From assembly GCF_002155905.1 (NCBI RefSeq), contig NZ_MUMF01000209.1, forward strand, positions 1 through 57,355: DNA of 57,355 bases, given 5' to 3'. A program made the translations under genes and the position numbers. The notes beneath the pieces are model-generated. The model saw nothing but the letters and a program-made list of their open reading frames with translations, was not told the origin of the DNA and ran no database searches. The stretch comes from Streptomyces tricolor. Its GTDB lineage: Bacteria > Actinomycetota > Actinomycetes > Streptomycetales > Streptomycetaceae. Below, piece after piece: positions 1 through 57,355 of this stretch (position 1 is its first letter; the number at the start of each line of letters is the position of its first letter).

Positions 1-168
1 CGGATTCTCACCGGACTTCCGTCATGCCGTCGTCAATGTCGTGGTGAAGGTAGCGCGGGGCGGCATTCCCGCCAAGAGCGCGCGGGTGGCACCGACGTGC
101 GCCGGATCCGCTCCCGTACGCCCAAGTTCCGGTGTTTGCAAGCTCGTTCGGCGGTAGGAGGAGGGTGC

Positions 169-744
169 ATGACAAGCCGGGTGATGTTGATCTCACCAGC
201 GGTCAGCGCGGCGCTACGGGAAGCGCGGTTCGACGATTGTTGCTCGTTGGACGCCGCTGGGCTGCGGCGGGCGCAGTCCGCCGCCGGAACACTGCCGACG
301 GCCGACCGGGTGTTCGCCTCCCCCTCGGTGCGCTGCCGGGAGACGGCCGCCGGGCTCGGGCTGGAGGCGGTGCCGCTGCCCGACGTCGCCGGGTGGGCGG
401 TGGGCCGGTGGCAGGGCAGGAACTTGGAAGAGGTGACCGCCGCCGAGCCGGAGGCGGTCGCGGCCTGGCTGACGGATCCGGGATGCGCGCCGCACGGCGG
501 GGAGTCGCTGCTGGAGCTGTGCGACAGGGTCGGAGGGTGGCTGGATGCGGTGGCCGGTGAGGCGGGGCGGGTGATCGCCGTCGTGGAGCCGGAGGCCGTC
601 CGCGCGGCGGCGGTGCGGGCGTTGGGGGTGACGGCGGAGGCCTTCTGGCGGATCGACGTACCGCCGTTGACCGCCTTGGAGTTCAGCGGGCGCGCCAGTC
701 GGTGGAATCTGCGGGCAGGACGGCCGCTGGGGGACGCCGAGTAG
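169..744 (+). CDS. Degenerate histidine-phosphatase-family protein
   Basis: The 191-residue product has the layout of Streptomyces histidine phosphatase (phosphoglycerate-mutase-like) proteins often found beside cobalt or cobalamin transport genes. The ATG at 169 was chosen because GGAGGAGGG lies just upstream; an upstream in-frame ATG at 97 has no such site. Seen: an N-terminal strand reading VMLISPA where active enzymes carry the RHG motif, a conserved PSVRCRETA segment, and an HGGES segment near the middle. The RHG histidine is absent and the usual late histidine is VEPEA here, so phosphatase activity is doubtful. This degenerate form is, from memory, typical of the actinobacterial subgroup. 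Fold assignment is fairly sure; substrate is unknown. Confidence 0.7.
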   Translation: MTSRVMLISPAVSAALREARFDDCCSLDAAGLRRAQSAAGTLPTADRVFASPSVRCRETAAGLGLEAVPLPDVAGWAVGRWQGRNLEEVTAAEPEAVAAWLTDPGCAPHGGESLLELCDRVGGWLDAVAGEAGRVIAVVEPEAVRAAAVRALGVTAEAFWRIDVPPLTALEFSGRASRWNLRAGRPLGDAE

Positions 745-1096
745 GTTGGGGACGCAGTTGCATCGTCCCGCCCGCCAAAGGCGCGGCGCGCACCCGAGGA
801 CCACCTGGCCTCGTTCCGCTGGTGCGGCACTACGTTGTCACGCATGGAGATGGCGCCGTGGCGGCCGGACAGGCCCACCGGCCGACCCGCCCGCACCGCC
901 AGGACCACGCTGCCGAGTCCGCGCCCGCGGCGACCGAACCGCCAGGGCCCCGGGCAGCGCTGGCCGGGAGCAGCCGACGCACCACCCGAAGACCCAACGC
1001 GTCCGGCCGTCCGGCGTCGCTCACCACATCGGGCGGCTTGAACGGCCGGTGAGGGATGACGGCGTACCTCGATCGGGTGGGCGGCGCGCGTCTTGC
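745..1096. other. Non-coding stretch upstream of the cyclodipeptide synthase
   Basis: About 350 bases with no convincing gene. The open frames here are short, have poor ribosome binding sites and are explained by high GC. I see no repeat, RNA or riboswitch consensus. Only its right end has recognisable structure (the promoter at 1097-1128). Confidence 0.5.
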
Positions 1097-1128
1097 TTGC
1101 ACTTGCCCCAGGGGGAGCCTCCTAGCGT
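1097..1128 (+). promoter_or_regulatory. MerR-type, leaderless promoter of the cyclodipeptide synthase
   Basis: A -35 TTGCAC (1097-1102) and -10 TAGCGT (1123-1128) are separated by 20 bp, a spacing longer than normal and typical of promoters under-twisted by MerR-family activators. The spacer contains an imperfect dyad (CTTGCCCC / GGGGGAG). The architecture matches the clear MerR promoter at 10446-10477 base for base in length and shares its -10. Only six bases separate the -10 from the ATG at 1135, so transcription probably starts at the start codon. Promoter call is inference. Confidence 0.5.
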
Positions 1129-1134
1129 CCGGGC

Positions 1135-1854
1135 ATGAGCACAGAGCAAGGCGGCGGCGGGGCCGCCCTGACGGTGACTCCGCTCAGCGCCCGGTGCGCC
1201 GAGGCGGTCGAGCGGGGCGAGCACGTCTGTTTCGGGATCAGCCCGTTCAACGGCTACTTCTCCACGGCACGGATCCGGGAACTGGCGGCCTGGGGTCTCG
1301 CCGGGTTCGAGCGGGTGGACTTCTTCGTGCCGGATGCGCCCAGTGCCTTCACGCTCGAGGCGGTGGGGTACTCCCCGGAGAAGGCCGCGTGGAAGGCGCG
1401 GCGGCAGGGGCAGTACACCCGCAACAAGATCGTCACGGCGCTTGCGTCGCTCGGTGTGGTGGACGCGGGGGCGCGGGTGCTGGGGTGGGCCGAGTTGGAG
1501 CGCAATGCGGCGTTCCAGCGGCTGCATGAGGGCGGGCTGCGGCGGTACGCCGAGGATCCGGGCTTCCGGGACGCGTGCCGGGAGGCCACCGGTTGGGTGC
1601 TGGCCGGGAAGCTCCCGCCGGGGCGGGTGCCGGAGGCGGGGCAGGTCGAGCGGGCGGTGCGGTATTTCCTGGCGGAGCTGCCGCTGTTCCTCGACACCCC
1701 GTCGATCGTCGGGGCCGGGGCGTCGGTGTTCTGCTATCACCGGCCGCCTGAGGTGCTGCGCCGCCTGTACGCGGGGGAGTTGGGCTGGCGGCCTGCGGAG
1801 GGGCAGGGCTTCGCCGCCGTCGTACCGGCAGGGCCGGAACCCGTCACTCGGTGA
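1135..1854 (+). CDS. tRNA-dependent cyclodipeptide synthase (NYH subfamily)
   Basis: The 239-residue product equals AlbC of S. noursei in length and matches the cyclodipeptide synthase family, which takes two aminoacyl-tRNAs and makes a 2,5-diketopiperazine. Visible family residues: GIS with the nucleophile Ser36, Asn39 in SPFNGYFS, Tyr177 and Glu181 in YFLAELPLF, and Tyr201-His202 in VFCYH. All sit one position before the AlbC residues (S37, N40, Y178, E182, Y202, H203), which places it in the NYH subfamily. The catalytic set is complete, so it should be active; the amino-acid pair cannot be read from sequence. No cyclic-dipeptide oxidase, P450 or methyltransferase is adjacent. Its 3' end overlaps the convergent MerR gene by 11 bases. 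Transcription appears leaderless from 1135. Confidence 0.93.
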   Translation: MSTEQGGGGAALTVTPLSARCAEAVERGEHVCFGISPFNGYFSTARIRELAAWGLAGFERVDFFVPDAPSAFTLEAVGYSPEKAAWKARRQGQYTRNKIVTALASLGVVDAGARVLGWAELERNAAFQRLHEGGLRRYAEDPGFRDACREATGWVLAGKLPPGRVPEAGQVERAVRYFLAELPLFLDTPSIVGAGASVFCYHRPPEVLRRLYAGELGWRPAEGQGFAAVVPAGPEPVTR

Positions 1855-2275
1855 CGGCGGGCCCGGTGGGCTCGGCAGGGTCGGTTTCGAGGATCCAGCA
1901 GACGCCGGCCCGGTCGTGATCGGTCGGCCGGCCCTGGGCGGCGTGCGCCAGGAGGGATTCCAGGTGGGCCTCGAGGGTGACGAGTTCGGCGATCTGGGCG
2001 CGGACGTTGTCCAGCCGCTCGGTCAGGACGCGGCTGACGTGGCCGCAAGGGCTTTCGCCGCTGTCGTGGACGGTGAGGATCTGGCGTACTTCCTGCAGCG
2101 TCATGCCGGCGGCCTGGCAGCGGCGGATGAAGCGGAGCCGGTCGGTGGTCTCGGGGCCGTAGACGCGGTGGCCACTGGGGGTGCGGGCCGGGGGAGGCAC
2201 CAGGCCGGAGTCCTCGTAGAAGCGGATGGTCTTGGTGCTGGTCCCTGTGAGCTCGGCCACTTCGCCGATTTTCAT
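1844..2275 (-). CDS. MerR-family heavy-metal-responsive regulator (copper type likely)
   Basis: A 143-residue MerR protein starting MKIGEVAELTG at 2275 behind a GAGGAG site. An N-terminal winged HTH (about residues 1-70, containing TIRFYEDSGL and GHRVY) is followed by the antiparallel dimerisation helix. Candidate metal ligands are Cys in SPCGHV and a late Cys in GVCWILE; the spacing differs from E. coli CueR, so metal identity comes mainly from context. It is transcribed divergently from copZ-copA, with a MerR-type operator between them (2288-2318). Expected role: activator of the copper efflux genes when cytosolic metal rises. It is convergent with the cyclodipeptide synthase. Confidence 0.85.
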   Translation of the reverse strand: MKIGEVAELTGTSTKTIRFYEDSGLVPPPARTPSGHRVYGPETTDRLRFIRRCQAAGMTLQEVRQILTVHDSGESPCGHVSRVLTERLDNVRAQIAELVTLEAHLESLLAHAAQGRPTDHDRAGVCWILETDPAEPTGPAVTE

Positions 2276-2287
2276 GGGGCTCCTCAC

Positions 2288-2318
2288 TTGAAGTTCCAGT
2301 GGGCTGGAAGTGTAACGC
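2288..2318 (+). promoter_or_regulatory. CueR/MerR-type operator-promoter of copZ-copA
   Basis: TTGAAG (2288-2293), a 19-bp spacer and TAACGC (2313-2318), with the inverted repeat TTCCAG-TGGG-CTGGAA inside the spacer. This is the classic MerR-family arrangement and closely resembles CueR sites. It reads toward copZ and lies 12 bases upstream of the divergent regulator's start codon. Confidence 0.75.
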
Positions 2319-2393
2319 TGTGGGCGTCCAGAGGTGCCTGAGACGTTGTGCCGCCCTTCCCGGTGGTCGTTCTCATGGAGCGAGGAGCGTTTG

Positions 2394-2606
2394 ATGAGCA
2401 AGTGCACCTACACGGTCACCGGCATGACCTGCGGCCACTGCGCCGATGCCATCACCGAGGAGCTCACGACCCTCTCCGGGGTGCAGAAGGTCGAGGTCGA
2501 CGTCGAGGCGGGCCGTGTCACGGTGGCCAGCGACGGCCCGCTGGCGACCGAGGACGTCCGGGCGGCCCTGACGGAGGCGGGCGACTACGAGTTGGTCGGG
2601 GTCTGA
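2394..2606 (+). CDS. copZ: CopZ-like copper chaperone
   Basis: A 70-residue heavy-metal-associated domain protein. The ATG at 2394 follows GAGGAG; upstream in-frame sequence runs through the promoter and is unlikely to be translated. The metal-binding motif MTCGHC sits at about residues 11-16, followed by the usual ferredoxin-like beta-alpha-beta pattern ([15 protein letters not shown]). Known role of the family: binds Cu(I) and hands it to the P1B-type ATPase, whose gene begins 28 bases downstream. Almost certainly co-transcribed with copA under the MerR protein. Confidence 0.93.
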
Positions 2607-2634
2607 CGCCTCGTCCGGCCCCCGGTCCCCGCAC

Positions 2635-4974
2635 ATGAATGACGAGCCTTGCATGACTACCACGACCACCCAGTTGCCCACGGCGGAGTCCCCCGACGAG
2701 AGTGCTCCGGCGCAGACCGTCGACCTGTCCATCACCGGCATGACCTGCGCCTCATGCGCGAACCGCATCGAGCGCAAGCTGAACAAGATGCCAGGCGTCA
2801 GCGCGACGGTGAACTTCGCCACCGCCAGCGCCCGCGTCGGCTACCCCGAGGACCTGACGCCCGAGGACCTGATCGCCACGGTGAAGGCCACCGGTTACGG
2901 CGCCAGCCTGCCCGCGCCGCCGGCCTCTGCCGCCCCGGGGAGCCAGGATGCGGCCGGTGACGGGGCGGTCAGCGAGGAAGAGCGGCATGTGCGGGCGCTG
3001 CAGGACCGGCTGCTGGCCTCGGCGGTGCTGACCCTGCCGGTCGTGGCGCTGTCGATGATCCCGCCCCTGCAGTTCCGGTTCTGGCAGTGGCTGGCCTTCG
3101 CGCTGGCCTCCCCGGTGGCGCTGTGGGGCGCCTGGCCCTTCCACCGCGCCGCCGCGCTGAACCTGCGGCACCGGGCGACGACCATGGACACCCTGGTCTC
3201 GCTCGGCGTGCTGGCGGCCTGGGCCTGGAGCGTCTACGCCCTGTTCTGGGGCGGCGCGGGCGAACCCGGCATGAGCATGGGCTTCTCCCTGCTGCCGCGC
3301 TCGGGCGAGCACGCCGGGCAGCCGGAGATCTACCTGGAAGTGGCCGCCGCGCTGACCGCGTTCATCCTGGCCGGCCGCTACTTCGAGGCCCGTGCACGGC
3401 GCCGGGCCGGTGAGGCGATCCGGGCCCTGATGGACCTGGGGGCCAAGGACGTCGCCGTGCTGCGGGGCGGGCGTGAAGTGCGGGTGCCGATCGAGCAGTT
3501 GGCGGTCGGGGACGAGTTCGTGGTGCGGCCCGGGGAGAAGATCGCCAGCGACGGCATCGTCGTCGAGGGCACCTCGGCAGTGGACGAGTCGCTGCTGACC
3601 GGCGAGTCGCTGCCGGTGGAAGTCGGCCCGGACGACGCCGTCACCGGCGCCACCGTCAACGCCGGGGGCCGTCTGGTCGTACGGGCCACACGCGTGGGCT
3701 CGGACACCAAGCTCGCGCAGATCGCCCGGCTGGTGGAGGAGGCGCAGACCGGCAAGGCCGAGGTGCAGCGTCTTGCCGACTCCATCTCCGCGATATTCGT
3801 GCCGATCGTGATCCTGCTGGCGGTCGAGACCCTGTTCGCCTGGTTGATCCTGGGCTACCCGGCCGCCATGGCGCTCACCGCGGCGGTGGCGGTGCTGATC
3901 ATCGCCTGTCCGTGTTCGCTGGGCCTGGCCACTCCGACCGCGCTGATGGTCGGCACAGGGCGCGGCGCCCAGCTCGGCCTGCTGATCCGGGGGCCGGAGG
4001 TGCTGGAGTCCACCCGCCGGATCGACACCATCGTGCTGGACAAGACCGGCACCGTCACCGAGGGGAAGATGCGCCTGGTCGACGTGGTCACCGTCGACGG
4101 CGAGGAGCGGGCCGAGGTCCTGCGGCTGGCCGGGGCGCTGGAGCACGCCAGTGAGCACCCGATCGCCAAGGCGATCGCGGACGCCGCCGAAGACGAGGCC
4201 GGGGACCTCGCGCCTGTCGCCGACTTCGCCAACCACGCCGGCCGGGGCGTGACGGGCATGGTCGACGGACACCAGGTACTGGCCGGACGGGCGAGTTGGC
4301 TGTCCGACGACCAGGACCTGGAGGTCCCCGCGGACCTGCTCCAGGCGCAGAAGAAGGCCGAACGCACCGGCCGTACGGTCGTGTTCGCCGCCTGGGACGG
4401 CCGAGTGCGCGCCGCGCTGGTGGTCGCCGACACCGTCAAGCCCACCAGCGCGCAGGCGGTCGCCCAGTTCAAGGAGCTGGGCCTGACCCCGGTGCTGCTG
4501 ACCGGTGACAACACCGCGGCAGCCGAGCACGTCGCGGGCGAAGTCGGCATCGAGCAGGTCATCGCCGAGGTGCACCCCGAGGACAAGGTCGCCGAGGTCA
4601 AACGGCTGCAGGAGCAGGGCAAGGTCGTGGCGATGGTCGGCGACGGGGTCAACGACGCCGCCGCCCTCGCCCAGGCCGACCTGGGGCTGGCGATGGGCAC
4701 GGGGACGGACACGGCGATCGCGGCAGCCGATCTCACCCTGGTCAAGGGCGACTTGAGGGGTGCCGCCGATGCGATTCGCCTCGCTCGCCGGACGCTGTCG
4801 ACCATCAAGGGCAACCTGTTCTGGGCGTTCGCCTACAACGTCGCCGCCCTGCCGCTGGCCGCGCTCGGCCTGCTCAACCCGCTCATCGCCGGGGCAGCGA
4901 TGGCCAGTTCCTCGGTGTTCGTCGTCAGCAACAGCCTGCGGCTGCGGCGCTTCCAGCCCGCCCACCGCGCCTGA
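2635..4974 (+). CDS. copA: Copper-exporting P1B-type ATPase
   Basis: A 779-residue heavy-metal-translocating ATPase. Seen in order: an N-terminal metal-binding domain with MTCASC, transmembrane helices, the TGES actuator loop, the CPC motif at residues 425-427, the phosphorylation site DKTGT with Asp469, the SEHP motif, the GDGVND hinge, and the last two membrane helices with AYN and MASSS. CPC plus YN and MxxSS is the signature of Cu(I) exporters (P1B-1). It pumps copper out of the cytosol at the membrane. ATG at 2635 gives the longest frame; ATG at 2653 is an alternative, and neither has a strong ribosome binding site. It follows copZ in the same operon. Confidence 0.95.
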
Positions 4975-5050
4975 GCCGCCGCCTCTGATACCCGGCAGCC
5001 CCACCGAGCGGGCCTGGGACCAAACCGACCTCACAACCTAAACAACTAAG

Positions 5051-5074
5051 GGGACTGAGATTCATCTCTGTCCC
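5051..5074. promoter_or_regulatory. Imperfect 24-nt palindrome between copA and a Met-rich gene
   Basis: GGGAC-T-GAGAT-TC-ATCTC-T-GTCCC: two 5-bp arms on each side with one symmetrical T-T mismatch. It sits 45 bases upstream of the Met-rich protein gene and 77 bases after copA. Either an operator or an RNA hairpin (terminator of copA); no T-tract follows. Confidence 0.4.
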
Positions 5075-5118
5075 TCGCCAAGCAGCCCACGGAATTCGAC
5101 AGAAAGAGGAGCAACTCC

Positions 5119-5655
5119 ATGGCAGGCACCATCACGCACCGCACCGCCCTCGCCGTCGCGGCAGCTGTCGTGACGGTCGGCGTCACCGCTGTCGTCGCCA
5201 CCGCGGCCGTCGCCGGCGGTGGGCCGGACACCCCGCCCCCCTCCATGTCGGGCATGGCGAGCCCCTCGCCATCCAGCAGCTCGACCGTCCCGGCATCCCC
5301 GGCTCCGGCGGCCCCCGCCGCACCGTCCCAGCCGGCCGACGGTACGCCCAGCCCGGCGCCCAGCACCCCCGGCACCGGTAACGGTATGGACGGCATGCAG
5401 AGCAACGGCGGCGGCATGAGCGAGATGGAGATGCGCATGTGGATGGAGGCCATGCGCATGGGCATGGAGGCCGGCATGAACATGCGCATGGACCAGGACA
5501 AGGGCACGGACAAGAGCTCCGGCGGTATGGGCATGGGCGGGCAGGACGGCTCGGGCATGGGCCAGAACGGAAGCGGCTCAGGCATGGGCGGCATGAACGG
5601 TATGGACGAGGAGGACGACGGCATGGACATGGATATGGGCATGGGCGACATGTAG
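5119..5655 (+). CDS. Exported methionine-rich protein, putative copper binder
   Basis: 178 residues starting at ATG 5119 behind AAGAGGAGC. A hydrophobic signal or anchor segment (about residues 8-32, ending TAAVAGGGPDTP) is followed by a Pro/Ser/Ala-rich linker. The C-terminal half is packed with methionine (motifs such as MEMRMWM, GMNMRMD, MDMDMGMGDM) plus Gly and Asp. No named domain is recognised. Methionine clusters bind Cu(I) in copper proteins such as PcoC and CopA-type oxidases, and the gene directly follows copZ-copA, so extracytoplasmic copper buffering is a reasonable inference. Shares its ATAAVAGGGPDTP segment with the next gene, so the two are probably paralogues. Confidence 0.75.
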   Translation: MAGTITHRTALAVAAAVVTVGVTAVVATAAVAGGGPDTPPPSMSGMASPSPSSSSTVPASPAPAAPAAPSQPADGTPSPAPSTPGTGNGMDGMQSNGGGMSEMEMRMWMEAMRMGMEAGMNMRMDQDKGTDKSSGGMGMGGQDGSGMGQNGSGSGMGGMNGMDEEDDGMDMDMGMGDM

Positions 5656-5707
5656 TGGCGCACTGATCACCAAGCCGGTCGTCCCGTCGGGAGAGAGCAC
5701 ATCGTCT

Positions 5708-6025
5708 ATGCGCAGGAGTAGTTCGTTCATCGGGAAGGTGGGGTCTCGCATGGCACTCGCCGCTGTTGGTGGAGCCGCCGTCGTGGCCGCCTCCGTGGCC
5801 GTCGCCACCGCCGCGGTGGCCGGCGGCGGACCGGACACCCCGGTTCCCTCGACCGCCTCGGTAACGGCAGCCGCCGCGTCCTCACTCCCCGGTTCTGGCA
5901 TCCCAGGCACCGGGCCCGGCGACACGTCAGTCCGGGACGGGGACGACATGGGCGACGACAGCTGGGGCCAGGAGGACGACGGCTTGGAGGGGAACGGAGC
6001 CGACATGGAGATGGGCGATGGCTGA
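5708..6025 (+). CDS. Small exported Asp-rich protein, paralogue of the Met-rich protein
   Basis: 105 residues starting at ATG 5708. The N-terminal hydrophobic helix and the following TAAVAGGGPDTP are nearly identical to the preceding protein, but the C-terminus is short and acidic (GDDMGDDSWGQEDDGLEG, ending MEMGDG) rather than methionine-rich. No domain is recognised. The stop overlaps the start of the next gene by eight bases, suggesting translational coupling. Probably exported or membrane-tethered; metal binding through Asp/Met is only an inference from context. Confidence 0.65.
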   Translation: MRRSSSFIGKVGSRMALAAVGGAAVVAASVAVATAAVAGGGPDTPVPSTASVTAAAASSLPGSGIPGTGPGDTSVRDGDDMGDDSWGQEDDGLEGNGADMEMGDG

Positions 6026-6416
6026 CCACTCCAACCCCGACGAACGGGACCGGCGTACAGCGATACGGATCACGGTGGCCAGCGCGAGCCTGGCCGGTGC
6101 GGCCTTGCTGACCACGGCCCTGGTGGTCGCGGCCGAGCCCTCCGCCGCGACCACGTCACCAGCAGCTGTCTCCAGCCCGGTCCCTCCCTCGTCCGCTTCT
6201 CCGACAGCCGCAACTCCTGCCCCGGCGCAGTCCCAGGTCTCGCCGTCCACCCCAGTGACGCGCAGCAGCGGCAGCGGCTGCGGAAAGACGAAGCCCGCGG
6301 CTCAGACACCCACGGCTCCGACACCGACCCAGGCCCAGCCCCCGGCCCAGCAGGGCCAAGGCGAGGGCCAGTTGGCGCCCCCGTCCGCCCCGATGACGCG
6401 CAGCAGTGGCAGCTGA
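6018..6416 (+). CDS. Single-helix exported protein with duplicated TRSSGS motif
   Basis: 132 residues. A charged N-terminus (DERDRRTAIR) leads into one hydrophobic helix (about residues 16-39) and a long Pro/Ala/Ser/Thr/Gln-rich tail. The tail carries two copies of a P-x-TRSSGS motif, one internal and one at the very C-terminus. At this position, next to apbE and a ferric-reductase-like gene, Streptomyces normally has an FMN-binding-domain protein that ApbE flavinylates. That domain and its (S/T)GAT-type acceptor are not present here. It may be the leftover N-terminus of such a protein or a different component. The 3' end overlaps apbE by 11 bases. Confidence 0.6.
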   Translation: MADHSNPDERDRRTAIRITVASASLAGAALLTTALVVAAEPSAATTSPAAVSSPVPPSSASPTAATPAPAQSQVSPSTPVTRSSGSGCGKTKPAAQTPTAPTPTQAQPPAQQGQGEGQLAPPSAPMTRSSGS

Positions 6417-7353
6417 AGCGCGCTTCGCGGCGATGGGCTCCACCGGCCATCTCCTGGTGGCCGGAGGCCGCGAGCCAGAACTCGTGCAGAGGGCACGCAG
6501 CCGTCTGGAAGAGCTGGAGTCCCTCTGGTCCCGCTTCCGTCCCGACAGCGAGCTGTGCCGCCTCAACGCCTCGCCCGGCCGGTGGGTCGCCCTGTCGCCG
6601 CCGACCGTCGCACTCGTACGGCAGGCGATACGGGCGTGGGAGGCGACCGGCGGCCTGTTCGACCCGACGATCCTGCCCGCCCTCGAAGCCGCCGGATACA
6701 CCGACAGCTTCGACGCACTGCCGCAGGAGCAGCCGGACAGGCCGCGGCCTGACCCCGTGCCAGGCTGCGCAGGTATCGAGATCCGCGACGATCGGGTGCG
6801 CGTACCGCCCGGCGTGCGACTCGACCTCGGCGGCATCGGCAAGGGGTACGCGGCCGACCTCATCGCGCAGGAACTGATGGCCGCAGGTGCCGACGGGGCC
6901 TGCGTCAACCTGGGCGGCGACGTACGGACGACGGGAGCGGCCCCCGGCTCCGATGCCTGGGTGGTTGCCGTCGAGAACGAGGCCCACCCCGGGACGGACC
7001 TGGCGTGGCTGGCCCTCGGTGAGGGAGCCGTCGCCACCTCCACCCGGCTGCGCCGCCGATGGCAGAGCCAGGGGCGGGAGTTGCACCACCTGATCGATCC
7101 GGGCAGCGGGGCGCCCGCCACCAGCGACGTGGACAGCGTGACCGTGGTGGCCGGCGAGGCGCACTGGGCCGAGGTGCTCGCGAAGGCGGCGCTGATCGTC
7201 GGGCTGCCCGCCGGAGTGGCCCTGCTGGAGACCCACGGGGTCGCCGGCCTGCTCGTGACCGAAGACGGCACGGCGCACCGCGCCGGGCCCTGGGAAAGGT
7301 TTGTGAAGTGGTCTCCCAACTGTCCTGGTATCTCGCCCGCGTCGGCGGGTTGA
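6406..7353 (+). CDS. apbE: FAD:protein FMN transferase
   Basis: 315 residues, from GTG 6406 overlapping the previous stop; ATG at 6433 is an alternative. Family motifs are visible: AMGST near the start, GGLFDPTI in the middle, the RLDLGGIGKGYAAD segment, CVNLGGDVR, and HHLIDPGSGAP near the C-terminus. ApbE uses FAD and divalent metal to attach FMN covalently to Ser/Thr of target proteins outside the cytoplasm. No signal peptide or lipobox is evident, as is usual in actinobacterial versions. The start codon of the reductase gene lies inside its 3' end, so the two are translationally linked. Confidence 0.92.
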   Translation: MAAEARFAAMGSTGHLLVAGGREPELVQRARSRLEELESLWSRFRPDSELCRLNASPGRWVALSPPTVALVRQAIRAWEATGGLFDPTILPALEAAGYTDSFDALPQEQPDRPRPDPVPGCAGIEIRDDRVRVPPGVRLDLGGIGKGYAADLIAQELMAAGADGACVNLGGDVRTTGAAPGSDAWVVAVENEAHPGTDLAWLALGEGAVATSTRLRRRWQSQGRELHHLIDPGSGAPATSDVDSVTVVAGEAHWAEVLAKAALIVGLPAGVALLETHGVAGLLVTEDGTAHRAGPWERFVKWSPNCPGISPASAG

Positions 7354-8843
7354 TGTCCTGGTGGCTGTTGTCGGCCACGGTGGTGTGGGGACTGCTGCTG
7401 TCCACCCGGGTACTGGGCCCGAAGGCGGTGCCGGGGCGCCTGCTGGATCTGCACCGCTTTCTGTCCGCGCTCTCCCTGGTCTTCCTGGGCATCCACCTGC
7501 TCGGCCTGCTCGCCGACTCCTGGGTGGACATCGGCCTGGTCCAGATCATTTTCCCGTTCACCTCCGACTACCGGCCGGTGGCGGTGGCCTGGGGTGTGAT
7601 CGCGCTGTACCTGTTCGCCGCGGTCCAGGCCACCTCGCTGCTCAGGTCGCGTATCCCGCACCAGTGGTGGCGGTACGTCCACACGAGCACCTTCGCTCTG
7701 TTCGTGCTCGGCACCGTGCATGCGCTGACCGCTGGAACCGATGAGGGCACGGTGCGCTGGACCGCACTCGTGCTGGCCTCGGTCGTCGCCTTCCTGACCA
7801 TCTACCGGCTACTGGTCGGACGCCGCACGTTCAGCACTGTCAGTGCGAAGCCCGCGGCGACGGGGGAAGCCGCCCCGCCGCCGGTGCGCCGCGAGGAGCC
7901 CGCAGGGCGGCGCGTCGTCGTCAGCGAGCTGCGGCATGCCGCCGACGGCGTTGTGGCCGTCGAACTCGCCGCCGCGGACGGCGCGTCACTGCCCGCGTGG
8001 GAACCGGGCGCCCACGTCGACTTGGTGCTGCCCTCCGGTCTGGTCCGGTCGTACTCGCTGTGCGGGGACCCGGCCGACCGGGACAGCTACCGCGTCGGTG
8101 TCCTGGACGTAGCGGACGGGCGCGGCGGATCGGCGGAGGTGCACAGTCTGCGAGCCGGGCAGGGGATCGCCGTCCGGGGCCCCCGCAACAGGTTCCCGCT
8201 GGTCCTGGCGAACCACTACCTGTTCATCGCGGGCGGCATCGGCATCACTCCGATCCTGCCGATGATCCGCGCGGTGGCCGCGGCCGGGCGCGAATGGCGC
8301 CTGATCTACGGCGGCCGGTCTCGCGCCGCCATGGCGTTCGCCGACGAACTGGCCGCCTACGGTAGCGGCCTGGTCCAGCTGGTCCCCGAGGACACCGACG
8401 GCCTGCCCGACCTCGCCGCCGCCCTGGCCGACACCCCGCGCGGCGCCCCGGTCTACGCCTGCGGCCCAGAACCACTGCTCGCCGCCCTGGAGAAGACCAT
8501 CGCGGACTTCCCCGACCGGCATCTGCACACCGAACGCTTCGGCGCCTACCGAGCCGACCGACATCACCCGGACGTCGGCGAGTTCAAAGTCGAGCTGAGA
8601 CGCACCGGACGAATCCTGCCCGTCCCGGCCGATCGCAGCCTGCTGCAGGTGATCCGGGAGGCGGTTCCCGAAGCGCCCGCCTCCTGCGAGGAGGGCTTCT
8701 GCGGCAGCTGCGAGCTGCGCGTCTTGGAGGGGACTCCCGACCACCGCGACACCGTGCTGGCCGTGAGCGAGCGTGAGCGTCGCGATGTGATCTATCCGTG
8801 CGTCTCACGTGCCCGCAGCCCGATCCTGGCGGTGGACCTGTGA
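7308..8843 (+). CDS. Ferric-reductase-like membrane domain fused to ferredoxin-type reductase
   Basis: 511 residues from GTG 7308, chosen for the GGGAAAGG site and the family-typical start SQLSWYLARVGG. The N-terminal ~180 residues form a multi-helix ferric-reductase-like (haem-binding) membrane domain with conserved histidines in LDLHRF, GIHLLG, YVHTST and GTVHAL. A phthalate-dioxygenase-reductase-like unit follows: an FNR flavin domain (RSYSLCG), an NAD-binding domain (GGIGITPILP, YACGPEPLL) and a C-terminal plant-type 2Fe-2S domain (CEEGFCGSCELRVLEG, then YPCVSRA). In many streptomycetes these are separate genes. It should carry electrons from NAD(P)H via flavin and iron-sulphur centre to membrane haem; the acceptor is unknown. 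Confidence 0.88.
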   Translation: MVSQLSWYLARVGGLMSWWLLSATVVWGLLLSTRVLGPKAVPGRLLDLHRFLSALSLVFLGIHLLGLLADSWVDIGLVQIIFPFTSDYRPVAVAWGVIALYLFAAVQATSLLRSRIPHQWWRYVHTSTFALFVLGTVHALTAGTDEGTVRWTALVLASVVAFLTIYRLLVGRRTFSTVSAKPAATGEAAPPPVRREEPAGRRVVVSELRHAADGVVAVELAAADGASLPAWEPGAHVDLVLPSGLVRSYSLCGDPADRDSYRVGVLDVADGRGGSAEVHSLRAGQGIAVRGPRNRFPLVLANHYLFIAGGIGITPILPMIRAVAAAGREWRLIYGGRSRAAMAFADELAAYGSGLVQLVPEDTDGLPDLAAALADTPRGAPVYACGPEPLLAALEKTIADFPDRHLHTERFGAYRADRHHPDVGEFKVELRRTGRILPVPADRSLLQVIREAVPEAPASCEEGFCGSCELRVLEGTPDHRDTVLAVSERERRDVIYPCVSRARSPILAVDL

Positions 8844-9041
8844 CCCGACAGCGGGAATGCGAACCCCGACCGGGGCAGACCGGTGAATAGGTGAAACCGC
8901 CGCTGCCTTCCCGGCAAGCACATGGACGCTTCACAGGGCCTTCATCCCCTTGCGCATAGTTTTGTTCCTGCCGTGGCTGTGCCACTGCCGCCTGGTGTCA
9001 CGGACCGCATCAGGCAGGAGATGCGTTGCGAGGAGAATCCG

Positions 9042-9830
9042 ATGAACCGCGACCTCAGCGACAGCGGCGCGTGTGGTGTCCTTCCCGACGCGACGCCTGC
9101 CGGGTCTGCCCGGTCGGCCTGTGGCTCCGTGCCCGCACTGGGGAGCCCGGGGAACACCGATGACGCGGCAGTCGGCCTCCTCGAGCGGCGCCGACTCCCC
9201 AGCGGTCGTTCGGATGCCGTGCCCGGCGCCCACAACGGCCCCGCCGGAGAGGTGTGGACCATGCCGAGCTGGGACGAGATCGTCCGCCGCCACGCCCACC
9301 AGGTCTACCGGCTCGCGTACCGGCTCTCCGGCAACCAGCACGATGCCGAGGACCTGACTCAAGAGGTCTTCATACGGGTCTTCCGGTCACTGGACCGGTA
9401 CCGACCCGGCACCTTCCAGGGGTGGCTGCACCGGATCACCGTGAACCTCTTCCTCGACATGGCCCGGCGGCGGCCCCGTATCCGGTTCGAGCACCTGACC
9501 GACGCCGCCGCCGAGCGGGTGCCGGCCAGGGAACAGGATCCGGCGCGGGCTCACCACGACGCCCAGCTCGACACCGAGGTGCAGGCCGCTCTCGACGCAC
9601 TGCCCGCGGAGTGCCGTGCGGCGATCGTTCTGTGCGACATCGAGGGCCTGCCGTACGAGGAGATCGCCACGACACTCGGCGTGAAGCTCGGGACGGTGCG
9701 CAGCCGCATCCACCGCGGCCGCGCCCGGCTGCGCACCGAGCTGGTCCATCGTGCCGTGGCCGGCAGGGGATCCGCCGGGGCTGCCGTGGCGTTCCCTGGT
9801 CCCTCGCGGGTCTCGGCGAGGCAGTCCTGA
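9042..9830 (+). CDS. sigE: ECF RNA polymerase sigma factor, mycobacterial SigE-like
   Basis: 262 residues. ATG 9042 has an excellent GAGGAG site and gives a ~73-residue extension before [12 protein letters not shown], like the extended M. tuberculosis SigE; a shorter form could start at 9261. Region 2 ([22 protein letters not shown]), [14 protein letters not shown], and region 4 ([27 protein letters not shown]) are intact. Such sigma factors direct envelope- and redox-stress regulons. No anti-sigma gene follows it here, unlike the usual chromosomal locus, so this may be a second, island-borne copy with different control. The symbol reflects family resemblance only. The motif quoted first is shortened in meaning to the conserved -10 recognition region. 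Confidence 0.88.
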
Positions 9831-9999
9831 ACCCGTTCCGGGTTATCGACTCGGATCGGGCACCGGACAACCAGCGGTCAACGGTGGCGCTGTCCCGCCC
9901 GGGACGGCTCGTGTCTGTCTGCGACAGCCCGGGACCGGCACTTGAGGCGCGCGACTCAACACGGCCGTACCCACGACGAGGGCAAGGGCGACCCAGCCC

Positions 10000-10425
10000 T
10001 CAACCGGCTGCCGTCGCCTGACGCTCGATGATCGGGCAGACCGCTCCGCCCGGCTGCGACGCGGGACTCGCCTCCGCCGCGTCCCGGCGGGTGGCGACCA
10101 GGCTTGCACGCAGGGCCCGCAGGTCGGCGATGGTCCGGTCGATCTCGGCGATGCGGGCATCGACGAGCTCCTGTACGGCGGTGCAGGGAGCGGTGCCGCC
10201 GCGGCGCAGGGCGAGGATGGCGGCGATGTCGTCGAGGGGGAGGTCGAGGGCGCGGGCTCGGCGGATGAAGACCAGGGTGTCGATGTCGTCCTGGTCGTAC
10301 AGGCGGTAGCCGGCCGCGGTGCGCGGGGCGGAGGCCAGCAGGCCACGCTCCTCGTACAGCCGCACGGCCCGGCGGGTGACCCCAGCCGCCTGCGCTGCCT
10401 GTCCCACGGTCATGGTCCCGGCCAT
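10000..10425 (-). CDS. MerR-family metal-responsive regulator
   Basis: 141 residues from ATG 10425, which has GGAGG seven bases upstream. N-terminal HTH (TVGQAAQAAGVTRRAVRLYE) and the wing ending GYRLY; a long dimerisation helix; Cys in APCTAVQ and a C-terminal Cys in VCPIIE, the pattern of actinobacterial heavy-metal MerR proteins. Divergent from a metallothionein-like peptide and an MFS exporter, with a perfect 21-bp MerR operator between. Expected to activate that pair in response to a thiophilic metal; which metal cannot be told. Confidence 0.85.
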   Translation of the reverse strand: MAGTMTVGQAAQAAGVTRRAVRLYEERGLLASAPRTAAGYRLYDQDDIDTLVFIRRARALDLPLDDIAAILALRRGGTAPCTAVQELVDARIAEIDRTIADLRALRASLVATRRDAAEASPASQPGGAVCPIIERQATAAG

Positions 10426-10445
10426 CGCACGCCTCCGTTCCCGGC

Positions 10446-10477
10446 TTGACCTTCACCCCGGGTGAAGGTTCTAGCGT
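10446..10477 (+). promoter_or_regulatory. MerR-type operator-promoter with perfect palindrome
   Basis: TTGACC (10446-10451), 20-bp spacer, TAGCGT (10472-10477). The spacer and -35 hold a perfect inverted repeat, ACCTTCACCC / GGGTGAAGGT around one central C (10449-10469). Textbook MerR-family promoter reading toward the metallothionein-like gene. Confidence 0.85.
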
Positions 10478-10516
10478 CTCCAGCGTACGACGACGCCACG
10501 GAAGGAGGCGCAGGTC

Positions 10517-10663
10517 ATGCCACTCGTCGAGGGCGAGGTGTACCGGTGCCCGGACCCGGAGTGCGGCTGTGAGATCACGGTGACCAAGGGCGCGGCCCCC
10601 GGTCACGGCGGAGACCGCAACCCCACCTGCTGCTGCGGGCACGTGATGGAGAAGGTCCGCTGA
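10517..10663 (+). CDS. Metallothionein-like 48-residue Cys-rich peptide
   Basis: ATG 10517 with GGAGG eight bases upstream; too short to be picked up by ordinary length cut-offs. The peptide has six cysteines in two clusters: RCPDPECGCEI near residue 11-18 and TCCCGH near residue 37-40, separated by a KGAAPGHGGD loop. This layout is that of small actinobacterial metal-binding (metallothionein-like) peptides. It is the first gene behind the MerR operator, so cytosolic metal sequestration is likely, with export by the MFS protein whose GTG start is 20 bases downstream. Confidence 0.8.
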   Translation: MPLVEGEVYRCPDPECGCEITVTKGAAPGHGGDRNPTCCCGHVMEKVR

Positions 10664-10683
10664 GCCGGACCCGGCCGGGCAGG

Positions 10684-11886
10684 GTGAACACCGGCCTGCG
10701 TCAGGTGTTCGCCCTGCCCGGCTACCGTCGCCTGTGGTTCGCGCGGACCGCCTCCGCCTGGGGCGATGCCTTCGCCACCGTCGCGCTGAGTCTGTTGGTG
10801 TGGGAGCGCACGGGTTCCGGGCTGGGCGTGGCCGGGGTGGTCGCCGCCGAGATCGCGCCGGTGCTGCTGCTCGCTCCGGTCGCCGGGGTGGTCGTCGACC
10901 GGCTTGCGCCGGTGCGGGTGATGGTGATCGCCGATCTGGCCCGGATGCTGCTGGCCGCGGCGCTGCCGCTGGTGGACCACTCGGTGCCGGGCATCTACGC
11001 GGTGGCGTTCGCGATGTCGGGGGCGTCGGCGTTCTTCAACCCGGCCGCCGGGGCGGTGCTGCCCGCGCTGGTGGACGAGGAGGAACTGATCGCTGCCAAC
11101 TCCGGGATCTGGACCGCCGCGGTGCTGTCCCAGATCGTGCTGGCCCCGGCCGCCGGTTTGGTGGTTGCCGCTATCGGCTACGGCCCCGCGTTCTGGATGA
11201 ACGCGGCCAGCTTTGCCGCCTCCGCCGCCGTGCTGGCCCGCCTGCGCCTGCCACGCCGCCCGGTGGGCGCGACCCGGGGCGGTTTCTGGCGGCAGGCCCG
11301 CGACGGTATCGGGGTGCTGGCCGGGCACCGGGTGCTGCGGGCCCTGGCCGCTGGGCAAGGACTGGCCGCGCTGTCGGCCGGAGCGACGAGCGCCTTGCTG
11401 GTCGTGCTGGTGCGCGACCGGCTCGGGCTGGGCCCGTCCGGCTATGGCATGGCCTTGGCCTCTATCGGGGTCGGTGCCGCCGCCGGTCCGCTGCTGCTCA
11501 CCCGGTACGTGTCCGACCCGCACCGACCGGCGTTCGTCTTCGGCCCCTACCTGCTGCGCGCGGTCGTGGACGCGGTCCTCGCCCTGGTGCGCGTCCCGGT
11601 CGTGGCACTGGGCAGCCTGGCCGGGTACGGGGTGGCCACCTCCACCGGCGCGGTCACCTTCAACTCGCTGCTCCAGGCCAAGACTCCGCCCGCCGCCCGG
11701 GGCCGCGTATTCGCCGCATTCGACCTGATCTGGCAGCTCGGCCGCCTCGCCTCCCTCGCTCTGGGCGGCTGGCTGGCCGACGCGGCCGGCATCACCGCCG
11801 TCTACGCCATCGGAGCAGCCCTGCTGGCCGCGGCCGCGCTCATCGGCCGGGCCGCCTCGGCCACGACCGTCACGACACAGAGGTAA
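10684..11886 (+). CDS. MFS transporter in a MerR-controlled metal operon
   Basis: 400 residues from GTG 10684. About twelve hydrophobic segments, the MFS-typical opening GYRRLWFARTASAWGD, and a loop-2/3 motif AGVVVDRLAPVRVM. It belongs to the short MFS group related to enterobactin/macrolide exporters (MFS_3 type). It follows the metallothionein-like gene by 20 bases and is presumably induced with it. Substrate unknown; metal-chelate or drug efflux are both possible. Confidence 0.85.
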   Translation: MNTGLRQVFALPGYRRLWFARTASAWGDAFATVALSLLVWERTGSGLGVAGVVAAEIAPVLLLAPVAGVVVDRLAPVRVMVIADLARMLLAAALPLVDHSVPGIYAVAFAMSGASAFFNPAAGAVLPALVDEEELIAANSGIWTAAVLSQIVLAPAAGLVVAAIGYGPAFWMNAASFAASAAVLARLRLPRRPVGATRGGFWRQARDGIGVLAGHRVLRALAAGQGLAALSAGATSALLVVLVRDRLGLGPSGYGMALASIGVGAAAGPLLLTRYVSDPHRPAFVFGPYLLRAVVDAVLALVRVPVVALGSLAGYGVATSTGAVTFNSLLQAKTPPAARGRVFAAFDLIWQLGRLASLALGGWLADAAGITAVYAIGAALLAAAALIGRAASATTVTTQR

Positions 11887-11991
11887 CTCCCTCTCTACGC
11901 CGTTCAGTCACTGCGCTGACCCACCCCGCTTCCCTGGGCTTCTTGGGTTTCAGGGTTTGAGGGTGGCGGGAACGGACGCGCAATGGCGTGC

Positions 11992-12366
11992 TTATGGCGT
12001 GGATCGCGGGGACTGTCCCGGCTTGCGGGGGCGTGCTGAGCTGGTGGCGGGCAGCCGGGTGGTGAAGGTGGCGCCCTGGCCGGGTGCGCTGTCGGCGGTG
12101 AGGGTGCCGCTGTGGGCGGCGGTGAGTTCTGCTGCGACGGCGAGGCCGATGCCGGAGCCGTCGGCGCGGGCGGTGCGGCTGCGGAAGAAGCGGTCGAAGA
12201 TGCGGGGCAGGTCCTCGGCGGGGATGCCGGGCCCGGTGTCGGCCACGCGCAGTTCGGCCCAGTCGCCGTCGCGGCGCAGGGTGACGTTGACGGTGCCGCC
12301 AGCGGGGACGAACTTGAGGGCGTTGGTGAGCTGGTTGGTGACGATCTGCCGCAGGCGTACCCCCAT
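11992..12366 (-). pseudogene. Sensor histidine kinase remnant (ATPase domain only)
   Basis: The reading frame encodes only the HATPase_c half of a histidine kinase: RLRQIVTNQLTNALKF (N box), VADTGPGIPAEDL (G1), FDRFFRS (F box), GSGIGLAVAAEL (G2), ending in a TFTTRLP strand. Everything upstream (sensor, membrane helices, HAMP, phospho-acceptor His) is missing. The homology stops abruptly near 12360, exactly where a plus-strand flippase fragment begins. No response regulator is adjacent. Confidence 0.8.
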
Positions 12367-12481
12367 GGCGGCCACCCTGCTGTATCGGATCTCCAGCTAC
12401 TGGGTGCTGCAGCCGATCGGCTGGGCCACGTGGCTCGGGCTGACCCTCCGCGCCAGGCAACCCGCACCACGCCGCGCATGA
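12364..12481 (+). pseudogene. C-terminal scrap of a YbhN-type flippase/LPG-synthase membrane protein
   Basis: In plus-strand translation the last ~38 codons read AATLLYRISSYWVLQPIGWA and continue to a basic tail and stop at 12481. This is the characteristic final helix of UPF0104/lysylphosphatidylglycerol-synthase transmembrane proteins (LLYR...W...GW). The remaining ~300 residues are absent; the sequence to the left belongs to the inverted kinase remnant. A short match, so moderately sure. Confidence 0.5.
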
Positions 12482-12522
12482 GGGCGGCTGCACGAGAGCC
12501 CAATAGGCGCCCGACAGCTGGC

Positions 12523-12837
12523 TCACTGCTGGGTTTGGTGTGCGTGGTTCAGGGCGTCGGTGAGTTGTTCCACGCTCGGGGCACCGATGGTGCGTCCGTC
12601 GGCGTCGCGGTAAATCCGGCACGAGACGCTGACGGTGGTGTCCTGCGAGGCGAAGGGATCGGTGCCGTTGATCAGCAGGGTCGGGGATCCGTGCATGCCG
12701 TAGCGGGCCGCCTCCGCCTCGCTGCTGATCACGTGTACGTCCACCGGGGCGGCGTCGTCGGGCAGTGCCTGTTCGAGGCGCTCAAGCATCGCGGCGACGT
12801 TCGGGCAGTCGGGCACCGCGAGCACGATGAGATCCAT
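12523..12837 (-). CDS. Small thioredoxin-like protein (CPN-type, mercury/thiol-redox associated)
   Basis: 104 residues. Two ATGs are in frame (12843 and 12837); GAAGGGAG abuts the first, so the second has the proper spacing. The product begins LIVLAVPDCPNVAAMLERL, a thioredoxin-fold start with a single Cys followed by Pro, and continues with GSPTLLINGTDPF (cis-Pro loop) and SVSCRIYRD. This type occurs in actinobacteria annotated as thioredoxin-family or alkylmercury-lyase-associated. Lacking a CxxC pair, it may act in a monothiol or non-catalytic role. Confidence 0.65.
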   Translation of the reverse strand: MDLIVLAVPDCPNVAAMLERLEQALPDDAAPVDVHVISSEAEAARYGMHGSPTLLINGTDPFASQDTTVSVSCRIYRDADGRTIGAPSVEQLTDALNHAHQTQQ

Positions 12838-12996
12838 GGTCATCTCCCTTCGGCGGCGCGGGGCGGCCTCCTCCCGGCCACGGTAGATCTCCTCCCGGAT
12901 GGGAACCGTGAGCGCGGTCACCGAACCGGGGTGCTGTCCTGCGTAGCGTGGCATCGCGAGGTGGGTCTCCACCCTGGTTCGAGGAGGAGCGGGGCC

Positions 12997-13299
12997 ATGT
13001 TGCGGGCTGTATGGAACGGCACGGTGATCGCGGAAGCGGACCGTACGGTGATCGTCGAGGGCAACCACTACTTCCCGCCCGAATCGCTGCACCGCCAGTA
13101 CTTCACGGCGAGTTCGACGTGGTCGCTGTGCTTCTGGAAGGGGCTCGCCCGGTACTACACGGTCACCGTGGACGGCGCGGTGAACCCGGATGCGGCCTGG
13201 TACTACCCGCATCCGAGCCCGCTGGCCCGCCGGATCAAGAACCATGTGGCGTTCTGGCGGGGGATCACGGTGGAGGGGGAGCCGGGGACCGCGCCGTGA
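12997..13299 (+). CDS. DUF427 domain protein
   Basis: 100 residues from ATG 12997 with GAGGAGGAG upstream. It shows the DUF427 pattern: AVWNGTVIAEADRTVIVEGN, YFPPESL, FTASSTWSLCFWKGLARYY, and WYYPHPSP. The family is a small beta-rich cytosolic fold of unknown biochemical role. Nothing in its surroundings fixes a function; it starts about 160 bases from the divergent thioredoxin-like gene and may share a promoter region. Confidence 0.85.
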   Translation: MLRAVWNGTVIAEADRTVIVEGNHYFPPESLHRQYFTASSTWSLCFWKGLARYYTVTVDGAVNPDAAWYYPHPSPLARRIKNHVAFWRGITVEGEPGTAP

Positions 13300-13361
13300 C
13301 CGACCCGCCGCCGCGCACGGCACGCTCGGCCACGTCCTGCTGATCCCGTGGAATCGACCTG

Positions 13362-13385
13362 ACGTACCCCTACCGCCGGGTACGT
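13362..13385. promoter_or_regulatory. CsoR-like inverted repeat upstream of the Crp/Fnr operon
   Basis: ACGTACCC (13362-13369), an 8-nt spacer, and GGGTACGT (13378-13385): perfect 8-bp arms. TACCC...GGGTA inverted repeats resemble operators of CsoR/RcnR-family metal or sulphur sensors in actinobacteria. No csoR gene is seen in this window. Lies 85 bases upstream of the membrane protein gene. Confidence 0.45.
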
Positions 13386-13424
13386 AAGCGCCCTCACATA
13401 CTTGTACATGCCATCGCTCCTAGC

Positions 13425-13450
13425 GTCGGGATCGAAGCAAGGATCCCGAC
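13425..13450. promoter_or_regulatory. Inverted repeat overlapping the 5' leader of the membrane-protein/Crp operon
   Basis: GTCGGGATC (13425-13433), 8-nt loop, GATCCCGAC (13442-13450): perfect 9-bp arms. It ends one base before the AGGAGAGGA ribosome binding site of the gene at 13470 and overlaps a possible -10 (TAGCGT at 13421). Could be an operator or an RNA hairpin gating translation. Confidence 0.4.
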
Positions 13451-13469
13451 CAGGAGAGGACACATTGTC

Positions 13470-13955
13470 ATGGCAACCACGCTGCGGGTATCTCCTGCCA
13501 CCGCGGTCATCCCGGTCCACGCCGTGTGGGGCGCGGCGGCCGGACTGGTCGGTGGCGTCGGGTTCGGCATCTGGATGTCGGTGTCTCGCCCGATGGCGGA
13601 CACCGCGATGATCACCATGGTGGCCGGGCTGCTCGGCTCCACCAACGCCTTCGTCGGCTGGCTGATCCACCTTTCCATCGCCCTCTTCGCCGGCATCGGC
13701 TTCGGCGTCCTGCTCGGCCAGTACGCACAGAAGCTCGCCCCCGCCATCGTGCTCGGCCTGGTTTACGGCGCCGTGTGGTGGACCGTCGGCGCCCTGTGGA
13801 TCATGCCCGCCAACATGGGCATGCCGGTCTTCGAGTGGAACGACGTCACCAGCTCCAGCCTCGGTGGCCACCTGGTCTTCGGGCTGCTGGCTGGCCTGAC
13901 CTTCTCCTGCATCGCCCAAGTGATGGGCAAGCGCACCACCACGGCCGGAGGATGA
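13470..13955 (+). CDS. Four-helix integral membrane protein, function unknown
   Basis: 161 residues from ATG 13470 with AGGAGAGG upstream. About four or five hydrophobic helices (GAAAGLVGGVGFGIWM; MITMVAGLLG; IHLSIALFAGIGFGVLLG; GLVYGAVWWTVGALWIMP; HLVFGLLAGLTFSCIAQ) and few charged residues. The Gly-rich spacing of the helices resembles small uncharacterised membrane proteins of actinobacteria. Its stop codon overlaps an ATG that opens a longer version of the Crp/Fnr frame, so the two genes form one transcript. I do not recognise a function. Confidence 0.7.
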   Translation: MATTLRVSPATAVIPVHAVWGAAAGLVGGVGFGIWMSVSRPMADTAMITMVAGLLGSTNAFVGWLIHLSIALFAGIGFGVLLGQYAQKLAPAIVLGLVYGAVWWTVGALWIMPANMGMPVFEWNDVTSSSLGGHLVFGLLAGLTFSCIAQVMGKRTTTAGG

Positions 13956-14143
13956 GCCCCGAACCGCCCGCGTCAACACCCGGCCCCGGCAGCCCGCCCT
14001 TGGGGGCCGCGCCGCGCCGCATGGGCGACGACGGGAACGCGGTGCCCTACTGTCTGGCGGACAGCGCGGACGCGCTGGCCAGCCCGGCATGGGGCGCCGC
14101 GCCGCCGCCCTGGGCCCCGGGACGACGCGAGGAGACGCACACC

Positions 14144-14863
14144 ATGATCGACGCCGGTTCGGACGCCGATGCAGCGGAGCGGACCTGGTGCCTGGCCGAG
14201 GTCGACATCTTCTGCGACCTGTCCGAGAAGGAGATGGCGGGCATCGCGGAGGCCGCGCCGATGAAGACGTACCACGCGGGCGAGATCCTGTACTCCCCGT
14301 CCCAGCCCAGCGAGGTGCTGTTCATCCTCAAGAAGGGCCGCGTGCGCGTCTTCCGGGTCTCCGCGGACGGCCGGGCACTCACCACCGCGATCATCACTCC
14401 GGGCACCATCTTCGGCGAGATGGTGCTGCTCGGACAGCACATGTACGACAACTACGCCGAGGCCCTCGACGACGTCACCGTCTGCGTGATGAGCCGCACC
14501 GACGTGAACCGGCTGCTGCTCACCGACGCCCGGATCGCCGCCCGCATCACCGAGATCCTCGGCCGCCGCCTCGCCGACCTCGAACAGCGGCTGTCCGACA
14601 GCGTCTTCAAGACCGTCGCCCAGCGCATCGCCACTACCCTCGACACCCTCACCGCCGCCCAGCCGCCGACAAGCCCACTGCGGCCCGGCGGACGGCACCC
14701 GCAGATCGCTCTCACCCACGAACAGCTCGCCGCCCTCGCCGGCACCTCCCGCGAGACCTGCACCAAGGTCCTGCGCGACTACGCCGACCACGGTCTGATC
14801 CGCCTCGCCCGCGGCCGCATCACCGTCCTCGACTCCGACCGCCTCAAGGACGCCGCAGGCTGA
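14144..14863 (+). CDS. Crp/Fnr-family transcriptional regulator
   Basis: 239 residues from ATG 14144 (GAGGAGACG upstream). An alternative ATG at 13952, overlapping the previous stop as ATGA, would add 64 residues of low-complexity sequence and is less likely. N-terminal cyclic-nucleotide-binding beta-barrel (FCDLSEKEMAGI through GTIFGEMVLLGQ), connecting helix, and C-terminal HTH_Crp (THEQLAALAGTSRETCTKVL, then GLIRLARGRITVLD). No Fnr-type cysteine cluster is present at the N-terminus, so an oxygen-sensing FeS form is unlikely. Ligand and targets unknown; may control the neighbouring membrane gene. Confidence 0.9.
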   Translation: MIDAGSDADAAERTWCLAEVDIFCDLSEKEMAGIAEAAPMKTYHAGEILYSPSQPSEVLFILKKGRVRVFRVSADGRALTTAIITPGTIFGEMVLLGQHMYDNYAEALDDVTVCVMSRTDVNRLLLTDARIAARITEILGRRLADLEQRLSDSVFKTVAQRIATTLDTLTAAQPPTSPLRPGGRHPQIALTHEQLAALAGTSRETCTKVLRDYADHGLIRLARGRITVLDSDRLKDAAG

Positions 14864-14913
14864 CGTCATCGACATCGTTGCGCCCACGCCTGGCTGCGAC
14901 CTTGACCAGTTGG

Positions 14914-15267
14914 TCACGGCTGCGGCGGTCGGGCCCGCTCCCTGGCGGAGCCGGAGAGCTGGAGACCGATGGTCCCGACGATCACCAATGTGATCGAGAC
15001 GATCTTGAGGGTGGAGACCACGTCGCCGAGGAAGGCCATGCCGTAGATCGCCGTGCCCGACGCGCCGATGCCGGTCCACACCGCATACGCGGGGCCGACG
15101 TCCAGTTTCTTCAGCGAGAGCGTCAGCAGACCGAAGCTGGCCAATGCGAAAACACAGAACCCGATGGTCGGCCACAACCGGGTGAAGCCCTGGGACAGCT
15201 TGAGGCTCACCGCGAAGCCGGTCTCGAACAGTCCAGCGACAATGACGAGCAGCCACGCCATGGCCAT
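14914..15267 (-). CDS. Small multidrug resistance (SMR/QacE-type) efflux protein
   Basis: 117 residues from ATG 15267 with GGAGGG about eight bases upstream. Four transmembrane helices and SMR hallmarks: the membrane-embedded Glu in AGLFETGFAVSLK (helix 1), YAVWTGIGASGTAIYGM (helix 3), and a fourth helix ILVIVGTIGLQL-like. SMR dimers exchange protons for cationic drugs or guanidinium. Monocistronic and convergent with the Crp/Fnr gene. Confidence 0.92.
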   Translation of the reverse strand: MAMAWLLVIVAGLFETGFAVSLKLSQGFTRLWPTIGFCVFALASFGLLTLSLKKLDVGPAYAVWTGIGASGTAIYGMAFLGDVVSTLKIVSITLVIVGTIGLQLSGSARERARPPQP

Positions 15268-15516
15268 GGGTGAGTCCCTCCACGCCTCGGGGCGGCACGT
15301 GGGTGACCGCTTCACCGACCGGTTCATCCCCTTGGTGCGAGTATGCACTGACTCGTCGCGGTTGCCGGGACTCCTGCAAGGGCCTTCCGGGTCGGTTGGA
15401 GCATATGTGCGGCCCCGGCATCGGAGGAGTTCTCGGGCGATCCGGTGAGGGGCGGCCGGCATATCGGCGGAGTGGCGACGACGACGGCGGTGACGGCCGT
15501 CGCCGGGATGCCGACC

Positions 15517-15640
15517 GGCGATGATCGTCGATGTACTCGAACAGCGCCAGGTCCGCCTTCGGCCCGGTGGCGAAGAGGCGGCCGCTGACCCATTCGGTCT
15601 TGATCAGCACCCACAGGTTCTCAGTCAGTGGATAGTGCCC
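15517..15640 (-). pseudogene. IS3-family transposase remnant (C-terminal DDE segment)
   Basis: About 40 codons read ENLWVLIKTEW, then GRLFATGPKADLALFEYID. This matches the region around the catalytic Glu of Streptomyces IS3-type transposases (usually AENLW.LIKTE...FATRAEANLALFEYIDGFYN). The frame then loses similarity and the rest of the element is gone. The surrounding 250 bases between this scrap and the SMR gene show nothing else. Confidence 0.6.
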
Positions 15641-15692
15641 GACAGCGTGGGCCGGCCGGGGTCTCCCAGCCGGTCCGCGCCGCCTTCGTCTG

Positions 15693-15950
15693 TCAGCCGA
15701 CGGGCTGGGCCGTGTACTCGCCGGCGCGCCGCACCGCGGCGACAAGGGCGTCGGTATCCACGGTCGCCTCTTCCTCCAGGCGGATGGTGGAGCGTCCGCT
15801 GCGCACGTCGGTGTGGGCTGAGCGGATGCCGGGCACCTCTTCCAGCTCGTCGTCGATGGAGAGGCCGCAGCTGCTGCAGTGCATGCCCTCCACCTGCAGG
15901 ACGACCACCGGTCCGGTTTCGGTGTTTCGCTTACGACTGAACAGTGCCAT
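15693..15950 (-). CDS. CopZ-like metal-binding protein
   Basis: 85 residues. ATG 15950 overlaps the stop of the SafE-cupredoxin gene (TAATG), so the two are translationally coupled. After a short basic leader (MALFSRKRNTE) comes one heavy-metal-associated domain with GMHCSSCGL at about residues 22-30, followed by EVPGIRSAHTDVRSGRSTI. It should bind Cu(I) or a similar ion in the cytosol, possibly delivering it to the membrane partner encoded upstream. Confidence 0.88.
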   Translation of the reverse strand: MALFSRKRNTETGPVVVLQVEGMHCSSCGLSIDDELEEVPGIRSAHTDVRSGRSTIRLEEEATVDTDALVAAVRRAGEYTAQPVG

Positions 15951-17119
15951 TACGCGTCTTTCTGGAAGGTGATGGTGCCGGTCTGCATGCCCATGGCGCA
16001 GGAGAAGCGCAGCACACCGGGATCGCGGGTGCCGAGATCGATCTTCGTGTCGCCGTTGCGCTTGACGATCTCCTGGACGCCGAGCTCGGGGATGGTGAAG
16101 GCGCGGGCGCAGCCGCCGGAGTCCTTGCCGCGTAGCACCAGTGTGGTGGGCACGCCCGCCTGCGCGGTGAACTCGGTGGGCACGTAGAAGTCGGTGACCG
16201 TGAGGGTGACGATCTGCGTGCCGGAGGCGTCCATGCTCACCGGCCCGCTGGTGACCGACTTCTTCTGGCCGCTGCCCTGCGCGGTTTCGTCGGAGGCCGG
16301 CGGCGTGGCGGCGGAGGCCGCTTCGGGTGAGCCGCCCGGGTTGAAGGTGGCCCAGCCGCCGGCCTGGACGCCGGTGGCCACCGTCCAGGTGGCGACGGCG
16401 AGCACGACCACGCCGGTGAGGGCCGCGAGCTGCCCGGACAGTGCCCGGCTGGTGCGGCGGAACAGGTAGCCGAGGGCGGCGAACAGCGGGGCGGTGCCCA
16501 GCACGAATCCCGCCATGACGGCGGCACCGGCCAACGGCGAGCCGGAGGTGACCGCGATCAGCTCGACCGACAGCGTGACCCCGCACGGCACCAGCACGGT
16601 CGCCAGCCCGATCAGCGCCGGCGTGGCGACAGACTCGGTCTTGGCGCTGCGGCGCAGCAGCCGGCCGAAGGAGGCGGGGGGCCTGGGCACCAGCCGGGCC
16701 ACCGCCTTGACGCCGAACAGGTCCAGGGCGAACAGCACCATCAACAATCCGGCGGCGATGAGCATCACGGCCCGGGCGCGCGGGCTGGGCTGCAACGCGT
16801 CGCCGAAGACGCCGAGCAGGGCACCGAGCACGGTGTGGGAGACGAGCTTGCCCGCCAGGAACGCGCCGACCGGCACCAGCGCCTTCGGCTCAGCCGGCGG
16901 ATCGTTGGCCGGTGACGGGGAGGGACGGCGGTCTTTCACCGCGACCCGGGAGGCGCCGCGCGCCCTGGCCGCGGCAGGGACCGGTGTGGGAGTGGCGGTG
17001 GAGCTGCGGCGGGTGACTGCGCCGGCGAGCAGGCCGCCCTGCACGGCGGCGCAGGACGCGCCCCCGGCGATCAGACCAGTACCGACGCTGGTGACGAACA
17101 GAGTGAGAGTCGAGGCCAT
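15950..17119 (-). CDS. SafE/TauE-like membrane transporter fused to a cupredoxin domain
   Basis: 389 residues from ATG 17119. The N-terminal part is a six-helix SafE/DsbD-related membrane domain with family-typical GGASCAAVQGGLLAG near the start and VPCGVTLSVEL in the middle, separated by a long charged cytosolic insert. The C-terminal ~110 residues are an exported cupredoxin-like beta domain: TDFYVPTEFTAQAGVPTTL, GGCARAFTIPELG and RFSCAMGMQTGTI, where Cys and Met are the likely copper ligands. Related proteins act in copper handling for cytochrome oxidase or in copper tolerance. Operon with the CopZ-like gene downstream; CcdA and a Met-rich exported protein lie just upstream. Confidence 0.85.
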   Translation of the reverse strand: MASTLTLFVTSVGTGLIAGGASCAAVQGGLLAGAVTRRSSTATPTPVPAAARARGASRVAVKDRRPSPSPANDPPAEPKALVPVGAFLAGKLVSHTVLGALLGVFGDALQPSPRARAVMLIAAGLLMVLFALDLFGVKAVARLVPRPPASFGRLLRRSAKTESVATPALIGLATVLVPCGVTLSVELIAVTSGSPLAGAAVMAGFVLGTAPLFAALGYLFRRTSRALSGQLAALTGVVVLAVATWTVATGVQAGGWATFNPGGSPEAASAATPPASDETAQGSGQKKSVTSGPVSMDASGTQIVTLTVTDFYVPTEFTAQAGVPTTLVLRGKDSGGCARAFTIPELGVQEIVKRNGDTKIDLGTRDPGVLRFSCAMGMQTGTITFQKDA

Positions 17120-17228
17120 ACTCGGAGAACTCCGTGGTGGCAGAAGACGGCACGCGCGCATGGCGGCATGCCGAAGCGGATCGGGCAGCGGAACCCGCTG
17201 AGCCGTACGGCCGGGCGGGCGTGCTCGA

Positions 17229-17744
17229 TCAGCTCCGACTTATGCAGAGTCTGTGGATATCTGGCCCTGTGCGGGAAGCGGGAGTCGGCGGTGCCCGCTG
17301 AACATCCGTCGGCAGGGTGAGGCCCTGCCCGGCTGGCGAGGGGGCATGCGCAGCAAAGGCGAGCGGGGCGCCGGACGGCCTGTGTGTGGCGGAGGGCCGG
17401 CAGCTCATGACCATGGTGTCCATGGAGCCCACGGACCCGGCCCTCTCTTCGGCGTCCGCTCTGTCGGTCCGCACCGAGGACACCAAGGACGCCGGGGACA
17501 CTCGGCCCCCCGGGGACGATGTCATCGGAGCGGCGGGCGCCGTCTCCATCGCGCTCATCGGCCCCATGAGGTCCATGGGAGCCGCCATCGCGGCCGGCAT
17601 GAGCCCGGCACCGCACAGGGCCAGGGCCAGCACGGCCAGCAGCCCGGCCCACCGCCGGGCTGGGGACAATCGCACGCGTGTCCTGGCCACGGCACGGGAT
17701 GCTAGCCCGTGCAGACCCTCCAGCCTGGCCATTTGGTGATTCAC
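17229..17744 (-). CDS. Small exported protein with a Met/Pro/Ala-rich mature part
   Basis: 171 residues if started at GTG 17744, which overlaps the ccdA stop (GTGA); ATG 17732 is an alternative. A basic N-terminus and hydrophobic segment (RRWAGLLAVLALALCGAGLM) is followed by MAAPMDLMGPMSAMETAPAA and MDTMVMSC, then a Ser/Pro/Ala-rich tail ending GPDIHRLCISRS. The architecture resembles the uncharacterised DUF6153-type exported proteins, but I am not certain. Methionines cluster just after the signal sequence. Context suggests a role in extracytoplasmic copper or thiol homeostasis. Confidence 0.6.
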   Translation of the reverse strand: MNHQMARLEGLHGLASRAVARTRVRLSPARRWAGLLAVLALALCGAGLMPAAMAAPMDLMGPMSAMETAPAAPMTSSPGGRVSPASLVSSVRTDRADAEERAGSVGSMDTMVMSCRPSATHRPSGAPLAFAAHAPSPAGQGLTLPTDVQRAPPTPASRTGPDIHRLCISRS

Positions 17745-18502
17745 AGCGCCGGTTGGTAGCCCGCGACCCAGTAACGCAGCAGCCCGGTCAGGTACGCCCA
17801 GGCGCCGCTGACCTGCAGAATGCCGACGATCACCAGCATCGCTCCGCCGAAGCGCATGACGTTCCGCGCGTTGCGACGCGCGAACCCGAAGGCCTGCAGC
17901 GCACGCCGGAAGCCGAGGGCGGCGACGAGGAAGGGCAGGCCCAGGCCGACGCTGTAGACGAAGGCGAGCAGAGCGCCGCGCCCGGCGCTGCCGGTGGTGA
18001 AGGACAGGCTCATCACGGCGGCGAGGGTCGGGCCGATACACGGGGTCCAGCCCAGCCCGAACATCACCCCGAGCAGCGGGGCCCCGGCCAGACCCGCACG
18101 CGGGTGGTAGGTCATTCGGAACGTGCGTCCGGCGAACGGGATGCGTTCGAAGGCGCCGACGAAGAGCAGGCCCAGCAGGATGGTCAGCACGCCGAGGATC
18201 CGGGTGATGAGGTCCTGGTGGTCGAGCAGAGTGTTCCCGACGTAGCCGAGCGCGGCCCCGTAGCTCGCGAACAGGGCGGAGAAGCCGAGAATGAACAGCG
18301 CCGTCCCGGCGACCATCCGGCCCTTGCCCTCCCGCCCGTCCTGTACGTCGGCCGCCGACATGCCGGTGGCGTACGAGACATAGCCGGGCACCAGCGGCAG
18401 ACAGCACGGCGAGAAGAACGACACCCCGCCCGCGAGGAGCGCGAGCGGCGCCGCCAGCAGCAGCGGGCCGCTGGAGACGAGGTCGGGTATGCCTTGGCTC
18501 AA
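17741..18502 (-). CDS. ccdA: CcdA-type cytochrome c biogenesis / thiol-disulfide transporter
   Basis: 253 residues. A TTG at 18502 is chosen: GGAGG lies six bases upstream and the frame then begins SQGIPDLVSSGPLLL, the usual CcdA N-terminus; no ATG/GTG is near. Six helices with the redox cysteines in FFSPCCLPLVPGY (helix 1) and GWTPCIGPTLAAV (helix 4). CcdA moves reducing equivalents across the membrane to extracytoplasmic thiol proteins. Unusually the first site has two adjacent cysteines (PCC). No partner thioredoxin (ResA) or ResB/ResC gene is nearby. It heads the minus-strand cluster running through the SafE-cupredoxin gene. Confidence 0.87.
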   Translation of the reverse strand: MSQGIPDLVSSGPLLLAAPLALLAGGVSFFSPCCLPLVPGYVSYATGMSAADVQDGREGKGRMVAGTALFILGFSALFASYGAALGYVGNTLLDHQDLITRILGVLTILLGLLFVGAFERIPFAGRTFRMTYHPRAGLAGAPLLGVMFGLGWTPCIGPTLAAVMSLSFTTGSAGRGALLAFVYSVGLGLPFLVAALGFRRALQAFGFARRNARNVMRFGGAMLVIVGILQVSGAWAYLTGLLRYWVAGYQPAL

Positions 18503-18631
18503 GGACGGCCTCCGGGGCAGGGTGGAACTGAGGCGGCACGTCACGCCAGACCGCCCGGGCGAGCATACTCCCAACCTTCTTAGGAGAAACCTCGGGGGTG
18601 CCCGCCTCCGCCCGCCACCGAGGAGGACGTC

Positions 18632-19270
18632 ATGGCCAAAGCGATGTCGCATCCGGTGTTCGCCCGTCTGTATCCGCGCATTGCCGCCTTCGCCGACGCG
18701 CACGGCTCGATCGAGCACCGCCAGGAGATGCTGACGGGCGTGCGTGGCCGGGTGGTGGAGATCGGGGCCGGTACGGGCTCGAACTTCCGGCATTACCCGC
18801 CCGAGGTGACCCAGGTCGTGGCAGTGGAGCCGGAGCCGAGGCTGCGGGCGCTGGCCGAGAAGGCGGCGGCGGAGGCGCCTGTGCCGGTGGACGTGGTGGC
18901 TGGGCTGGCGGAGGAGCTGCCGCTGGAGGACGACGGCTTCGACGTGGCGGTGTGCTCGCTGGTGCTGTGCACCGTCAAGGACGTACCGGGTGCCCTGGCG
19001 GAGGCCCGTCGGGTGCTGAAGCCGAGCGGTGAGCTGCGCTTCTACGAGCACGTCCGCTCCGAGCGGCCCGGTTTCCGTCGGGCTCAGAAGGCACTGGCCC
19101 TGCCGTGGCGGCTGGCCGGCGGCGGCTGCCACCTCACCCGCGACACCGAACACGCCATCCAGGAGGCGGGCTTCGCCATCCAGGACATCCGCCGCTTCTA
19201 CTTCCTGATCAACGGCCGGGCCAACCCGGCCTCCCCGTCGATCATCGGGACGGCCCGGCCGTCCACCTAG
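18632..19270 (+). CDS. Class I SAM-dependent methyltransferase
   Basis: 212 residues from ATG 18632 with GAGGAGGAC upstream. Rossmann methyltransferase motifs: motif I VVEIGAGTGSNFRHY, an acidic residue in VVAVEPEPRL, motif II DGFDVAVCSLVLCTV, and motif III ARRVLKPSGELRFYEHV. Closest in style to METTL7/UbiE-like methyltransferases. The C-terminal GCHLTRDTEHAIQEAGF segment is typical of the METTL7-like group, whose human members methylate thiols. Stands alone between ccdA (divergent) and the BlaI pair. Confidence 0.9.
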   Translation: MAKAMSHPVFARLYPRIAAFADAHGSIEHRQEMLTGVRGRVVEIGAGTGSNFRHYPPEVTQVVAVEPEPRLRALAEKAAAEAPVPVDVVAGLAEELPLEDDGFDVAVCSLVLCTVKDVPGALAEARRVLKPSGELRFYEHVRSERPGFRRAQKALALPWRLAGGGCHLTRDTEHAIQEAGFAIQDIRRFYFLINGRANPASPSIIGTARPST

Positions 19271-19315
19271 GCCGCTTAGGATGTCCGGGAGTATTCCGGT
19301 TCGGGAGGAGGACAC

Positions 19316-19687
19316 GTGGCGCAGTTCGGCGAGCTGGAGGCCGCGATCATGGATGCGGTGTGGGCGGCGGGCAAACCGCTGCGCGTGCGCGAGGTCCTCG
19401 AACGCCTCAGTCGGGACCCCGAGCCTGCCTACAACACCGTCCACACGGTCACCGAAATCCTGCACCGCAAGGGCTGGCTGTCGAAGGAGAAGGACGGCCG
19501 CGCATTCCGGTACGGCGCCACCAGGAGCCGCGAGGACTACGTCGCCGGACTGATGGGCGAGGCCCTCGCCGTGGCCGAGAACCGCACGGCGACGCTCGCC
19601 CGCTTCGTACAGCAGATGCCGCACGGAGAGGCCGAGGAACTGCACCGCCTGCTCGATCAGGCCGTGGCCAGGGAGGCGTCGAAGTGA
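19316..19687 (+). CDS. BlaI/MecI/CopY-family repressor
   Basis: 123 residues from GTG 19316 behind GGGAGGAGG. Winged-helix repressor: FGELEAAIMDAVWAAGKPL, PAYNTVHTVTEILHRKGWL and REDYVAGLMGEALA. In this family a partner M56 metalloprotease cleaves the repressor on signal. The M56 gene overlaps the stop by four bases (GTGA), so they form a classic BlaI-BlaR-like pair. In M. tuberculosis related pairs respond to copper or beta-lactams; no beta-lactamase is nearby. Confidence 0.9.
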   Translation: MAQFGELEAAIMDAVWAAGKPLRVREVLERLSRDPEPAYNTVHTVTEILHRKGWLSKEKDGRAFRYGATRSREDYVAGLMGEALAVAENRTATLARFVQQMPHGEAEELHRLLDQAVAREASK

Positions 19688-20664
19688 TCGTCGCCGCCAT
19701 CCTGTTCGTGTACGCCGCCCTGTTGAGCACGGTGGCGCCGCGGCTGCTGCGCGGCGCCCACTGGGCCGAGCGGGCTCCGCGGCTGGGCATCGTGGTCTGG
19801 CAGGTGCTCGGCGCCTCGGCGCTCAGCGCCGCCGTTCTGGCCGGCCTCGCGCTGAGCGTGCCCACCGTGCGCGTGAGCACGGACCTCGCCGAACTGCTGC
19901 AGGCGTGCGTGATGGCGCTGACTGCGCAGTACGCCACCCCCGGCGGGGCATCGGCCGGAGCGGCCGGGGCCGTGCTCGCGCTCGCGGTGCTGGGCCGGGT
20001 GGCGTGGTGCACAGGTGCTGCCCTGCTGCGCATCCGCCGGGAGCGGCAGACACACCGCGAGGTGCTCGACATCGTCGGTCGGCCGGACACGGCCCGCGGA
20101 CTGGTCATCCTCGACCACGAGGAACCCGCCGCCTACTGCCTCCCCGGCCGCCACCGCCGCACCGTGATCACCACCGGCGCACTGCGCGCCCTCGCAGCCG
20201 ACGACCAACTCGAAGCAGTCCTGGCCCACGAGCGTGCCCACCAGGCCGAGCGGCACGACGCCGTACTGGCCTGGGCGCAGGCACTGGCCCGCGCCTTCCC
20301 GCGCGTGCCGCTGTTCCACATCGCCGAGGCGGAGATCGGCCGGCTGGTGGAGATGCGCGCCGACGACGTCGCGGCGGCCCGCTCCGGGCGCCTGACCACT
20401 GCGGCCGCACTCCTGGCGGTCGCCGGCGGGAGTGCCCCGGCCGTGGCCCTCTCGGCAGGCGGCTCGACCGCCGCTCGCCGGGTACGTCGCCTCATCGAGC
20501 CGCACCGCCCGCTCAGCCGCCTGCGCATCGCGGCCGGTTCCCTGACCGCGGTCATCGCGCTCGCCGTGCCGCTGCTGGTCGTCGGCGGCCCGGCGGCGGC
20601 CGCGACCCAGCTGAACTACTGCCCGGACGGCACCCCGGCCGCCCAGGTCACCACCATGCGCTGA
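19684..20664 (+). CDS. M56-family (BlaR1-like) membrane metalloprotease
   Basis: 326 residues from GTG 19684, overlapping the repressor gene. Three N-terminal helices, a cytosolic protease domain with the zinc motif HERAH (in LAHERAHQAERHD), a downstream Glu in EIGRLVEMRADDVAA as third ligand, and a final C-terminal transmembrane helix (VIALAVPLLVVGG). There is no penicillin-binding sensor domain, as in the short actinobacterial M56 proteins. Likely inactivates the neighbouring BlaI repressor; signal unknown. Confidence 0.9.
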   Translation: MIVAAILFVYAALLSTVAPRLLRGAHWAERAPRLGIVVWQVLGASALSAAVLAGLALSVPTVRVSTDLAELLQACVMALTAQYATPGGASAGAAGAVLALAVLGRVAWCTGAALLRIRRERQTHREVLDIVGRPDTARGLVILDHEEPAAYCLPGRHRRTVITTGALRALAADDQLEAVLAHERAHQAERHDAVLAWAQALARAFPRVPLFHIAEAEIGRLVEMRADDVAAARSGRLTTAAALLAVAGGSAPAVALSAGGSTAARRVRRLIEPHRPLSRLRIAAGSLTAVIALAVPLLVVGGPAAAATQLNYCPDGTPAAQVTTMR

Positions 20665-20741
20665 CCCTCCCCGCGCCCAGTCGGCTGAAGACTCCCGTAC
20701 CTCCGCTGCTCTTTTAGACCATTTCGCGGGAGATGCGACCC

Positions 20742-21569
20742 TTATCCGATGATGGCCACCGGGGCGTCCCAGGCGTTGCGGTCGACGGTGATGGTGTAGC
20801 CACCGCGGGTCTCCTTGCTGTTGACCATGTACTGGTGTGCACGGCTGTGGTTGGTGTACAGCTTGGGGTCCCAGGGCCAGTCCGCGGTTGTGGTGTTCTG
20901 CTTGTTCCACAGCGCATACCACAGGTTCCCCGGGAGGTCGGTCCGGTTGGTGGCGGTGGCGACGGCATTGGCGCTTGAGCTGCTGAAGCCGTAGTACCCG
21001 GCGCGGTAGGTCTTGGCTCGCAGGGTCTTGGTGAAGGAGCGCACGTACGTCAGGACGGCGTCGTTGCACGCTTTGTTCGTGATGTCGTACGGCTCCATGT
21101 CGAGGTAGACGGCGCTGCCGGGCTTCATGCCGAGTGCGGACGCCTTGGCGATCGCGTCCTTGGCGTTGCTCGCCCCGAGAGAGGCTGCCGTGGTGGCGGT
21201 GAATTTCTCCGGGTTCTTGCTGGTCTGGCAGGGCGGCTGGGCGCCGACGTAGAGCGGGATGATCTTCCACCCGGCTGCACTGACCGACTTCACCCAGGAC
21301 TGGGTGAGGTTGGGCTGGGCGCAGCCGCGGTTCTTGCCGCCGATGTAGACCGCGGCCGCACCGTAGAAGCCGTTATTCCAGGCCTTCATCGCGGCGAGGG
21401 AGGGCGCCGTGCAGGTGTCGAACGCCCTGCCCGTGTACGTCTTCTGCGCCGGCCAGCTCGTGGCGGCCATGGAGGTCTGCGCAGCGACCCCGGCGCCCGC
21501 GACCACGACGACGCCGGTTGCGACCCACGCGATGTAACGGCTTCTCTTGGACAGCCGGTGACTGGCCAT
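20742..21569 (-). CDS. Secreted DUF1906 (Rv2525c-like) glycoside-hydrolase-fold protein
   Basis: 275 residues from ATG 21569 (GGTGGGA upstream). A Sec-type signal peptide (SKRSRYIAWVATGVVVVAGA, cleavage near SMAA) precedes a TIM-barrel DUF1906 domain: GRAFDTCTAPSLAAMKAW, YIGG, WKIIPLYVGAQ, DAIAKASALGMKPGSAVYLDMEPYD in pieces, GYYGFSSSSA, and HQY near the end. The domain resembles GH25 lysozymes and M. tuberculosis Rv2525c; the DMEPY segment marks the putative acidic catalytic site. Role: probably a cell-wall-associated enzyme. Single gene. Confidence 0.88.
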   Translation of the reverse strand: MASHRLSKRSRYIAWVATGVVVVAGAGVAAQTSMAATSWPAQKTYTGRAFDTCTAPSLAAMKAWNNGFYGAAAVYIGGKNRGCAQPNLTQSWVKSVSAAGWKIIPLYVGAQPPCQTSKNPEKFTATTAASLGASNAKDAIAKASALGMKPGSAVYLDMEPYDITNKACNDAVLTYVRSFTKTLRAKTYRAGYYGFSSSSANAVATATNRTDLPGNLWYALWNKQNTTTADWPWDPKLYTNHSRAHQYMVNSKETRGGYTITVDRNAWDAPVAIIG

Positions 21570-22216
21570 TCCCACCCCATTCGGAACGCAGCCCACGGCC
21601 GCATTTGGTGCACCGGCGGAAGGTTTTCAGAGCGGTGACACACCCTGCGGTATGGCTGCAGCACTCGGCGTCTTCTGTGGCGGCGCGGTTGAGCTCCGAG
21701 TCGGAGTCCTCCACACCCTATCCAAGGTCTACATGCTGGTCGGCAGCGGAGGAGCGTCCATGCGCTGCCAGGAGCTGCACAACGGCTGACCGTCGCCCAA
21801 CAAGAAGCCAAGGCGTCGCGTCAGGAGGTCAAATGGGCAGTGTGCCGTAGGTAACCACACCCACAGCGGCTGGGAACGGCCGACCCATTGGTGCGCCTTT
21901 CCGCCGCGTGGGCGAGGGTCACGGCGGCCATACGGGCCACAGAATGCTGAAGGGATCGGGGCCGGAAGAGATATGGCGCGGCGACTGAGTACCTGGCGAT
22001 CGCCGCTTTTGCTGTCCCCGGGGAAACCGTACCGAACGGCTTCCAGGGGGGAGCTGTCTCCTCGCCAGTTGACTCGGACGGAGAGTGCAGTGGGCGTAAT
22101 CAGGGCGGCGGCCGCGGCTGCGTCCAGCTCTACGGGCACGACCGGGCGGGCTGGGCGAGTCCGTGCGGATCCCTTCTGACGGACACGGCACAGGCTGGTT
22201 CGATGCTCTCCGCACA
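21570..22216. other. 650-bp stretch without a convincing gene
   Basis: Several short open frames exist on both strands, but none has a ribosome binding site together with recognisable protein features, and codon bias is weaker than in neighbours. The left end should hold the promoter of the DUF1906 gene. Nothing else recognised; possibly decayed sequence at the edge of the Rhs/ICE zone. Confidence 0.4.
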
Positions 22217-22262
22217 GATGACGGCGGCCTTCGAGACCATGGTCTCGAAGGCCGCCGTCATC
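22217..22262. terminator. Perfect 46-nt palindrome, probable terminator of the Rhs-immunity unit
   Basis: Two 23-bp arms with no spacer (GATGACGGCGGCCTTCGAGA... mirrored around CCATGG). It lies 37 bases past the stop of the immunity gene. GC-rich hairpins without a T-tract are common terminators in Streptomyces. An arm length of 23 bp with no mismatch is exceptional. Confidence 0.7.
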
Positions 22263-22298
22263 CAAGGTGTGCCCGGGTCATGGGGACAGCCGGGCGTC

Positions 22299-22595
22299 TC
22301 AGTCGCCGATGAAGCGATCGACTCTCACTTCGGTGAGTGAGTCCAGCGCATCGAGCTGTGCGGCCGCCGCGGCGATCTGGTCGTACTCCGTTCGCGAGAT
22401 GCGGATGCGGTAATACCCGATCACTCGCGCGAGGTCGTCCACGGCCAGTTCGGCCTCGTCATTGTCGATCATGTGGACGACCGACCGCAGTGCTGCTACG
22501 GGACCTTCCTCTCCTGCCAGCCGGCCCGAGATGCTCTCGGCGGCTGCCCTGATGAGTGCATCGGGCGAGTCCGGTTCGTTCATCTGCTGAGACAT
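22299..22595 (-). CDS. Putative immunity protein for the adjacent Rhs toxin (MafI-like)
   Basis: 98 residues from ATG 22595 with GGAGGG six bases upstream. All-helical, acidic sequence without a signal peptide (ISGRLAGEEGPVAALRSVV, MIDNDEAELAVDDLARVIGY, EYDQIAAAAAQLDAL). It resembles MafI-type immunity proteins, which pattern as VVxxIDxxEpxLAlenL. Its position 14 bases after the toxin-bearing Rhs gene in the same direction is the standard toxin-immunity order. Cytosolic; expected to bind and neutralise the C-terminal toxin. Confidence 0.7.
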   Translation of the reverse strand: MSQQMNEPDSPDALIRAAAESISGRLAGEEGPVAALRSVVHMIDNDEAELAVDDLARVIGYYRIRISRTEYDQIAAAAAQLDALDSLTEVRVDRFIGD

Positions 22596-22609
22596 TCTCC
22601 CTCCGAAGG

Positions 22610-24544
22610 TCACCCGGTCCGGTTGATGTAGGCAGTGGTCACGCCCAGAGGCTTTCCGTCGGATGCCGGTGTGGTGCGGTAGTACACGTAGACCGTGTAC
22701 TTCTTTTTCTTGCGGCACCCACAGCCGGTCCAGTACGAGTACGTGATGTCCCACTTTCCGTCATAGACACCGCCCCAGGCGTTCCGCCACTTGCCTGATA
22801 TGAGCGCCTTCTTCAGGTCGCTGATCATGGTGGAGCTGGATCTCCACGCGGAGCGCTTCCCTGCTCCGACGTGCTTGTCCTTGATGTGCCGCAGACCGAA
22901 CTTGCCGTACTTCTTGCCGTTCACGGTGACGTTGGTGGTACTTCCCTCACGGATGGTCTTCCAATGGCTTCCGGGAGAGCGCGACCACATCAGGATGCGC
23001 CACTTGTCGCAGGGCTTGAAGGGGTTGCCCCAGGCGCCGCACCGGCCGTCGAGGTCGGTGCCGTTGACCGGGTCGGCGCAGACGAAATCGTAGGCGTTGC
23101 AGTTGCCGCCGAAGACCGGGTCCAGCTGGAGGAACCGCGCGGTGTTCGGGTCGTACAGCCGCGCGCCCATCAGGACGATTCCGGTGAGCGTCTCGCCGGA
23201 GCGCTGGTTGGAGCCGAACCATCCGTAGCGCTGGGCGGTCTTGCCCGTGCGGGAGGCGCCGTTCTCGTTGCTGTCGACGACCGTCGGCGCGACCGCCGAG
23301 TCCAGCGGCAGCTGGAGGGCGACGTCGCCGTGGTTGCTGGTCAGCTGGAGGACGGTGCCGCCGGTCTTGCCGGTGGTCGCGCTGAACGTGCCCGTGGCCG
23401 AGGTGACGTTGCGGGTCACGGTGCCCTGGGCGGCGTTCTCCACGATCCAGCTCGGGCTGTCCGTGTCGTTGCCGTAGTGGTTGGTCTTGGCTGCCGTCTG
23501 GCTCCAGGTGCCGGCGTTGTTGGTCTCCACTGTCCAGGAGCGGAACCGCAGTGCGGCGTCGAGTTGCCACGTCTGGCGCTGGGAACCGGCGGTCTGCCGT
23601 TGCACCAGGTCGTTGGCGTAGTACGACAGGGTCGAGCCCGGGAGCGCGGTCGTGCGCCCGAAGGCGTCGTAGGTGTAGCCCGAGTCGACGATGCGGTCCG
23701 CGGTGTCGCAGGTGCGGCTCTTCACCGTGCCCGCGCTGGTCGGGCAGAGCAGCCCGGGAGCGGCCGCGGCCTCGGTCGTGCCGGTCCGGTTGGAGCGGCT
23801 GTCCAGGGCGTACGTCCGCAGGGTGCAGATGTTGTCGCTGGTGTCCTCGACCCGGGTGAGGCGTCCGGCGTCGTCGTAGCCGAACTCCTGGTGCGACCAG
23901 CCGGAGCGGGTGGCGGCCTGGCCGTGGATGGTGGAGGTGGCGGCGTCGTTGTAGACGGTCACCCCGTCGCTGTCCCGGGTGTACGTGCGCTCGACGACGG
24001 CGCCCGTGGCGTCCTTGGCCTGCTTGAGCGTGTAGCCGCCCGGCAGCTTCTCGGAGGCCACCGCGCCGTCCGCGTCGTACGTGGCGGTGAAGGCGCCGGC
24101 GATCGAGTCGGTCACCTTGGTGGCCAGCCCTCGTGGCTCAAGGGTCGAGTCGTAGGTGTAGGTGACCGTGCTGGGGACGCTGTTGCCGACATTTACGGGG
24201 CGGTTGCGCCGGTCGTACGTGGTGGTGGTGGTGGTGGTGCCTCCGTCCGCGTCGGTGTAGGAGATCTCCCGGCCGAGCTTGTCGTAGGCGCGGGTCAGGG
24301 TGCCGCCGGTGGACGACGCCGTCTTGATCGCGCGGCCCGAATCGGGGTCGTAGCTCGTCGTGGTGGACGGTACGGCCGCACCGAGGCCGGTCGTCTGCAC
24401 GGTGGTGGGTCGGCCTGCCTCGTCGTAGCCGCGGGTGATGGTGCGGGTGGCCGTGCCGGCCCTCTCGGTGGTCTTCGCGGTGTTGCCCCACCAGTCGTAT
24501 TCGGCGGTCATCGTGGGCAGCTGGGCCGGGTTGGTCCCACCCAA
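22610..24544 (-). CDS. 5'-truncated Rhs-repeat protein with C-terminal toxin domain
   Basis: 644 residues from TTG 24544, directly preceded in frame by a stop; full Rhs proteins are typically well over 1,000 residues, so the N-terminus has been lost. Many YD repeats are visible (YDEAGRPTTV, YDKLGREISYTDADG, YDRRNRPVN), then the Rhs core end GARLYDPNTARFLQLDPV and the junction DPVNGTDLDG. The variable C-terminal ~144 residues are a toxin candidate with RHIKDKH (His553, His558), a Cys-rich GCGCRKKKK turn and a YTVYVYYRTT strand. That His plus late Tyr/Thr pattern fits RNases of the BECR (Barnase/EndoU/ColE5) type, but this is inference. A cognate immunity gene follows. Confidence 0.82.
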   Translation of the reverse strand: MGGTNPAQLPTMTAEYDWWGNTAKTTERAGTATRTITRGYDEAGRPTTVQTTGLGAAVPSTTTSYDPDSGRAIKTASSTGGTLTRAYDKLGREISYTDADGGTTTTTTTYDRRNRPVNVGNSVPSTVTYTYDSTLEPRGLATKVTDSIAGAFTATYDADGAVASEKLPGGYTLKQAKDATGAVVERTYTRDSDGVTVYNDAATSTIHGQAATRSGWSHQEFGYDDAGRLTRVEDTSDNICTLRTYALDSRSNRTGTTEAAAAPGLLCPTSAGTVKSRTCDTADRIVDSGYTYDAFGRTTALPGSTLSYYANDLVQRQTAGSQRQTWQLDAALRFRSWTVETNNAGTWSQTAAKTNHYGNDTDSPSWIVENAAQGTVTRNVTSATGTFSATTGKTGGTVLQLTSNHGDVALQLPLDSAVAPTVVDSNENGASRTGKTAQRYGWFGSNQRSGETLTGIVLMGARLYDPNTARFLQLDPVFGGNCNAYDFVCADPVNGTDLDGRCGAWGNPFKPCDKWRILMWSRSPGSHWKTIREGSTTNVTVNGKKYGKFGLRHIKDKHVGAGKRSAWRSSSTMISDLKKALISGKWRNAWGGVYDGKWDITYSYWTGCGCRKKKKYTVYVYYRTTPASDGKPLGVTTAYINRTG

Positions 24545-24554
24545 CTATCAACCC

Positions 24555-24893
24555 TTATAGCCAAATCGGCTCGTTCGGGCGCGGCCACGACCAGGGCTTG
24601 AGGGCGAAAGCGAGGGCCGCCAGCACTGTCAGGCCGAGGGAGAGAGCGCAGTATCCGGCGATGAGCCGGGCGGCGCGGTGCAGGGGAGGGGAGATGTGGA
24701 GGACTGTGCCGCCGCCGACGCAGAGGACCAGGCCGGCCAGGAAGAGCGTCGCGAGCGGTGCGGCTGCGTGCAGTGCCCCGAGCAGTCCGACCGTCCCGGA
24801 GCCGATCAGGAGTAGGCCGAGCAGGTCGCGCAACGATGCGACGCCGGGGTGCCCGGTGGCTTGGGGGGGCGGAGACTGCGTTGGAGGATTCAC
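24555..24893 (-). CDS. ICE-type small membrane protein
   Basis: 112 residues from GTG 24893. A Pro/Gln-rich start leads to four hydrophobic helices (LLGLLLIGSGTVGLLGAL, LATLFLAGLVLCVGG, LIAGYCALSLGLTVLAALAF) and a stop only ten bases from the Rhs truncation point. Such genes sit in the conserved block of Streptomyces integrative conjugative elements ahead of the FtsK/TraB-type translocase. The translocase is missing here. Function unknown; likely accessory to conjugation. Confidence 0.6.
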   Translation of the reverse strand: MNPPTQSPPPQATGHPGVASLRDLLGLLLIGSGTVGLLGALHAAAPLATLFLAGLVLCVGGGTVLHISPPLHRAARLIAGYCALSLGLTVLAALAFALKPWSWPRPNEPIWL

Positions 24894-24933
24894 GCGGCGG
24901 ACTGTAAGAACCCGCCGTGCTTGCGTCTCGGGC

Positions 24934-25095
24934 CTACTCGGAGCCGAAGCAGAAGATCACGGTAGCGATGCCGAGCCAGGTGGCGACTGCGGCCACGATG
25001 CCCACGGAGGCGGCGAGCTGTGGGTGCCCGGTGTAGTGGTGGGTGACGCCTGCGGAGAGGCCGCCGAGAAGAAGACCTAGGAAGAAGGTGCGCAC
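24934..25095 (-). CDS. 53-residue ICE membrane peptide
   Basis: GTG 25095 with GGGGGACAC upstream, eight bases after the previous ICE gene. The peptide has two helices (FFLGLLLGGLSAGVTHHY and LAASVGIVAAVATWLGIATV) and matches the style of the very small membrane proteins always found in this part of actinomycete ICEs. No known function. Confidence 0.65.
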   Translation of the reverse strand: MRTFFLGLLLGGLSAGVTHHYTGHPQLAASVGIVAAVATWLGIATVIFCFGSE

Positions 25096-25103
25096 GTGTC
25101 CCC

Positions 25104-25514
25104 CTACCGGGCTGGCCGGGAGACGCCGCTGACGTACGCGCCGATGCCGCGCCGCTGAATGACCCCGCCGGGCACGATGCGGGCGTTCGAGGGCGGTTGA
25201 GGGATCTTGCGCTTCGCGCGCTGGGTCTGGTCGCCGCCGATCAGGTGCCGGTTGTCGATCAGGGCCTCGCAGTCGTCCTCTGCCACGTCTTCGTACGGCC
25301 GTCGGCAGTTGCGGCAGTACACCTCAAGGGCGTCCACGCGGGTGCCCGCCACGGTGGTGAAGCTGCCGCGGAAGTCGGCGAGCTTGGCGACGCGCTCCTC
25401 GACCTTGATCTCGGCCGCGACGATCCAGGCGTGGGCCAGGGCCTGGTCCAGTTCTTCGGCGGCGGTCGGCGGCGTGGGCTGTTCCGGGGGGGGTGCCCCT
25501 ATGACTTTGGTCAA
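25104..25514 (-). pseudogene. ICE conserved protein gene, 5' end cut off by IS110 insertion
   Basis: From 25493 downwards the frame encodes a cytosolic protein (AEELDQALAHAWIVAAEIKV, YCRNCRRP, IDNRHLIGGDQTQRAKRKIP, RRGIGAYVSGVSRPAR) of a type conserved in Streptomyces ICEs. Bases 25494-25514, including the apparent TTG start, belong to the IS110 end. On the other side of the element, 26898-26888 reads ATG ACT ACC TCC CC, overlapping the stop of the preceding ICE gene (ATGA). Joining the two restores a start M-T-T-S-P-P-E-Q. The Cys pair CRNC suggests a metal-binding knuckle. Confidence 0.7.
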
Positions 25515-26713
25515 GGGGTGATCGGGGTTGGTGGTTGGTAGAAGGCGCCGTCGCGGAGCATTGCGAAGAGCACGTCGGCCCGGCGGCGGGCGAGGCAGAG
25601 GATGGCCTGGGTGTGGTGCTTGCCCTGGGTGATCTTCTTGTCGTAGTAGCTGCGGGAGGCCGGGTCGGCCAGTGCGGCGAACGCGGAGAGGAAGAAGGCC
25701 CGTTTGAGCTGCTTGTTTCCTCTCCGAGAGGGTTGTTCGCCGCGGATGGAGGACCCGGAGGTCCGGGTCGCTGGAGCGAGGCCGGCATAGGCGGCGAGGT
25801 GGGCGGCGGACGGGAACGCGGTGCCGTCGCCGACGTCGATGAGGATGCGGGCGCCGGTCCTGATGCCGATGCCGGGCATGGACATCAGGACCTTGGAAAG
25901 AGGGTGGGCCTCCAGCAGTTCCTCGATCCGGTGGGCCAGCAGTTTGCGCTGGTCGAGCACGGCCTGGAGCGAGGAGGCGAGGCTGGGGACGATCAGTGCG
26001 GCCGCATCGGTGCCCGGGACGACGACGGTCTGTTCGTCGAGCGCGGTGAAGACGTCATCGATCAGCCGCTCGGCCATGCGCGGTGCTTTCGGCCGGATCA
26101 GGGTGATGAGCCGTCGGCGTCCGGCCTTGCGGATCTGGGCCGGCGAGCCGAACTGGTCCAGCAGCCTGAGCACGGCTGGGTGCTGCATGCGCGGGCCGAG
26201 GACCCGTTCCAGATGCGGGTGGATCTGTGTGAACAGGCCCCGCAGCCGGTTGGACAGGCGGGTCGCCTCGGCGGCGAGGTCGTCATCGAACCCGACAAGC
26301 ATCTGCAGCTCGGCGATCGTCTCGTCGTCGAGGTCGACCGATCGCAGTGTGTGGGGCATCGACCTGGCCGCGTCGGCAATGATGAACGCGTCCTTCGCGT
26401 CGGTCTTTGCCTCGCCGGGATAGAGGTCGGCGATCCTGCGCATCGTCAGGCCGGGCAGATAGGCGACGTGGCAGCCCAGGTCACGGGCGACGGTCAGCGG
26501 CAGGGCGCCGATGGAGGCCACCTGGTCGACGATGACGAGAACGGTGCCGTGCTTGGCCTGCAGCTTGGCGAAGACCTCGCGGAGCTTGGGCTCGCTGTTG
26601 GGCCGACGACGGTCGAAGGTCTTCTTCCCGGCCGGAGTGAGCGCGGTGGCGTGGTGTTCGCCCTTGCCGACGTCCAGGCCGAGGTAGACGTCGATGTCGC
26701 CGGTATCGATCAC
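25511..26713 (-). CDS. IS110-family transposase (DEDD recombinase)
   Basis: 400 residues from GTG 26713 with GGAGG nine bases upstream; longer in-frame sequence extends through the leader into ICE DNA and is spurious. N-terminal RuvC-like DEDD domain (YLGLDVGKGEHHATAL with Asp14; VIVDQVASIG; TDAKDAFIIAD) and C-terminal Tnp_20 domain with the catalytic Ser in RTSGSSIRGEQPSRRGN. All landmarks are intact, so it is probably active. IS110 recombinases are guided by a bridge RNA encoded in the element. Confidence 0.95.
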   Translation of the reverse strand: MIDTGDIDVYLGLDVGKGEHHATALTPAGKKTFDRRRPNSEPKLREVFAKLQAKHGTVLVIVDQVASIGALPLTVARDLGCHVAYLPGLTMRRIADLYPGEAKTDAKDAFIIADAARSMPHTLRSVDLDDETIAELQMLVGFDDDLAAEATRLSNRLRGLFTQIHPHLERVLGPRMQHPAVLRLLDQFGSPAQIRKAGRRRLITLIRPKAPRMAERLIDDVFTALDEQTVVVPGTDAAALIVPSLASSLQAVLDQRKLLAHRIEELLEAHPLSKVLMSMPGIGIRTGARILIDVGDGTAFPSAAHLAAYAGLAPATRTSGSSIRGEQPSRRGNKQLKRAFFLSAFAALADPASRSYYDKKITQGKHHTQAILCLARRRADVLFAMLRDGAFYQPPTPITP

Positions 26714-26887
26714 GTGCTGTGTCCTCCGGTCGTACTCACCCGGCCCTGCCACGGCACTGAGCGCCACATCCACATTACGAAGAGCCTCCCGACCTGCGAA
26801 GAAGTCGGTGGTCATGCCCCTAATCAGCGGTCTGTCAGTGCCTTTGGAGCTGGTGACACCACCCCCCAGGCCATGCACTCGACAAGG
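26714..26887 (-). ncRNA. Candidate IS110 bridge RNA in the element's 5' end
   Basis: This 174-base leader upstream of the transposase has the position and size of the bridge RNA described for IS621. It is structured: TGGTG-T-CACCA at about 26849-26859, and a G6-containing segment (minus strand CCTGGGGGGTGG, 26870-26859). That segment is antisense, with two mismatches and one gap, to the sequence at the insertion site (ATGACTACCTCCCC joined to CCCGG). Expression and loop assignment are inference. Confidence 0.5.
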
Positions 26888-26895
26888 GGAGGTAG

Positions 26896-27021
26896 TCATG
26901 CCAACTCCGAAGGCCAGTAACCCCGTTGCGGGGCTACGAAGACGGTAATGGGGGGGGAGAAGAGGTCGGCGAACGGCTCGAAGAAGAGCTGTTCGGTTCC
27001 GTCGAGAACTGGGGTCGACAC
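26896..27021 (-). CDS. 41-residue ICE protein of the FADLF type
   Basis: GTG 27021 with GGGAGGA nine bases upstream. The peptide reads MSTPVLDGTEQLFFEPFADL, then FSPPITVFVAPQRGYW and a short end. Short acidic proteins with an FEPFADLF core recur between the regulator and the conserved downstream genes of Streptomyces ICEs. Its stop overlaps the start of the IS-split gene as ATGA. Function unknown. The eight-C run in this gene (26957-26950) first misled me about the IS border. Confidence 0.55.
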   Translation of the reverse strand: MSTPVLDGTEQLFFEPFADLFSPPITVFVAPQRGYWPSELA

Positions 27022-27109
27022 AGTCAGGTTCCTCCCGGCGGCGATACATCAGATCGTGGCCGAGCGCCAACGCCTGGCCGTCTCATGGACGGAGTCACTC
27101 CGGCAGGCG

Positions 27110-27529
27110 TTACACCCCATGATGGGAAAGATCTCCGAGTTGCATGGAAGCGGGCTGCGCAAGGGCCAAACGAAGCAGTGTTTGGGCGTAGCGCTCGACT
27201 GGCATGTTCGCGGCTGCTGCGTTGACCGCCAGAGTGCGATGGTCAGCTGGATCTAACGGGATAAGCAGACAGCGTGCCGGGCCGATCCCGAGGAGCTGTG
27301 GCGTGTAAGGCCGACCCAGTTCTTCCGTCAAAAGGTCGGCAAGGAGTCCAGGAACAGGGGCGCGGGGCTTCTCGCCGTGGCGAATCCATCGGCCGACCCG
27401 GGAGCGGTCAACGGCGACGCTTCGATGGCCTCGCTCCCGCGCCCGGGTGTTGATACGGCGAGCCGTCTCGCTGTTGTTCCATCCGGCCTCGGAGAGGGCA
27501 AGAGCGAGCGCGTAGTTGGGGGCCCTCAT
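27110..27529 (-). CDS. HTH regulator of the ICE remnant with a ribbon-helix-helix-like tail
   Basis: 139 residues from ATG 27529 (weak ribosome binding site). The N-terminal ~75 residues (NYALALALSEAGWNNSETAR, then DRSRVGRWIRHGEKPRAPVP and LADLLTEELGR) match the HTH start of actinobacterial regulators that normally continue into TPRs. Here the TPRs are replaced by IPLDPADHRTLAVNAAAANM and ERYAQTLLRLAL, which looks like the second half of a ribbon-helix-helix/antitoxin-type fold. Probably autoregulatory; a 22-bp near-palindrome lies 46 bases upstream of its start. Confidence 0.65.
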   Translation of the reverse strand: MRAPNYALALALSEAGWNNSETARRINTRARERGHRSVAVDRSRVGRWIRHGEKPRAPVPGLLADLLTEELGRPYTPQLLGIGPARCLLIPLDPADHRTLAVNAAAANMPVERYAQTLLRLALAQPASMQLGDLSHHGV

Positions 27530-27574
27530 TGCGTGCCATCCGGGCGCATGGGGCGGAGGTGACGCGTGTGAGCG

Positions 27575-27596
27575 TGTTGCGGATGCATTCGCAACA
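27575..27596. promoter_or_regulatory. 22-bp near-perfect palindromic operator
   Basis: TGTTGCG-GATGCATT-CGCAACA: 7-bp arms plus a palindromic ATGCAT centre, one mismatched pair only. It lies between the divergent HTH regulator (start 27529) and the MurC-like gene (start 27709) and could control either. Confidence 0.55.
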
Positions 27597-27708
27597 TCGC
27601 AGGTCGTAGACGGTCTGAGGGGCTGCGCGGGACTGTTGCCGTGCGCCCAATTAGGAGGCGTTTCGTGCCAGTTGAGGCGGCTGGGGCCGCCTCGGAGGAG
27701 GCTGACTC

Positions 27709-29145
27709 ATGGCAGAAACCGCAATCCCCACGATCGTCCCGAGCCTGTCGGCCGGTGAGCCCGTCGACCTGTCCCGCCCGCACTTCGTCGGGATCGCCGG
27801 TACCGGCATGCTGCCCGTGGCGCGGGTCTGCGCGGAGCGCGGGCTGTCCGTCTCCGGCAGCGACGTCACGGCTTCGCAGCGAGTGGAGGAGCTGGCTCGG
27901 CTGGGCGTGACCGTGCACACCGGGCACGCCGCCGAGCAACTGCCGGCGGACGCCACCGCGGTGGTGTTCACGCACGCCATCGCACCGGACAACCCCGAGA
28001 TCCTCGCGGCACGGGAGCGGGGCGTTCCCGTGGTGCACCGGTCGGCGGCGCTGGACGCTCTGATGTCCGGGCGCCGCGCTGTCGGGGTGCTCGGAACGCA
28101 CGGCAAGTCCAGCACGGCGGGCATGCTGGCCGTAACGCTCAGCCGCATGGGCGAGAGCCCGTCGTACGCGGTCGGCGCCGACCTCGAAGGCCCGGGAAGC
28201 GGTGGCCGCGCGGGCGACGGCAGCGTGTTCATCGCCGAGGTCGATGAGTCGGACCGCACGCTCCTCGGGGTCAGGGTGAACGTCGCGGTGGTGACGAACA
28301 TCGACTACGACCACCCGGAGAACTACGCCAGCGCAGCGGACTACCTGAACGCGTTCGAGGCGTCCGCCCGGGGCATGGGGGCGGAAGGCACGGTCGTACT
28401 GAACGCCGACTCCGCCGGCTGCATCGAGTTGGCGTCCCGGCTGAAGACCGGGGAAGGGCCGCGGGTCGTGATGTTCGGTGCGTCGTCCTCGGCGGACTGG
28501 TGCCTGTCGGAGATGGCCAGCGCCGACGGGCGCAGCTCGGCGCTGCTGTGCGGGCCGCAGGGTCGGCAGTTCCATCTGTCGCTGCGAATCCCGGGCGTGC
28601 ATCAGCTGATGAACGCTGCTGCGGCTGTCGCCGCCCTGCACGTCCTGGACCAGGATCTCGACCTGGCGATGGAGCAGTTGGGCTACTACGGCAGCGTGCA
28701 GAGGCGGATGACCTCGGCGGGCATGATGGCGGGAGTGCGGATCTACGACTCCTACGCGCACCACCCCACCGAGGTCGCCGCGGACCTGAGCGCCGCGCGC
28801 AGCCTGGCGGGGACGGGTCGGCTGATCATGCTGTTCCGCCCCACCGGCCAGGCCCGGCTCGACACGTTCGGCGCCGAGGTCGGCAAGGCGCTGGCCGGGA
28901 GCGACGCCGTGGTGCTCACGGGCGACGCGCGTCTCAGCGAGGCGTCGCTGCGTGAGCTGTCCGTCTCCATCGGCCAGGCCGGGGGCTCGGTCCTGGCCGT
29001 GGAGACGGCGCGGGAGGACGCCGTGGTGTGCGCCTCGAAGGCGGCGCAGGCCGACGACGTGGTGGTGCTGATGGGGACCGGCGACCTGAGTGAGTGCGGG
29101 CTGATGCTCCGGCGCACTCTGGCCGACATGGCCCCCGTCGCCTAA
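27709..29145 (+). CDS. MurC-like amino-acid ligase
   Basis: 478 residues from ATG 27709 with GGAGGAGG upstream. Mur ligase layout: N-terminal Rossmann domain HFVGIAGTGMLPVA (residues 25-38; canonical MurC has GxGGxGM), ATP loop GTHGKSST (129-136), AEVDESD (176-182), TNIDYDHPENY (196-206), and C-terminal DSYAHHPTEV (347-356). MurC joins L-Ala to UDP-MurNAc; Mpl, a relative, joins a tripeptide. The usual FQPHRYTR motif is FRPTGQARLD here, so the substrate may differ. It is unaccompanied by murD, murE or murG, and its stop overlaps that of the convergent MurF-like gene by three bases. Unlikely to be the housekeeping murC. Confidence 0.85.
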   Translation: MAETAIPTIVPSLSAGEPVDLSRPHFVGIAGTGMLPVARVCAERGLSVSGSDVTASQRVEELARLGVTVHTGHAAEQLPADATAVVFTHAIAPDNPEILAARERGVPVVHRSAALDALMSGRRAVGVLGTHGKSSTAGMLAVTLSRMGESPSYAVGADLEGPGSGGRAGDGSVFIAEVDESDRTLLGVRVNVAVVTNIDYDHPENYASAADYLNAFEASARGMGAEGTVVLNADSAGCIELASRLKTGEGPRVVMFGASSSADWCLSEMASADGRSSALLCGPQGRQFHLSLRIPGVHQLMNAAAAVAALHVLDQDLDLAMEQLGYYGSVQRRMTSAGMMAGVRIYDSYAHHPTEVAADLSAARSLAGTGRLIMLFRPTGQARLDTFGAEVGKALAGSDAVVLTGDARLSEASLRELSVSIGQAGGSVLAVETAREDAVVCASKAAQADDVVVLMGTGDLSECGLMLRRTLADMAPVA

Positions 29146-30539
29146 GCGTCCGCGGGGTAGGGGTCCGGTTCCAGCAGCCGGTCGGCGAGCTGCTGCAACT
29201 GGACCCCTCGGCTTGCCTTGACCAGGACGACGTCGCCGGGACGGAGGATCGAGTGGAGCAGGTCCAGCGCGGTGTCCTGGTCGGGCAGGTGGATGGCCTT
29301 CCCGCCGACGCTGCTCACGCCCTGCTGCATCCATCCGGCTTCGTCCCCTCCCACCAGGATGATCCGGTCCAAGCCCAGCGTGGCGGCGTACTTGCCGATC
29401 TCCTCGTGCTCGGTGCGTGCGTCGTCGCCGAGCTCGTTCATCCGGCCGAGGACGGCGATGGAGCGCTGGTCATGGCCGCCGGTCATGGAGGCCAGGGCGT
29501 CCAGGGAGTGGCGCATCGAGGTGGGGTTGGCGTTGTAGGCGTCGTTGACGATCGTGACCCCGTCGGCCCTGGTGGTCGTCTCCATCCGCCAGCGGGAGCG
29601 CGGAAGGGCTTCGGACAGGCGCGCGGCGACCTGCTCGACGTAGAGCCCTGCTTCGCGGGCGACGGCGGCTGCGGCCAGGCTGTTGGGGACTTGCACGTCG
29701 CCGACGAACTGAAGCTGGACGCGGGCGCTGCCCTCGGGGGTGACCAGGGTGTAGGAGGCGCGGCCCTGCCGGTCGGTCGCGACGTCGACGGCGCGGATGG
29801 TGGCCTGTTCGTTGAGCCCGTACGTGACGATGCGGCCCCGGGTGCGGTGCTGCATCTCCCGTACGAAGTTGTCGTCGGCGTTGAGGACGGCGAGACCGCC
29901 TGGGGGGAGCGCTTCGACGATCTCGCCCTTGGCCTGGGCGATGTTCTCGCGGCTGCCGAACTCGCCGACGTGCGCGGTACCGACGTTGGTGACGACGCTG
30001 ATGTCGGGCTGGGCGATCCGGGTGAGGTCGCGGATGTCGCCGATGTGGCGGGCGCCCATCTCCAGGACGAGGTAATCGGTGTCCTTGTCGGCCATGGTGA
30101 TCGTGAGCGGGAGGCCGATTTCGTTGTTGAAGGACTGCGGTGTGGCGACCACGTTGCCGGGGAGCACCTGAGCGATGAAGTCCTTCGTGCTCGTCTTGCC
30201 GGCCGAGCCGGTGATGGCCACGACGGTGGCCTGGCCGACCGTATCGTGCAGGAGGAAGCGGCCGAGTCGTCCGAACGCGGTGAGGACGTCGTCGACGACG
30301 ATTGCGGGGACGCCGACAGGGTGCGTGACGAGCGCGGCGACCGCGCCCTTGTTGATGGCGGCCTCGGCGTACGCGTGGCCGTCGGAGTGCTGGCCCTTGA
30401 GCGCGAGGAAGAGCGATCCGGGGACGGCTTCGCGGGAGTCGAACACGGCGGGCTGCGTGACTTGGGCCTCGGGGTCCAGGACGTCGGCGAGACGTCCGCC
30501 GGCGATGGCTGCGATCGTGGTCAAAGACGTGGCGTGCAA
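29142..30539 (-). CDS. MurF-like peptide ligase
   Basis: 465 residues from TTG 30539 with GGGAG eight bases upstream. MurF landmarks: N-terminal AVFDSREAVPGSLFLALKG, ATP loop ITGSAGKTSTK (109-119), FNNEIGLPLT, TNVGTAHVGEFGSREN, and the signature DAYNANPTSM (333-342). Housekeeping MurF adds D-Ala-D-Ala to UDP-MurNAc-tripeptide. Here it ends a four-gene operon that starts with a D-Ala-D-Ala-ligase-like gene, so it may attach that enzyme's dipeptide product to an acceptor. Starts 16 bases after the peptidase gene stops. Confidence 0.9.
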   Translation of the reverse strand: MHATSLTTIAAIAGGRLADVLDPEAQVTQPAVFDSREAVPGSLFLALKGQHSDGHAYAEAAINKGAVAALVTHPVGVPAIVVDDVLTAFGRLGRFLLHDTVGQATVVAITGSAGKTSTKDFIAQVLPGNVVATPQSFNNEIGLPLTITMADKDTDYLVLEMGARHIGDIRDLTRIAQPDISVVTNVGTAHVGEFGSRENIAQAKGEIVEALPPGGLAVLNADDNFVREMQHRTRGRIVTYGLNEQATIRAVDVATDRQGRASYTLVTPEGSARVQLQFVGDVQVPNSLAAAAVAREAGLYVEQVAARLSEALPRSRWRMETTTRADGVTIVNDAYNANPTSMRHSLDALASMTGGHDQRSIAVLGRMNELGDDARTEHEEIGKYAATLGLDRIILVGGDEAGWMQQGVSSVGGKAIHLPDQDTALDLLHSILRPGDVVLVKASRGVQLQQLADRLLEPDPYPADA

Positions 30540-30554
30540 CGTGATTCTCCCTGC

Positions 30555-31268
30555 TCAGGTGGTTGGGTGCGACGCTACCGGGCGGGACACGGCCGTCATG
30601 GAAGGCCAGCGCCGTACGGTGCTGCGCGGGTCGAGTGAGATGCCCCGGCCGCCGAAGAAGGCGCCGAAGCGGTCCAGGGGCATGGCGGGCGCAAGGGCCT
30701 TTGGGGTGTGGCCGCTCGGGTTGCGGAGGACGATCTCCCCGTCTTGGCGGCCGATGGCCAGCACGAGGTGCCCGCCGCGGCGCTCCGGGTCGATGTCCGG
30801 GCGGCGGATTTCCTTGGAGACGGAGACCATCACCATCCGGCTGGCGTCCAGGAGATCTACGAGACCGTCCAGGTCGAGTTCCCTGTGCACTTCGCCCGGG
30901 AGTTGGTGAGTGTCCGCCACGTACTTGACGAAGGGCGCATAGATCAGGCCCTTGATCGTGCTGTCCTGCTGGACGTACGCGCCGTAGCGGACGGCGCCGG
31001 TGAGGAGTTCGAACAGGCTGGGGGCGTGGCCGTCACGGTGCAGGAGCACCATGCGCAGGCAGGCGATGCCGCACATGTGCCGACACCAGCGGGCGTACAT
31101 GGTACGGGTCGGGGCGCCGGTGCGCTCCCAGTTGGGGTCATCGCCGGGGTCGTGTCCGTCGTATGCAATGCGGCCGATCAGGTCGGCGGAGGCGTACTGG
31201 GTGACCGTCCACACGGGATGGTGGACGGCTCCGGGTGTGGACGTGTTAGTGCAGCACGGCGGCGGCAT
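30555..31268 (-). CDS. C39-like cysteine peptidase
   Basis: 237 residues. ATG 31268 has GGAGAG eight bases upstream and overlaps the PLP-enzyme gene by 23 bases; a later GTG lacks a good site. Papain-like C39 features: catalytic Cys66 in RHMCGIACLRMVL, His167 in RRGGHLVLAIG, then RNPSGH with Asn183 as the likely third residue. No signal peptide or transporter domain, so cytosolic. C39 enzymes usually cut peptides after Gly-Gly or act in release of ligated peptides; a role as hydrolase, transpeptidase or cyclase on the cluster's peptide product is inference. Confidence 0.8.
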   Translation of the reverse strand: MPPPCCTNTSTPGAVHHPVWTVTQYASADLIGRIAYDGHDPGDDPNWERTGAPTRTMYARWCRHMCGIACLRMVLLHRDGHAPSLFELLTGAVRYGAYVQQDSTIKGLIYAPFVKYVADTHQLPGEVHRELDLDGLVDLLDASRMVMVSVSKEIRRPDIDPERRGGHLVLAIGRQDGEIVLRNPSGHTPKALAPAMPLDRFGAFFGGRGISLDPRSTVRRWPSMTAVSRPVASHPTT

Positions 31269-32250
31269 GTGGGGGGCTCTCCATTCGGGTGATGGCGATG
31301 TCCAGTTGGGTTCTGTAGGTGTTCCAGTCGACGTTGCCGCCGGAAACGACCACGCCGACCGGGCCGTCCGGGAGACGCTTGAGGGCCTGGAGCAGCCCCG
31401 CGAACGCGACGGCACCGGAGGGCTCGACCACGAGACGGAAGTGGCGGTAGAGGTGCGCCATCGCCTCGGATATCGCCTCCTCGGGCACTGTGACGACGTC
31501 GGCGAGGAGACGTTGGTTGATCTCGAAGGGGATGCGGGCGGGTTCGGAGTGACCGAGCCCGTCAGCGATGGTGGCCGGCGGTGGGATGGAGATGAGCTGA
31601 CCGACTCGCAGGGAACGATGCGTGTCATCGGCGAGGGCCGGCTCGACGCCGAACACCTGGAGGCTCGGGTCGTGCCCGCTCGCCGCTAGCGCGGTGCCGG
31701 CCGCAAGTCCGCCACCACCCACCGGCACGAGTAGTGCGGCCAGATCGGGGGCTTCCTGGAGCATCTCCCAGCCGACGGTGCCAGCCCCGGCGATGACGTT
31801 GGGGTGGTTCGCGGAGGGCACGATCGTCAGACCGTGCCGGTGGGCGATCTGGTGGACCAGGGCGTCACGGCGGCCGGAGAGACGGTCGTAGGTCACGATG
31901 CGTGCGCCGAGGGCCTCGGTCGCCTGCCGTTTGGCTGCGGGGAGATCCTTGGGGACCACCACGATGGCCGGTACACCAAAGTGGCGAGCGGCCAGGGCGA
32001 GGGCAGCGGCGTGGTTGCCGGAGGAGGCGCAGATGACGCCTCGACTGCGGTCCGGGGCGCTCACGAGCGCCAGTGCGTTGTAGGCGCCGCGGAATTTGAA
32101 GCTGCCGGTGCGTTGTTGGTTTTCCGCCTTCAGCCAGACTTGGCGGCCGATCTGCTCGTTGAAGGCCTCCGAGGTGAGCATGGGAGTTCGCACGGCGACA
32201 CCGCGCAGGTTCTCCACGGCCTGGAGGAGCTGGTGGATTGTCACTGTCAC
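31246..32250 (-). CDS. Fold-type II PLP enzyme (threonine dehydratase / serine racemase-like)
   Basis: 334 residues from GTG 32250 with GAGAGG upstream. PLP lysine Lys52 in GSFKFRGAYNAL, substrate loop SSGNHA (76-81), phosphate loop VGGGGLAAG (177-185), and a C-terminal VVVSGGNVDW. There is no ACT regulatory domain, so it is of the catabolic dehydratase / serine-racemase type. Within an operon beside a D-amino-acid ligase, supplying D-Ser, D-Thr or a dehydrated amino acid is an attractive inference. Its 3' end overlaps the peptidase gene; it begins 20 bases after the ATP-grasp gene. Confidence 0.9.
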   Translation of the reverse strand: MTVTIHQLLQAVENLRGVAVRTPMLTSEAFNEQIGRQVWLKAENQQRTGSFKFRGAYNALALVSAPDRSRGVICASSGNHAAALALAARHFGVPAIVVVPKDLPAAKRQATEALGARIVTYDRLSGRRDALVHQIAHRHGLTIVPSANHPNVIAGAGTVGWEMLQEAPDLAALLVPVGGGGLAAGTALAASGHDPSLQVFGVEPALADDTHRSLRVGQLISIPPPATIADGLGHSEPARIPFEINQRLLADVVTVPEEAISEAMAHLYRHFRLVVEPSGAVAFAGLLQALKRLPDGPVGVVVSGGNVDWNTYRTQLDIAITRMESPPHAAAVLH

Positions 32251-32270
32251 GGCGTGGGCCTCTCGGGTCC

Positions 32271-33245
32271 TCACGGGCGCGTACGGCGGTCGATGTCCGC
32301 GCCGCGCAGGATGTGGGTCAACAGCAGCTCGTACGGGATGCCGTCGGCGAGCGCCATGCGGGCCAGGTTTCCGGCCCGCGACAGGCCGGGCAGTGTGTTG
32401 ATCTCCAGCCACCAGGCGCGGCCATCGTCGCCGACGACGAAGTCGTGCCGGGAGTACGAGTGGCAGTACAGGGCGCAGTGCGCAGCCGCCGCCTGGCGCT
32501 GAAGGTCCGCCAGCGTGTCGGGGCTGACCCGGGCTGGACAGTGGTAGTCGCACTCGGCGTCGCCGCGCTTCGCGGCGTAGGAGTAGATGCCGTTCGGCGT
32601 CCGAGCTTCCAGCGCCGGCAGGACGTGCACGACGCCGAGCTGGTCTTCCAGGACGCCGACGCTCACCGCCCGCCCCGGAATGAACGCCTCGGCCATCAGC
32701 TCCCCGTCGGCGACATCGATGAGCGCCTGAGCGAGGCTGTCCACCGTGGGAGCGACCTGGAGCCCGATTGACCCGCCTTCACTGACCGGCTTGACCATCA
32801 CGGGCAGCTCCAGCATGCGGCTGACGCGCAGGCTCTCGTCCTCAGCGGTCGCGGTCGGGTCGATTCGGGTTCCGCGGGGAACTCGTACGCCGGCGGCTGA
32901 CACCACGGTCTTGGCGGTGATCTTGTTCATGCCGATGGCGGAGGCCAGCACGCCCGATCCGGTGTAGGGGATGTCGAGGGTTTCCAGCAGGCCCTGGAGG
33001 CGGCCGTCCTCCGCGCCCCGGCCTGCGATGGCCAGGAAGGCTTTCGAGGCTTCGGCGAGGCCTTCGAGGAGCGTGTCGCGGTTGTCTGCGAGGTCTAAGA
33101 CGAGGGTTTTGACCCCCATCTCGGACAGTGCCTCGGCAACGGTGTTGCCTGACAGCCAGGAGCGATCCTTTTCGCGGGACCATCCGCCGGTGATCACCGC
33201 GATGGGATCTCTGATGTCGGCTGGGTCGAGGGGGGCAATACGCAT
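32271..33245 (-). CDS. D-Ala-D-Ala-ligase-like ATP-grasp enzyme
   Basis: 324 residues from ATG 33245 (GGAGACCTCC region upstream). Ddl landmarks: EDGRLQGLLE (79-88), YTGSGVLASAIGMNK (94-108), KPVSEGGSIG (152-161), RHDF (266-269) and the Mg-binding EINTLPG (281-287). The usual His-Gly before the first motif is Gly-Arg and the DK of MDK is NK, so substrate choice may differ from Ddl. It should join two amino acids with ATP. It is the first gene of the operon leading to the MurF-like gene, with a strong terminator-like hairpin just upstream separating it from the preceding gene. Confidence 0.9.
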   Translation of the reverse strand: MRIAPLDPADIRDPIAVITGGWSREKDRSWLSGNTVAEALSEMGVKTLVLDLADNRDTLLEGLAEASKAFLAIAGRGAEDGRLQGLLETLDIPYTGSGVLASAIGMNKITAKTVVSAAGVRVPRGTRIDPTATAEDESLRVSRMLELPVMVKPVSEGGSIGLQVAPTVDSLAQALIDVADGELMAEAFIPGRAVSVGVLEDQLGVVHVLPALEARTPNGIYSYAAKRGDAECDYHCPARVSPDTLADLQRQAAAAHCALYCHSYSRHDFVVGDDGRAWWLEINTLPGLSRAGNLARMALADGIPYELLLTHILRGADIDRRTRP

Positions 33246-33286
33246 GGAGGTCTCCGTCTGGTCACTGTGGTGCCCTGCGGTCGTGA

Positions 33287-33323
33287 CCCTGCCGCCGAGC
33301 GGGGGAACACCTCGGCGGCAGGG
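33287..33323. terminator. Strong hairpin upstream of the ATP-grasp gene
   Basis: Perfect 13-bp arms CCCTGCCGCCGAG / CTCGGCGGCAGGG with an 11-base loop, in the gap between two minus-strand genes. It could terminate upstream transcription or serve as a leader attenuator or operator for the operon starting at 33245. Confidence 0.55.
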
Positions 33324-33331
33324 AGTGGAAG

Positions 33332-33373
33332 CCCGCGCGCGGCGGCGCGTGACGGTCAGCCGCCGCGCGCGGG
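33332..33373 (-). terminator. Terminator hairpin of the upstream two-gene unit
   Basis: Perfect 15-bp arms (CCCGCGCGCGGCGGC mirrored) with a 12-base loop, beginning two bases after the stop of the gene ending at 33376. Position and strength fit a factor-independent-type terminator lacking a T-tract. Confidence 0.7.
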
Positions 33374-33375
33374 AG

Positions 33376-33975
33376 TCAGAAGGCCGCCCCCAGCACCGCT
33401 ACCTCGGGAAGCGCCTCGTGGGGGATGGGGCCGGGCTGGTGATTGGACAGCAGCTCTCGAAGTGGGATCGGGGGTACGAGCCGGTCGCCGCGGCAGGGCC
33501 GCAGCCAATACGCCCCAGGCGGTTCCGAGTGCTTCATCGCCGGCAGAACGATCTGATGGGGGCGCCCGAGGCACACGCCGAACCGGTGCGGCTCCCACCT
33601 CTGGCTCGTACCGGGAGGTACGAGCCAGATCAGGCAGCCGCGTTCCGGGTCTTCGATGACGGGGCCGCAGGCGTCGACCGGGCCCTCCACGTCGGTGCCG
33701 CGCTGGACCAGGTCCATGCTGCGGACCGCTTCCAGGGCGGCAGGCCCGCTCGCGGTGATCACGACGTCGAACAGGTTGCCCCCCAGGGGGAGCTGGACAA
33801 GTCGCCCTCTCTGGAAGTCCAGAATGTTCCTCACGCGGGTGGCCAAGTCCCCCATGTCCGGGGCAACGTCCTCGGGCGTGAGCGTGACGCCCACGGGGTC
33901 GAACTTGGCAGCCTGCGCCGCCGGGAGTTTTCGGTCCGGGGTGACCGTACGCTGGGCAAGCGGCGACCTGGTCAC
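33376..33975 (-). CDS. Conserved actinobacterial protein of unknown function
   Basis: 199 residues from GTG 33975, overlapping the stop of the ATP-binding protein gene (GTGA). No signal peptide. The C-terminal half (GCLIWLVPPGTSQRWEPHRF, GVCLGRPHQIVLPA, PPGAYWLRPCRG) resembles the uncharacterised proteins, related to N-terminal primase-polymerase-like folds, that pair with HATPase proteins in Streptomyces. I cannot assign an activity. Co-transcribed with the HATPase gene and followed by a strong hairpin, so it is a separate unit from the ligase operon. Confidence 0.6.
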   Translation of the reverse strand: MTRSPLAQRTVTPDRKLPAAQAAKFDPVGVTLTPEDVAPDMGDLATRVRNILDFQRGRLVQLPLGGNLFDVVITASGPAALEAVRSMDLVQRGTDVEGPVDACGPVIEDPERGCLIWLVPPGTSQRWEPHRFGVCLGRPHQIVLPAMKHSEPPGAYWLRPCRGDRLVPPIPLRELLSNHQPGPIPHEALPEVAVLGAAF

Positions 33976-34541
33976 ACGGACTCACCCCACGCCATGGGGA
34001 GAATGACCTGCACGGTTTTGCCCACCACCTGGTCGCTGTCGTCTCTCAAGACGTCCCAGGACAGTCGCGCTCGGTAGTGGCTCACCCACCAAAGGCCGCT
34101 CCCCGTCTTGGCTTCCGCGAGGGCCTTCTCGGCATTGGGGAACTCCGGTGTGCCGTCGTCCACCTCGATGGCGAGTTCACCGGTCGGGAGTTCCACCAGT
34201 CGCAGCGGAACCTTGCCGTCGCTCATGGATTCGGCGTGTGCTGCCGCGTTGCCCACGAGCACGCTCGCCAGGCGCGTCGCGGCGTCGCTGTTCCCGGGCC
34301 AGTTGGCGACGTGAAGGGCAGGACGAACGCGAAGTCGCGCGTTGCGATGCGCGTCCTCGTTCGCCGTCAACGATGTGCTCCAGCTCCACCGGGAGCGTGC
34401 CGGCTCCTTCTCTTCCTCCCGGAGGGGGAGAGCGATCACGGACGCGACGGCCGCAGCACCTTGACCCGCGTCGGCTGGCGCCGTTCCGGATTCGGTCGCT
34501 TGACTGGTGGGGAGTGGGATGCGCTGCGTCGGGGGGTTCAC
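33972..34541 (-). CDS. Anti-sigma-factor-like HATPase protein
   Basis: 189 residues from GTG 34541 with GGGAG upstream. After a low-complexity N-terminus (~70 residues) comes a GHKL ATPase core: WPGNSDAATRLASVLVGNAA (N box region), LAIEVDDGTPEF (G1) and TGSGLWWVSHY (G2), then VQVILP. Such RsbW/SpoIIAB-like ATPases in Streptomyces act as anti-sigma factors or signalling partners of regulators. Divergent from the TPR regulator across a region with an 11-bp inverted repeat. Confidence 0.8.
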   Translation of the reverse strand: MNPPTQRIPLPTSQATESGTAPADAGQGAAAVASVIALPLREEEKEPARSRWSWSTSLTANEDAHRNARLRVRPALHVANWPGNSDAATRLASVLVGNAAAHAESMSDGKVPLRLVELPTGELAIEVDDGTPEFPNAEKALAEAKTGSGLWWVSHYRARLSWDVLRDDSDQVVGKTVQVILPMAWGESV

Positions 34542-34647
34542 GGGGGGCTCCCTGGTTCACGATTGCGCTCGGACGTGCACTGTCAGCGAGGGTGTTGATC
34601 AGCGTCGTCCCGTTCGGGGTGCCACCGCCATGTCAGCGGGGTGCCAT

Positions 34648-34692
34648 TTGAGTGGCCGTCACGCGGCCAACGGTCAGCTGGCGGCCACTCAA
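34648..34692. promoter_or_regulatory. Inverted repeat in the divergent promoter region
   Basis: TTGAGTGGCCG (34648-34658) and CGGCCACTCAA (34682-34692), perfect 11-bp arms 23 bases apart, between the HATPase gene (minus) and the TPR regulator (plus). GGTGCCA also recurs directly upstream. Likely binding site for the TPR regulator. Confidence 0.5.
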
Positions 34693-34808
34693 GTGCCGTC
34701 CTGCACAGATGTGTTGCACTGGAGAAGAACGGCGGTATCCCCTTCGTGCGAAGGGATCGATCCGCAGGCGGACCGCCGACAGGCCTGGCTCGAGGACTGG
34801 GGGACGAC

Positions 34809-36137
34809 GTGAGTGCACCACCCGAGACGCTCCTGAAGCAGCTTTGCGATAAGCGCGGCTTGGGCGTCCCCGAGTTCATCAAGCTGTTCGACCACATAGC
34901 TGACGAGGTCGTGCAGAAGGGCCCCGACAACCCGACGTGCAGTGAAAGAACCGTCCGCCGCTGGAGAGCCGGGGACGTCAATCCCGATTCGCTGTCCCCG
35001 GACACCCGCCGCGTGCTGAAGGCCATGCTCGGCCGGAGCGTCGCAGACCTGTTCGCGCCGCCGCCTCAGCCCGCAGATCCGAAGGCACCCGCGTTCAACC
35101 TGGAGCAAGAAATCAACATGACCGCCCGCGACGCCCAGGACGAAGCCAGCGCAGCAGCCGCGGCATCCGTCTCCGACACCACCCTCGACCAACTCACTGA
35201 CGACGTGATGGAGCTCGCGCGCGACTACGACTCCATCGCACCGTACGAGGCCTTCAGAAGGGGCCAGAAGCTCCGGGGCGAACTCGCGCTCCGACGCGAC
35301 CAGACGGAGGTACCAGTTCAGAAACAGCGGCTGCTGGTACTGAGCGGCCAGACCATGGCCTTGCTCGCCGCTTCCGCCTTCGACCTCGGCGTCTTCCCCG
35401 CTGCTACCCGGCTGGCTCGCGCTGCCGACCTGTACGGAGAAACCGCCCGCTTCGAGCCGTTGCGGGCGTACGCCGATGGCATCCTTGCCTACGTCGCCTA
35501 CTTCACGGGCGAGCCCGGTGAGGCCGTCAGCAAGGCCCGGCGGGCACAGACGTACGGCGGCCTCGGCGACGTCGCTCGCCGACGGCTGCTCGCGATCGAG
35601 GCCCGCGCGCACGGGTACCTCGGCGACTACGAGACCGCCCTCCGCACAGTCCGGTTGTCCGAGGAGATCGAGAGCGGGGCGCGCGACGACCTGCACGACG
35701 GGGTCGGCGGTGAGTTCGGCTTCACACCGGAACGACTGGCCATGTCCAGCAGCTCCACGGCCCTCCTCATCGAGCAGGCAGACCACGCCGAGCAAGCAGC
35801 ACGTCGGGCTCTCCACCTCATCCAGCAGAAGCCGGCGGAAGCCCGATCCGCTCACGTCCTCGGCGGTGCTGCCGCCGACCTGGCCATGGCCCGGCTGCTC
35901 GCCGATGACGTGGAGAGCGCTGCCGAGGCGCTGACCCCGCTGTGGAACATCCCGGCGGACCAGCGCGTAACCGGCGTACTCGTGAGGACTAGGCAGATCC
36001 AGCACTTCCTTGCACGGCCGGCCTTCCGTGCGGCCGTACTGCCGCGCGAACTGCGCGACCGCCTGGAGGACTTCACCAGCGCAGCGAACAGGCGTCAGCT
36101 CGGCGACCGGTCCGTGCTGCTTCAGCTGGAAGCCTGA
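34809..36137 (+). CDS. TPR-containing transcriptional regulator
   Basis: 442 residues from GTG 34809 (GGGGGA upstream; a longer frame exists but lacks a good start). N-terminal DNA-binding part (FDHIADEVVQKG, then CSERTVRRWRAGDVNPDSLSP) followed by many TPR-like helical pairs (SFDLGVFPAATRLARAADLY-like, GEPGEAVSKARRAQ, GYLGDYETALRTV, HAEQAARRALHLI, DDVESAAEALTPL). This is the Streptomyces regulator class often linked to specialised metabolism and signalling clusters. Divergent from the HATPase gene and probably in control of the ligase locus. Confidence 0.82.
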   Translation: MSAPPETLLKQLCDKRGLGVPEFIKLFDHIADEVVQKGPDNPTCSERTVRRWRAGDVNPDSLSPDTRRVLKAMLGRSVADLFAPPPQPADPKAPAFNLEQEINMTARDAQDEASAAAAASVSDTTLDQLTDDVMELARDYDSIAPYEAFRRGQKLRGELALRRDQTEVPVQKQRLLVLSGQTMALLAASAFDLGVFPAATRLARAADLYGETARFEPLRAYADGILAYVAYFTGEPGEAVSKARRAQTYGGLGDVARRRLLAIEARAHGYLGDYETALRTVRLSEEIESGARDDLHDGVGGEFGFTPERLAMSSSSTALLIEQADHAEQAARRALHLIQQKPAEARSAHVLGGAAADLAMARLLADDVESAAEALTPLWNIPADQRVTGVLVRTRQIQHFLARPAFRAAVLPRELRDRLEDFTSAANRRQLGDRSVLLQLEA

Positions 36138-36138
36138 G

Positions 36139-37155
36139 TCAGGCCAGAGAAGCGAGGATCTTCGCTTCCTTCTCCGGGGCGATCCCGTGCTCTGCCCACC
36201 TCGGGTGGTCCACGGGACGCCCATCGGCTGCGAGCCAGGCCCAGGTGTCGCGGACCGTTTCCGCGATCGGCCGGCACCGCAGCCCCGCGGCGACCGCCCG
36301 GCTGGAGTCAACCGCCCAGACACCGGCGTGCGTACGCCACAGCGGCAGCTCGGTCCACTGAGCAATGCCGTGGTCGACCAGGACGTCCGGCGCCACCCAT
36401 ACCGGCTTTCCGGCCCCGCCGGTGACGGAGAGGCATTCGCCGATGAAGCCTTCGAAGGTGATGCCGTCTGGGTGGGTGACGTTGTAGCTGCCGCTCGTGT
36501 CGCTCGCGGCCTGGTCGAGGGCGAACTCCGCGACGTCGCGGACGTCGACCGGCTGAATGCGCTGCCCGCTCGGCGCGGGAGCGAGGATCTTCCCGCCCCG
36601 CTTGGCCCGGGTCAGCCACCACGGGAGTCGGCCGACGTACTCCCCGGGGCCCAGGATGACCCCGGGCCGCAGGAACACTGCGGCGTCGCCGAAGGCCTCG
36701 GACACAGCGCGTTCCCCACCAGCCTTCTGGAATCCGTAGACCGTGGGGCTCCCGTCCTCGCCGGTGTATCCGTACGACTCGTCTGCGTCGGCCGGGCAGT
36801 CCAGGACGGGGGAGGCGTCATTGAGCGGCTGATGTGGCCACCCCTGGTAGACGGACACAGTCGAGATGTGGACCCAGCGGCGAGCCACATCGCGGAGAGT
36901 GGTCGCGGCCAGCAGGACATCCCGGGGCGGGAAGTCGGAACTGGACGTGTCGACTACGGCGTCCCACGGCCCCTGCTGGGCAAGGCGTTGCAGGTCTTCG
37001 CGGACGGTTCGGTCCCCGTGTACTGGCTGTACGCCTTCCACGTCCTGGCCGGAACGCCCGCGATTGAAGGTGGTTACAGACCACCCTCGCGCGAGCGCTC
37101 CCTCCGCAATGAACTTCCCCAGGAACCAGGTTCCACCGATGACCAGAATCCTCAT
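36139..37155 (-). CDS. NAD-dependent epimerase/dehydratase (extended SDR)
   Basis: 338 residues from ATG 37155. Rossmann start MRILVIGGTWFLGKFIAEGA, a nucleotide-discriminating RGRSG, the substrate domain with STVSVYQG and catalytic YGFQKAGGE (YxxxK), then QPVDVRDVAEFAL and SYNVTHPDG. Sugar-nucleotide or reductase role possible; the sequence is of the isoflavone-reductase-like/extended-SDR type common in actinobacteria. It converges with the TPR regulator with almost no gap. Whether it belongs to the ligase locus is unclear. Confidence 0.88.
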   Translation of the reverse strand: MRILVIGGTWFLGKFIAEGALARGWSVTTFNRGRSGQDVEGVQPVHGDRTVREDLQRLAQQGPWDAVVDTSSSDFPPRDVLLAATTLRDVARRWVHISTVSVYQGWPHQPLNDASPVLDCPADADESYGYTGEDGSPTVYGFQKAGGERAVSEAFGDAAVFLRPGVILGPGEYVGRLPWWLTRAKRGGKILAPAPSGQRIQPVDVRDVAEFALDQAASDTSGSYNVTHPDGITFEGFIGECLSVTGGAGKPVWVAPDVLVDHGIAQWTELPLWRTHAGVWAVDSSRAVAAGLRCRPIAETVRDTWAWLAADGRPVDHPRWAEHGIAPEKEAKILASLA

Positions 37156-37217
37156 GGCCGCGATCCTGCCCGAAGGCGAGGACCACAGGCCAGTGCGGGG
37201 CAACTCTCAGCCAGCGG

Positions 37218-37610
37218 TTGGCTGCTTGTGCCCTGCCTGAGTGTGTCGTGCACGGTGACGCCTGGGTCGGCAACGTCGTACGCACGGCAGGTGGGCCGGT
37301 ATTGCTGGACTTCGAGAGGGCCCCCGTCGGTCCGCCGGAATGGGATCTCGTGTCCACCGCCATCGCGATGACCACCACCGGCGCAGTCACTCCTGCCGAG
37401 TACGCCGAGTTCTGTGGGGCCGATGGAACAGACGTCACCGAGTGGGAGGGGTACGAACTCCTCGCCGGGGCTCACGAGTTGCGCATGACGACCTACGCGG
37501 CCCAGCACGCGGCCACGCGCCCCGAGTGGCGGGCAGAGGCCCAGTACCGCGTCGACTGCCTGCGTGGCCGGGCAGAGCCGCGCCCCTGGCACTGGAAAAG
37601 GATCATGTAG
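37218..37610 (+). pseudogene. C-terminal half of an aminoglycoside-phosphotransferase-family gene
   Basis: Encodes the catalytic end of an APH-like kinase: CVVHGDAWVGNVV (HGDxxxxN), VLLDFERAPVGPPEWDLV (DFE), HELRMTTYAAQHAA and a RVDCLRGR end. The N-lobe, roughly 150-190 residues, is missing; homology begins at about 37242 with no ribosome binding site. A deletion joined it to the epimerase promoter region. Confidence 0.8.
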
Positions 37611-37712
37611 TGCCGTGCCGCTTCGTCCGCGCCGCCTGACCCCGCAACGCGGACCCTTCGCCCGGTCCTCCAGGCCGGGCCGCATTGGGCGTCCGATACG
37701 ACGGCCGGGCTA

Positions 37713-38622
37713 GGTTCTGTCTCTTTGGTCATCTGCGGGCCCAGATGAGGATGGCGGCGAGGTGGAGTGCGGCTTGTAGGCGATGGCGAGTTTGTCGGTG
37801 CGCATCGCTATGCCGCGCCACTGTTTCAGGCGGTTGATGCATCGCTCGACGGTGTTTCGCTGCTTGTAGGCATCGGCGTCGAAGCCCGGTGGCCGGCCGC
37901 CACGCGGGCCGCGTCGCAGCCGGTTGCGGGTCTGGTCCAAGGGCTGCGGGATGACCGCCCGGATATGCCGCTCGCGCAGGTGGGAGCGGATCGCGCGGGA
38001 GGAGTAGGCCCGGTCCGCGATCACCACGTCCGGTCTGGTGCGGGGACGCCCACGCCCGCTGCGAGGCACGCGGAGTGCGGCCATCACAGCGGTGAACGCC
38101 GGTGCGTCGCCTGCCTGTCCGGCGGTGACCGTGATGGCCAGGGGCCGGGCGTGGAGGTCGCTGGCCAGGTGGACCTTGGTGCTCAGGCCACCGCGGGAGC
38201 GTCCGAGGGCGTGGTCGGCGGGCTCTGCATGGGCCAGTTCACCCTTTGCGGGCTCCGGCGGCGTGCTGGTGGGCCCGGCAGACGGTGGAATCCACCGAGG
38301 CGGTCCAGCCGATGTCGTCGTCGGCGTCCGCCGCGGCCAGGACAGCGGCGAAGATGTTCTCCCACGTCCCGTCGACCGCCCACCGCAGCAGTCGCTTGTG
38401 CGCGGTCTTGAACGAGCCGAGCTCTGCGGGCAGGTCGCGCCAGGGCGAGCAGGTGCGGTACTTCCACGCGATGGCCTCGATCGTGCGGCGGTGATCCGCC
38501 CACCGTCGCCCACGGACCGGATCGGCCGGCATCAACGGCTCGATCCGGTCCCACATCGCTCACTGATCACCAACCGGACAGACACATCCGATCAACTGCT
38601 CAGCCCATCAAAGAGACACGCC
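37713..38622 (-). mobile_element. IS5-family (IS427-like) insertion sequence
   Basis: About 910 bp. Ends match as inverted repeats around TGTCTCTTTG: left GG-TTC-TGTCTCTTTG from 37713, right GGC-G-TGTCTCTTTG read inward from 38622. TA flanks both ends (cTA left, tTA right), as expected for the 2-3-bp duplication of this group. It carries one transposase gene with frame disruptions. Confidence 0.75.
37729..38556 (-). pseudogene. IS5-family transposase, two frames plus a C-terminal frameshift
   Basis: Frame A (38556-38239) reads MWDRIEPLMPADPVRGRRW, then RDLPAELGSF and SVDSTVCRAHQHAAG (first catalytic Asp). Near CGCAAAGGG (about 38241-38250) homology moves +1 into frame B: GRSRGGLSTKVHLASD, DVVIADRAYSSRAIR (second Asp), RNTVERCINRLKQWRGIA (Glu). 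The first shift may be programmed, as in many IS5 elements. A second shift at about 37770 changes the usual end LHLAAILIWARR to an aberrant tail, so the copy may be inactive. Confidence 0.75.
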
Positions 38623-38770
38623 TTAGGCAGCGCGTGGCCGAAATGCGCCATGAGGAGTATGGGCTTTGTGGTGTATCGGCGACACATGATCTTCGTGGTG
38701 CCCTAGGGTTTGCGCCTGTCCCGGTGCCGTTCTGGTGCCGGGTCTTGTGCTTGCTGGGCGGAGTTGGATC

Positions 38771-40096
38771 ATGCGCATGCCGTGGTTGCCGAGTCGGAAC
38801 AGCGCTTCGGCACCGGTTCCGCGCATACCGCTGCGTACGAGAACCACGGAGGCGTGCGCGCCTCTCGCCATCCGCCCGTTCCGGCTGCATTTCACGGCGC
38901 GGATGCTCTCCTGGACCGGTTCGGCTGTGGCCCCTGTCGGCCTTGCCTTCGCGGTCCTGGGCCTCGGCGCAGGCGCCTCGGGCCTCGGCTTGGTCCTCGC
39001 GGCCGGGGTGGTGCCGCAGATCCTGCTCCTGCTGATCGGCGGTGTGGTCGCCGACCGGTTCTCGCGCGCCCGGGTGATGGTGTGGAAGAACGTCCTGTGC
39101 GCCGCGGCCGAGGGGGTCGCGGCCGTCCTGCTGTGGGCCGGGTCGGCGCGGGTGTGGCATCTGGTGGCGATCTCCGCGCTGTGCGGCGCGGCGGGAGCCT
39201 TCTTCGCCCCGGCCGCCGGCGGTGTCGTGGTGGAGGTGGTGCCGGGTGAGATGCGGTACCAGGCGAACGCACTGCTCAAGATCGGCCAGAACTCGGTCAA
39301 GGTCGCCGGGCCCGCCGTGGGTGGCGCGCTGGTTGCCGCTTTCGGTCCGAGCTGGGTGATCGGCTGGTACGCCGCGACGTTCGCCGCGGCGGCCGTCCTT
39401 TTCGCCCGTCTCGACCTAGCGCCCGCCCGGACGAAGCTCCGTACCGGGTTCGTGCGCGACCTCAAGGACGGGTGGGACGACTTCTGGGCCCGGAGCTGGC
39501 TGTGGGTGATGGTGCTTCAGGGCGCGGTGGTCGTGCCGGTGTGGCTGGTCGGCTACCAGATGCTCGGACCGGTCTACGGGGATCGCTATCTGGGCGGTGC
39601 GGCGGCATGGGGCCTGGTGGTCAGCGCGTTCACCGGCGGCCTGGTGCTCGGCGCTGCCATGGCCCTGATGTGGAAGCCGTCCCGGGTCGGTGTGGTGGTG
39701 TGCGTGGGAACGGGGGCGATGTCGCTGCCCCTGGCGGCCATGGCCCTCACCCTGCCGCTCGCGGTCCTGGCGGTCAGTACCTGCGCCGCCGGGACGGGGC
39801 TGTCGGTGAGCATGACCGTGTGGTCGAGCCTGCTCCAGGAGCGCATCCCGAAGGAACGGCTCAGCCGCATCCTGTCGTACTCCACGTTGGGCCAGGTGCT
39901 GCCGGTGCCGCTGGGGTATGTGGCGGCCGGGCCGGTGAGCGCGCTGTTCGGGCTGCGGGCGACGCTCGCGGCCGGGGCCGCCGCCATCGTGGCGGCCATG
40001 TTCGTGCCGTTGATGCTGAGTCAGGTGAGGGCGTTGACGCTCGCCCCCGCTGAAGCGGAAGCGGAGGCTGCGGTGCTGGTGACGGCGCCGAGGTAG
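38771..40096 (+). CDS. MFS transporter (enterobactin-exporter-like)
   Basis: 441 residues from ATG 38771 with GGAG seven bases upstream; a GTG at 38735 is possible. About twelve helices; typical motifs RPFRLHFTARMLSWTGSAVA near the N-terminus, GGVVADRFSRARVMVWKN (loop 2-3) and QERIPKERLSRILSYSTLGQ in the second half. Exporter of small molecules; the substrate is unknown. It lies beside a YcaO remnant, so it may once have exported a peptide product or conferred immunity. Confidence 0.85.
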   Translation: MRMPWLPSRNSASAPVPRIPLRTRTTEACAPLAIRPFRLHFTARMLSWTGSAVAPVGLAFAVLGLGAGASGLGLVLAAGVVPQILLLLIGGVVADRFSRARVMVWKNVLCAAAEGVAAVLLWAGSARVWHLVAISALCGAAGAFFAPAAGGVVVEVVPGEMRYQANALLKIGQNSVKVAGPAVGGALVAAFGPSWVIGWYAATFAAAAVLFARLDLAPARTKLRTGFVRDLKDGWDDFWARSWLWVMVLQGAVVVPVWLVGYQMLGPVYGDRYLGGAAAWGLVVSAFTGGLVLGAAMALMWKPSRVGVVVCVGTGAMSLPLAAMALTLPLAVLAVSTCAAGTGLSVSMTVWSSLLQERIPKERLSRILSYSTLGQVLPVPLGYVAAGPVSALFGLRATLAAGAAAIVAAMFVPLMLSQVRALTLAPAEAEAEAAVLVTAPR

Positions 40097-40552
40097 AAGG
40101 TGCGGGCGGTCTCAATGGCGGCGACGAAGCTGCGCAGGCCCCGGTCGCGGGCTTCGGCATCGCGCACGTCGAGGCCAGCATCTGTGGGCAGGTCCCAGTA
40201 GGCCCGGGCCGGTCAGGGCGGACAGGACGTCGCGCTCGATCACCTCGCACGGGCCGTGCACGATCGCCTCGGCGCGGGTGTTTCCGGATGCCAGACCGTT
40301 GGTGGAGGCGCTGGGCAGGTGCAGGCGCCAGTCGTTGTGGACCGTGCGGCCCAGCCGTACCGCGTGCTCTGGCACGAGCGTCTCGGCGCCATCGGCCACG
40401 GGGCGGGCGGGGATCCAGTCGAGGAGCACACGGTGGGTCAGGAGGCTTTCCTGGTGCTGTTCCAAGTCGGTTACCGCATAGGGGAGGTGGAGGGCGCAGG
40501 CGGGAGCCTGCGGCACGGAGGCGTCCGGGATGGCGCGCTCGGCGTGCCACAC
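40097..40552 (-). pseudogene. YcaO-domain protein fragment
   Basis: From GTG 40552 the frame reads an N-terminal YcaO segment: LLDWIPARPVADGAETLVP and the ATP-site STNGLASGNTRAEAIVHG with EVIERD. One extra base near 40205 shifts the frame; in the corrected frame it continues LTGPAYWDLPTDAGLDVRDA and then RSFVAAIETARTFYLGAV before running into the end of the MFS gene. YcaO proteins make azolines or thioamides in RiPPs. The C-terminal half with the Pro-rich end is absent. Confidence 0.75.
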
Positions 40553-40558
40553 CTCGCC

Positions 40559-40786
40559 CTCACCGACTCACCCTCCGTCATGACCCGAGCCCTCCTGGCA
40601 CTCGACCACGCCCAATGCCTGCGCATCGACAAGGACCCCCAAGGCGCCGCCGACATGGCGACCGACGTGTGGAACGAACTCCCCACCGGATTCCGTACCG
40701 GGCTGGTACAAACCCGGGCCGAGGCGCTGCGCAACGCTCTCACCGGTCGGCCGCGTGCTCAGCTCACCGAGGTCCTCAGTTTCTGA
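40559..40786 (+). pseudogene. C-terminal fragment of a TPR-type regulator
   Basis: The last 75 codons to the stop at 40786 read TRALLALDHAQCLRIDKDPQ, ELPTGFRTGLVQTRAEALRN and a short tail. This is the standard final TPR pair of Streptomyces HTH-TPR regulators (usually LALDRAHALxxxGDPEAxC...YRTGLVRSRA). The rest of the gene is gone; it abuts the YcaO fragment. Confidence 0.6.
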
Positions 40787-40905
40787 AGCTCCTGGTCGTG
40801 CTCCCTCGCTGCCGTGGTCCCACAGCCGCCAGGCCAAGCAGGCGCCGCGTGCGTACGCCAGAAGACTGCTCCATGTAGGGGAGGCCGAGATACCGCAACC
40901 ACCGC

Positions 40906-41031
40906 ATGCCGGTGCCTGAGGCGGATTTGTCCGTTGACAGCGAACCCAGTCCGGTCAACGCCTCCGACCTGCGCGGACTGGGCTCGCTGTCAAAGCCCGT
41001 CGTGCTGAATAGGTGGCTCAGACAGGGCTGA
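40906..41031 (+). CDS. Possible 41-residue peptide, precursor-like but unproven
   Basis: ATG 40906 to TGA 41031. The peptide begins MPVPEADLSVDSEPSPVNAS and ends KPVVLNRWLRQG. It has an acidic first half and a basic end, like some RiPP precursors, and lies beside a YcaO fragment. Against it: no ribosome binding site, no Cys, and a 20-bp hairpin occupies its middle. It may simply be open by chance. Confidence 0.2.
   Translation: MPVPEADLSVDSEPSPVNASDLRGLGSLSKPVVLNRWLRQG
40934..40993. repeat. 20-bp inverted repeat with alternative inner pairing
   Basis: TTGACAGCGAACCCAGTCCG (40934-40953) and its near-complement (40974-40993) pair with one mismatch around a 20-base loop. The first arm also contains TTGAC that can pair instead with GTCAA at 40954-40958 (CGTTGAC / GTCAACG). 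Could be a terminator, an attenuator or a mobile-element end. Confidence 0.6.
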
Positions 41032-41094
41032 CCTGGGACGACTCGGTTGGATGGCAAGGATCGTCGCCGCCTGGGTTCGATGACAGCGGACAGC

Positions 41095-41777
41095 ATTCGC
41101 CCACGGCAGACGAGAAAGAGCCCCGAAGGACTGGAACCTGCTCCGGGACCATGTCAACGTACAACGTCCCGGACAGCACCAGGCCAGCAGAGGGGTTCGG
41201 GCTTCCGGGCAAACCAACAGACAGGTCGGCTGTGACGGCAGCCGGCGCACCTCATGCTGCCCGGCCTCATCGCAGAGGCCCCGACCCAAGGAATACCACC
41301 TGTCGAATGCGGCTCTCCGACCCGCCCGTTTCACCACTCCCTTCCGCTTGGCACTTGGCACCTGAACGTGTGGACCGCACAGGAGCGAGAGGGCTACGGG
41401 GCGCTCTTCCTGGCGCTGTGTCTCTGCGTCTGTGCGGCCGAGCTGTTCGACGAGGCGTGTTGCAACGCGGCTACCGCCCGGACCGACTGGTCCTCGCGCA
41501 CATCGCGACACACCGCGGAGCCGCACCCTGACCCGCAAACCTCGACCGGCCCGACCGGCCCCTGGCGCTCGTGACGGCCAGTGGGACCCGGGCCTCTGGT
41601 AGTGCCGGCTGGTCCCTTGCGTTTCGTCCGTTAGGAAGGGTCCGTGAACCTGCGGGCGCACAACATAGACCACGATCGCCGGTTAGCCAAACCGAGGATC
41701 GTGAAGACCATTGAGGGTGTTCGCAGCGGCTGTGCTTGGCGGTGGAGTCGTAGCGGACGCAGTAGGTAGTGCCGCAA
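41095..41777. repeat. Diverged duplicated sequence, copy 1
   Basis: Aligns to 42010-42730. Best-conserved blocks: ATTCGCCC...GCAGACGAGAAA...CCCCGAAGGACTGGAACC (41095-41140), ACCAACAGACAGGTCGGC (about 41210), and AACATAGACCACGATCGCC to the end. A hairpin at 41671-41703 has arms CACGATC / GATCGTG with inner CGGTT / AACCG. Short open frames occur on both strands but none has convincing protein features or a start signal. Confidence 0.7.
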
Positions 41778-42009
41778 AGACACCAGGAGGTAATGAGCGG
41801 CTCCCACCCGCTGCTGTCCTGAAATCCGCAGCGCCCGTTCGCTGAAAGACAGCGATGCTTCCGCCGAGTCGGCGTGGAATCTGGCGTTGTTGATCCCGCT
41901 CTGTCGCCCAGTGCGCTTCCTGGCAAGGAACACGTAACCGGCTCCGATACTCCGAGCCGGATAACCCGAGTCACAGCAGTCGCTGCGCGGGGCGTCTCCA
42001 GGGCGGCGG

Positions 42010-42730
42010 ATTCGCCCTCGGCAGACGAGAAATAGCCCCGAAGGACTGGAACCTGCTCCGAGACCATGTCAACCTAAAACGTCCGGGAAAATACCAGGTC
42101 AGCAAGGGGCTTAGGTCTCCGGGTCGACCAACAGACAGGTCGGCCATGACGGCAGCCGGTACATCAGCTCACGCTCCTCGGCCTTCTCGCCGAGGCCCCG
42201 ATCCAAGGAGTCCCACCTGCCGAAGGCCACTCTCCGACTTACTCGTTGCACCCTTCCCAACGGCCTGGCGCCAGGAACGCGCGGACCGCACAGTGAAAGA
42301 ACTACGGGCCGTCTCCAAGGCGTTGCCTCTCTGCGTGTATGTAGGCGGGCTGTTCGGCGAGGACTTGCAGCAAAGCTGGCTACCGCCGGGGTCGAGGAAC
42401 CTCGCCCACATGGCGGCACGCCCTGGAGCCGCAACCCGAACACGTCGCCGGGACCGCTGTTGCTCCCGAGCGCGTCGTGGCAGGCAAACCTCGACCGGCT
42501 CACCGCGATGGGCTCCCCGGTGCCAGTGACGGACGGCGCGACGCCCCGTCTCCGTCGTACTGGCTGGTCTCCTGAACTTCGTCCACTAACGAGATTGCCT
42601 GTGCGGGCGCGGAACATAGACCACGATCGCCGGTTAGCCAAACCGGCAATCGTGATGACCATTTGAGGGCGTCCGCATGCGGCTGCGCTTGGCGGTGGAG
42701 CAGTAGCGGATGCAGCAAATGGCGCCGCAA
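42010..42730. repeat. Diverged duplicated sequence, copy 2
   Basis: Same order of blocks as copy 1, offset 915 bases at the left end and about 950 at the right, so internal indels total roughly 38 bases. The hairpin (42622-42654) has inner arms GCCGGTT / AACCGGC and outer CACGAT / ATCGTG. On the minus strand both copies can be read as related peptide fragments (RRSWSM near one end, RLPSxPTCLLV near the other), but frames break. It lies just left of the integrase gene. Nature unresolved: decayed gene pair, structured RNA or element ends. Confidence 0.7.
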
Positions 42731-42844
42731 CTAGTAGAGAACGGCACCGTCTGCTGGCGCCTTGAGGCCGCGGCGTCCCTTCCCTGAGGCGTTGCGGCCC
42801 TCCATCAATGTGGAATTTTACGGCCTTAAGGAGAGTGATTAACC

Positions 42845-44041
42845 CTGTCCGACCCGATCAAGAAGTTGCCGCCGAACACGAAGGGGCAGATCCGGTACCG
42901 GTTCGTGGTCGATATAGGCATCGACCCCACCACCGGGAAGCGCAAGCAGCTAACTCGTACATTCGGCACGCTGAAGGAAGCGAAGGCCGAGTATGCCCGC
43001 ATCACCAACCGTCACCAGGAAGGGACGCTCGCACCGCCAAATAAGCTCACCGTGAATGAGTGGCTCGACCAGTGGCTGGCCATGAAGGCTGACGACTTGG
43101 AAGAAACCACTATTTACAACTACCGCATCACCCTGGACCGGGTGCGGGGGAAGTTGGGCAGCATCCGTCTTCAGGAGCTCACTGAAGAGGACGTAGAAGG
43201 GTGGATGCACTGGGCTCTGAAGCACGGGCGCGTACGCGGTGGAAAGGCCGGCACTCCGCTCGGAGTGACCAGCGTGGACATGAGCCTTGCTCGGCTGAAG
43301 GACGCTCTGAACCGAGCCGTGACGCGTCGGCTGGTGCCCATAAATGTCGCCCAGCACGTGACCATTCCGCGCAGAGCACGCAAGGAAGAGAGGAAGAACA
43401 AGCAGGAGGTGAAGCCCTGGAACGTCCTGGAGGTTCAGACGTTCGTCCGTGGCGTCAGCGAAGAACGGCTCTACGCCCCGCTCCTGCTGTCCCTCATGGG
43501 TCTACGTCCGGCTGAAGTCTGCGGACTCCGGTGGGAAGACGTCGATCTGGACAACGCCACGATCACCATAGCCAACACACGGACGATGATGGGCAATCGG
43601 TACGTGGTGGAGAAGGACACCAAGTCCCTGGCCGGTGAACGGGACCTTCCGTTGCCGGCTCCGGTGCTGGCTGCTCTCAAGTCGTTCAAGGCCCTCCAGG
43701 CCAAGGAGAAGCTGGCCCTGGGTGAGGCATACGCAGAGTCCGGCTACGTCTTGGTGCACGAGACCGGAGCAGCCTTCACGATCAAGCAGCTCCGTCGACG
43801 CGCGTATCGGCTCATGGAAATCCTCGGTCTCCGCCGAGTCCGTCTCTACGACGCTCGTTCGTCGTGCCTCACGTTTCTGGCCAACAACGGCGTGCCGGAT
43901 CACATCCTTGCGCGGTGGGCCGGACACACGAATGTGAAGACCACCAAGAAGTGGTACGTGAAGCCGGACGTCGAAGACCTTCGCGAAGCCGCCACAACGT
44001 GGGATGGCCTGCACGGTGCTGCGACGGAGGGGCAAGCGTGA
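42845..44041 (+). CDS. Tyrosine-type site-specific integrase
   Basis: 398 residues if started at CTG 42845, which gives the family-typical SDPIKKLPPN start behind AAGGAG; TTG 42866 is the next option and no ATG is available. N-terminal Arm-type DNA-binding and SAM-like domain (TVNEWLDQWLAM), catalytic domain with Arg in LMGLRPAEVCGLRWED, the second Arg in LYDARSSCLTFLA, His in WAGHTNVKT and nucleophile Tyr in KKWYVKP. The usual His before the second Arg is Tyr (YDAR). Base composition is visibly less GC-rich than the flanks, a sign of transfer. Likely the integrase of the island to its left. Confidence 0.9.
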   Translation: MSDPIKKLPPNTKGQIRYRFVVDIGIDPTTGKRKQLTRTFGTLKEAKAEYARITNRHQEGTLAPPNKLTVNEWLDQWLAMKADDLEETTIYNYRITLDRVRGKLGSIRLQELTEEDVEGWMHWALKHGRVRGGKAGTPLGVTSVDMSLARLKDALNRAVTRRLVPINVAQHVTIPRRARKEERKNKQEVKPWNVLEVQTFVRGVSEERLYAPLLLSLMGLRPAEVCGLRWEDVDLDNATITIANTRTMMGNRYVVEKDTKSLAGERDLPLPAPVLAALKSFKALQAKEKLALGEAYAESGYVLVHETGAAFTIKQLRRRAYRLMEILGLRRVRLYDARSSCLTFLANNGVPDHILARWAGHTNVKTTKKWYVKPDVEDLREAATTWDGLHGAATEGQA

Positions 44042-44497
44042 GCCGGGCGGCCTACCGACCGAGCGACCTGCCCAGCTGCATGGCAGCCAAGATCGAGGTG
44101 GACCCGGAGACCGGCTGCTGGCTGTAGACCGGTAGCTGCAACGAGGGGCAGTCAGGCTACGGCCAGGTCTCCTATGAGGGAGAGACACAGCTTGTCCACC
44201 GTGTGGTGTTCAGGTTGTTGGTCGGTGAGATTCCGGAGGGCTTCCAGGTGCGTCGTGCCGATCCTTGGGGACGGCAATTTACGCTTTGCTGCAACCCGGA
44301 CCACCTGGAAGCCATGCCGAAGAAGGAAGCTTTGCGGCGCAGGGACTGGGAGAGCGCGCGATCCAGGAGGACGCACGGTCCAAGCGGCCACGCGTACACG
44401 CCGGAGGACTCGTATCTGGGATGCTCGAGGGTTCCGGCAGTGTCGGACGTGCCGCGCCGAGAGGGTCAAGAGCCGGCGGGTTCCCCGGGCTCTGTGA
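44038..44497 (+). pseudogene. HNH-endonuclease gene inactivated by an amber codon and frameshift
   Basis: GTG 44038 overlaps the integrase stop. The frame reads KIEVDPETGCWL then TAG where relatives have Trp, and resumes TGSCNEGQSGYGQVSYEG, LVHRVVFRLLVGEIPEGFQV, CCNPDHLEAMPKKEALRR. Near 44430 homology moves to another frame (RQCRTCRAERVKSRR). The first His of the HNH motif is not evident. Phage-type HNH proteins next to integrases are common in actinomycete elements. Confidence 0.75.
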
Positions 44498-44527
44498 GAT
44501 TTTGTGAGACGTGAGAGGGTCTGAGGC

Positions 44528-45814
44528 GTGAGTGAGACACCGTCGAACACCCTGCAATACCGCTTTGACGGGCCAGAAGAGGCTCCCGTCCTGATCTTGG
44601 GTCCCTCCCTGGGTACCACATGGCACATGTGGGACCGCCAGGTGCCGGAGCTGGCCGAGCAGTGGCGGGTCTTCCGGTTCGATCTGCCCGGCCACGGCGG
44701 CGCCCCGGCCCACCCGGCGGGTTCGGTCGCCGAGCTGACCGCCCGGCTGCTGGCCACGCTGGACGCGCTCGGCGTGCAGCGGTTCGGCTACGCGGGCTGT
44801 GCGCTGGGCGGCGCGATCGGCATCGAGCTGGCCCTGCGCCACCCCGCGCGGGTCGCCTCCCTCGCGCTGGTCGCGGCCTCCCCCCGGTTCGGCACCGCCG
44901 ACGAGTTCCGGCAGCGCGGGGTGGTCGTACGCACCAACGGGCTCGACCCGATCGCCCGGACCGCGCCCGACCGCTGGTTCACCGGCGGGTTCGCCGCCGC
45001 GCAGCCCGCGATCACCGAGTGGGCCGTGCAGATGGTCCGCACCACCGACCCGGGCTGCTACATCGCCGCCTGCGAGGCCCTCGCCGCCTTCGACGTCCGG
45101 CCCGAGCTGGGCCGGGTCGGGGTGCCGACCCTGGTGCTGGTCGGCTCCGACGACCAGGTCACCGGCCCCGCCGAGGCCCGCACCCTGGTCGCCGGCATCC
45201 CGGACGCCCGGCTCGCGGTCGTCCCCGGCGCCTCCCACCTGGTGCCGGTGGAGCAGCCCGCCGCCGTCACCGACCTGCTCGTCCACCACTTCAGCACCGC
45301 CTGGCAGCAGCCCTTCGACACCGGCCAGACCGTCCTGCCGGCCGCCCCCGCCGTCCCCGTGCCGGCCGCGCCGCAGCCCGCGCCGGTCGCCGAGATCGCC
45401 CCCGCGGCCGTACCGGCACCGCCCGCCGGGCCCCCGGACCGGTACGAGACGGGGCTGAAGATCCGCCGCGAGGTGCTCGGCGACGCCCACGTGGACCGGG
45501 CGCTGGCGCAGGCCGACGAGTTCTCCGGGGACTTCCAGGAGTTCATCACCCGCTACGCCTGGGGCGAGATCTGGGACCGGCCGGGCCTGGACCGCCGCAC
45601 CCGCAGCTGCATCACGCTCACCGCGCTGGTCGCGGGCGGCCACCTGGAGGAGCTGGCCTTCCACACCCGGGCGGCCCTGCGCAACGGGCTCACCCCGGTC
45701 GAGATCAAGGAAGTGCTGCTCCAGGCGGCCGTCTACTGCGGGGTGCCGGCCGCGAACAGCGCGTTCCGGGTGGCCCAGCAGGTGATCCGGGAGGAGACCA
45801 CGCCCGCCGAGTAG
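44528..45814 (+). CDS. pcaL: Fused 3-oxoadipate enol-lactonase / 4-carboxymuconolactone decarboxylase
   Basis: 428 residues from GTG 44528. The N-terminal ~270 residues are an alpha/beta-hydrolase (PcaD) with LGPSLGTTWHMWD, the nucleophile-elbow region YAGCALGGAIG, acid in GSDDQVTGP and His in GASHLVP. A Pro/Ala-rich linker leads to a PcaC decarboxylase domain (RYAWGEIWDRPGLDRRTRS, GGHLEELAFHTRAALRNG, QAAVYCGVPAAN). Together they turn 4-carboxymuconolactone into 3-oxoadipate in protocatechuate breakdown. Oddity: the elbow reads G-C-A-L-G, lacking the Ser of GxSxG. Other pca genes are not in this window; island DNA sits where they would normally lie. Confidence 0.9.
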   Translation: MSETPSNTLQYRFDGPEEAPVLILGPSLGTTWHMWDRQVPELAEQWRVFRFDLPGHGGAPAHPAGSVAELTARLLATLDALGVQRFGYAGCALGGAIGIELALRHPARVASLALVAASPRFGTADEFRQRGVVVRTNGLDPIARTAPDRWFTGGFAAAQPAITEWAVQMVRTTDPGCYIAACEALAAFDVRPELGRVGVPTLVLVGSDDQVTGPAEARTLVAGIPDARLAVVPGASHLVPVEQPAAVTDLLVHHFSTAWQQPFDTGQTVLPAAPAVPVPAAPQPAPVAEIAPAAVPAPPAGPPDRYETGLKIRREVLGDAHVDRALAQADEFSGDFQEFITRYAWGEIWDRPGLDRRTRSCITLTALVAGGHLEELAFHTRAALRNGLTPVEIKEVLLQAAVYCGVPAANSAFRVAQQVIREETTPAE

Positions 45815-45852
45815 CGCCCGCGAGACGGCCGCAGGCGGCAGGATGGGGAGCC

Positions 45853-46488
45853 ATGAAGCTGACGAAGAAGTCCCATGCCTGCGTCCGGCTCGAGAAGGAG
45901 GGGCAGACGCTCGTCATCGATCCGGGCGGGTTCTCCGAGGAGGACGCCGCCCTCGGCGCGGACGCGATCCTGGTCACGCACGAGCACCCGGACCACTTCG
46001 ACGAGTTCCGGCTGCGGGCCGCCATGGAGAACAACCCGGCCGCCCGCATCTGGACGCTGCGGTCCGTCGCCGACCGGATCACGGCGGCCTTCCCGGGCCG
46101 CGTGCACACCGTGGGCCACGGCGACACCTTCACCGCCGCCGGCTTCGACGTCCAGGTCCACGGCGAGCTGCACGCGGTGATCCACCCGGACATCCCGCGC
46201 GTCACCAACGTCGGCTACCTGATCGACGGCGGTACGGTCTTCCACCCCGGCGACGCCCTCACCGTCCCCGACCGCCCGGTGGAGACGCTGCTGGTGCCGG
46301 TGATGGCCCCCTGGAACAAGATCTCCGAGGTCATCGACTACGTCCGCGAGGTCGGACCGCGGCGCGCCTACGACGTCCACGACGCCCTGCTCACCGACCT
46401 CGCCCGGCCGATCTACGACGGCCACCTCGGCCGCCTCGGCGGCGCGGACCACCAGCGGCTGACGCCGGGGGCGTGGACCGAGGTCTGA
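45853..46488 (+). CDS. MBL-fold metallo-hydrolase (beta-lactamase-like)
   Basis: 211 residues from ATG 45853. Metal motif HEHPDHFDEF (HxHxDH), a second His in VHGELHAVIHPD, Asp in FHPGDALTV, and late His in AYDVHDALLTD. Cytosolic, no signal peptide. It belongs to the UlaG/YtkL-like branch whose substrates are mostly unknown. Possibly co-transcribed with xthA 35 bases on. Confidence 0.87.
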   Translation: MKLTKKSHACVRLEKEGQTLVIDPGGFSEEDAALGADAILVTHEHPDHFDEFRLRAAMENNPAARIWTLRSVADRITAAFPGRVHTVGHGDTFTAAGFDVQVHGELHAVIHPDIPRVTNVGYLIDGGTVFHPGDALTVPDRPVETLLVPVMAPWNKISEVIDYVREVGPRRAYDVHDALLTDLARPIYDGHLGRLGGADHQRLTPGAWTEV

Positions 46489-46523
46489 GCCCGTTGTCAG
46501 TGGCTCCGGGTAGGTTGTGAGGC

Positions 46524-47303
46524 ATGCGCATCGCTACCTGGAACGTGAACTCGATCACCGCCCGCCTCCCCCGTCTGCTGGCCTGGCTGGAGAGCAGCGG
46601 CACCGACGTGCTCTGCCTCCAGGAGGCCAAGATCGCCGAGGAGCAGTTCCCGTTCGAGGAACTGCGCGAGCTGGGCTACGAGGCCGCGGTCCACGCGACC
46701 GGCCGGTGGAACGGGGTGGCGGTGCTCTCCCGCGTCGGTCTGGAGGACGTGGTCAAGGGCCTGCCCGGCGACCCCGGCTACGACGGCCTGACCGAGCCGC
46801 GCGCCATCTCGGCGACCTGCGGCCCGGTCCGCGTCTGGTCGGTGTACGTGCCGAACGGCCGCGAGGTGGGCCACCCGCACTACGCGTACAAGCTCCAGTG
46901 GTTCGAGGCCCTGAAGGCGGCCGTGTACGGCGACGCGCAGGGCAGCCGCCCGTTCGCCGTGCTGGGCGACTACAACGTGGCACCGACGGACGACGACGTC
47001 TACGACCCGGCCGCCTTCGAGGGCTCCACCCACGTCACCCCGGCCGAGCGCGCCGCCCTGGCCGGCCTGCGCGAGGCGGGCCTGGACGACATCGTGCCGC
47101 GCCCGCTGAAGTACGACCACCCGTTCACGTACTGGGACTACCGCCAGCTCTGCTTCCCGAAGAACCGCGGCATGCGCATCGACCTGGTGTACGGCAACGA
47201 GCCGTTCGCGCAGGCCGTCAAGGACGCCTACGTCGACCGCGAGGAGCGCAAGGGCAAGGGGGCCTCCGACCACGCGCCGGTGGTGGTCGACCTGGACGTG
47301 TGA
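46524..47303 (+). CDS. xthA: Exodeoxyribonuclease III
   Basis: 259 residues from ATG 46524. Endonuclease/exonuclease/phosphatase fold with all catalytic landmarks: MRIATWNVNSI (Asn), CLQEAKI (Glu), VYVPNG (Tyr/Asn), VLGDYNVAP (Asp-Asn), and GASDHAPVVVDLDV (Asp-His). AP endonuclease and 3'-5' exonuclease of base-excision repair. Chromosomal housekeeping gene, followed by the DUF6278 gene as in other streptomycetes. Confidence 0.95.
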   Translation: MRIATWNVNSITARLPRLLAWLESSGTDVLCLQEAKIAEEQFPFEELRELGYEAAVHATGRWNGVAVLSRVGLEDVVKGLPGDPGYDGLTEPRAISATCGPVRVWSVYVPNGREVGHPHYAYKLQWFEALKAAVYGDAQGSRPFAVLGDYNVAPTDDDVYDPAAFEGSTHVTPAERAALAGLREAGLDDIVPRPLKYDHPFTYWDYRQLCFPKNRGMRIDLVYGNEPFAQAVKDAYVDREERKGKGASDHAPVVVDLDV

Positions 47304-47318
47304 TGCCACGCTGGGTCC

Positions 47319-47738
47319 ATGCACCTTCCGTTCCTGGGCCCGCGGCGCGTGAAGAGCGGTGACGCGGCGCCGCCCGCCGCCCCCGAGGCGGTCGCCGCGC
47401 TGCTGGCCGAGTGCGAGCTGCTCCGCGCGCAGGCGGACCTGGCGGGCGTCCGCCTCGACGGCACCCCGGCCTCCCTGGAGGCCCTGGACCAGCTGGTCCC
47501 GCGCTGGCGGGACGACCCCGAGACCCTGCCCGCGCTGGGCCATGACGCCGGGCTGTACCTGGGCACGGTCGTGGTGCGCACCGTACCCGGCGCCGCCTGG
47601 CAGCTGACGCCCGACGGCGAGCCCGTCGTACGGCTCGCCTCCGGCCGGACGGTGGAGGTGGTGCCGGCCGGGCAGGAGTGGGCGGCGAACGGGGCCCCCG
47701 AGCTGTCCCAGCTGTACGCGGAGATCGCCGAGACCTGA
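47319..47738 (+). CDS. DUF6278 family protein
   Basis: 139 residues from ATG 47319, 15 bases after xthA. Conserved core ASLEALDQLVPRWRDDPETL, DAGLYLGTVVVRTVPGAAW, VVRLASGRTVEVV and the end ELSQLYAEIAE. A small soluble actinobacterial protein of unknown function that consistently follows exonuclease III, so it may be part of the same unit. Confidence 0.8.
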   Translation: MHLPFLGPRRVKSGDAAPPAAPEAVAALLAECELLRAQADLAGVRLDGTPASLEALDQLVPRWRDDPETLPALGHDAGLYLGTVVVRTVPGAAWQLTPDGEPVVRLASGRTVEVVPAGQEWAANGAPELSQLYAEIAET

Positions 47739-47873
47739 CACCGGCGGCTCCCCGATCCCCCCATTGGCGTAAATACGGCTATTGCCCGGAAGGTGCGTGT
47801 CGCCCGTCAACTCCGCTGGCGTCTGGATAGGTTGCGGCAACCACGACACAGCTGAGAGTGAGTAGGGCTGCGG

Positions 47874-48617
47874 ATGGCCGTCGATCCGTTGATCGAACTG
47901 CGGAACGTCAACAAGTACTACGGGGAGCTGCACGTCCTGCGGGACATCGACCTGACCGTCGGCAAGGGGGAGGTGGTCGTGGTCATCGGCCCCTCCGGAT
48001 CGGGCAAGTCGACGCTGTGCCGGACGATCAACCGGCTGGAGACCATCGAGTCCGGCACTATCACCCTCGACGGGCAGCCGCTGCCCGCGGAGGGCAAGGC
48101 GCTCGCCCGGCTCCGGGCCGAGGTCGGCATGGTCTTCCAGTCCTTCAACCTCTTCGCCCACCGGACGGTCCTGCAGAACGTCTCGCTCGCCCAGGTCAAG
48201 GTCCGCAAGCGGAAACGGGACGACGCCGACCGCCGCTCCCGCGAACTCCTCGACCGCGTGGGCCTGCTCGACCAGGCCGACAAGTACCCGGCCCAGCTCT
48301 CCGGCGGCCAGCAGCAGCGCGTCGCCATCGCCCGCGCGCTGGCCATGGAACCCAAGGCGATGCTCTTCGACGAACCCACCTCCGCCCTCGACCCCGAGAT
48401 GATCAACGAGGTGCTCGAGGTGATGCGGCAGCTCGCCCGGGACGGCATGACCATGGTCGTCGTCACCCACGAGATGGGCTTCGCCCGCGCCTCCGCCAAC
48501 CGTGTCGTCTTCATGGCCGACGGCCGGATCGTCGAGGACCGCAGCCCGGACGAGTTCTTCACCGCCCCGAGCAGCGACCGCGCCAAGGACTTCCTCTCCA
48601 AGATCCTCAAGCACTGA
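47874..48617 (+). CDS. Polar amino-acid ABC transporter, ATP-binding protein
   Basis: 247 residues from ATG 47874. Walker A GPSGSGKSTLC, Q-loop VFQSFNLFAHRTVL, signature LSGGQQQRVAIARAL, Walker B AMLFDEPTSALDPE and switch VTHEMGFA. The sequence is that of the GluA/GlnQ group importing glutamate, glutamine or basic amino acids. First of four genes that together encode a complete importer (ATPase, binding protein, two permeases). Confidence 0.95.
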   Translation: MAVDPLIELRNVNKYYGELHVLRDIDLTVGKGEVVVVIGPSGSGKSTLCRTINRLETIESGTITLDGQPLPAEGKALARLRAEVGMVFQSFNLFAHRTVLQNVSLAQVKVRKRKRDDADRRSRELLDRVGLLDQADKYPAQLSGGQQQRVAIARALAMEPKAMLFDEPTSALDPEMINEVLEVMRQLARDGMTMVVVTHEMGFARASANRVVFMADGRIVEDRSPDEFFTAPSSDRAKDFLSKILKH

Positions 48618-48634
48618 CCGGGGGAGTGCGACCC

Positions 48635-49558
48635 GTGTTCCGTACCACCCGCGCGCCCCGCGCCCTGTGCGCCGTCCTCGCCGGACTGCTGGCCGGCCTC
48701 GCCGCCGCCTGCGGCAAGGAGGGCAGCCCGCCCAGCAAGGGCCCGGCGGCCGAGAGACTCCCGCACTACCAGGTGGCCGAGGGCTTCCGGCTGCCCGCCT
48801 CCCGGACCTGGACCCGGGCGAAGAAACGCGGCCACTTCGTCGTCGGCGTCAAGGAGGACCAGCCCTACCTCGGCGAGAAGGACCCGGCCACCGGCACCTA
48901 CTCCGGCTTCGACATCGAGATCGCCAAGATGATGTCCGCCTCCCTCGGCCTCCCGCCGAAGACGATCCGCTTCCGCACCATCGCCTCCGCCAACCGCGAG
49001 ACCGCCCTGCAGAACGGCCAGATCGACTACTACGTCGGCACCTACACCATCAACGCGAACCGCAAGAAGCTCGTCGGCTTCGCCGGCCCCTACTACCTGG
49101 CCGGCCAGTCCCTCCTCGTACGCACCGACGAGCACGACATCCACGGCCCCCAGGACCTCCCCGGCAAACGCGTCTGCTCCGCGGCCGGTTCCACGCCGTA
49201 CCAGCGCATCAAGGCCGACTACCCGAAGGCGGTCCTGGTCGCCTACGACACCTACTCGGTCTGCGTCGACAACCTCCTCACCTACCAGGTCGAGGCGGTC
49301 ACCACCGACGACGCCATCCTGATCGGCTACGCGGCCAAGGCCCCCGGCGAACTGAAGGTCGTCGGCAAGCCCTTCTCCGAGGAGCCCTACGGCATCGGCG
49401 TCCCGCACGGCGACAACGCCCTGCGCTTCGCGCTCGACGACGCGCTGGCGGCCCGCGAGAAGAACGGCGACTGGAAGAAGGCGTACGACGCCACGCTCGG
49501 CCTGTCCGGTGTGCCCGCACCCCAGCCGCCCGCCATCGACCGCTACCCGGCGAGCTGA
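48635..49558 (+). CDS. Amino-acid ABC transporter substrate-binding lipoprotein
   Basis: 307 residues from GTG 48635 (GGGGGAG upstream). Signal sequence with lipobox LAAAC, so it is lipid-anchored outside the membrane. Periplasmic-binding-protein type 2 domain: GHFVVGVKEDQPYLG, SGFDIEIAKMMSASLG, RETALQNGQIDYYVGTYTI, LPGKRVCSAAGSTPYQRI, and KPFSEEPYGIGVPHGD. GluB-like; probable ligand glutamate or a related amino acid. Confidence 0.93.
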   Translation: MFRTTRAPRALCAVLAGLLAGLAAACGKEGSPPSKGPAAERLPHYQVAEGFRLPASRTWTRAKKRGHFVVGVKEDQPYLGEKDPATGTYSGFDIEIAKMMSASLGLPPKTIRFRTIASANRETALQNGQIDYYVGTYTINANRKKLVGFAGPYYLAGQSLLVRTDEHDIHGPQDLPGKRVCSAAGSTPYQRIKADYPKAVLVAYDTYSVCVDNLLTYQVEAVTTDDAILIGYAAKAPGELKVVGKPFSEEPYGIGVPHGDNALRFALDDALAAREKNGDWKKAYDATLGLSGVPAPQPPAIDRYPAS

Positions 49559-49569
49559 CCGAGGACGGC

Positions 49570-50214
49570 ATGAACGTACTGACAGACAACTTCTCGACCT
49601 ACGGCGCCGGTTTCCTCGGCACCCTCGAACTGACCGTCTACGCCTCCCTCCTGGCCCTCGCCCTGGGCTTCCTGATGGCCTCCTTCCGGGTGGCGCCCGT
49701 CGGCTCGCTGCGGGTGTTCGGCACAGCCTGGGTCACCGTGCTGCGCAACACCCCGCTCACCCTGCTCTTCTTCGCGGTGCTGCTCGGCCTGCCCCGGTTC
49801 GGACTGGTGCTGCCCTTCCAGGTGTTCGCGGTCCTCGCCCTCGGCTGCTACACCTCGGCGTTCGTCTGCGAGGCGCTGCGCTCCGGCATCAACACCGTGC
49901 CCAAGGGGCAGGGGGAGGCGGCCCGCAGCCTCGGGATGTCCTTCGGGCAGACCCTGTCGCTGGTGGTGCTGCCGCAGGCGTTCCGGTCCGTGATCCCGCC
50001 CGTCGGCTCCACCCTCATCGCGCTCGCCAAGAACTCGGCCATCGCGGGCGCGTTCAGCGTGACCGAACTCCTCGGCACGTACAAGACGCTCAACGAACTC
50101 GGCTACAACATCATCTGGACGTTCGTCTGGATCGCCGCCGGCTATCTGGTCATCACGCTCGCCATCAGCGCCCTGTTCCACGCGCTGGAACGGACCTGGG
50201 GGGTGCCCCGATGA
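49570..50214 (+). CDS. Amino-acid ABC transporter permease 1
   Basis: 214 residues from ATG 49570. Several helices and the His/Glu/Gln-type permease fold; loop RSGINTVPKGQGEAARSLGM contains the EAA motif contacting the ATPase. Four-base ATGA overlap with the next permease. GluC-like. Confidence 0.93.
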   Translation: MNVLTDNFSTYGAGFLGTLELTVYASLLALALGFLMASFRVAPVGSLRVFGTAWVTVLRNTPLTLLFFAVLLGLPRFGLVLPFQVFAVLALGCYTSAFVCEALRSGINTVPKGQGEAARSLGMSFGQTLSLVVLPQAFRSVIPPVGSTLIALAKNSAIAGAFSVTELLGTYKTLNELGYNIIWTFVWIAAGYLVITLAISALFHALERTWGVPR

Positions 50215-51089
50215 CCGAGGCCACCGCGCTCTACGACCTCCCGGGCCCGCGCACCCGCCGGCGGCACGCCCTCTACGGCGCCCTGTCCACCGTCGTCATC
50301 CTCGCGCTGCTCGCCTGGATCCTGTACCTGCTGTTCGACACCGGCCAGTTCACCTCCACCAAGTGGATGCCGTTCGCCTACCAGGGCATTCAGGAACTGC
50401 TGCTGCGCGGTCTCGGCAACACCCTGAAGGCCTTCGCCATCGCGGCCGTCCTCTCGCTCGCGCTCGGCGGGCTGCTGGCCACCGGCCGGCTGTCGGACCA
50501 CCGGCCGGTGCGCTGGCTCGCCACGCTCGTCGTGGAGTTCTTCCGCGCGATGCCCGTCCTGGTGATGATCTTCTTCATCTTCGTGGCGCTGCGGGTGCAG
50601 CCGCTGCCCGCGCTGGTCGCCGGACTCACCCTCTACAACGGCTCGGTGCTCGCCGAGGTCTTCCGCTCGGGCGTGAACGCCGTCGAACGCGGCCAGCGGG
50701 AGGCCGCGTTCGCGCTCGGCATGCGCAAGACGCAGGTCATGGCGCACGTCCTCGTCCCGCAGGCGGTGCGCGCCATGCTGCCCGCCATCATCAGCCAGCT
50801 GGTGGTCGCCCTGAAGGACACCTCCCTCGGCTTTCTCATCACCTACGAGGAGTTCCTCCATGCCGGGAAACTCATCGCCTCCGATCTCGACTACGATTTG
50901 CCGTTCATCCCTGTGGTGATGGTGATCTCGCCGATCTACATCGGGATGTGCATGCTGCTCTCGTGGTTCGCCGACTGGGTGTCCCGGCGTGAGCGGCGCA
51001 GCCCCAAGACCAAGGGGGTGGCGGTCGCCACACCCGGGCCGGGGGCGCTGCTGCCGGGTGGGGTGCCCCCCACGGCCCCGAGACCGTAA
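50211..51089 (+). CDS. Amino-acid ABC transporter permease 2
   Basis: 292 residues from ATG 50211, overlapping the previous stop. Longer N-terminal cytosolic part, several transmembrane helices, EAA loop FRSGVNAVERGQREAAFALG, and a C-terminal Pro/Gly-rich tail. GluD-like heteromeric partner of permease 1. Last gene of the operon; converges on the CocE gene. Confidence 0.93.
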   Translation: MTEATALYDLPGPRTRRRHALYGALSTVVILALLAWILYLLFDTGQFTSTKWMPFAYQGIQELLLRGLGNTLKAFAIAAVLSLALGGLLATGRLSDHRPVRWLATLVVEFFRAMPVLVMIFFIFVALRVQPLPALVAGLTLYNGSVLAEVFRSGVNAVERGQREAAFALGMRKTQVMAHVLVPQAVRAMLPAIISQLVVALKDTSLGFLITYEEFLHAGKLIASDLDYDLPFIPVVMVISPIYIGMCMLLSWFADWVSRRERRSPKTKGVAVATPGPGALLPGGVPPTAPRP

Positions 51090-51138
51090 GGGGGGCGGCA
51101 GTTCACGCGGGCCCTGCTCGTCCGGCGGCAGCCGGAGA

Positions 51139-52704
51139 TCACTGCTCGCCGAGCGGGACGGACACGTACGACGGGTCGTCCGCGGGCGAGGAGAAGGTCA
51201 GCTGCGCGCCGGACGGGTTGTGCTCGGCGTAGAGCGGGTCGACCGTGTCGACCACCAGCGCGAGGCGGTGCCCGGCGGGGACGTCGTAGGCCGTGGAGAA
51301 CAGCTCCAGGTTGACGGCGAACGGTGCGCCGGGCGTCCGCCCGTGCCAGGTGTAGGGCGCGTGGGTGACCAGCTTGCCGAAGCCGAGCGGGCCCACGTCG
51401 TACAGGTGGGCGACGAGCGTGCCGCTCTCCGCGGTCGGGGTGAGCGTGGTGTGCAGGGTGGTGGTGCCGCGCACCCGCTGCGCGCTGCCGTACCGCTCCG
51501 ACTGCCACACGGCCGCCCAGCGGCGCGGCAGCAGCGGCAGCGACGCGACGGGCGGGAGCTGGGCGACCTGGTCCAGGATGCTGGAGAGGAACACGATCCC
51601 GCCGTCCGCGCCGGAGTCGACGTTCGCGCGGATGGTGGTGGAGCCCGCCAGTGCGATCTTCTTCCGGGTCGCGGTGACCGACTTCCAGTCCGGGTAGCCC
51701 TCGTATCCCCCCGCGTTACGGGACTTCAGCCGGACCGGCTGCTCGCGCTCGACGCCGTTGTCGGCGCCCCTCAGGTAGTGGTCGAACCAGCGCCGGGTGT
51801 CCGTCCACACGTCGTTGGGCAGCCCGAACAGGCCGGTCAGCTCGGGGGTCGCGTGGTCGCCCGGGCGCAGCTGGAGCCGCTTGGGGACGGTCAGCTTCTC
51901 GTAGAAGGAGGCGTACTGGTTCACCGGGAAGACCGTGTCGCCCCAGGCGTTGGCCAGCATGACGGCGGCGCCGTTCTTGTTCAGCTGGTCGACATAGGTC
52001 GTGGCGGAACGTTTCCGCCCCCAGTCGATCATCTCCTGTTCCTTCGTCAGGTTCGAGGAGTACAGGTTGTCGAAGATCTGTCGCAGTTCGGGGCTCTCGC
52101 GGCCGGTGAGGGTGGCCGCGCCGTCCAGCACGGCCGCCGCCTGGAGGTGCTGGGTGCGGCCCGAGTAGATCGAGTCGATCAGGTCGGCCCAGCCGCTGAG
52201 CGCGGCCACGGCCTTGACCCGCTTGTCGTGCGCCGCGGTGAGCAGGCTGATCCCGGCGCCGTAGGACACCCCCGCCATGCCGATGTGCTCCGGGTCGGCG
52301 GGGGTGTGGGCGAGCGCCCAGTCGATGACCCGGGAGGCGTCGGCTATGTCGGGCGGGCCGGCCACTTCTATCCGGCCGCCGGACTGCCAGAAGCCGCGCA
52401 CGTTGTAGGTGAGCACCACATAGCCGGCGTCGGCCAGCCGCTGGGCCTGGGCCAGGTACTCCACCTGGGGCAGGCCCCAACTCGTGGGCAGCACGATGAG
52501 CGGGTAGGCGCGCTTGCCGTCGGCGCCCTGGGGCGTGAGGACGTTGGCCTTCAGCACGGTGCCGCCGTCGCCGGCGATGTCGACGAACCGGACGGCCGGG
52601 GCCGCCTGGGCGGCCGGTGCCACGCCGACGACGGTGCCCGCGAGCAGCGCCGCCGACACGGCCGCGGCGGCGGAGGTGCGCAGCGCGGTGCGACCTTGTC
52701 CCAT
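51139..52704 (-). CDS. Secreted CocE/NonD-family hydrolase (X-Pro dipeptidyl-peptidase-like)
   Basis: 521 residues from ATG 52704. A Sec signal peptide (ending PAAQA) precedes an alpha/beta-hydrolase with nucleophile Ser in HIGMAGVSYGAGISLLTAA, Asp in LANAWGDTVFPVNQY and His in LRPGDHATPEL. A helical cap carries RESPELRQIF, and a C-terminal beta-jelly-roll (GTLVAHLYDVGPLGFGKLV) is typical of the CocE/PepX family. Extracellular peptidase or esterase. Its promoter region carries repeated 15-mers. Confidence 0.9.
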   Translation of the reverse strand: MGQGRTALRTSAAAAVSAALLAGTVVGVAPAAQAAPAVRFVDIAGDGGTVLKANVLTPQGADGKRAYPLIVLPTSWGLPQVEYLAQAQRLADAGYVVLTYNVRGFWQSGGRIEVAGPPDIADASRVIDWALAHTPADPEHIGMAGVSYGAGISLLTAAHDKRVKAVAALSGWADLIDSIYSGRTQHLQAAAVLDGAATLTGRESPELRQIFDNLYSSNLTKEQEMIDWGRKRSATTYVDQLNKNGAAVMLANAWGDTVFPVNQYASFYEKLTVPKRLQLRPGDHATPELTGLFGLPNDVWTDTRRWFDHYLRGADNGVEREQPVRLKSRNAGGYEGYPDWKSVTATRKKIALAGSTTIRANVDSGADGGIVFLSSILDQVAQLPPVASLPLLPRRWAAVWQSERYGSAQRVRGTTTLHTTLTPTAESGTLVAHLYDVGPLGFGKLVTHAPYTWHGRTPGAPFAVNLELFSTAYDVPAGHRLALVVDTVDPLYAEHNPSGAQLTFSSPADDPSYVSVPLGEQ

Positions 52705-52733
52705 GGGGTCACTCCTTCATTCGTGTATACAAA

Positions 52734-52782
52734 GTGACCCGACGGTAACCGCGCGCTCTTACCTCAAGTAACCCGTCGGTAA
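52734..52782 (-). promoter_or_regulatory. Repeated 15-mer operator sites upstream of the CocE gene
   Basis: GTGACCCGACGGTAA (52734-52748) and GTAACCCGTCGGTAA (52768-52782) match at 13 of 15 positions and lie 34 bp apart, about three helical turns; a weaker third copy (TACGGGTAA) follows near 52788. They sit 30-80 bases upstream of the CocE start and look like binding sites for a regulator. Confidence 0.5.
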
Positions 52783-52811
52783 GTTACGTACGGGTAAAGA
52801 TTGTTGAAGTG

Positions 52812-53555
52812 TCACTCGGTGGTGACGGCGGGCTCCGGCAGCGGCGTCCGCGCCTCCCGCGTCACGTCCGCCACCAGCTCCACCACGTCCGGGCCGTACG
52901 CCTGCGAGTTGACCACCTTCAGCAGCAGGACGAAGGAGCCGCCGCCGTACTTCCGGGCCAACCGCTCGTGGTGGCGGGCGAGGTAGCGGGTGGCGGCCTG
53001 GTTGGTGATGGCGCGCTGGCCGCAGAAGAGGAACACCGGGCGGACGTCCTCCCGCCCGTCGGCGGTGAGCCGGGCGAGCAGCATGTACTCGCTCCGGCCG
53101 CGCTCCATGCGGTACTCCTCCGCGCCGATCCGCAGGGCGCCCAGCTCCGGACCGCTCTCGGCCTCCACGTTCATCCGCACGCCCGGCAGCAGCGAGGAGA
53201 GGTGGGCCGCCATCCGGAGATTGGAGTAGGGGCCGCCGACGCAGAACTCCGTCCGCTCGCCGAAGCCCTGCTGGGTGGCGTCGTGCGCCACGATCTGTAC
53301 GCGCGCGTTGCAGTCCTTGATCAGCGCGGCGAGTTCCAGCAGCGCGAACATGTCGTACCGCATCACCGTCAGCTCCGGCCCGCCCGCCTTGCGGTTGACG
53401 ACCAGCAGCGACTCCGAGTGGTCCGGCAGCCCGAAGAAGGCCTGCCTGCGCCGCAGTCCGCGCCGCCACAGATACGTACGGGCGACCCAGCCGAGCGCGG
53501 CGGAGATGCCGGCGGCTATCACCCCCAGGACGATGTTGCGCAGGTCGTCGTTCAT
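52812..53555 (-). CDS. Membrane-anchored protein of unknown function
   Basis: 247 residues from ATG 53555. One N-terminal helix (IVLGVIAAGISAALGWVA) then a stop-transfer Arg cluster (LWRRGLRRRQAFF), leaving a cytosolic domain of ~210 residues: ESLLVVNRKAGGPELTVMRY, CVGGPYSNLRMAAHLSSLLP and VFLFCGQRAITNQAATRYL. This conserved actinobacterial protein recurs in streptomycetes, but I know no function. Divergent from ggt. Confidence 0.7.
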   Translation of the reverse strand: MNDDLRNIVLGVIAAGISAALGWVARTYLWRRGLRRRQAFFGLPDHSESLLVVNRKAGGPELTVMRYDMFALLELAALIKDCNARVQIVAHDATQQGFGERTEFCVGGPYSNLRMAAHLSSLLPGVRMNVEAESGPELGALRIGAEEYRMERGRSEYMLLARLTADGREDVRPVFLFCGQRAITNQAATRYLARHHERLARKYGGGSFVLLLKVVNSQAYGPDVVELVADVTREARTPLPEPAVTTE

Positions 53556-53662
53556 GGCCGCGCATGCTAGCGGGCCCGGGCGACGGCCACCGTGCCGCGG
53601 CGTACTGTCGGAGTACCGGCAATCCGGTTACGCTGCGCGGACTGTTCCGACGGGAGGTTCGG

Positions 53663-55459
53663 ATGGGTGGTACGCGGAAGCTGGCTGTCCTGGCGGTCTC
53701 GGCCGTCGTGGTGTCGGTGGGGGCGGCGGCGCCACCCACCGCGACAACGAAGGCGACGGCGGGGAAGGTTCCCGTGGCCGTCGGCTACGGCGGCGCCGTC
53801 GCCAGCGTCGACGCGGACGCCTCCGCCGCCGGTATCGAGGTACTGAAGAACGGCGGCAACGCGGTGGACGCGGCCGTCGCCACCGCCGCCGCACTCGGCG
53901 TCACCGAGCCCTACTCCTCCGGCATCGGCGGAGGCGGCTACTTCGTCTACTACGACGCCAGGGCCCGTACGGTGCACACCATCGACGGGCGCGAGACCGC
54001 ACCGCTCAGCGCCGACGCCGACCTGTTCACGGAGAACGGCAAGCCGCTGCCCTTCGCCGACGCCGTCACCAGCGGACTGAGCGTCGGTACCCCGGGCACC
54101 CCCGCCACCTGGCAGAAGGCGCTGGACGAGTGGGGCAGCAAAGGGCTCCGCACGCTGCTGAGGCCCGCCGAGCGGCTCGCCCGCGACGGCTTCACGGTGG
54201 ACGAGACCTTCCGCGCGCAGACCGCGGCCAACGAGACCCGGTTCCGCTACTTCCCCGACACGGTGAAGCTGTTCCTGCCGGGCGGCAAGCTGCCCGTCGT
54301 CGGCTCCACCCTGAAGAACCCGGAACTCGCCCGCACCTACGCCGAGCTGGGCCGCAAGGGCGTCGGCGCGCTCTACCGCGGGGACATCGCCGACGACATC
54401 GTCGAGACGGTCGAACACCCGCCCGTGGACCCCGCCTCCGGCTGGAAGGCCCGCCCCGGCAAGCTGGCCGAGAAGGACCTCGCCGGCTACCGCGTCGAAC
54501 TTCAGGCGCCCACCAGGACGTCGTACCGCGGCCTGAACGTGTACTCCATCGCGCCCTCCTCCTCCGGCGGCACCACCGTCGGCGAGGCGCTCAACATCCT
54601 GGAGAACACGAACCTGTCGAAGGCGAGCGAGGTGCGCTACCTGCACCGCTACATCGAGGCCAGCCGGATCGCCTTCGCCGACCGCGGGCGCTGGGTCGGC
54701 GACCCCGCCTTCGAGTCCGTACCGACGCGGCAGCTGCTGTCCCAGCGGTTCGCCGACTCACGGGCCTGCCTGATCAAGGACGACGCGGTGCTCGGCAGCC
54801 CGCTCGCCCCGGGCGACCCGCGTCACCCGGTGCCCTGCGGCCGGGGCGGCAAGGCGGCACCGACGACGTACGAGGGCGAGAACACCACCCACCTGACCGT
54901 GGCCGACAAGTGGGGCAACGTCGTCGCCTACACGCTCACCATCGAGCAGACCGGCGGCAGCGGCATCACCGTCCCTGGCCGGGGCTTCCTGCTCAACAAC
55001 GAGCTGACCGACTTCTCCTTCGCCCCGGCGAACCCGGCCGTGCACGACCCGAACCTGCCCGGCCCGGGCAAGCGCCCGCGCTCCTCGATCTCCCCGACCA
55101 TCGTCCTCGACCGGCACGGCAAGCCCGTGGTGGCGCTCGGCTCGCCCGGCGGCGCGACCATCGTCACCACCGTGCTGCAGACGCTCACCGGATTCCTGGA
55201 CCGGCACCTGCCGCTGGTCGACGCGATCGCCGCACCCCGCGCCAGCCAGCGCAACGCCGCCCAGACCGAGCTGGAGCCCGCGCTGTACGACGGCGACCTG
55301 AGGAAGCGGCTGGAGGCCATCGGGCACCGCTTCAAGCTGAACCCGGAGATCGGCGCGGCGACCGGGGTGCAGCGGCTGCCCGGCGGGAAATGGCTGGCCG
55401 CCGCCGAGAAGGTACGACGCGGCGGCGGCTCGGCGATGGTGGTGAACCCGGCGCCGTAG
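53663..55459 (+). CDS. ggt: Gamma-glutamyltranspeptidase
   Basis: 598 residues from ATG 53663 with GGGAGG upstream. Signal sequence (VLAVSAVVVSVGAAA), large-subunit motifs VDAAVATAAALGVTEPYSSG, IDGRETAP and SSSGGTTVGEALN, then the Ntn nucleophile Thr in GENTTHLTVADKWGNVVAYT, oxyanion/binding PRSSISPTI and GSPGGATIVTT. The precursor self-cleaves before that Thr. Extracellular hydrolysis or transfer of gamma-glutamyl groups from glutathione-like compounds. Confidence 0.95.
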   Translation: MGGTRKLAVLAVSAVVVSVGAAAPPTATTKATAGKVPVAVGYGGAVASVDADASAAGIEVLKNGGNAVDAAVATAAALGVTEPYSSGIGGGGYFVYYDARARTVHTIDGRETAPLSADADLFTENGKPLPFADAVTSGLSVGTPGTPATWQKALDEWGSKGLRTLLRPAERLARDGFTVDETFRAQTAANETRFRYFPDTVKLFLPGGKLPVVGSTLKNPELARTYAELGRKGVGALYRGDIADDIVETVEHPPVDPASGWKARPGKLAEKDLAGYRVELQAPTRTSYRGLNVYSIAPSSSGGTTVGEALNILENTNLSKASEVRYLHRYIEASRIAFADRGRWVGDPAFESVPTRQLLSQRFADSRACLIKDDAVLGSPLAPGDPRHPVPCGRGGKAAPTTYEGENTTHLTVADKWGNVVAYTLTIEQTGGSGITVPGRGFLLNNELTDFSFAPANPAVHDPNLPGPGKRPRSSISPTIVLDRHGKPVVALGSPGGATIVTTVLQTLTGFLDRHLPLVDAIAAPRASQRNAAQTELEPALYDGDLRKRLEAIGHRFKLNPEIGAATGVQRLPGGKWLAAAEKVRRGGGSAMVVNPAP

Positions 55460-55462
55460 CCC

Positions 55463-57355
<1,893 letters not shown>

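Follow-up and report, generated by a model that had tools for sequence, protein, structure and literature searches.

The window, that is, the whole 57,355-nt stretch of Streptomyces tricolor DNA that was analysed, contains a compact locus in which all eight named genes (27709-36137) were found intact, with one further gene at either border. Start codons of the locus genes were chosen by hand.

27110-27529, minus strand: 139-aa NsdA/NsdB-like N-terminal protein, below the NsdA and NsdB model cut-offs
27709-29145, plus strand: MurC-like Mur ligase with N, M and C Mur_ligase domains and an altered amino-acid-site motif
29142-30539, minus strand: full-length MurF paralogue (TIGR01143), TTG start
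30555-31268, minus strand: C39-like putative papain-fold cysteine peptidase, 237 aa, ATG at 31268, borderline PF13529 match
31246-32274, minus strand: fold-type II PLP enzyme of the serine-racemase/threo-3-hydroxyaspartate-lyase type (PF00291)
32271-33245, minus strand: Ddl-family ATP-grasp ligase with altered substrate-site residues (Pfam and NCBIfam matches, active-site columns)
33376-33975, minus strand: 199-aa unknown protein
33972-34541, minus strand: HATPase_c-like regulator, weak PF02518 match
34809-36137, plus strand: divergent NsdA-family TPR regulator (NF053720)
36139-37155: reductase-like gene next to the TPR regulator gene

The coordinates agree with the original prediction of a packed minus-strand series: Ddl and PLP genes overlap by 4 nt and PLP and C39 genes by 23 nt, with MurF directly behind, and the predicted convergence of the MurC-like gene on MurF is seen as a 4-nt overlap of their tails. 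The 199-aa protein, the HATPase and the TPR regulator, placed by the same prediction at the upstream end, are all there, the first two overlapping by 4 nt and the HATPase_c match being weak (E 0.0083, 17 bits vs 26.4). The HATPase_c-like gene, which we take to be of the RsbW type, has HATPase-like counterparts upstream of Ddl at two other loci (L080, L081). No Pfam or NCBIfam family matches the 199-aa protein; at L080 and L060 a related gene lies upstream of Ddl. The TPR regulator just passes NF053720 (76.1 vs 75 bits) and, together with the reductase-like gene, also stands beside a Ddl-C39-MurF-C cluster in L048 (70% and 83% identity), while the 139-aa gene adjoins MurC in L080, L082, L083 and L067 as well. 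The upstream regulators are only loosely associated with the core. No tRNA was found within the window, and the ten window proteins scanned against Pfam and NCBIfam include no VanX/VanY-like or sensor-kinase protein. An anti-phage defence system was rejected, PADLOC giving no match for eight proteins.

The locus genes are extra copies, since the genome carries other murE/F/D-type, murC and ddl genes. A Mur_ligase_M search gave two matches on the contig, both at the locus, and another six in the rest of the genome. The locus Ddl is 33% identical to the best other Ddl match of the genome, the MurF 56% identical to the genome's own other MurF and the MurC 42% identical to its other MurC. In the phylogeny proposed with the original prediction, MurF and MurC fall in clades separate from the housekeeping copies (L093, with an over-long ORF call, was excluded from the MurF tree and alignment). 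A housekeeping murein cluster was rejected because the other Mur ligase and ddl genes sit on other contigs. The original prediction would have been refuted if the locus held the sole mur/ddl copies of the genome, and it does not.

The neighbourhood recurs widely. In 246 congeneric genomes, C39 genes occupy 71 places, of which 67 were classified, the remaining four being the window's own, a second telomere copy in G091 and one second fragment each in G079 and G100. For seven of the 67 the view covered a flank of only 1.5 kb, and some lie near contig ends. Ddl is present within 6 kb at 26 of the 67 and MurF or a piece of it at 22. Ddl-like genes number about 1.8 per genome (10 genomes, mostly selected for having C39 clusters, gave 19 matches, of which two are halves of a single gene), from which we calculate a chance expectation of about 0.3% for a Ddl beside C39; the association therefore exceeds chance. 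Only an aminotransferase accompanies C39 at 23 of the 67 places, and none of these partners at 15. Among named genomes (the best 80 of 292 C39 relatives, some loci being cut by contig ends), all five genes occur at 11 loci, with the MurC of L088 split into two ORFs, and all but MurC at five; Ddl with PLP, MurF only and PLP only occur at two loci each, an aminotransferase only at 43 and none of these partners at 15, so that 18 of the 80 have a Ddl and 62 do not. Because aminotransferase-only or partnerless places are as common or commoner, the role of C39 cannot be specific to Ddl and MurF. The AlaA labels at L039 and L073 are matches to parts of other aminotransferases, and one AlaA-like protein scanned lies below the alanine aminotransferase cut-off (345 vs 534). 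Of 396 genomes sampled across the phylum, only 3, the window's own included, match the C39 alignment at 1e-8, which is weak evidence of rarity because just seven candidates were scored per genome.

The five-gene set is found in other Streptomyces and in Kitasatospora, and in part in Nocardiopsis, Saccharothrix and Nonomuraea; the neighbourhood is thus kept across species and, at least partly, across genera, as the original prediction needed it to be. It is carried on chromosomes and on plasmids; complete copies lie on plasmids of Streptomyces sp. 11x1, NBC_01205, NBC_01244 and S. chartreusis, where existing annotation names the genes simply as ddl, murF, Mur ligase and dehydratase. In S. chartreusis tgmB/tgmC adjoin the cassette; they were not found in the other annotated plasmid regions examined. 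Two layouts, A and B, both have convergent MurC and MurF genes, and the window belongs to layout A. In a sister layout, C39 accompanies a DapF-like epimerase, a Ddl and a lone MurF C-domain. A DapF-type enzyme lies beside Ddl at 10 of the 67 places (the L076 protein scores 178.5 against the TIGR00652 cut-off of 114.65), so that the racemase- or epimerase-type enzyme next to Ddl belongs to one of two unrelated families, PLP and DapF. Another sister layout joins C39 with vanHAX and murF; at four of the 67 places, in Streptomyces vanHAX clusters (L068, L070-L072), the C39 gene directly follows vanX. Genes of the M15 (D-Ala-D-Ala dipeptidase) or M55 (D-aminopeptidase) families adjoin Ddl-PLP-C39 in Rhodococcus, Nonomuraea and L062, and M15/VanX is present in the related Rhodococcus, in L234 and in the van loci.

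A larger biosynthetic cluster was rejected, since nothing beyond the five genes is widely recurrent across the 35 loci compared. Flanking families recurring among these loci, identified by eye, are the regulator-like K5 (8 loci), the relaxase-like K7 (4 loci) and HATPase-like families; the close relatives L098, L099, L103 and L107 share some other flanking genes. Among the matches listed from open-licence papers, titles and the opening lines of abstracts do not describe this gene set.

The Ddl-family ligase just passes NF002378 (244.7 vs 243 bits) and fails TIGR01205. Its columns, entered in the alignment under the 100% identical L079, were compared with E. coli DdlB, 10 housekeeping Ddl and other Ddl-like proteins. 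The ATP-grasp catalytic residues, as mostly understood for DdlB, are all kept (E15, K97, K144, E180, R255, D257, E270, N272 and G276, DdlB numbering), and the changes from DdlB are V18R, H63A, S150G, Y216R, S281G and L282N. R18, A63, G281, N282 and A284 occur in 24 of the 26 PLP-linked ligases, several of which are near-copies, and of those 24, 23 have G150 and 22 R216; H63, S150, K215, Y216 and S281 are kept in 10/10 housekeeping Ddl and in two unlinked Ddl-like proteins. This signature count omits L039 and L073 (fragmented Ddl), L051, L078 and L228-L236; three ligases of the DapF type (L075-L077) and four of the Ddl-C39-MurF type (L048, L049, L057, L060) were scored. According to PMC7691350, Ser150 and Tyr216 are conserved in Ddls that make only D-Ala-D-Ala; the window ligase has G and R at these positions. 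It has lost residues tied to strict D-Ala-D-Ala activity while retaining the catalytic ones. At residues 215-216 it reads K-R, and the van ligases of L068 and L072 read E-D or E-N. The ligases of L062 and Rhodococcus depart from the canonical residues in another way, and the Agrobacterium ligase is canonical. In L087 a further Ddl-like gene, 6 kb away from the cluster, has R215 and keeps Y216. The Ddl of L231 is in pieces.

The PLP protein lies below every NCBIfam cut-off among the matches listed (25 of 42 families), the best of them being PRK07048 (347 vs 452), and its best solved match is 1v71. In fold II serine racemase the catalytic residues are the PLP lysine and, as the second, a serine. 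The lysine is kept in 22/22 linked PLP enzymes, the window type included, and the serine motif is SSGNH in 20 of the 22 and ASTGNH in L062 and L221; the enzyme is a probable amino-acid racemase.

The C39 protein barely passes PF13529 (24.2 vs 24 bits), and by sequence it has no close solved relative (best E 0.088). Its AlphaFold2 model (pLDDT 91.9) resembles solved C39 peptidase domains, such as that of PCAT1 (Z 15.2, rmsd 2.5, 138 aligned), and the Gln, Cys and His are invariant in 20/20 aligned sequences, the fourth position being N or D; the model thus has the features of a papain-like-fold peptidase. No hydrophobic N-terminal segment was seen by eye. A match of the model to a pseudomurein endoisopeptidase (Z 13.8, 3.3 A, 145 aligned) is suggestive only, as it ties with ComA (Z 14.3). 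Foldseek ranks phytochelatin synthase 23rd and CtaG 36th, both proteins with amide-forming roles, and the predicted fold would allow amide formation besides hydrolysis.

Both Mur ligases have the N, M and C domains. MurF passes TIGR01143 (423.9 vs 288.6 bits) and keeps the DSR, DGH, GKT and NAN motifs in a three-domain architecture. With domain borders and roles as generally given for MurF, N/middle/C identities to Streptomyces housekeeping MurF are 55/57/52 for layout A, 62/62/49 for layout B and 56/54/48 for the van loci (tallies omitting L060 and L177), and 56/61/63 for four housekeeping MurF of other genera. The C-domain is therefore the least conserved part in the cassette and the best kept in the other genera, an effect that is slight in layout A, to which the window belongs. 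Many C39-Ddl clusters hold only a 114-123-aa C-terminal MurF piece (Mur_ligase_C alone in the two scanned), which should not ligate by itself. MurC lies below the TIGR01082 cut-off (315.4 vs 335.1). At its amino-acid site it has FRPTGQARL in place of FQPH(L/R)(Y/F)SRT, the canonical motif of L-alanine-adding MurC, and in layout A the N-terminal loop, which forms the nucleotide site, is changed from GMSG to GMLP. L067 MurC is without the P-loop lysine, and MurC is missing from several clusters.

Two functions had been proposed at the outset, a VanC-like remodelling of the stem peptide and a pathway for a short peptide that the peptidase would release or cyclise. The former is now the better supported, because the MurF motifs are kept, C39 follows vanX, M15 and M55 genes are neighbours and the ligase specificity residues are lost; the latter has become the less supported. 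We give about an even chance to a VanC-like cassette composed of a racemase, an altered D-X-D-Y ligase, a dedicated MurF, a cysteine peptidase and often a MurC. We infer its substrates, the direction and cellular place of the C39 reaction, entry of the product into the wall and resistance. Such a horizontally mobile, self-contained cassette would lead to a non-standard UDP-MurNAc-pentapeptide by the logic of VanC and VanG, built from other protein families. The PLP enzyme would supply the D form of an amino acid of serine or aspartate type; the altered Ddl would couple a pair of D-amino acids that includes at least one residue other than alanine, perhaps an acidic one, because two new arginines lie in its substrate region. 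The dedicated MurF would add this dipeptide to UDP-MurNAc-tripeptide, and a cytosolic C39-like peptidase would clear away the usual dipeptides or precursors ending in D-Ala, leaving the altered ones to dominate. In clusters that have it, the MurC-like ligase may change the first residue or supply it anew. The likely benefit would be resistance to an agent that binds or mimics D-Ala-D-Ala. A fuller version, which we consider doubtful, is a plasmid-borne kit replacing the alanine-using precursor steps (positions 1, 4 and 5) to give a pentapeptide with a non-alanine, perhaps acidic D-dipeptide end, with a papain-fold peptidase for the zinc-peptidase clean-up and stand-alone MurF C-domains retuning the housekeeping MurF in trans.

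The main rival, unlikely in our view, is a soluble D-peptide pathway in which the racemase and altered Ddl make a D-dipeptide, the Mur ligases lengthen it on a different carrier, and C39 releases, transfers or cyclises it as a small natural product or signal. The fold neighbours CtaG and phytochelatin synthase, the altered amino-acid motif of MurC (in layout A also its nucleotide loop) and the clusters whose lone MurF C-domain should not ligate to UDP-MurNAc would suit it; against it, no exporter or tailoring gene recurs beyond the five genes, MurF retains recognisable motifs, and the linkage of C39 to vanHAX and to M15/M55 genes points to a wall role. It is improbable that resistant racemase, Ddl, MurF and MurC copies act as a target bypass, supplying the usual precursor when an alanine-mimicking antibiotic has shut down the housekeeping enzymes. 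In favour of this, the enzymes found act, by the general scheme of the pathway, at the steps that use alanine, and those of the D-Glu and DAP steps are absent. A mobile Ddl variant conferring D-cycloserine resistance is also known, but the equivalents of Ser150 and Tyr216 are kept in the resistant Ddls (PMC7691350), whereas the window Ddl has lost both and more, and such a bypass needs no peptidase. Still less probably, these are decaying or catabolic paralogues handling D-amino-acid peptides on mobile elements in no dedicated pathway, a reading to which the decayed copies in L041, L067 and L073, a Mesorhizobium C39 gene after a dipeptide ABC transporter and a membrane dipeptidase, and the large Ddl-free share of C39 genes (62 of the best 80 of 292) would lend themselves. 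The intact, overlapping ORFs of the window, the gene order conserved across many species and the parallel residue changes with catalytic residues kept all argue against it.

If the remodelling cassette is real, soil actinobacteria have a mobile system for remodelling the wall that differs from the van types compared, a wall precursor with a new peptide is predicted, and the C39-like peptidase family that also occurs inside some vanHAX operons gains a candidate function. Even as a soluble-peptide route, the locus would be a Mur-ligase-based D-peptide pathway with a clear, searchable residue signature.

Among known systems, housekeeping Ddl, MurF and MurC of Streptomyces belong to the same families as the cassette proteins but sit at separate loci, and the cassette Ddl and MurC have altered substrate-site motifs. 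The integron-borne Ddl conferring D-cycloserine resistance is likewise a mobile extra Ddl, but it retains equivalents of Ser150 and Tyr216, and D-Ala-D-Ala was its sole product (PMC7691350). VanH and VanX are not among the ten window proteins scanned, so the locus is not itself a vanHAX cluster. Actinobacterial vanHAX clusters with murF nevertheless resemble it in joining a Ddl-family ligase to an extra MurF, and four Streptomyces copies share the C39 gene just after vanX; the main text of a 2021 survey mentions murF six times and C39 zero times (PMC8698665). The van scheme, as given in PMC8541618, comprises a racemase or dehydrogenase, a ligase and a dipeptidase, with MurF adding the dipeptide, and the dipeptide of the cassette would join UDP-MurNAc-tripeptide in the same way. 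VanC, VanE and VanG (VanT, VanC-type ligase, VanXY) are like the cassette in combining a racemase-type enzyme, in the cassette a putative racemase, with an altered D-amino-acid ligase and a peptidase. The cassette differs in its racemase-type enzyme, which is a fold-type II PLP protein (DapF-like in sister clusters), a serine-racemase type distinct from the VanT family. Its ligase has a different residue set and scores far below the VanC/E/L/N/G models (VanG 137.5 vs 495 bits, VanC 76.2 vs 650). Its peptidase is C39-like and not M15, no M15 peptidase (VanX/VanXY) being found among the ten window proteins scanned, and it has its own MurF and often a MurC.

The core of the region consists of five intact genes coding for a Ddl-family ligase, a fold-type II PLP enzyme, a C39-like cysteine peptidase, a MurF paralogue and a MurC-like ligase. 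As the original prediction had described, the first four are closely packed in this order on the minus strand and the MurC-like gene points towards MurF. Ddl and PLP overlap by 4 nt and PLP and C39 by 23 nt, a short gap separates C39 from MurF, and the tails of MurF and MurC share 4 nt.

25511-26815, IS110-type transposase, on one side of the region
27709-29145, plus strand, MurC-like ligase
29142-30539, minus strand, MurF-like ligase
30555-31268, minus strand, C39-like peptidase
31246-32274, minus strand, PLP enzyme
32271-33245, minus strand, Ddl-family ligase
42905-44041, phage-type integrase, on the opposite side of the region

Upstream of the core lie a HATPase-like gene and a gene for a 199-aa protein of unknown function, divergent from an NsdA-family TPR regulator; a 139-aa NsdA/B-like protein is encoded on the far side of MurC. 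Because the transposase and the integrase flank it on both sides, the region may be an island. A search of the whole window for tRNA genes returned none. A large ORF adjoining the region (22610-24544) has a weak RHS-repeat match and a distinct C-terminal part. The host assembly comprises 8.8 Mb in 1107 contigs, and a contig of Streptomyces albogriseolus JCM 4616 carries the same genes with 99-100% protein identity.

A scan of the C39 alignment against one genome per species recovered 292 relatives. Among the best 80 of these 292, taken as loci, 11 were accompanied by all five genes, 5 by all but MurC, 2 by Ddl and PLP, 2 by MurF alone, 2 by PLP alone, 43 by an alanine-aminotransferase-like gene as sole partner and 15 by none of these. 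The full neighbourhood recurs in Streptomyces and Kitasatospora under two layouts: Ddl-PLP-C39-MurF facing MurC (layout A: the window, S. phaeofaciens, S. poonensis), and MurC facing a MurF divergent from Ddl-PLP-C39 (layout B: S. turgidiscabies, Kitasatospora). Partial sets occur in Nocardiopsis sp. FR4 and Saccharothrix sp. ST-888. Annotated plasmids of Streptomyces sp. 11x1, NBC_01205, NBC_01244 and S. chartreusis carry the full set, most loci differ in flanking genes, and three copies are decayed (L041, L067, L073); the cassette neighbourhood is thus both conserved and mobile. The MurC match and C39 fragment of L067 are present twice on its linear-looking 10.27-Mb contig (G091 C1), near 138 kb and near 10.128 Mb. 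Each copy sits about 138 kb inside one end, the pattern expected for a terminal inverted repeat.

The claim that this is not the housekeeping cluster was borne out. Mur ligase middle-domain matches number eight in the host genome, two in the window and six elsewhere (three on contig C167, one each on C211, C577 and C207), and the locus does not hold the sole mur/ddl copies, the closest paralogues being 42% (MurC, C211), 56% (MurF, C167) and 33% (Ddl, C177) identical. Housekeeping-type copies were also found in other genomes for MurC (12/12), Ddl (10/10) and MurF (7/8 congeners, the exception being a genome only 79% complete). In the MurF tree, which has long branches and weak support at deeper joins, layout A proteins form one clade (100/100) separate from Streptomyces housekeeping MurF (100/100); in the MurC tree the single housekeeping clade (100/100) excludes the proteins of layout A (100/100) and of layout B (92/89).

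Judged by its residues (E. coli DdlB numbering), the substrate site of the ligase is changed. The catalytic E15, K97, K144, R255, D257, E270, N272 and G276 are all kept in the window protein; Glu15 and Arg255, whose equivalents it thereby retains, lie in DdlB at hydrogen-bonding distance from a bound inhibitor, according to PMC5717164. V18R, H63A, S281G, L282N and P284A are found in 24 of 26 PLP-linked ligases, several rows being near-copies and the 24 not representing 24 independent events. Within these 24, S150 is replaced by G in 23 (C in L082) and Y216 by R in 22 (E in L082, N in Nonomuraea). The other two (L062, Rhodococcus) have A18, A150, H216 and Q at E180. Four scored Ddl-C39-MurF ligases have G18, G150, H216, G281 and N282, and in three scored DapF-linked ligases position 216 is L or I and position 282 is N. 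H63, S150, K215, Y216 and S281 are kept in 10/10 housekeeping Ddls, two unlinked Ddl-likes and the Agrobacterium ligase, positions 18 (I or V) and 282 (M or L) being variable even among such canonical ligases. Ser150 and Tyr216 are described in PMC7691350 as conserved in Ddls producing D-Ala-D-Ala only. Because two arginines are added, we infer that the substrate may be acidic.

The best solved match of the PLP protein is 1v71, which we take to be the S. pombe serine racemase; linked PLP enzymes keep the PLP lysine in 22/22 and SSGNH in 20/22 (ASTGNH in the other two). The window MurF keeps its DSR, DGH, GKT and NAN motifs. Identity to Streptomyces housekeeping MurF over the N, middle and C domains is 55/57/52% for layout A (8 rows), 62/62/49% for layout B (10 rows) and 56/54/48% for van-linked MurF (4 rows), against 56/61/63% for four control housekeeping MurF from other genera. 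Linked MurFs are therefore least conserved in the C-domain, which binds the incoming dipeptide and is the best conserved part of the controls; layout A shows this effect to a small extent. The window MurC retains the P-loop, DESD and AHHP motifs; its FQPH..SRT motif, with a His invariant in 14/14 reference rows, is altered in 12/12 cluster rows (two identical), layout A having an altered GMSG loop as well and L067 having lost the P-loop lysine. In the C39 protein, Gln, Cys and His are invariant in 20/20 aligned relatives, and the confident predicted structure (pLDDT 91.9) is closest to the peptidase domains of PCAT1 (Z 15.2) and ComA (Z 14.3), with pseudomurein endoisopeptidase (Z 13.8) tied with ComA.

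C39 matches occur in 63 of 246 sampled congeneric genomes, the window's own included. Among 67 classified places, Ddl lies within 6 kb at 26 and MurF or a piece of it at 22. The arrangements are DapF, Ddl, C39 and MurF C-domain (10); Ddl, C39 and MurF or its C-domain (5); Ddl and C39 (2); vanH, vanA, vanX, C39 and murF (4); PLP and damaged Ddl (2); aminotransferase and C39 (23); no such partner (15); and six one-offs (L040, L041, L042, L062, L067, L234). The slot beside Ddl is therefore filled by racemase-type enzymes from two unrelated families, PLP and DapF. In the Streptomyces vanH-vanA-vanX operons (L068, L070, L071, L072), C39 lies directly 3' of vanX with murF nearby; L072 exceeds the curated cut-offs for VanX (396.7 vs 320) and D-Ala-D-Lac ligase (595.8 vs 550), falls just below that for VanH (509.5 vs 540), and has a FemAB-family protein, a histidine kinase and a response regulator near its van genes. 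Plasmids carry Ddl-PLP-C39-M55 in Nonomuraea, Ddl-PLP-C39-M15 in Rhodococcus and C39-Ddl in Agrobacterium, and L062 has Ddl-PLP, C39 and M55, so C39 can have a gene for a D,D-peptidase or a D-aminopeptidase as its neighbour. In L048, L049, L057, L075-L078, L228-L232, L235 and L236, Ddl-C39 is followed by a free-standing C-terminal piece of MurF (114-123 aa where called), which overlaps C39 by a few bases in L048, L057 and L076; the two pieces scanned gave a Mur_ligase_C match only. C39 and the alanine-aminotransferase-like gene form a two-gene unit in 43 of the 80 named loci and 23 of the 67 sampled places (L044-L047, L108-L158, L237-L247; 4-nt overlap in L047), a possible tie of the peptidase to alanine supply. 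On a Mesorhizobium terrae plasmid (L219), C39 directly follows oligopeptide/dipeptide ABC transporter and membrane dipeptidase genes, which suggests that the family may also serve catabolism.

By analogy, there is about an even chance that the cassette serves wall-precursor remodelling like that of VanC/VanG, in which a racemase-type enzyme, an altered ligase, a dedicated MurF and a clean-up peptidase would act together. Counting against a purely wall-directed role are the many C39 genes with an aminotransferase only, the clusters with only a MurF C-domain, and the altered MurC. A pathway to a soluble D-peptide is an unlikely alternative to wall-precursor remodelling, a target bypass appears improbable, and the absence of any dedicated pathway is slightly less probable still. 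On a bold reading, the product of the cassette would be a categorically new precursor. No description of the five-gene set or of a C39 gene in van clusters turned up in the open-licence literature searched, and the term C39 is absent from the main text of a survey of van genes in actinobacteria published in 2021 (PMC8698665).

In VanC/VanG systems, as outlined in PMC8541618, a racemase and a ligase yield D-Ala-D-Ser, MurF adds the dipeptide and a peptidase removes D-Ala-D-Ala. The window ligase scores far below the cut-off of VanC-type models and the peptidase is not M15, which together rule out membership in the VanC-type family. The likeness to VanC logic that was originally suggested lies in the combination of racemase-type enzyme, altered ligase, MurF and peptidase.
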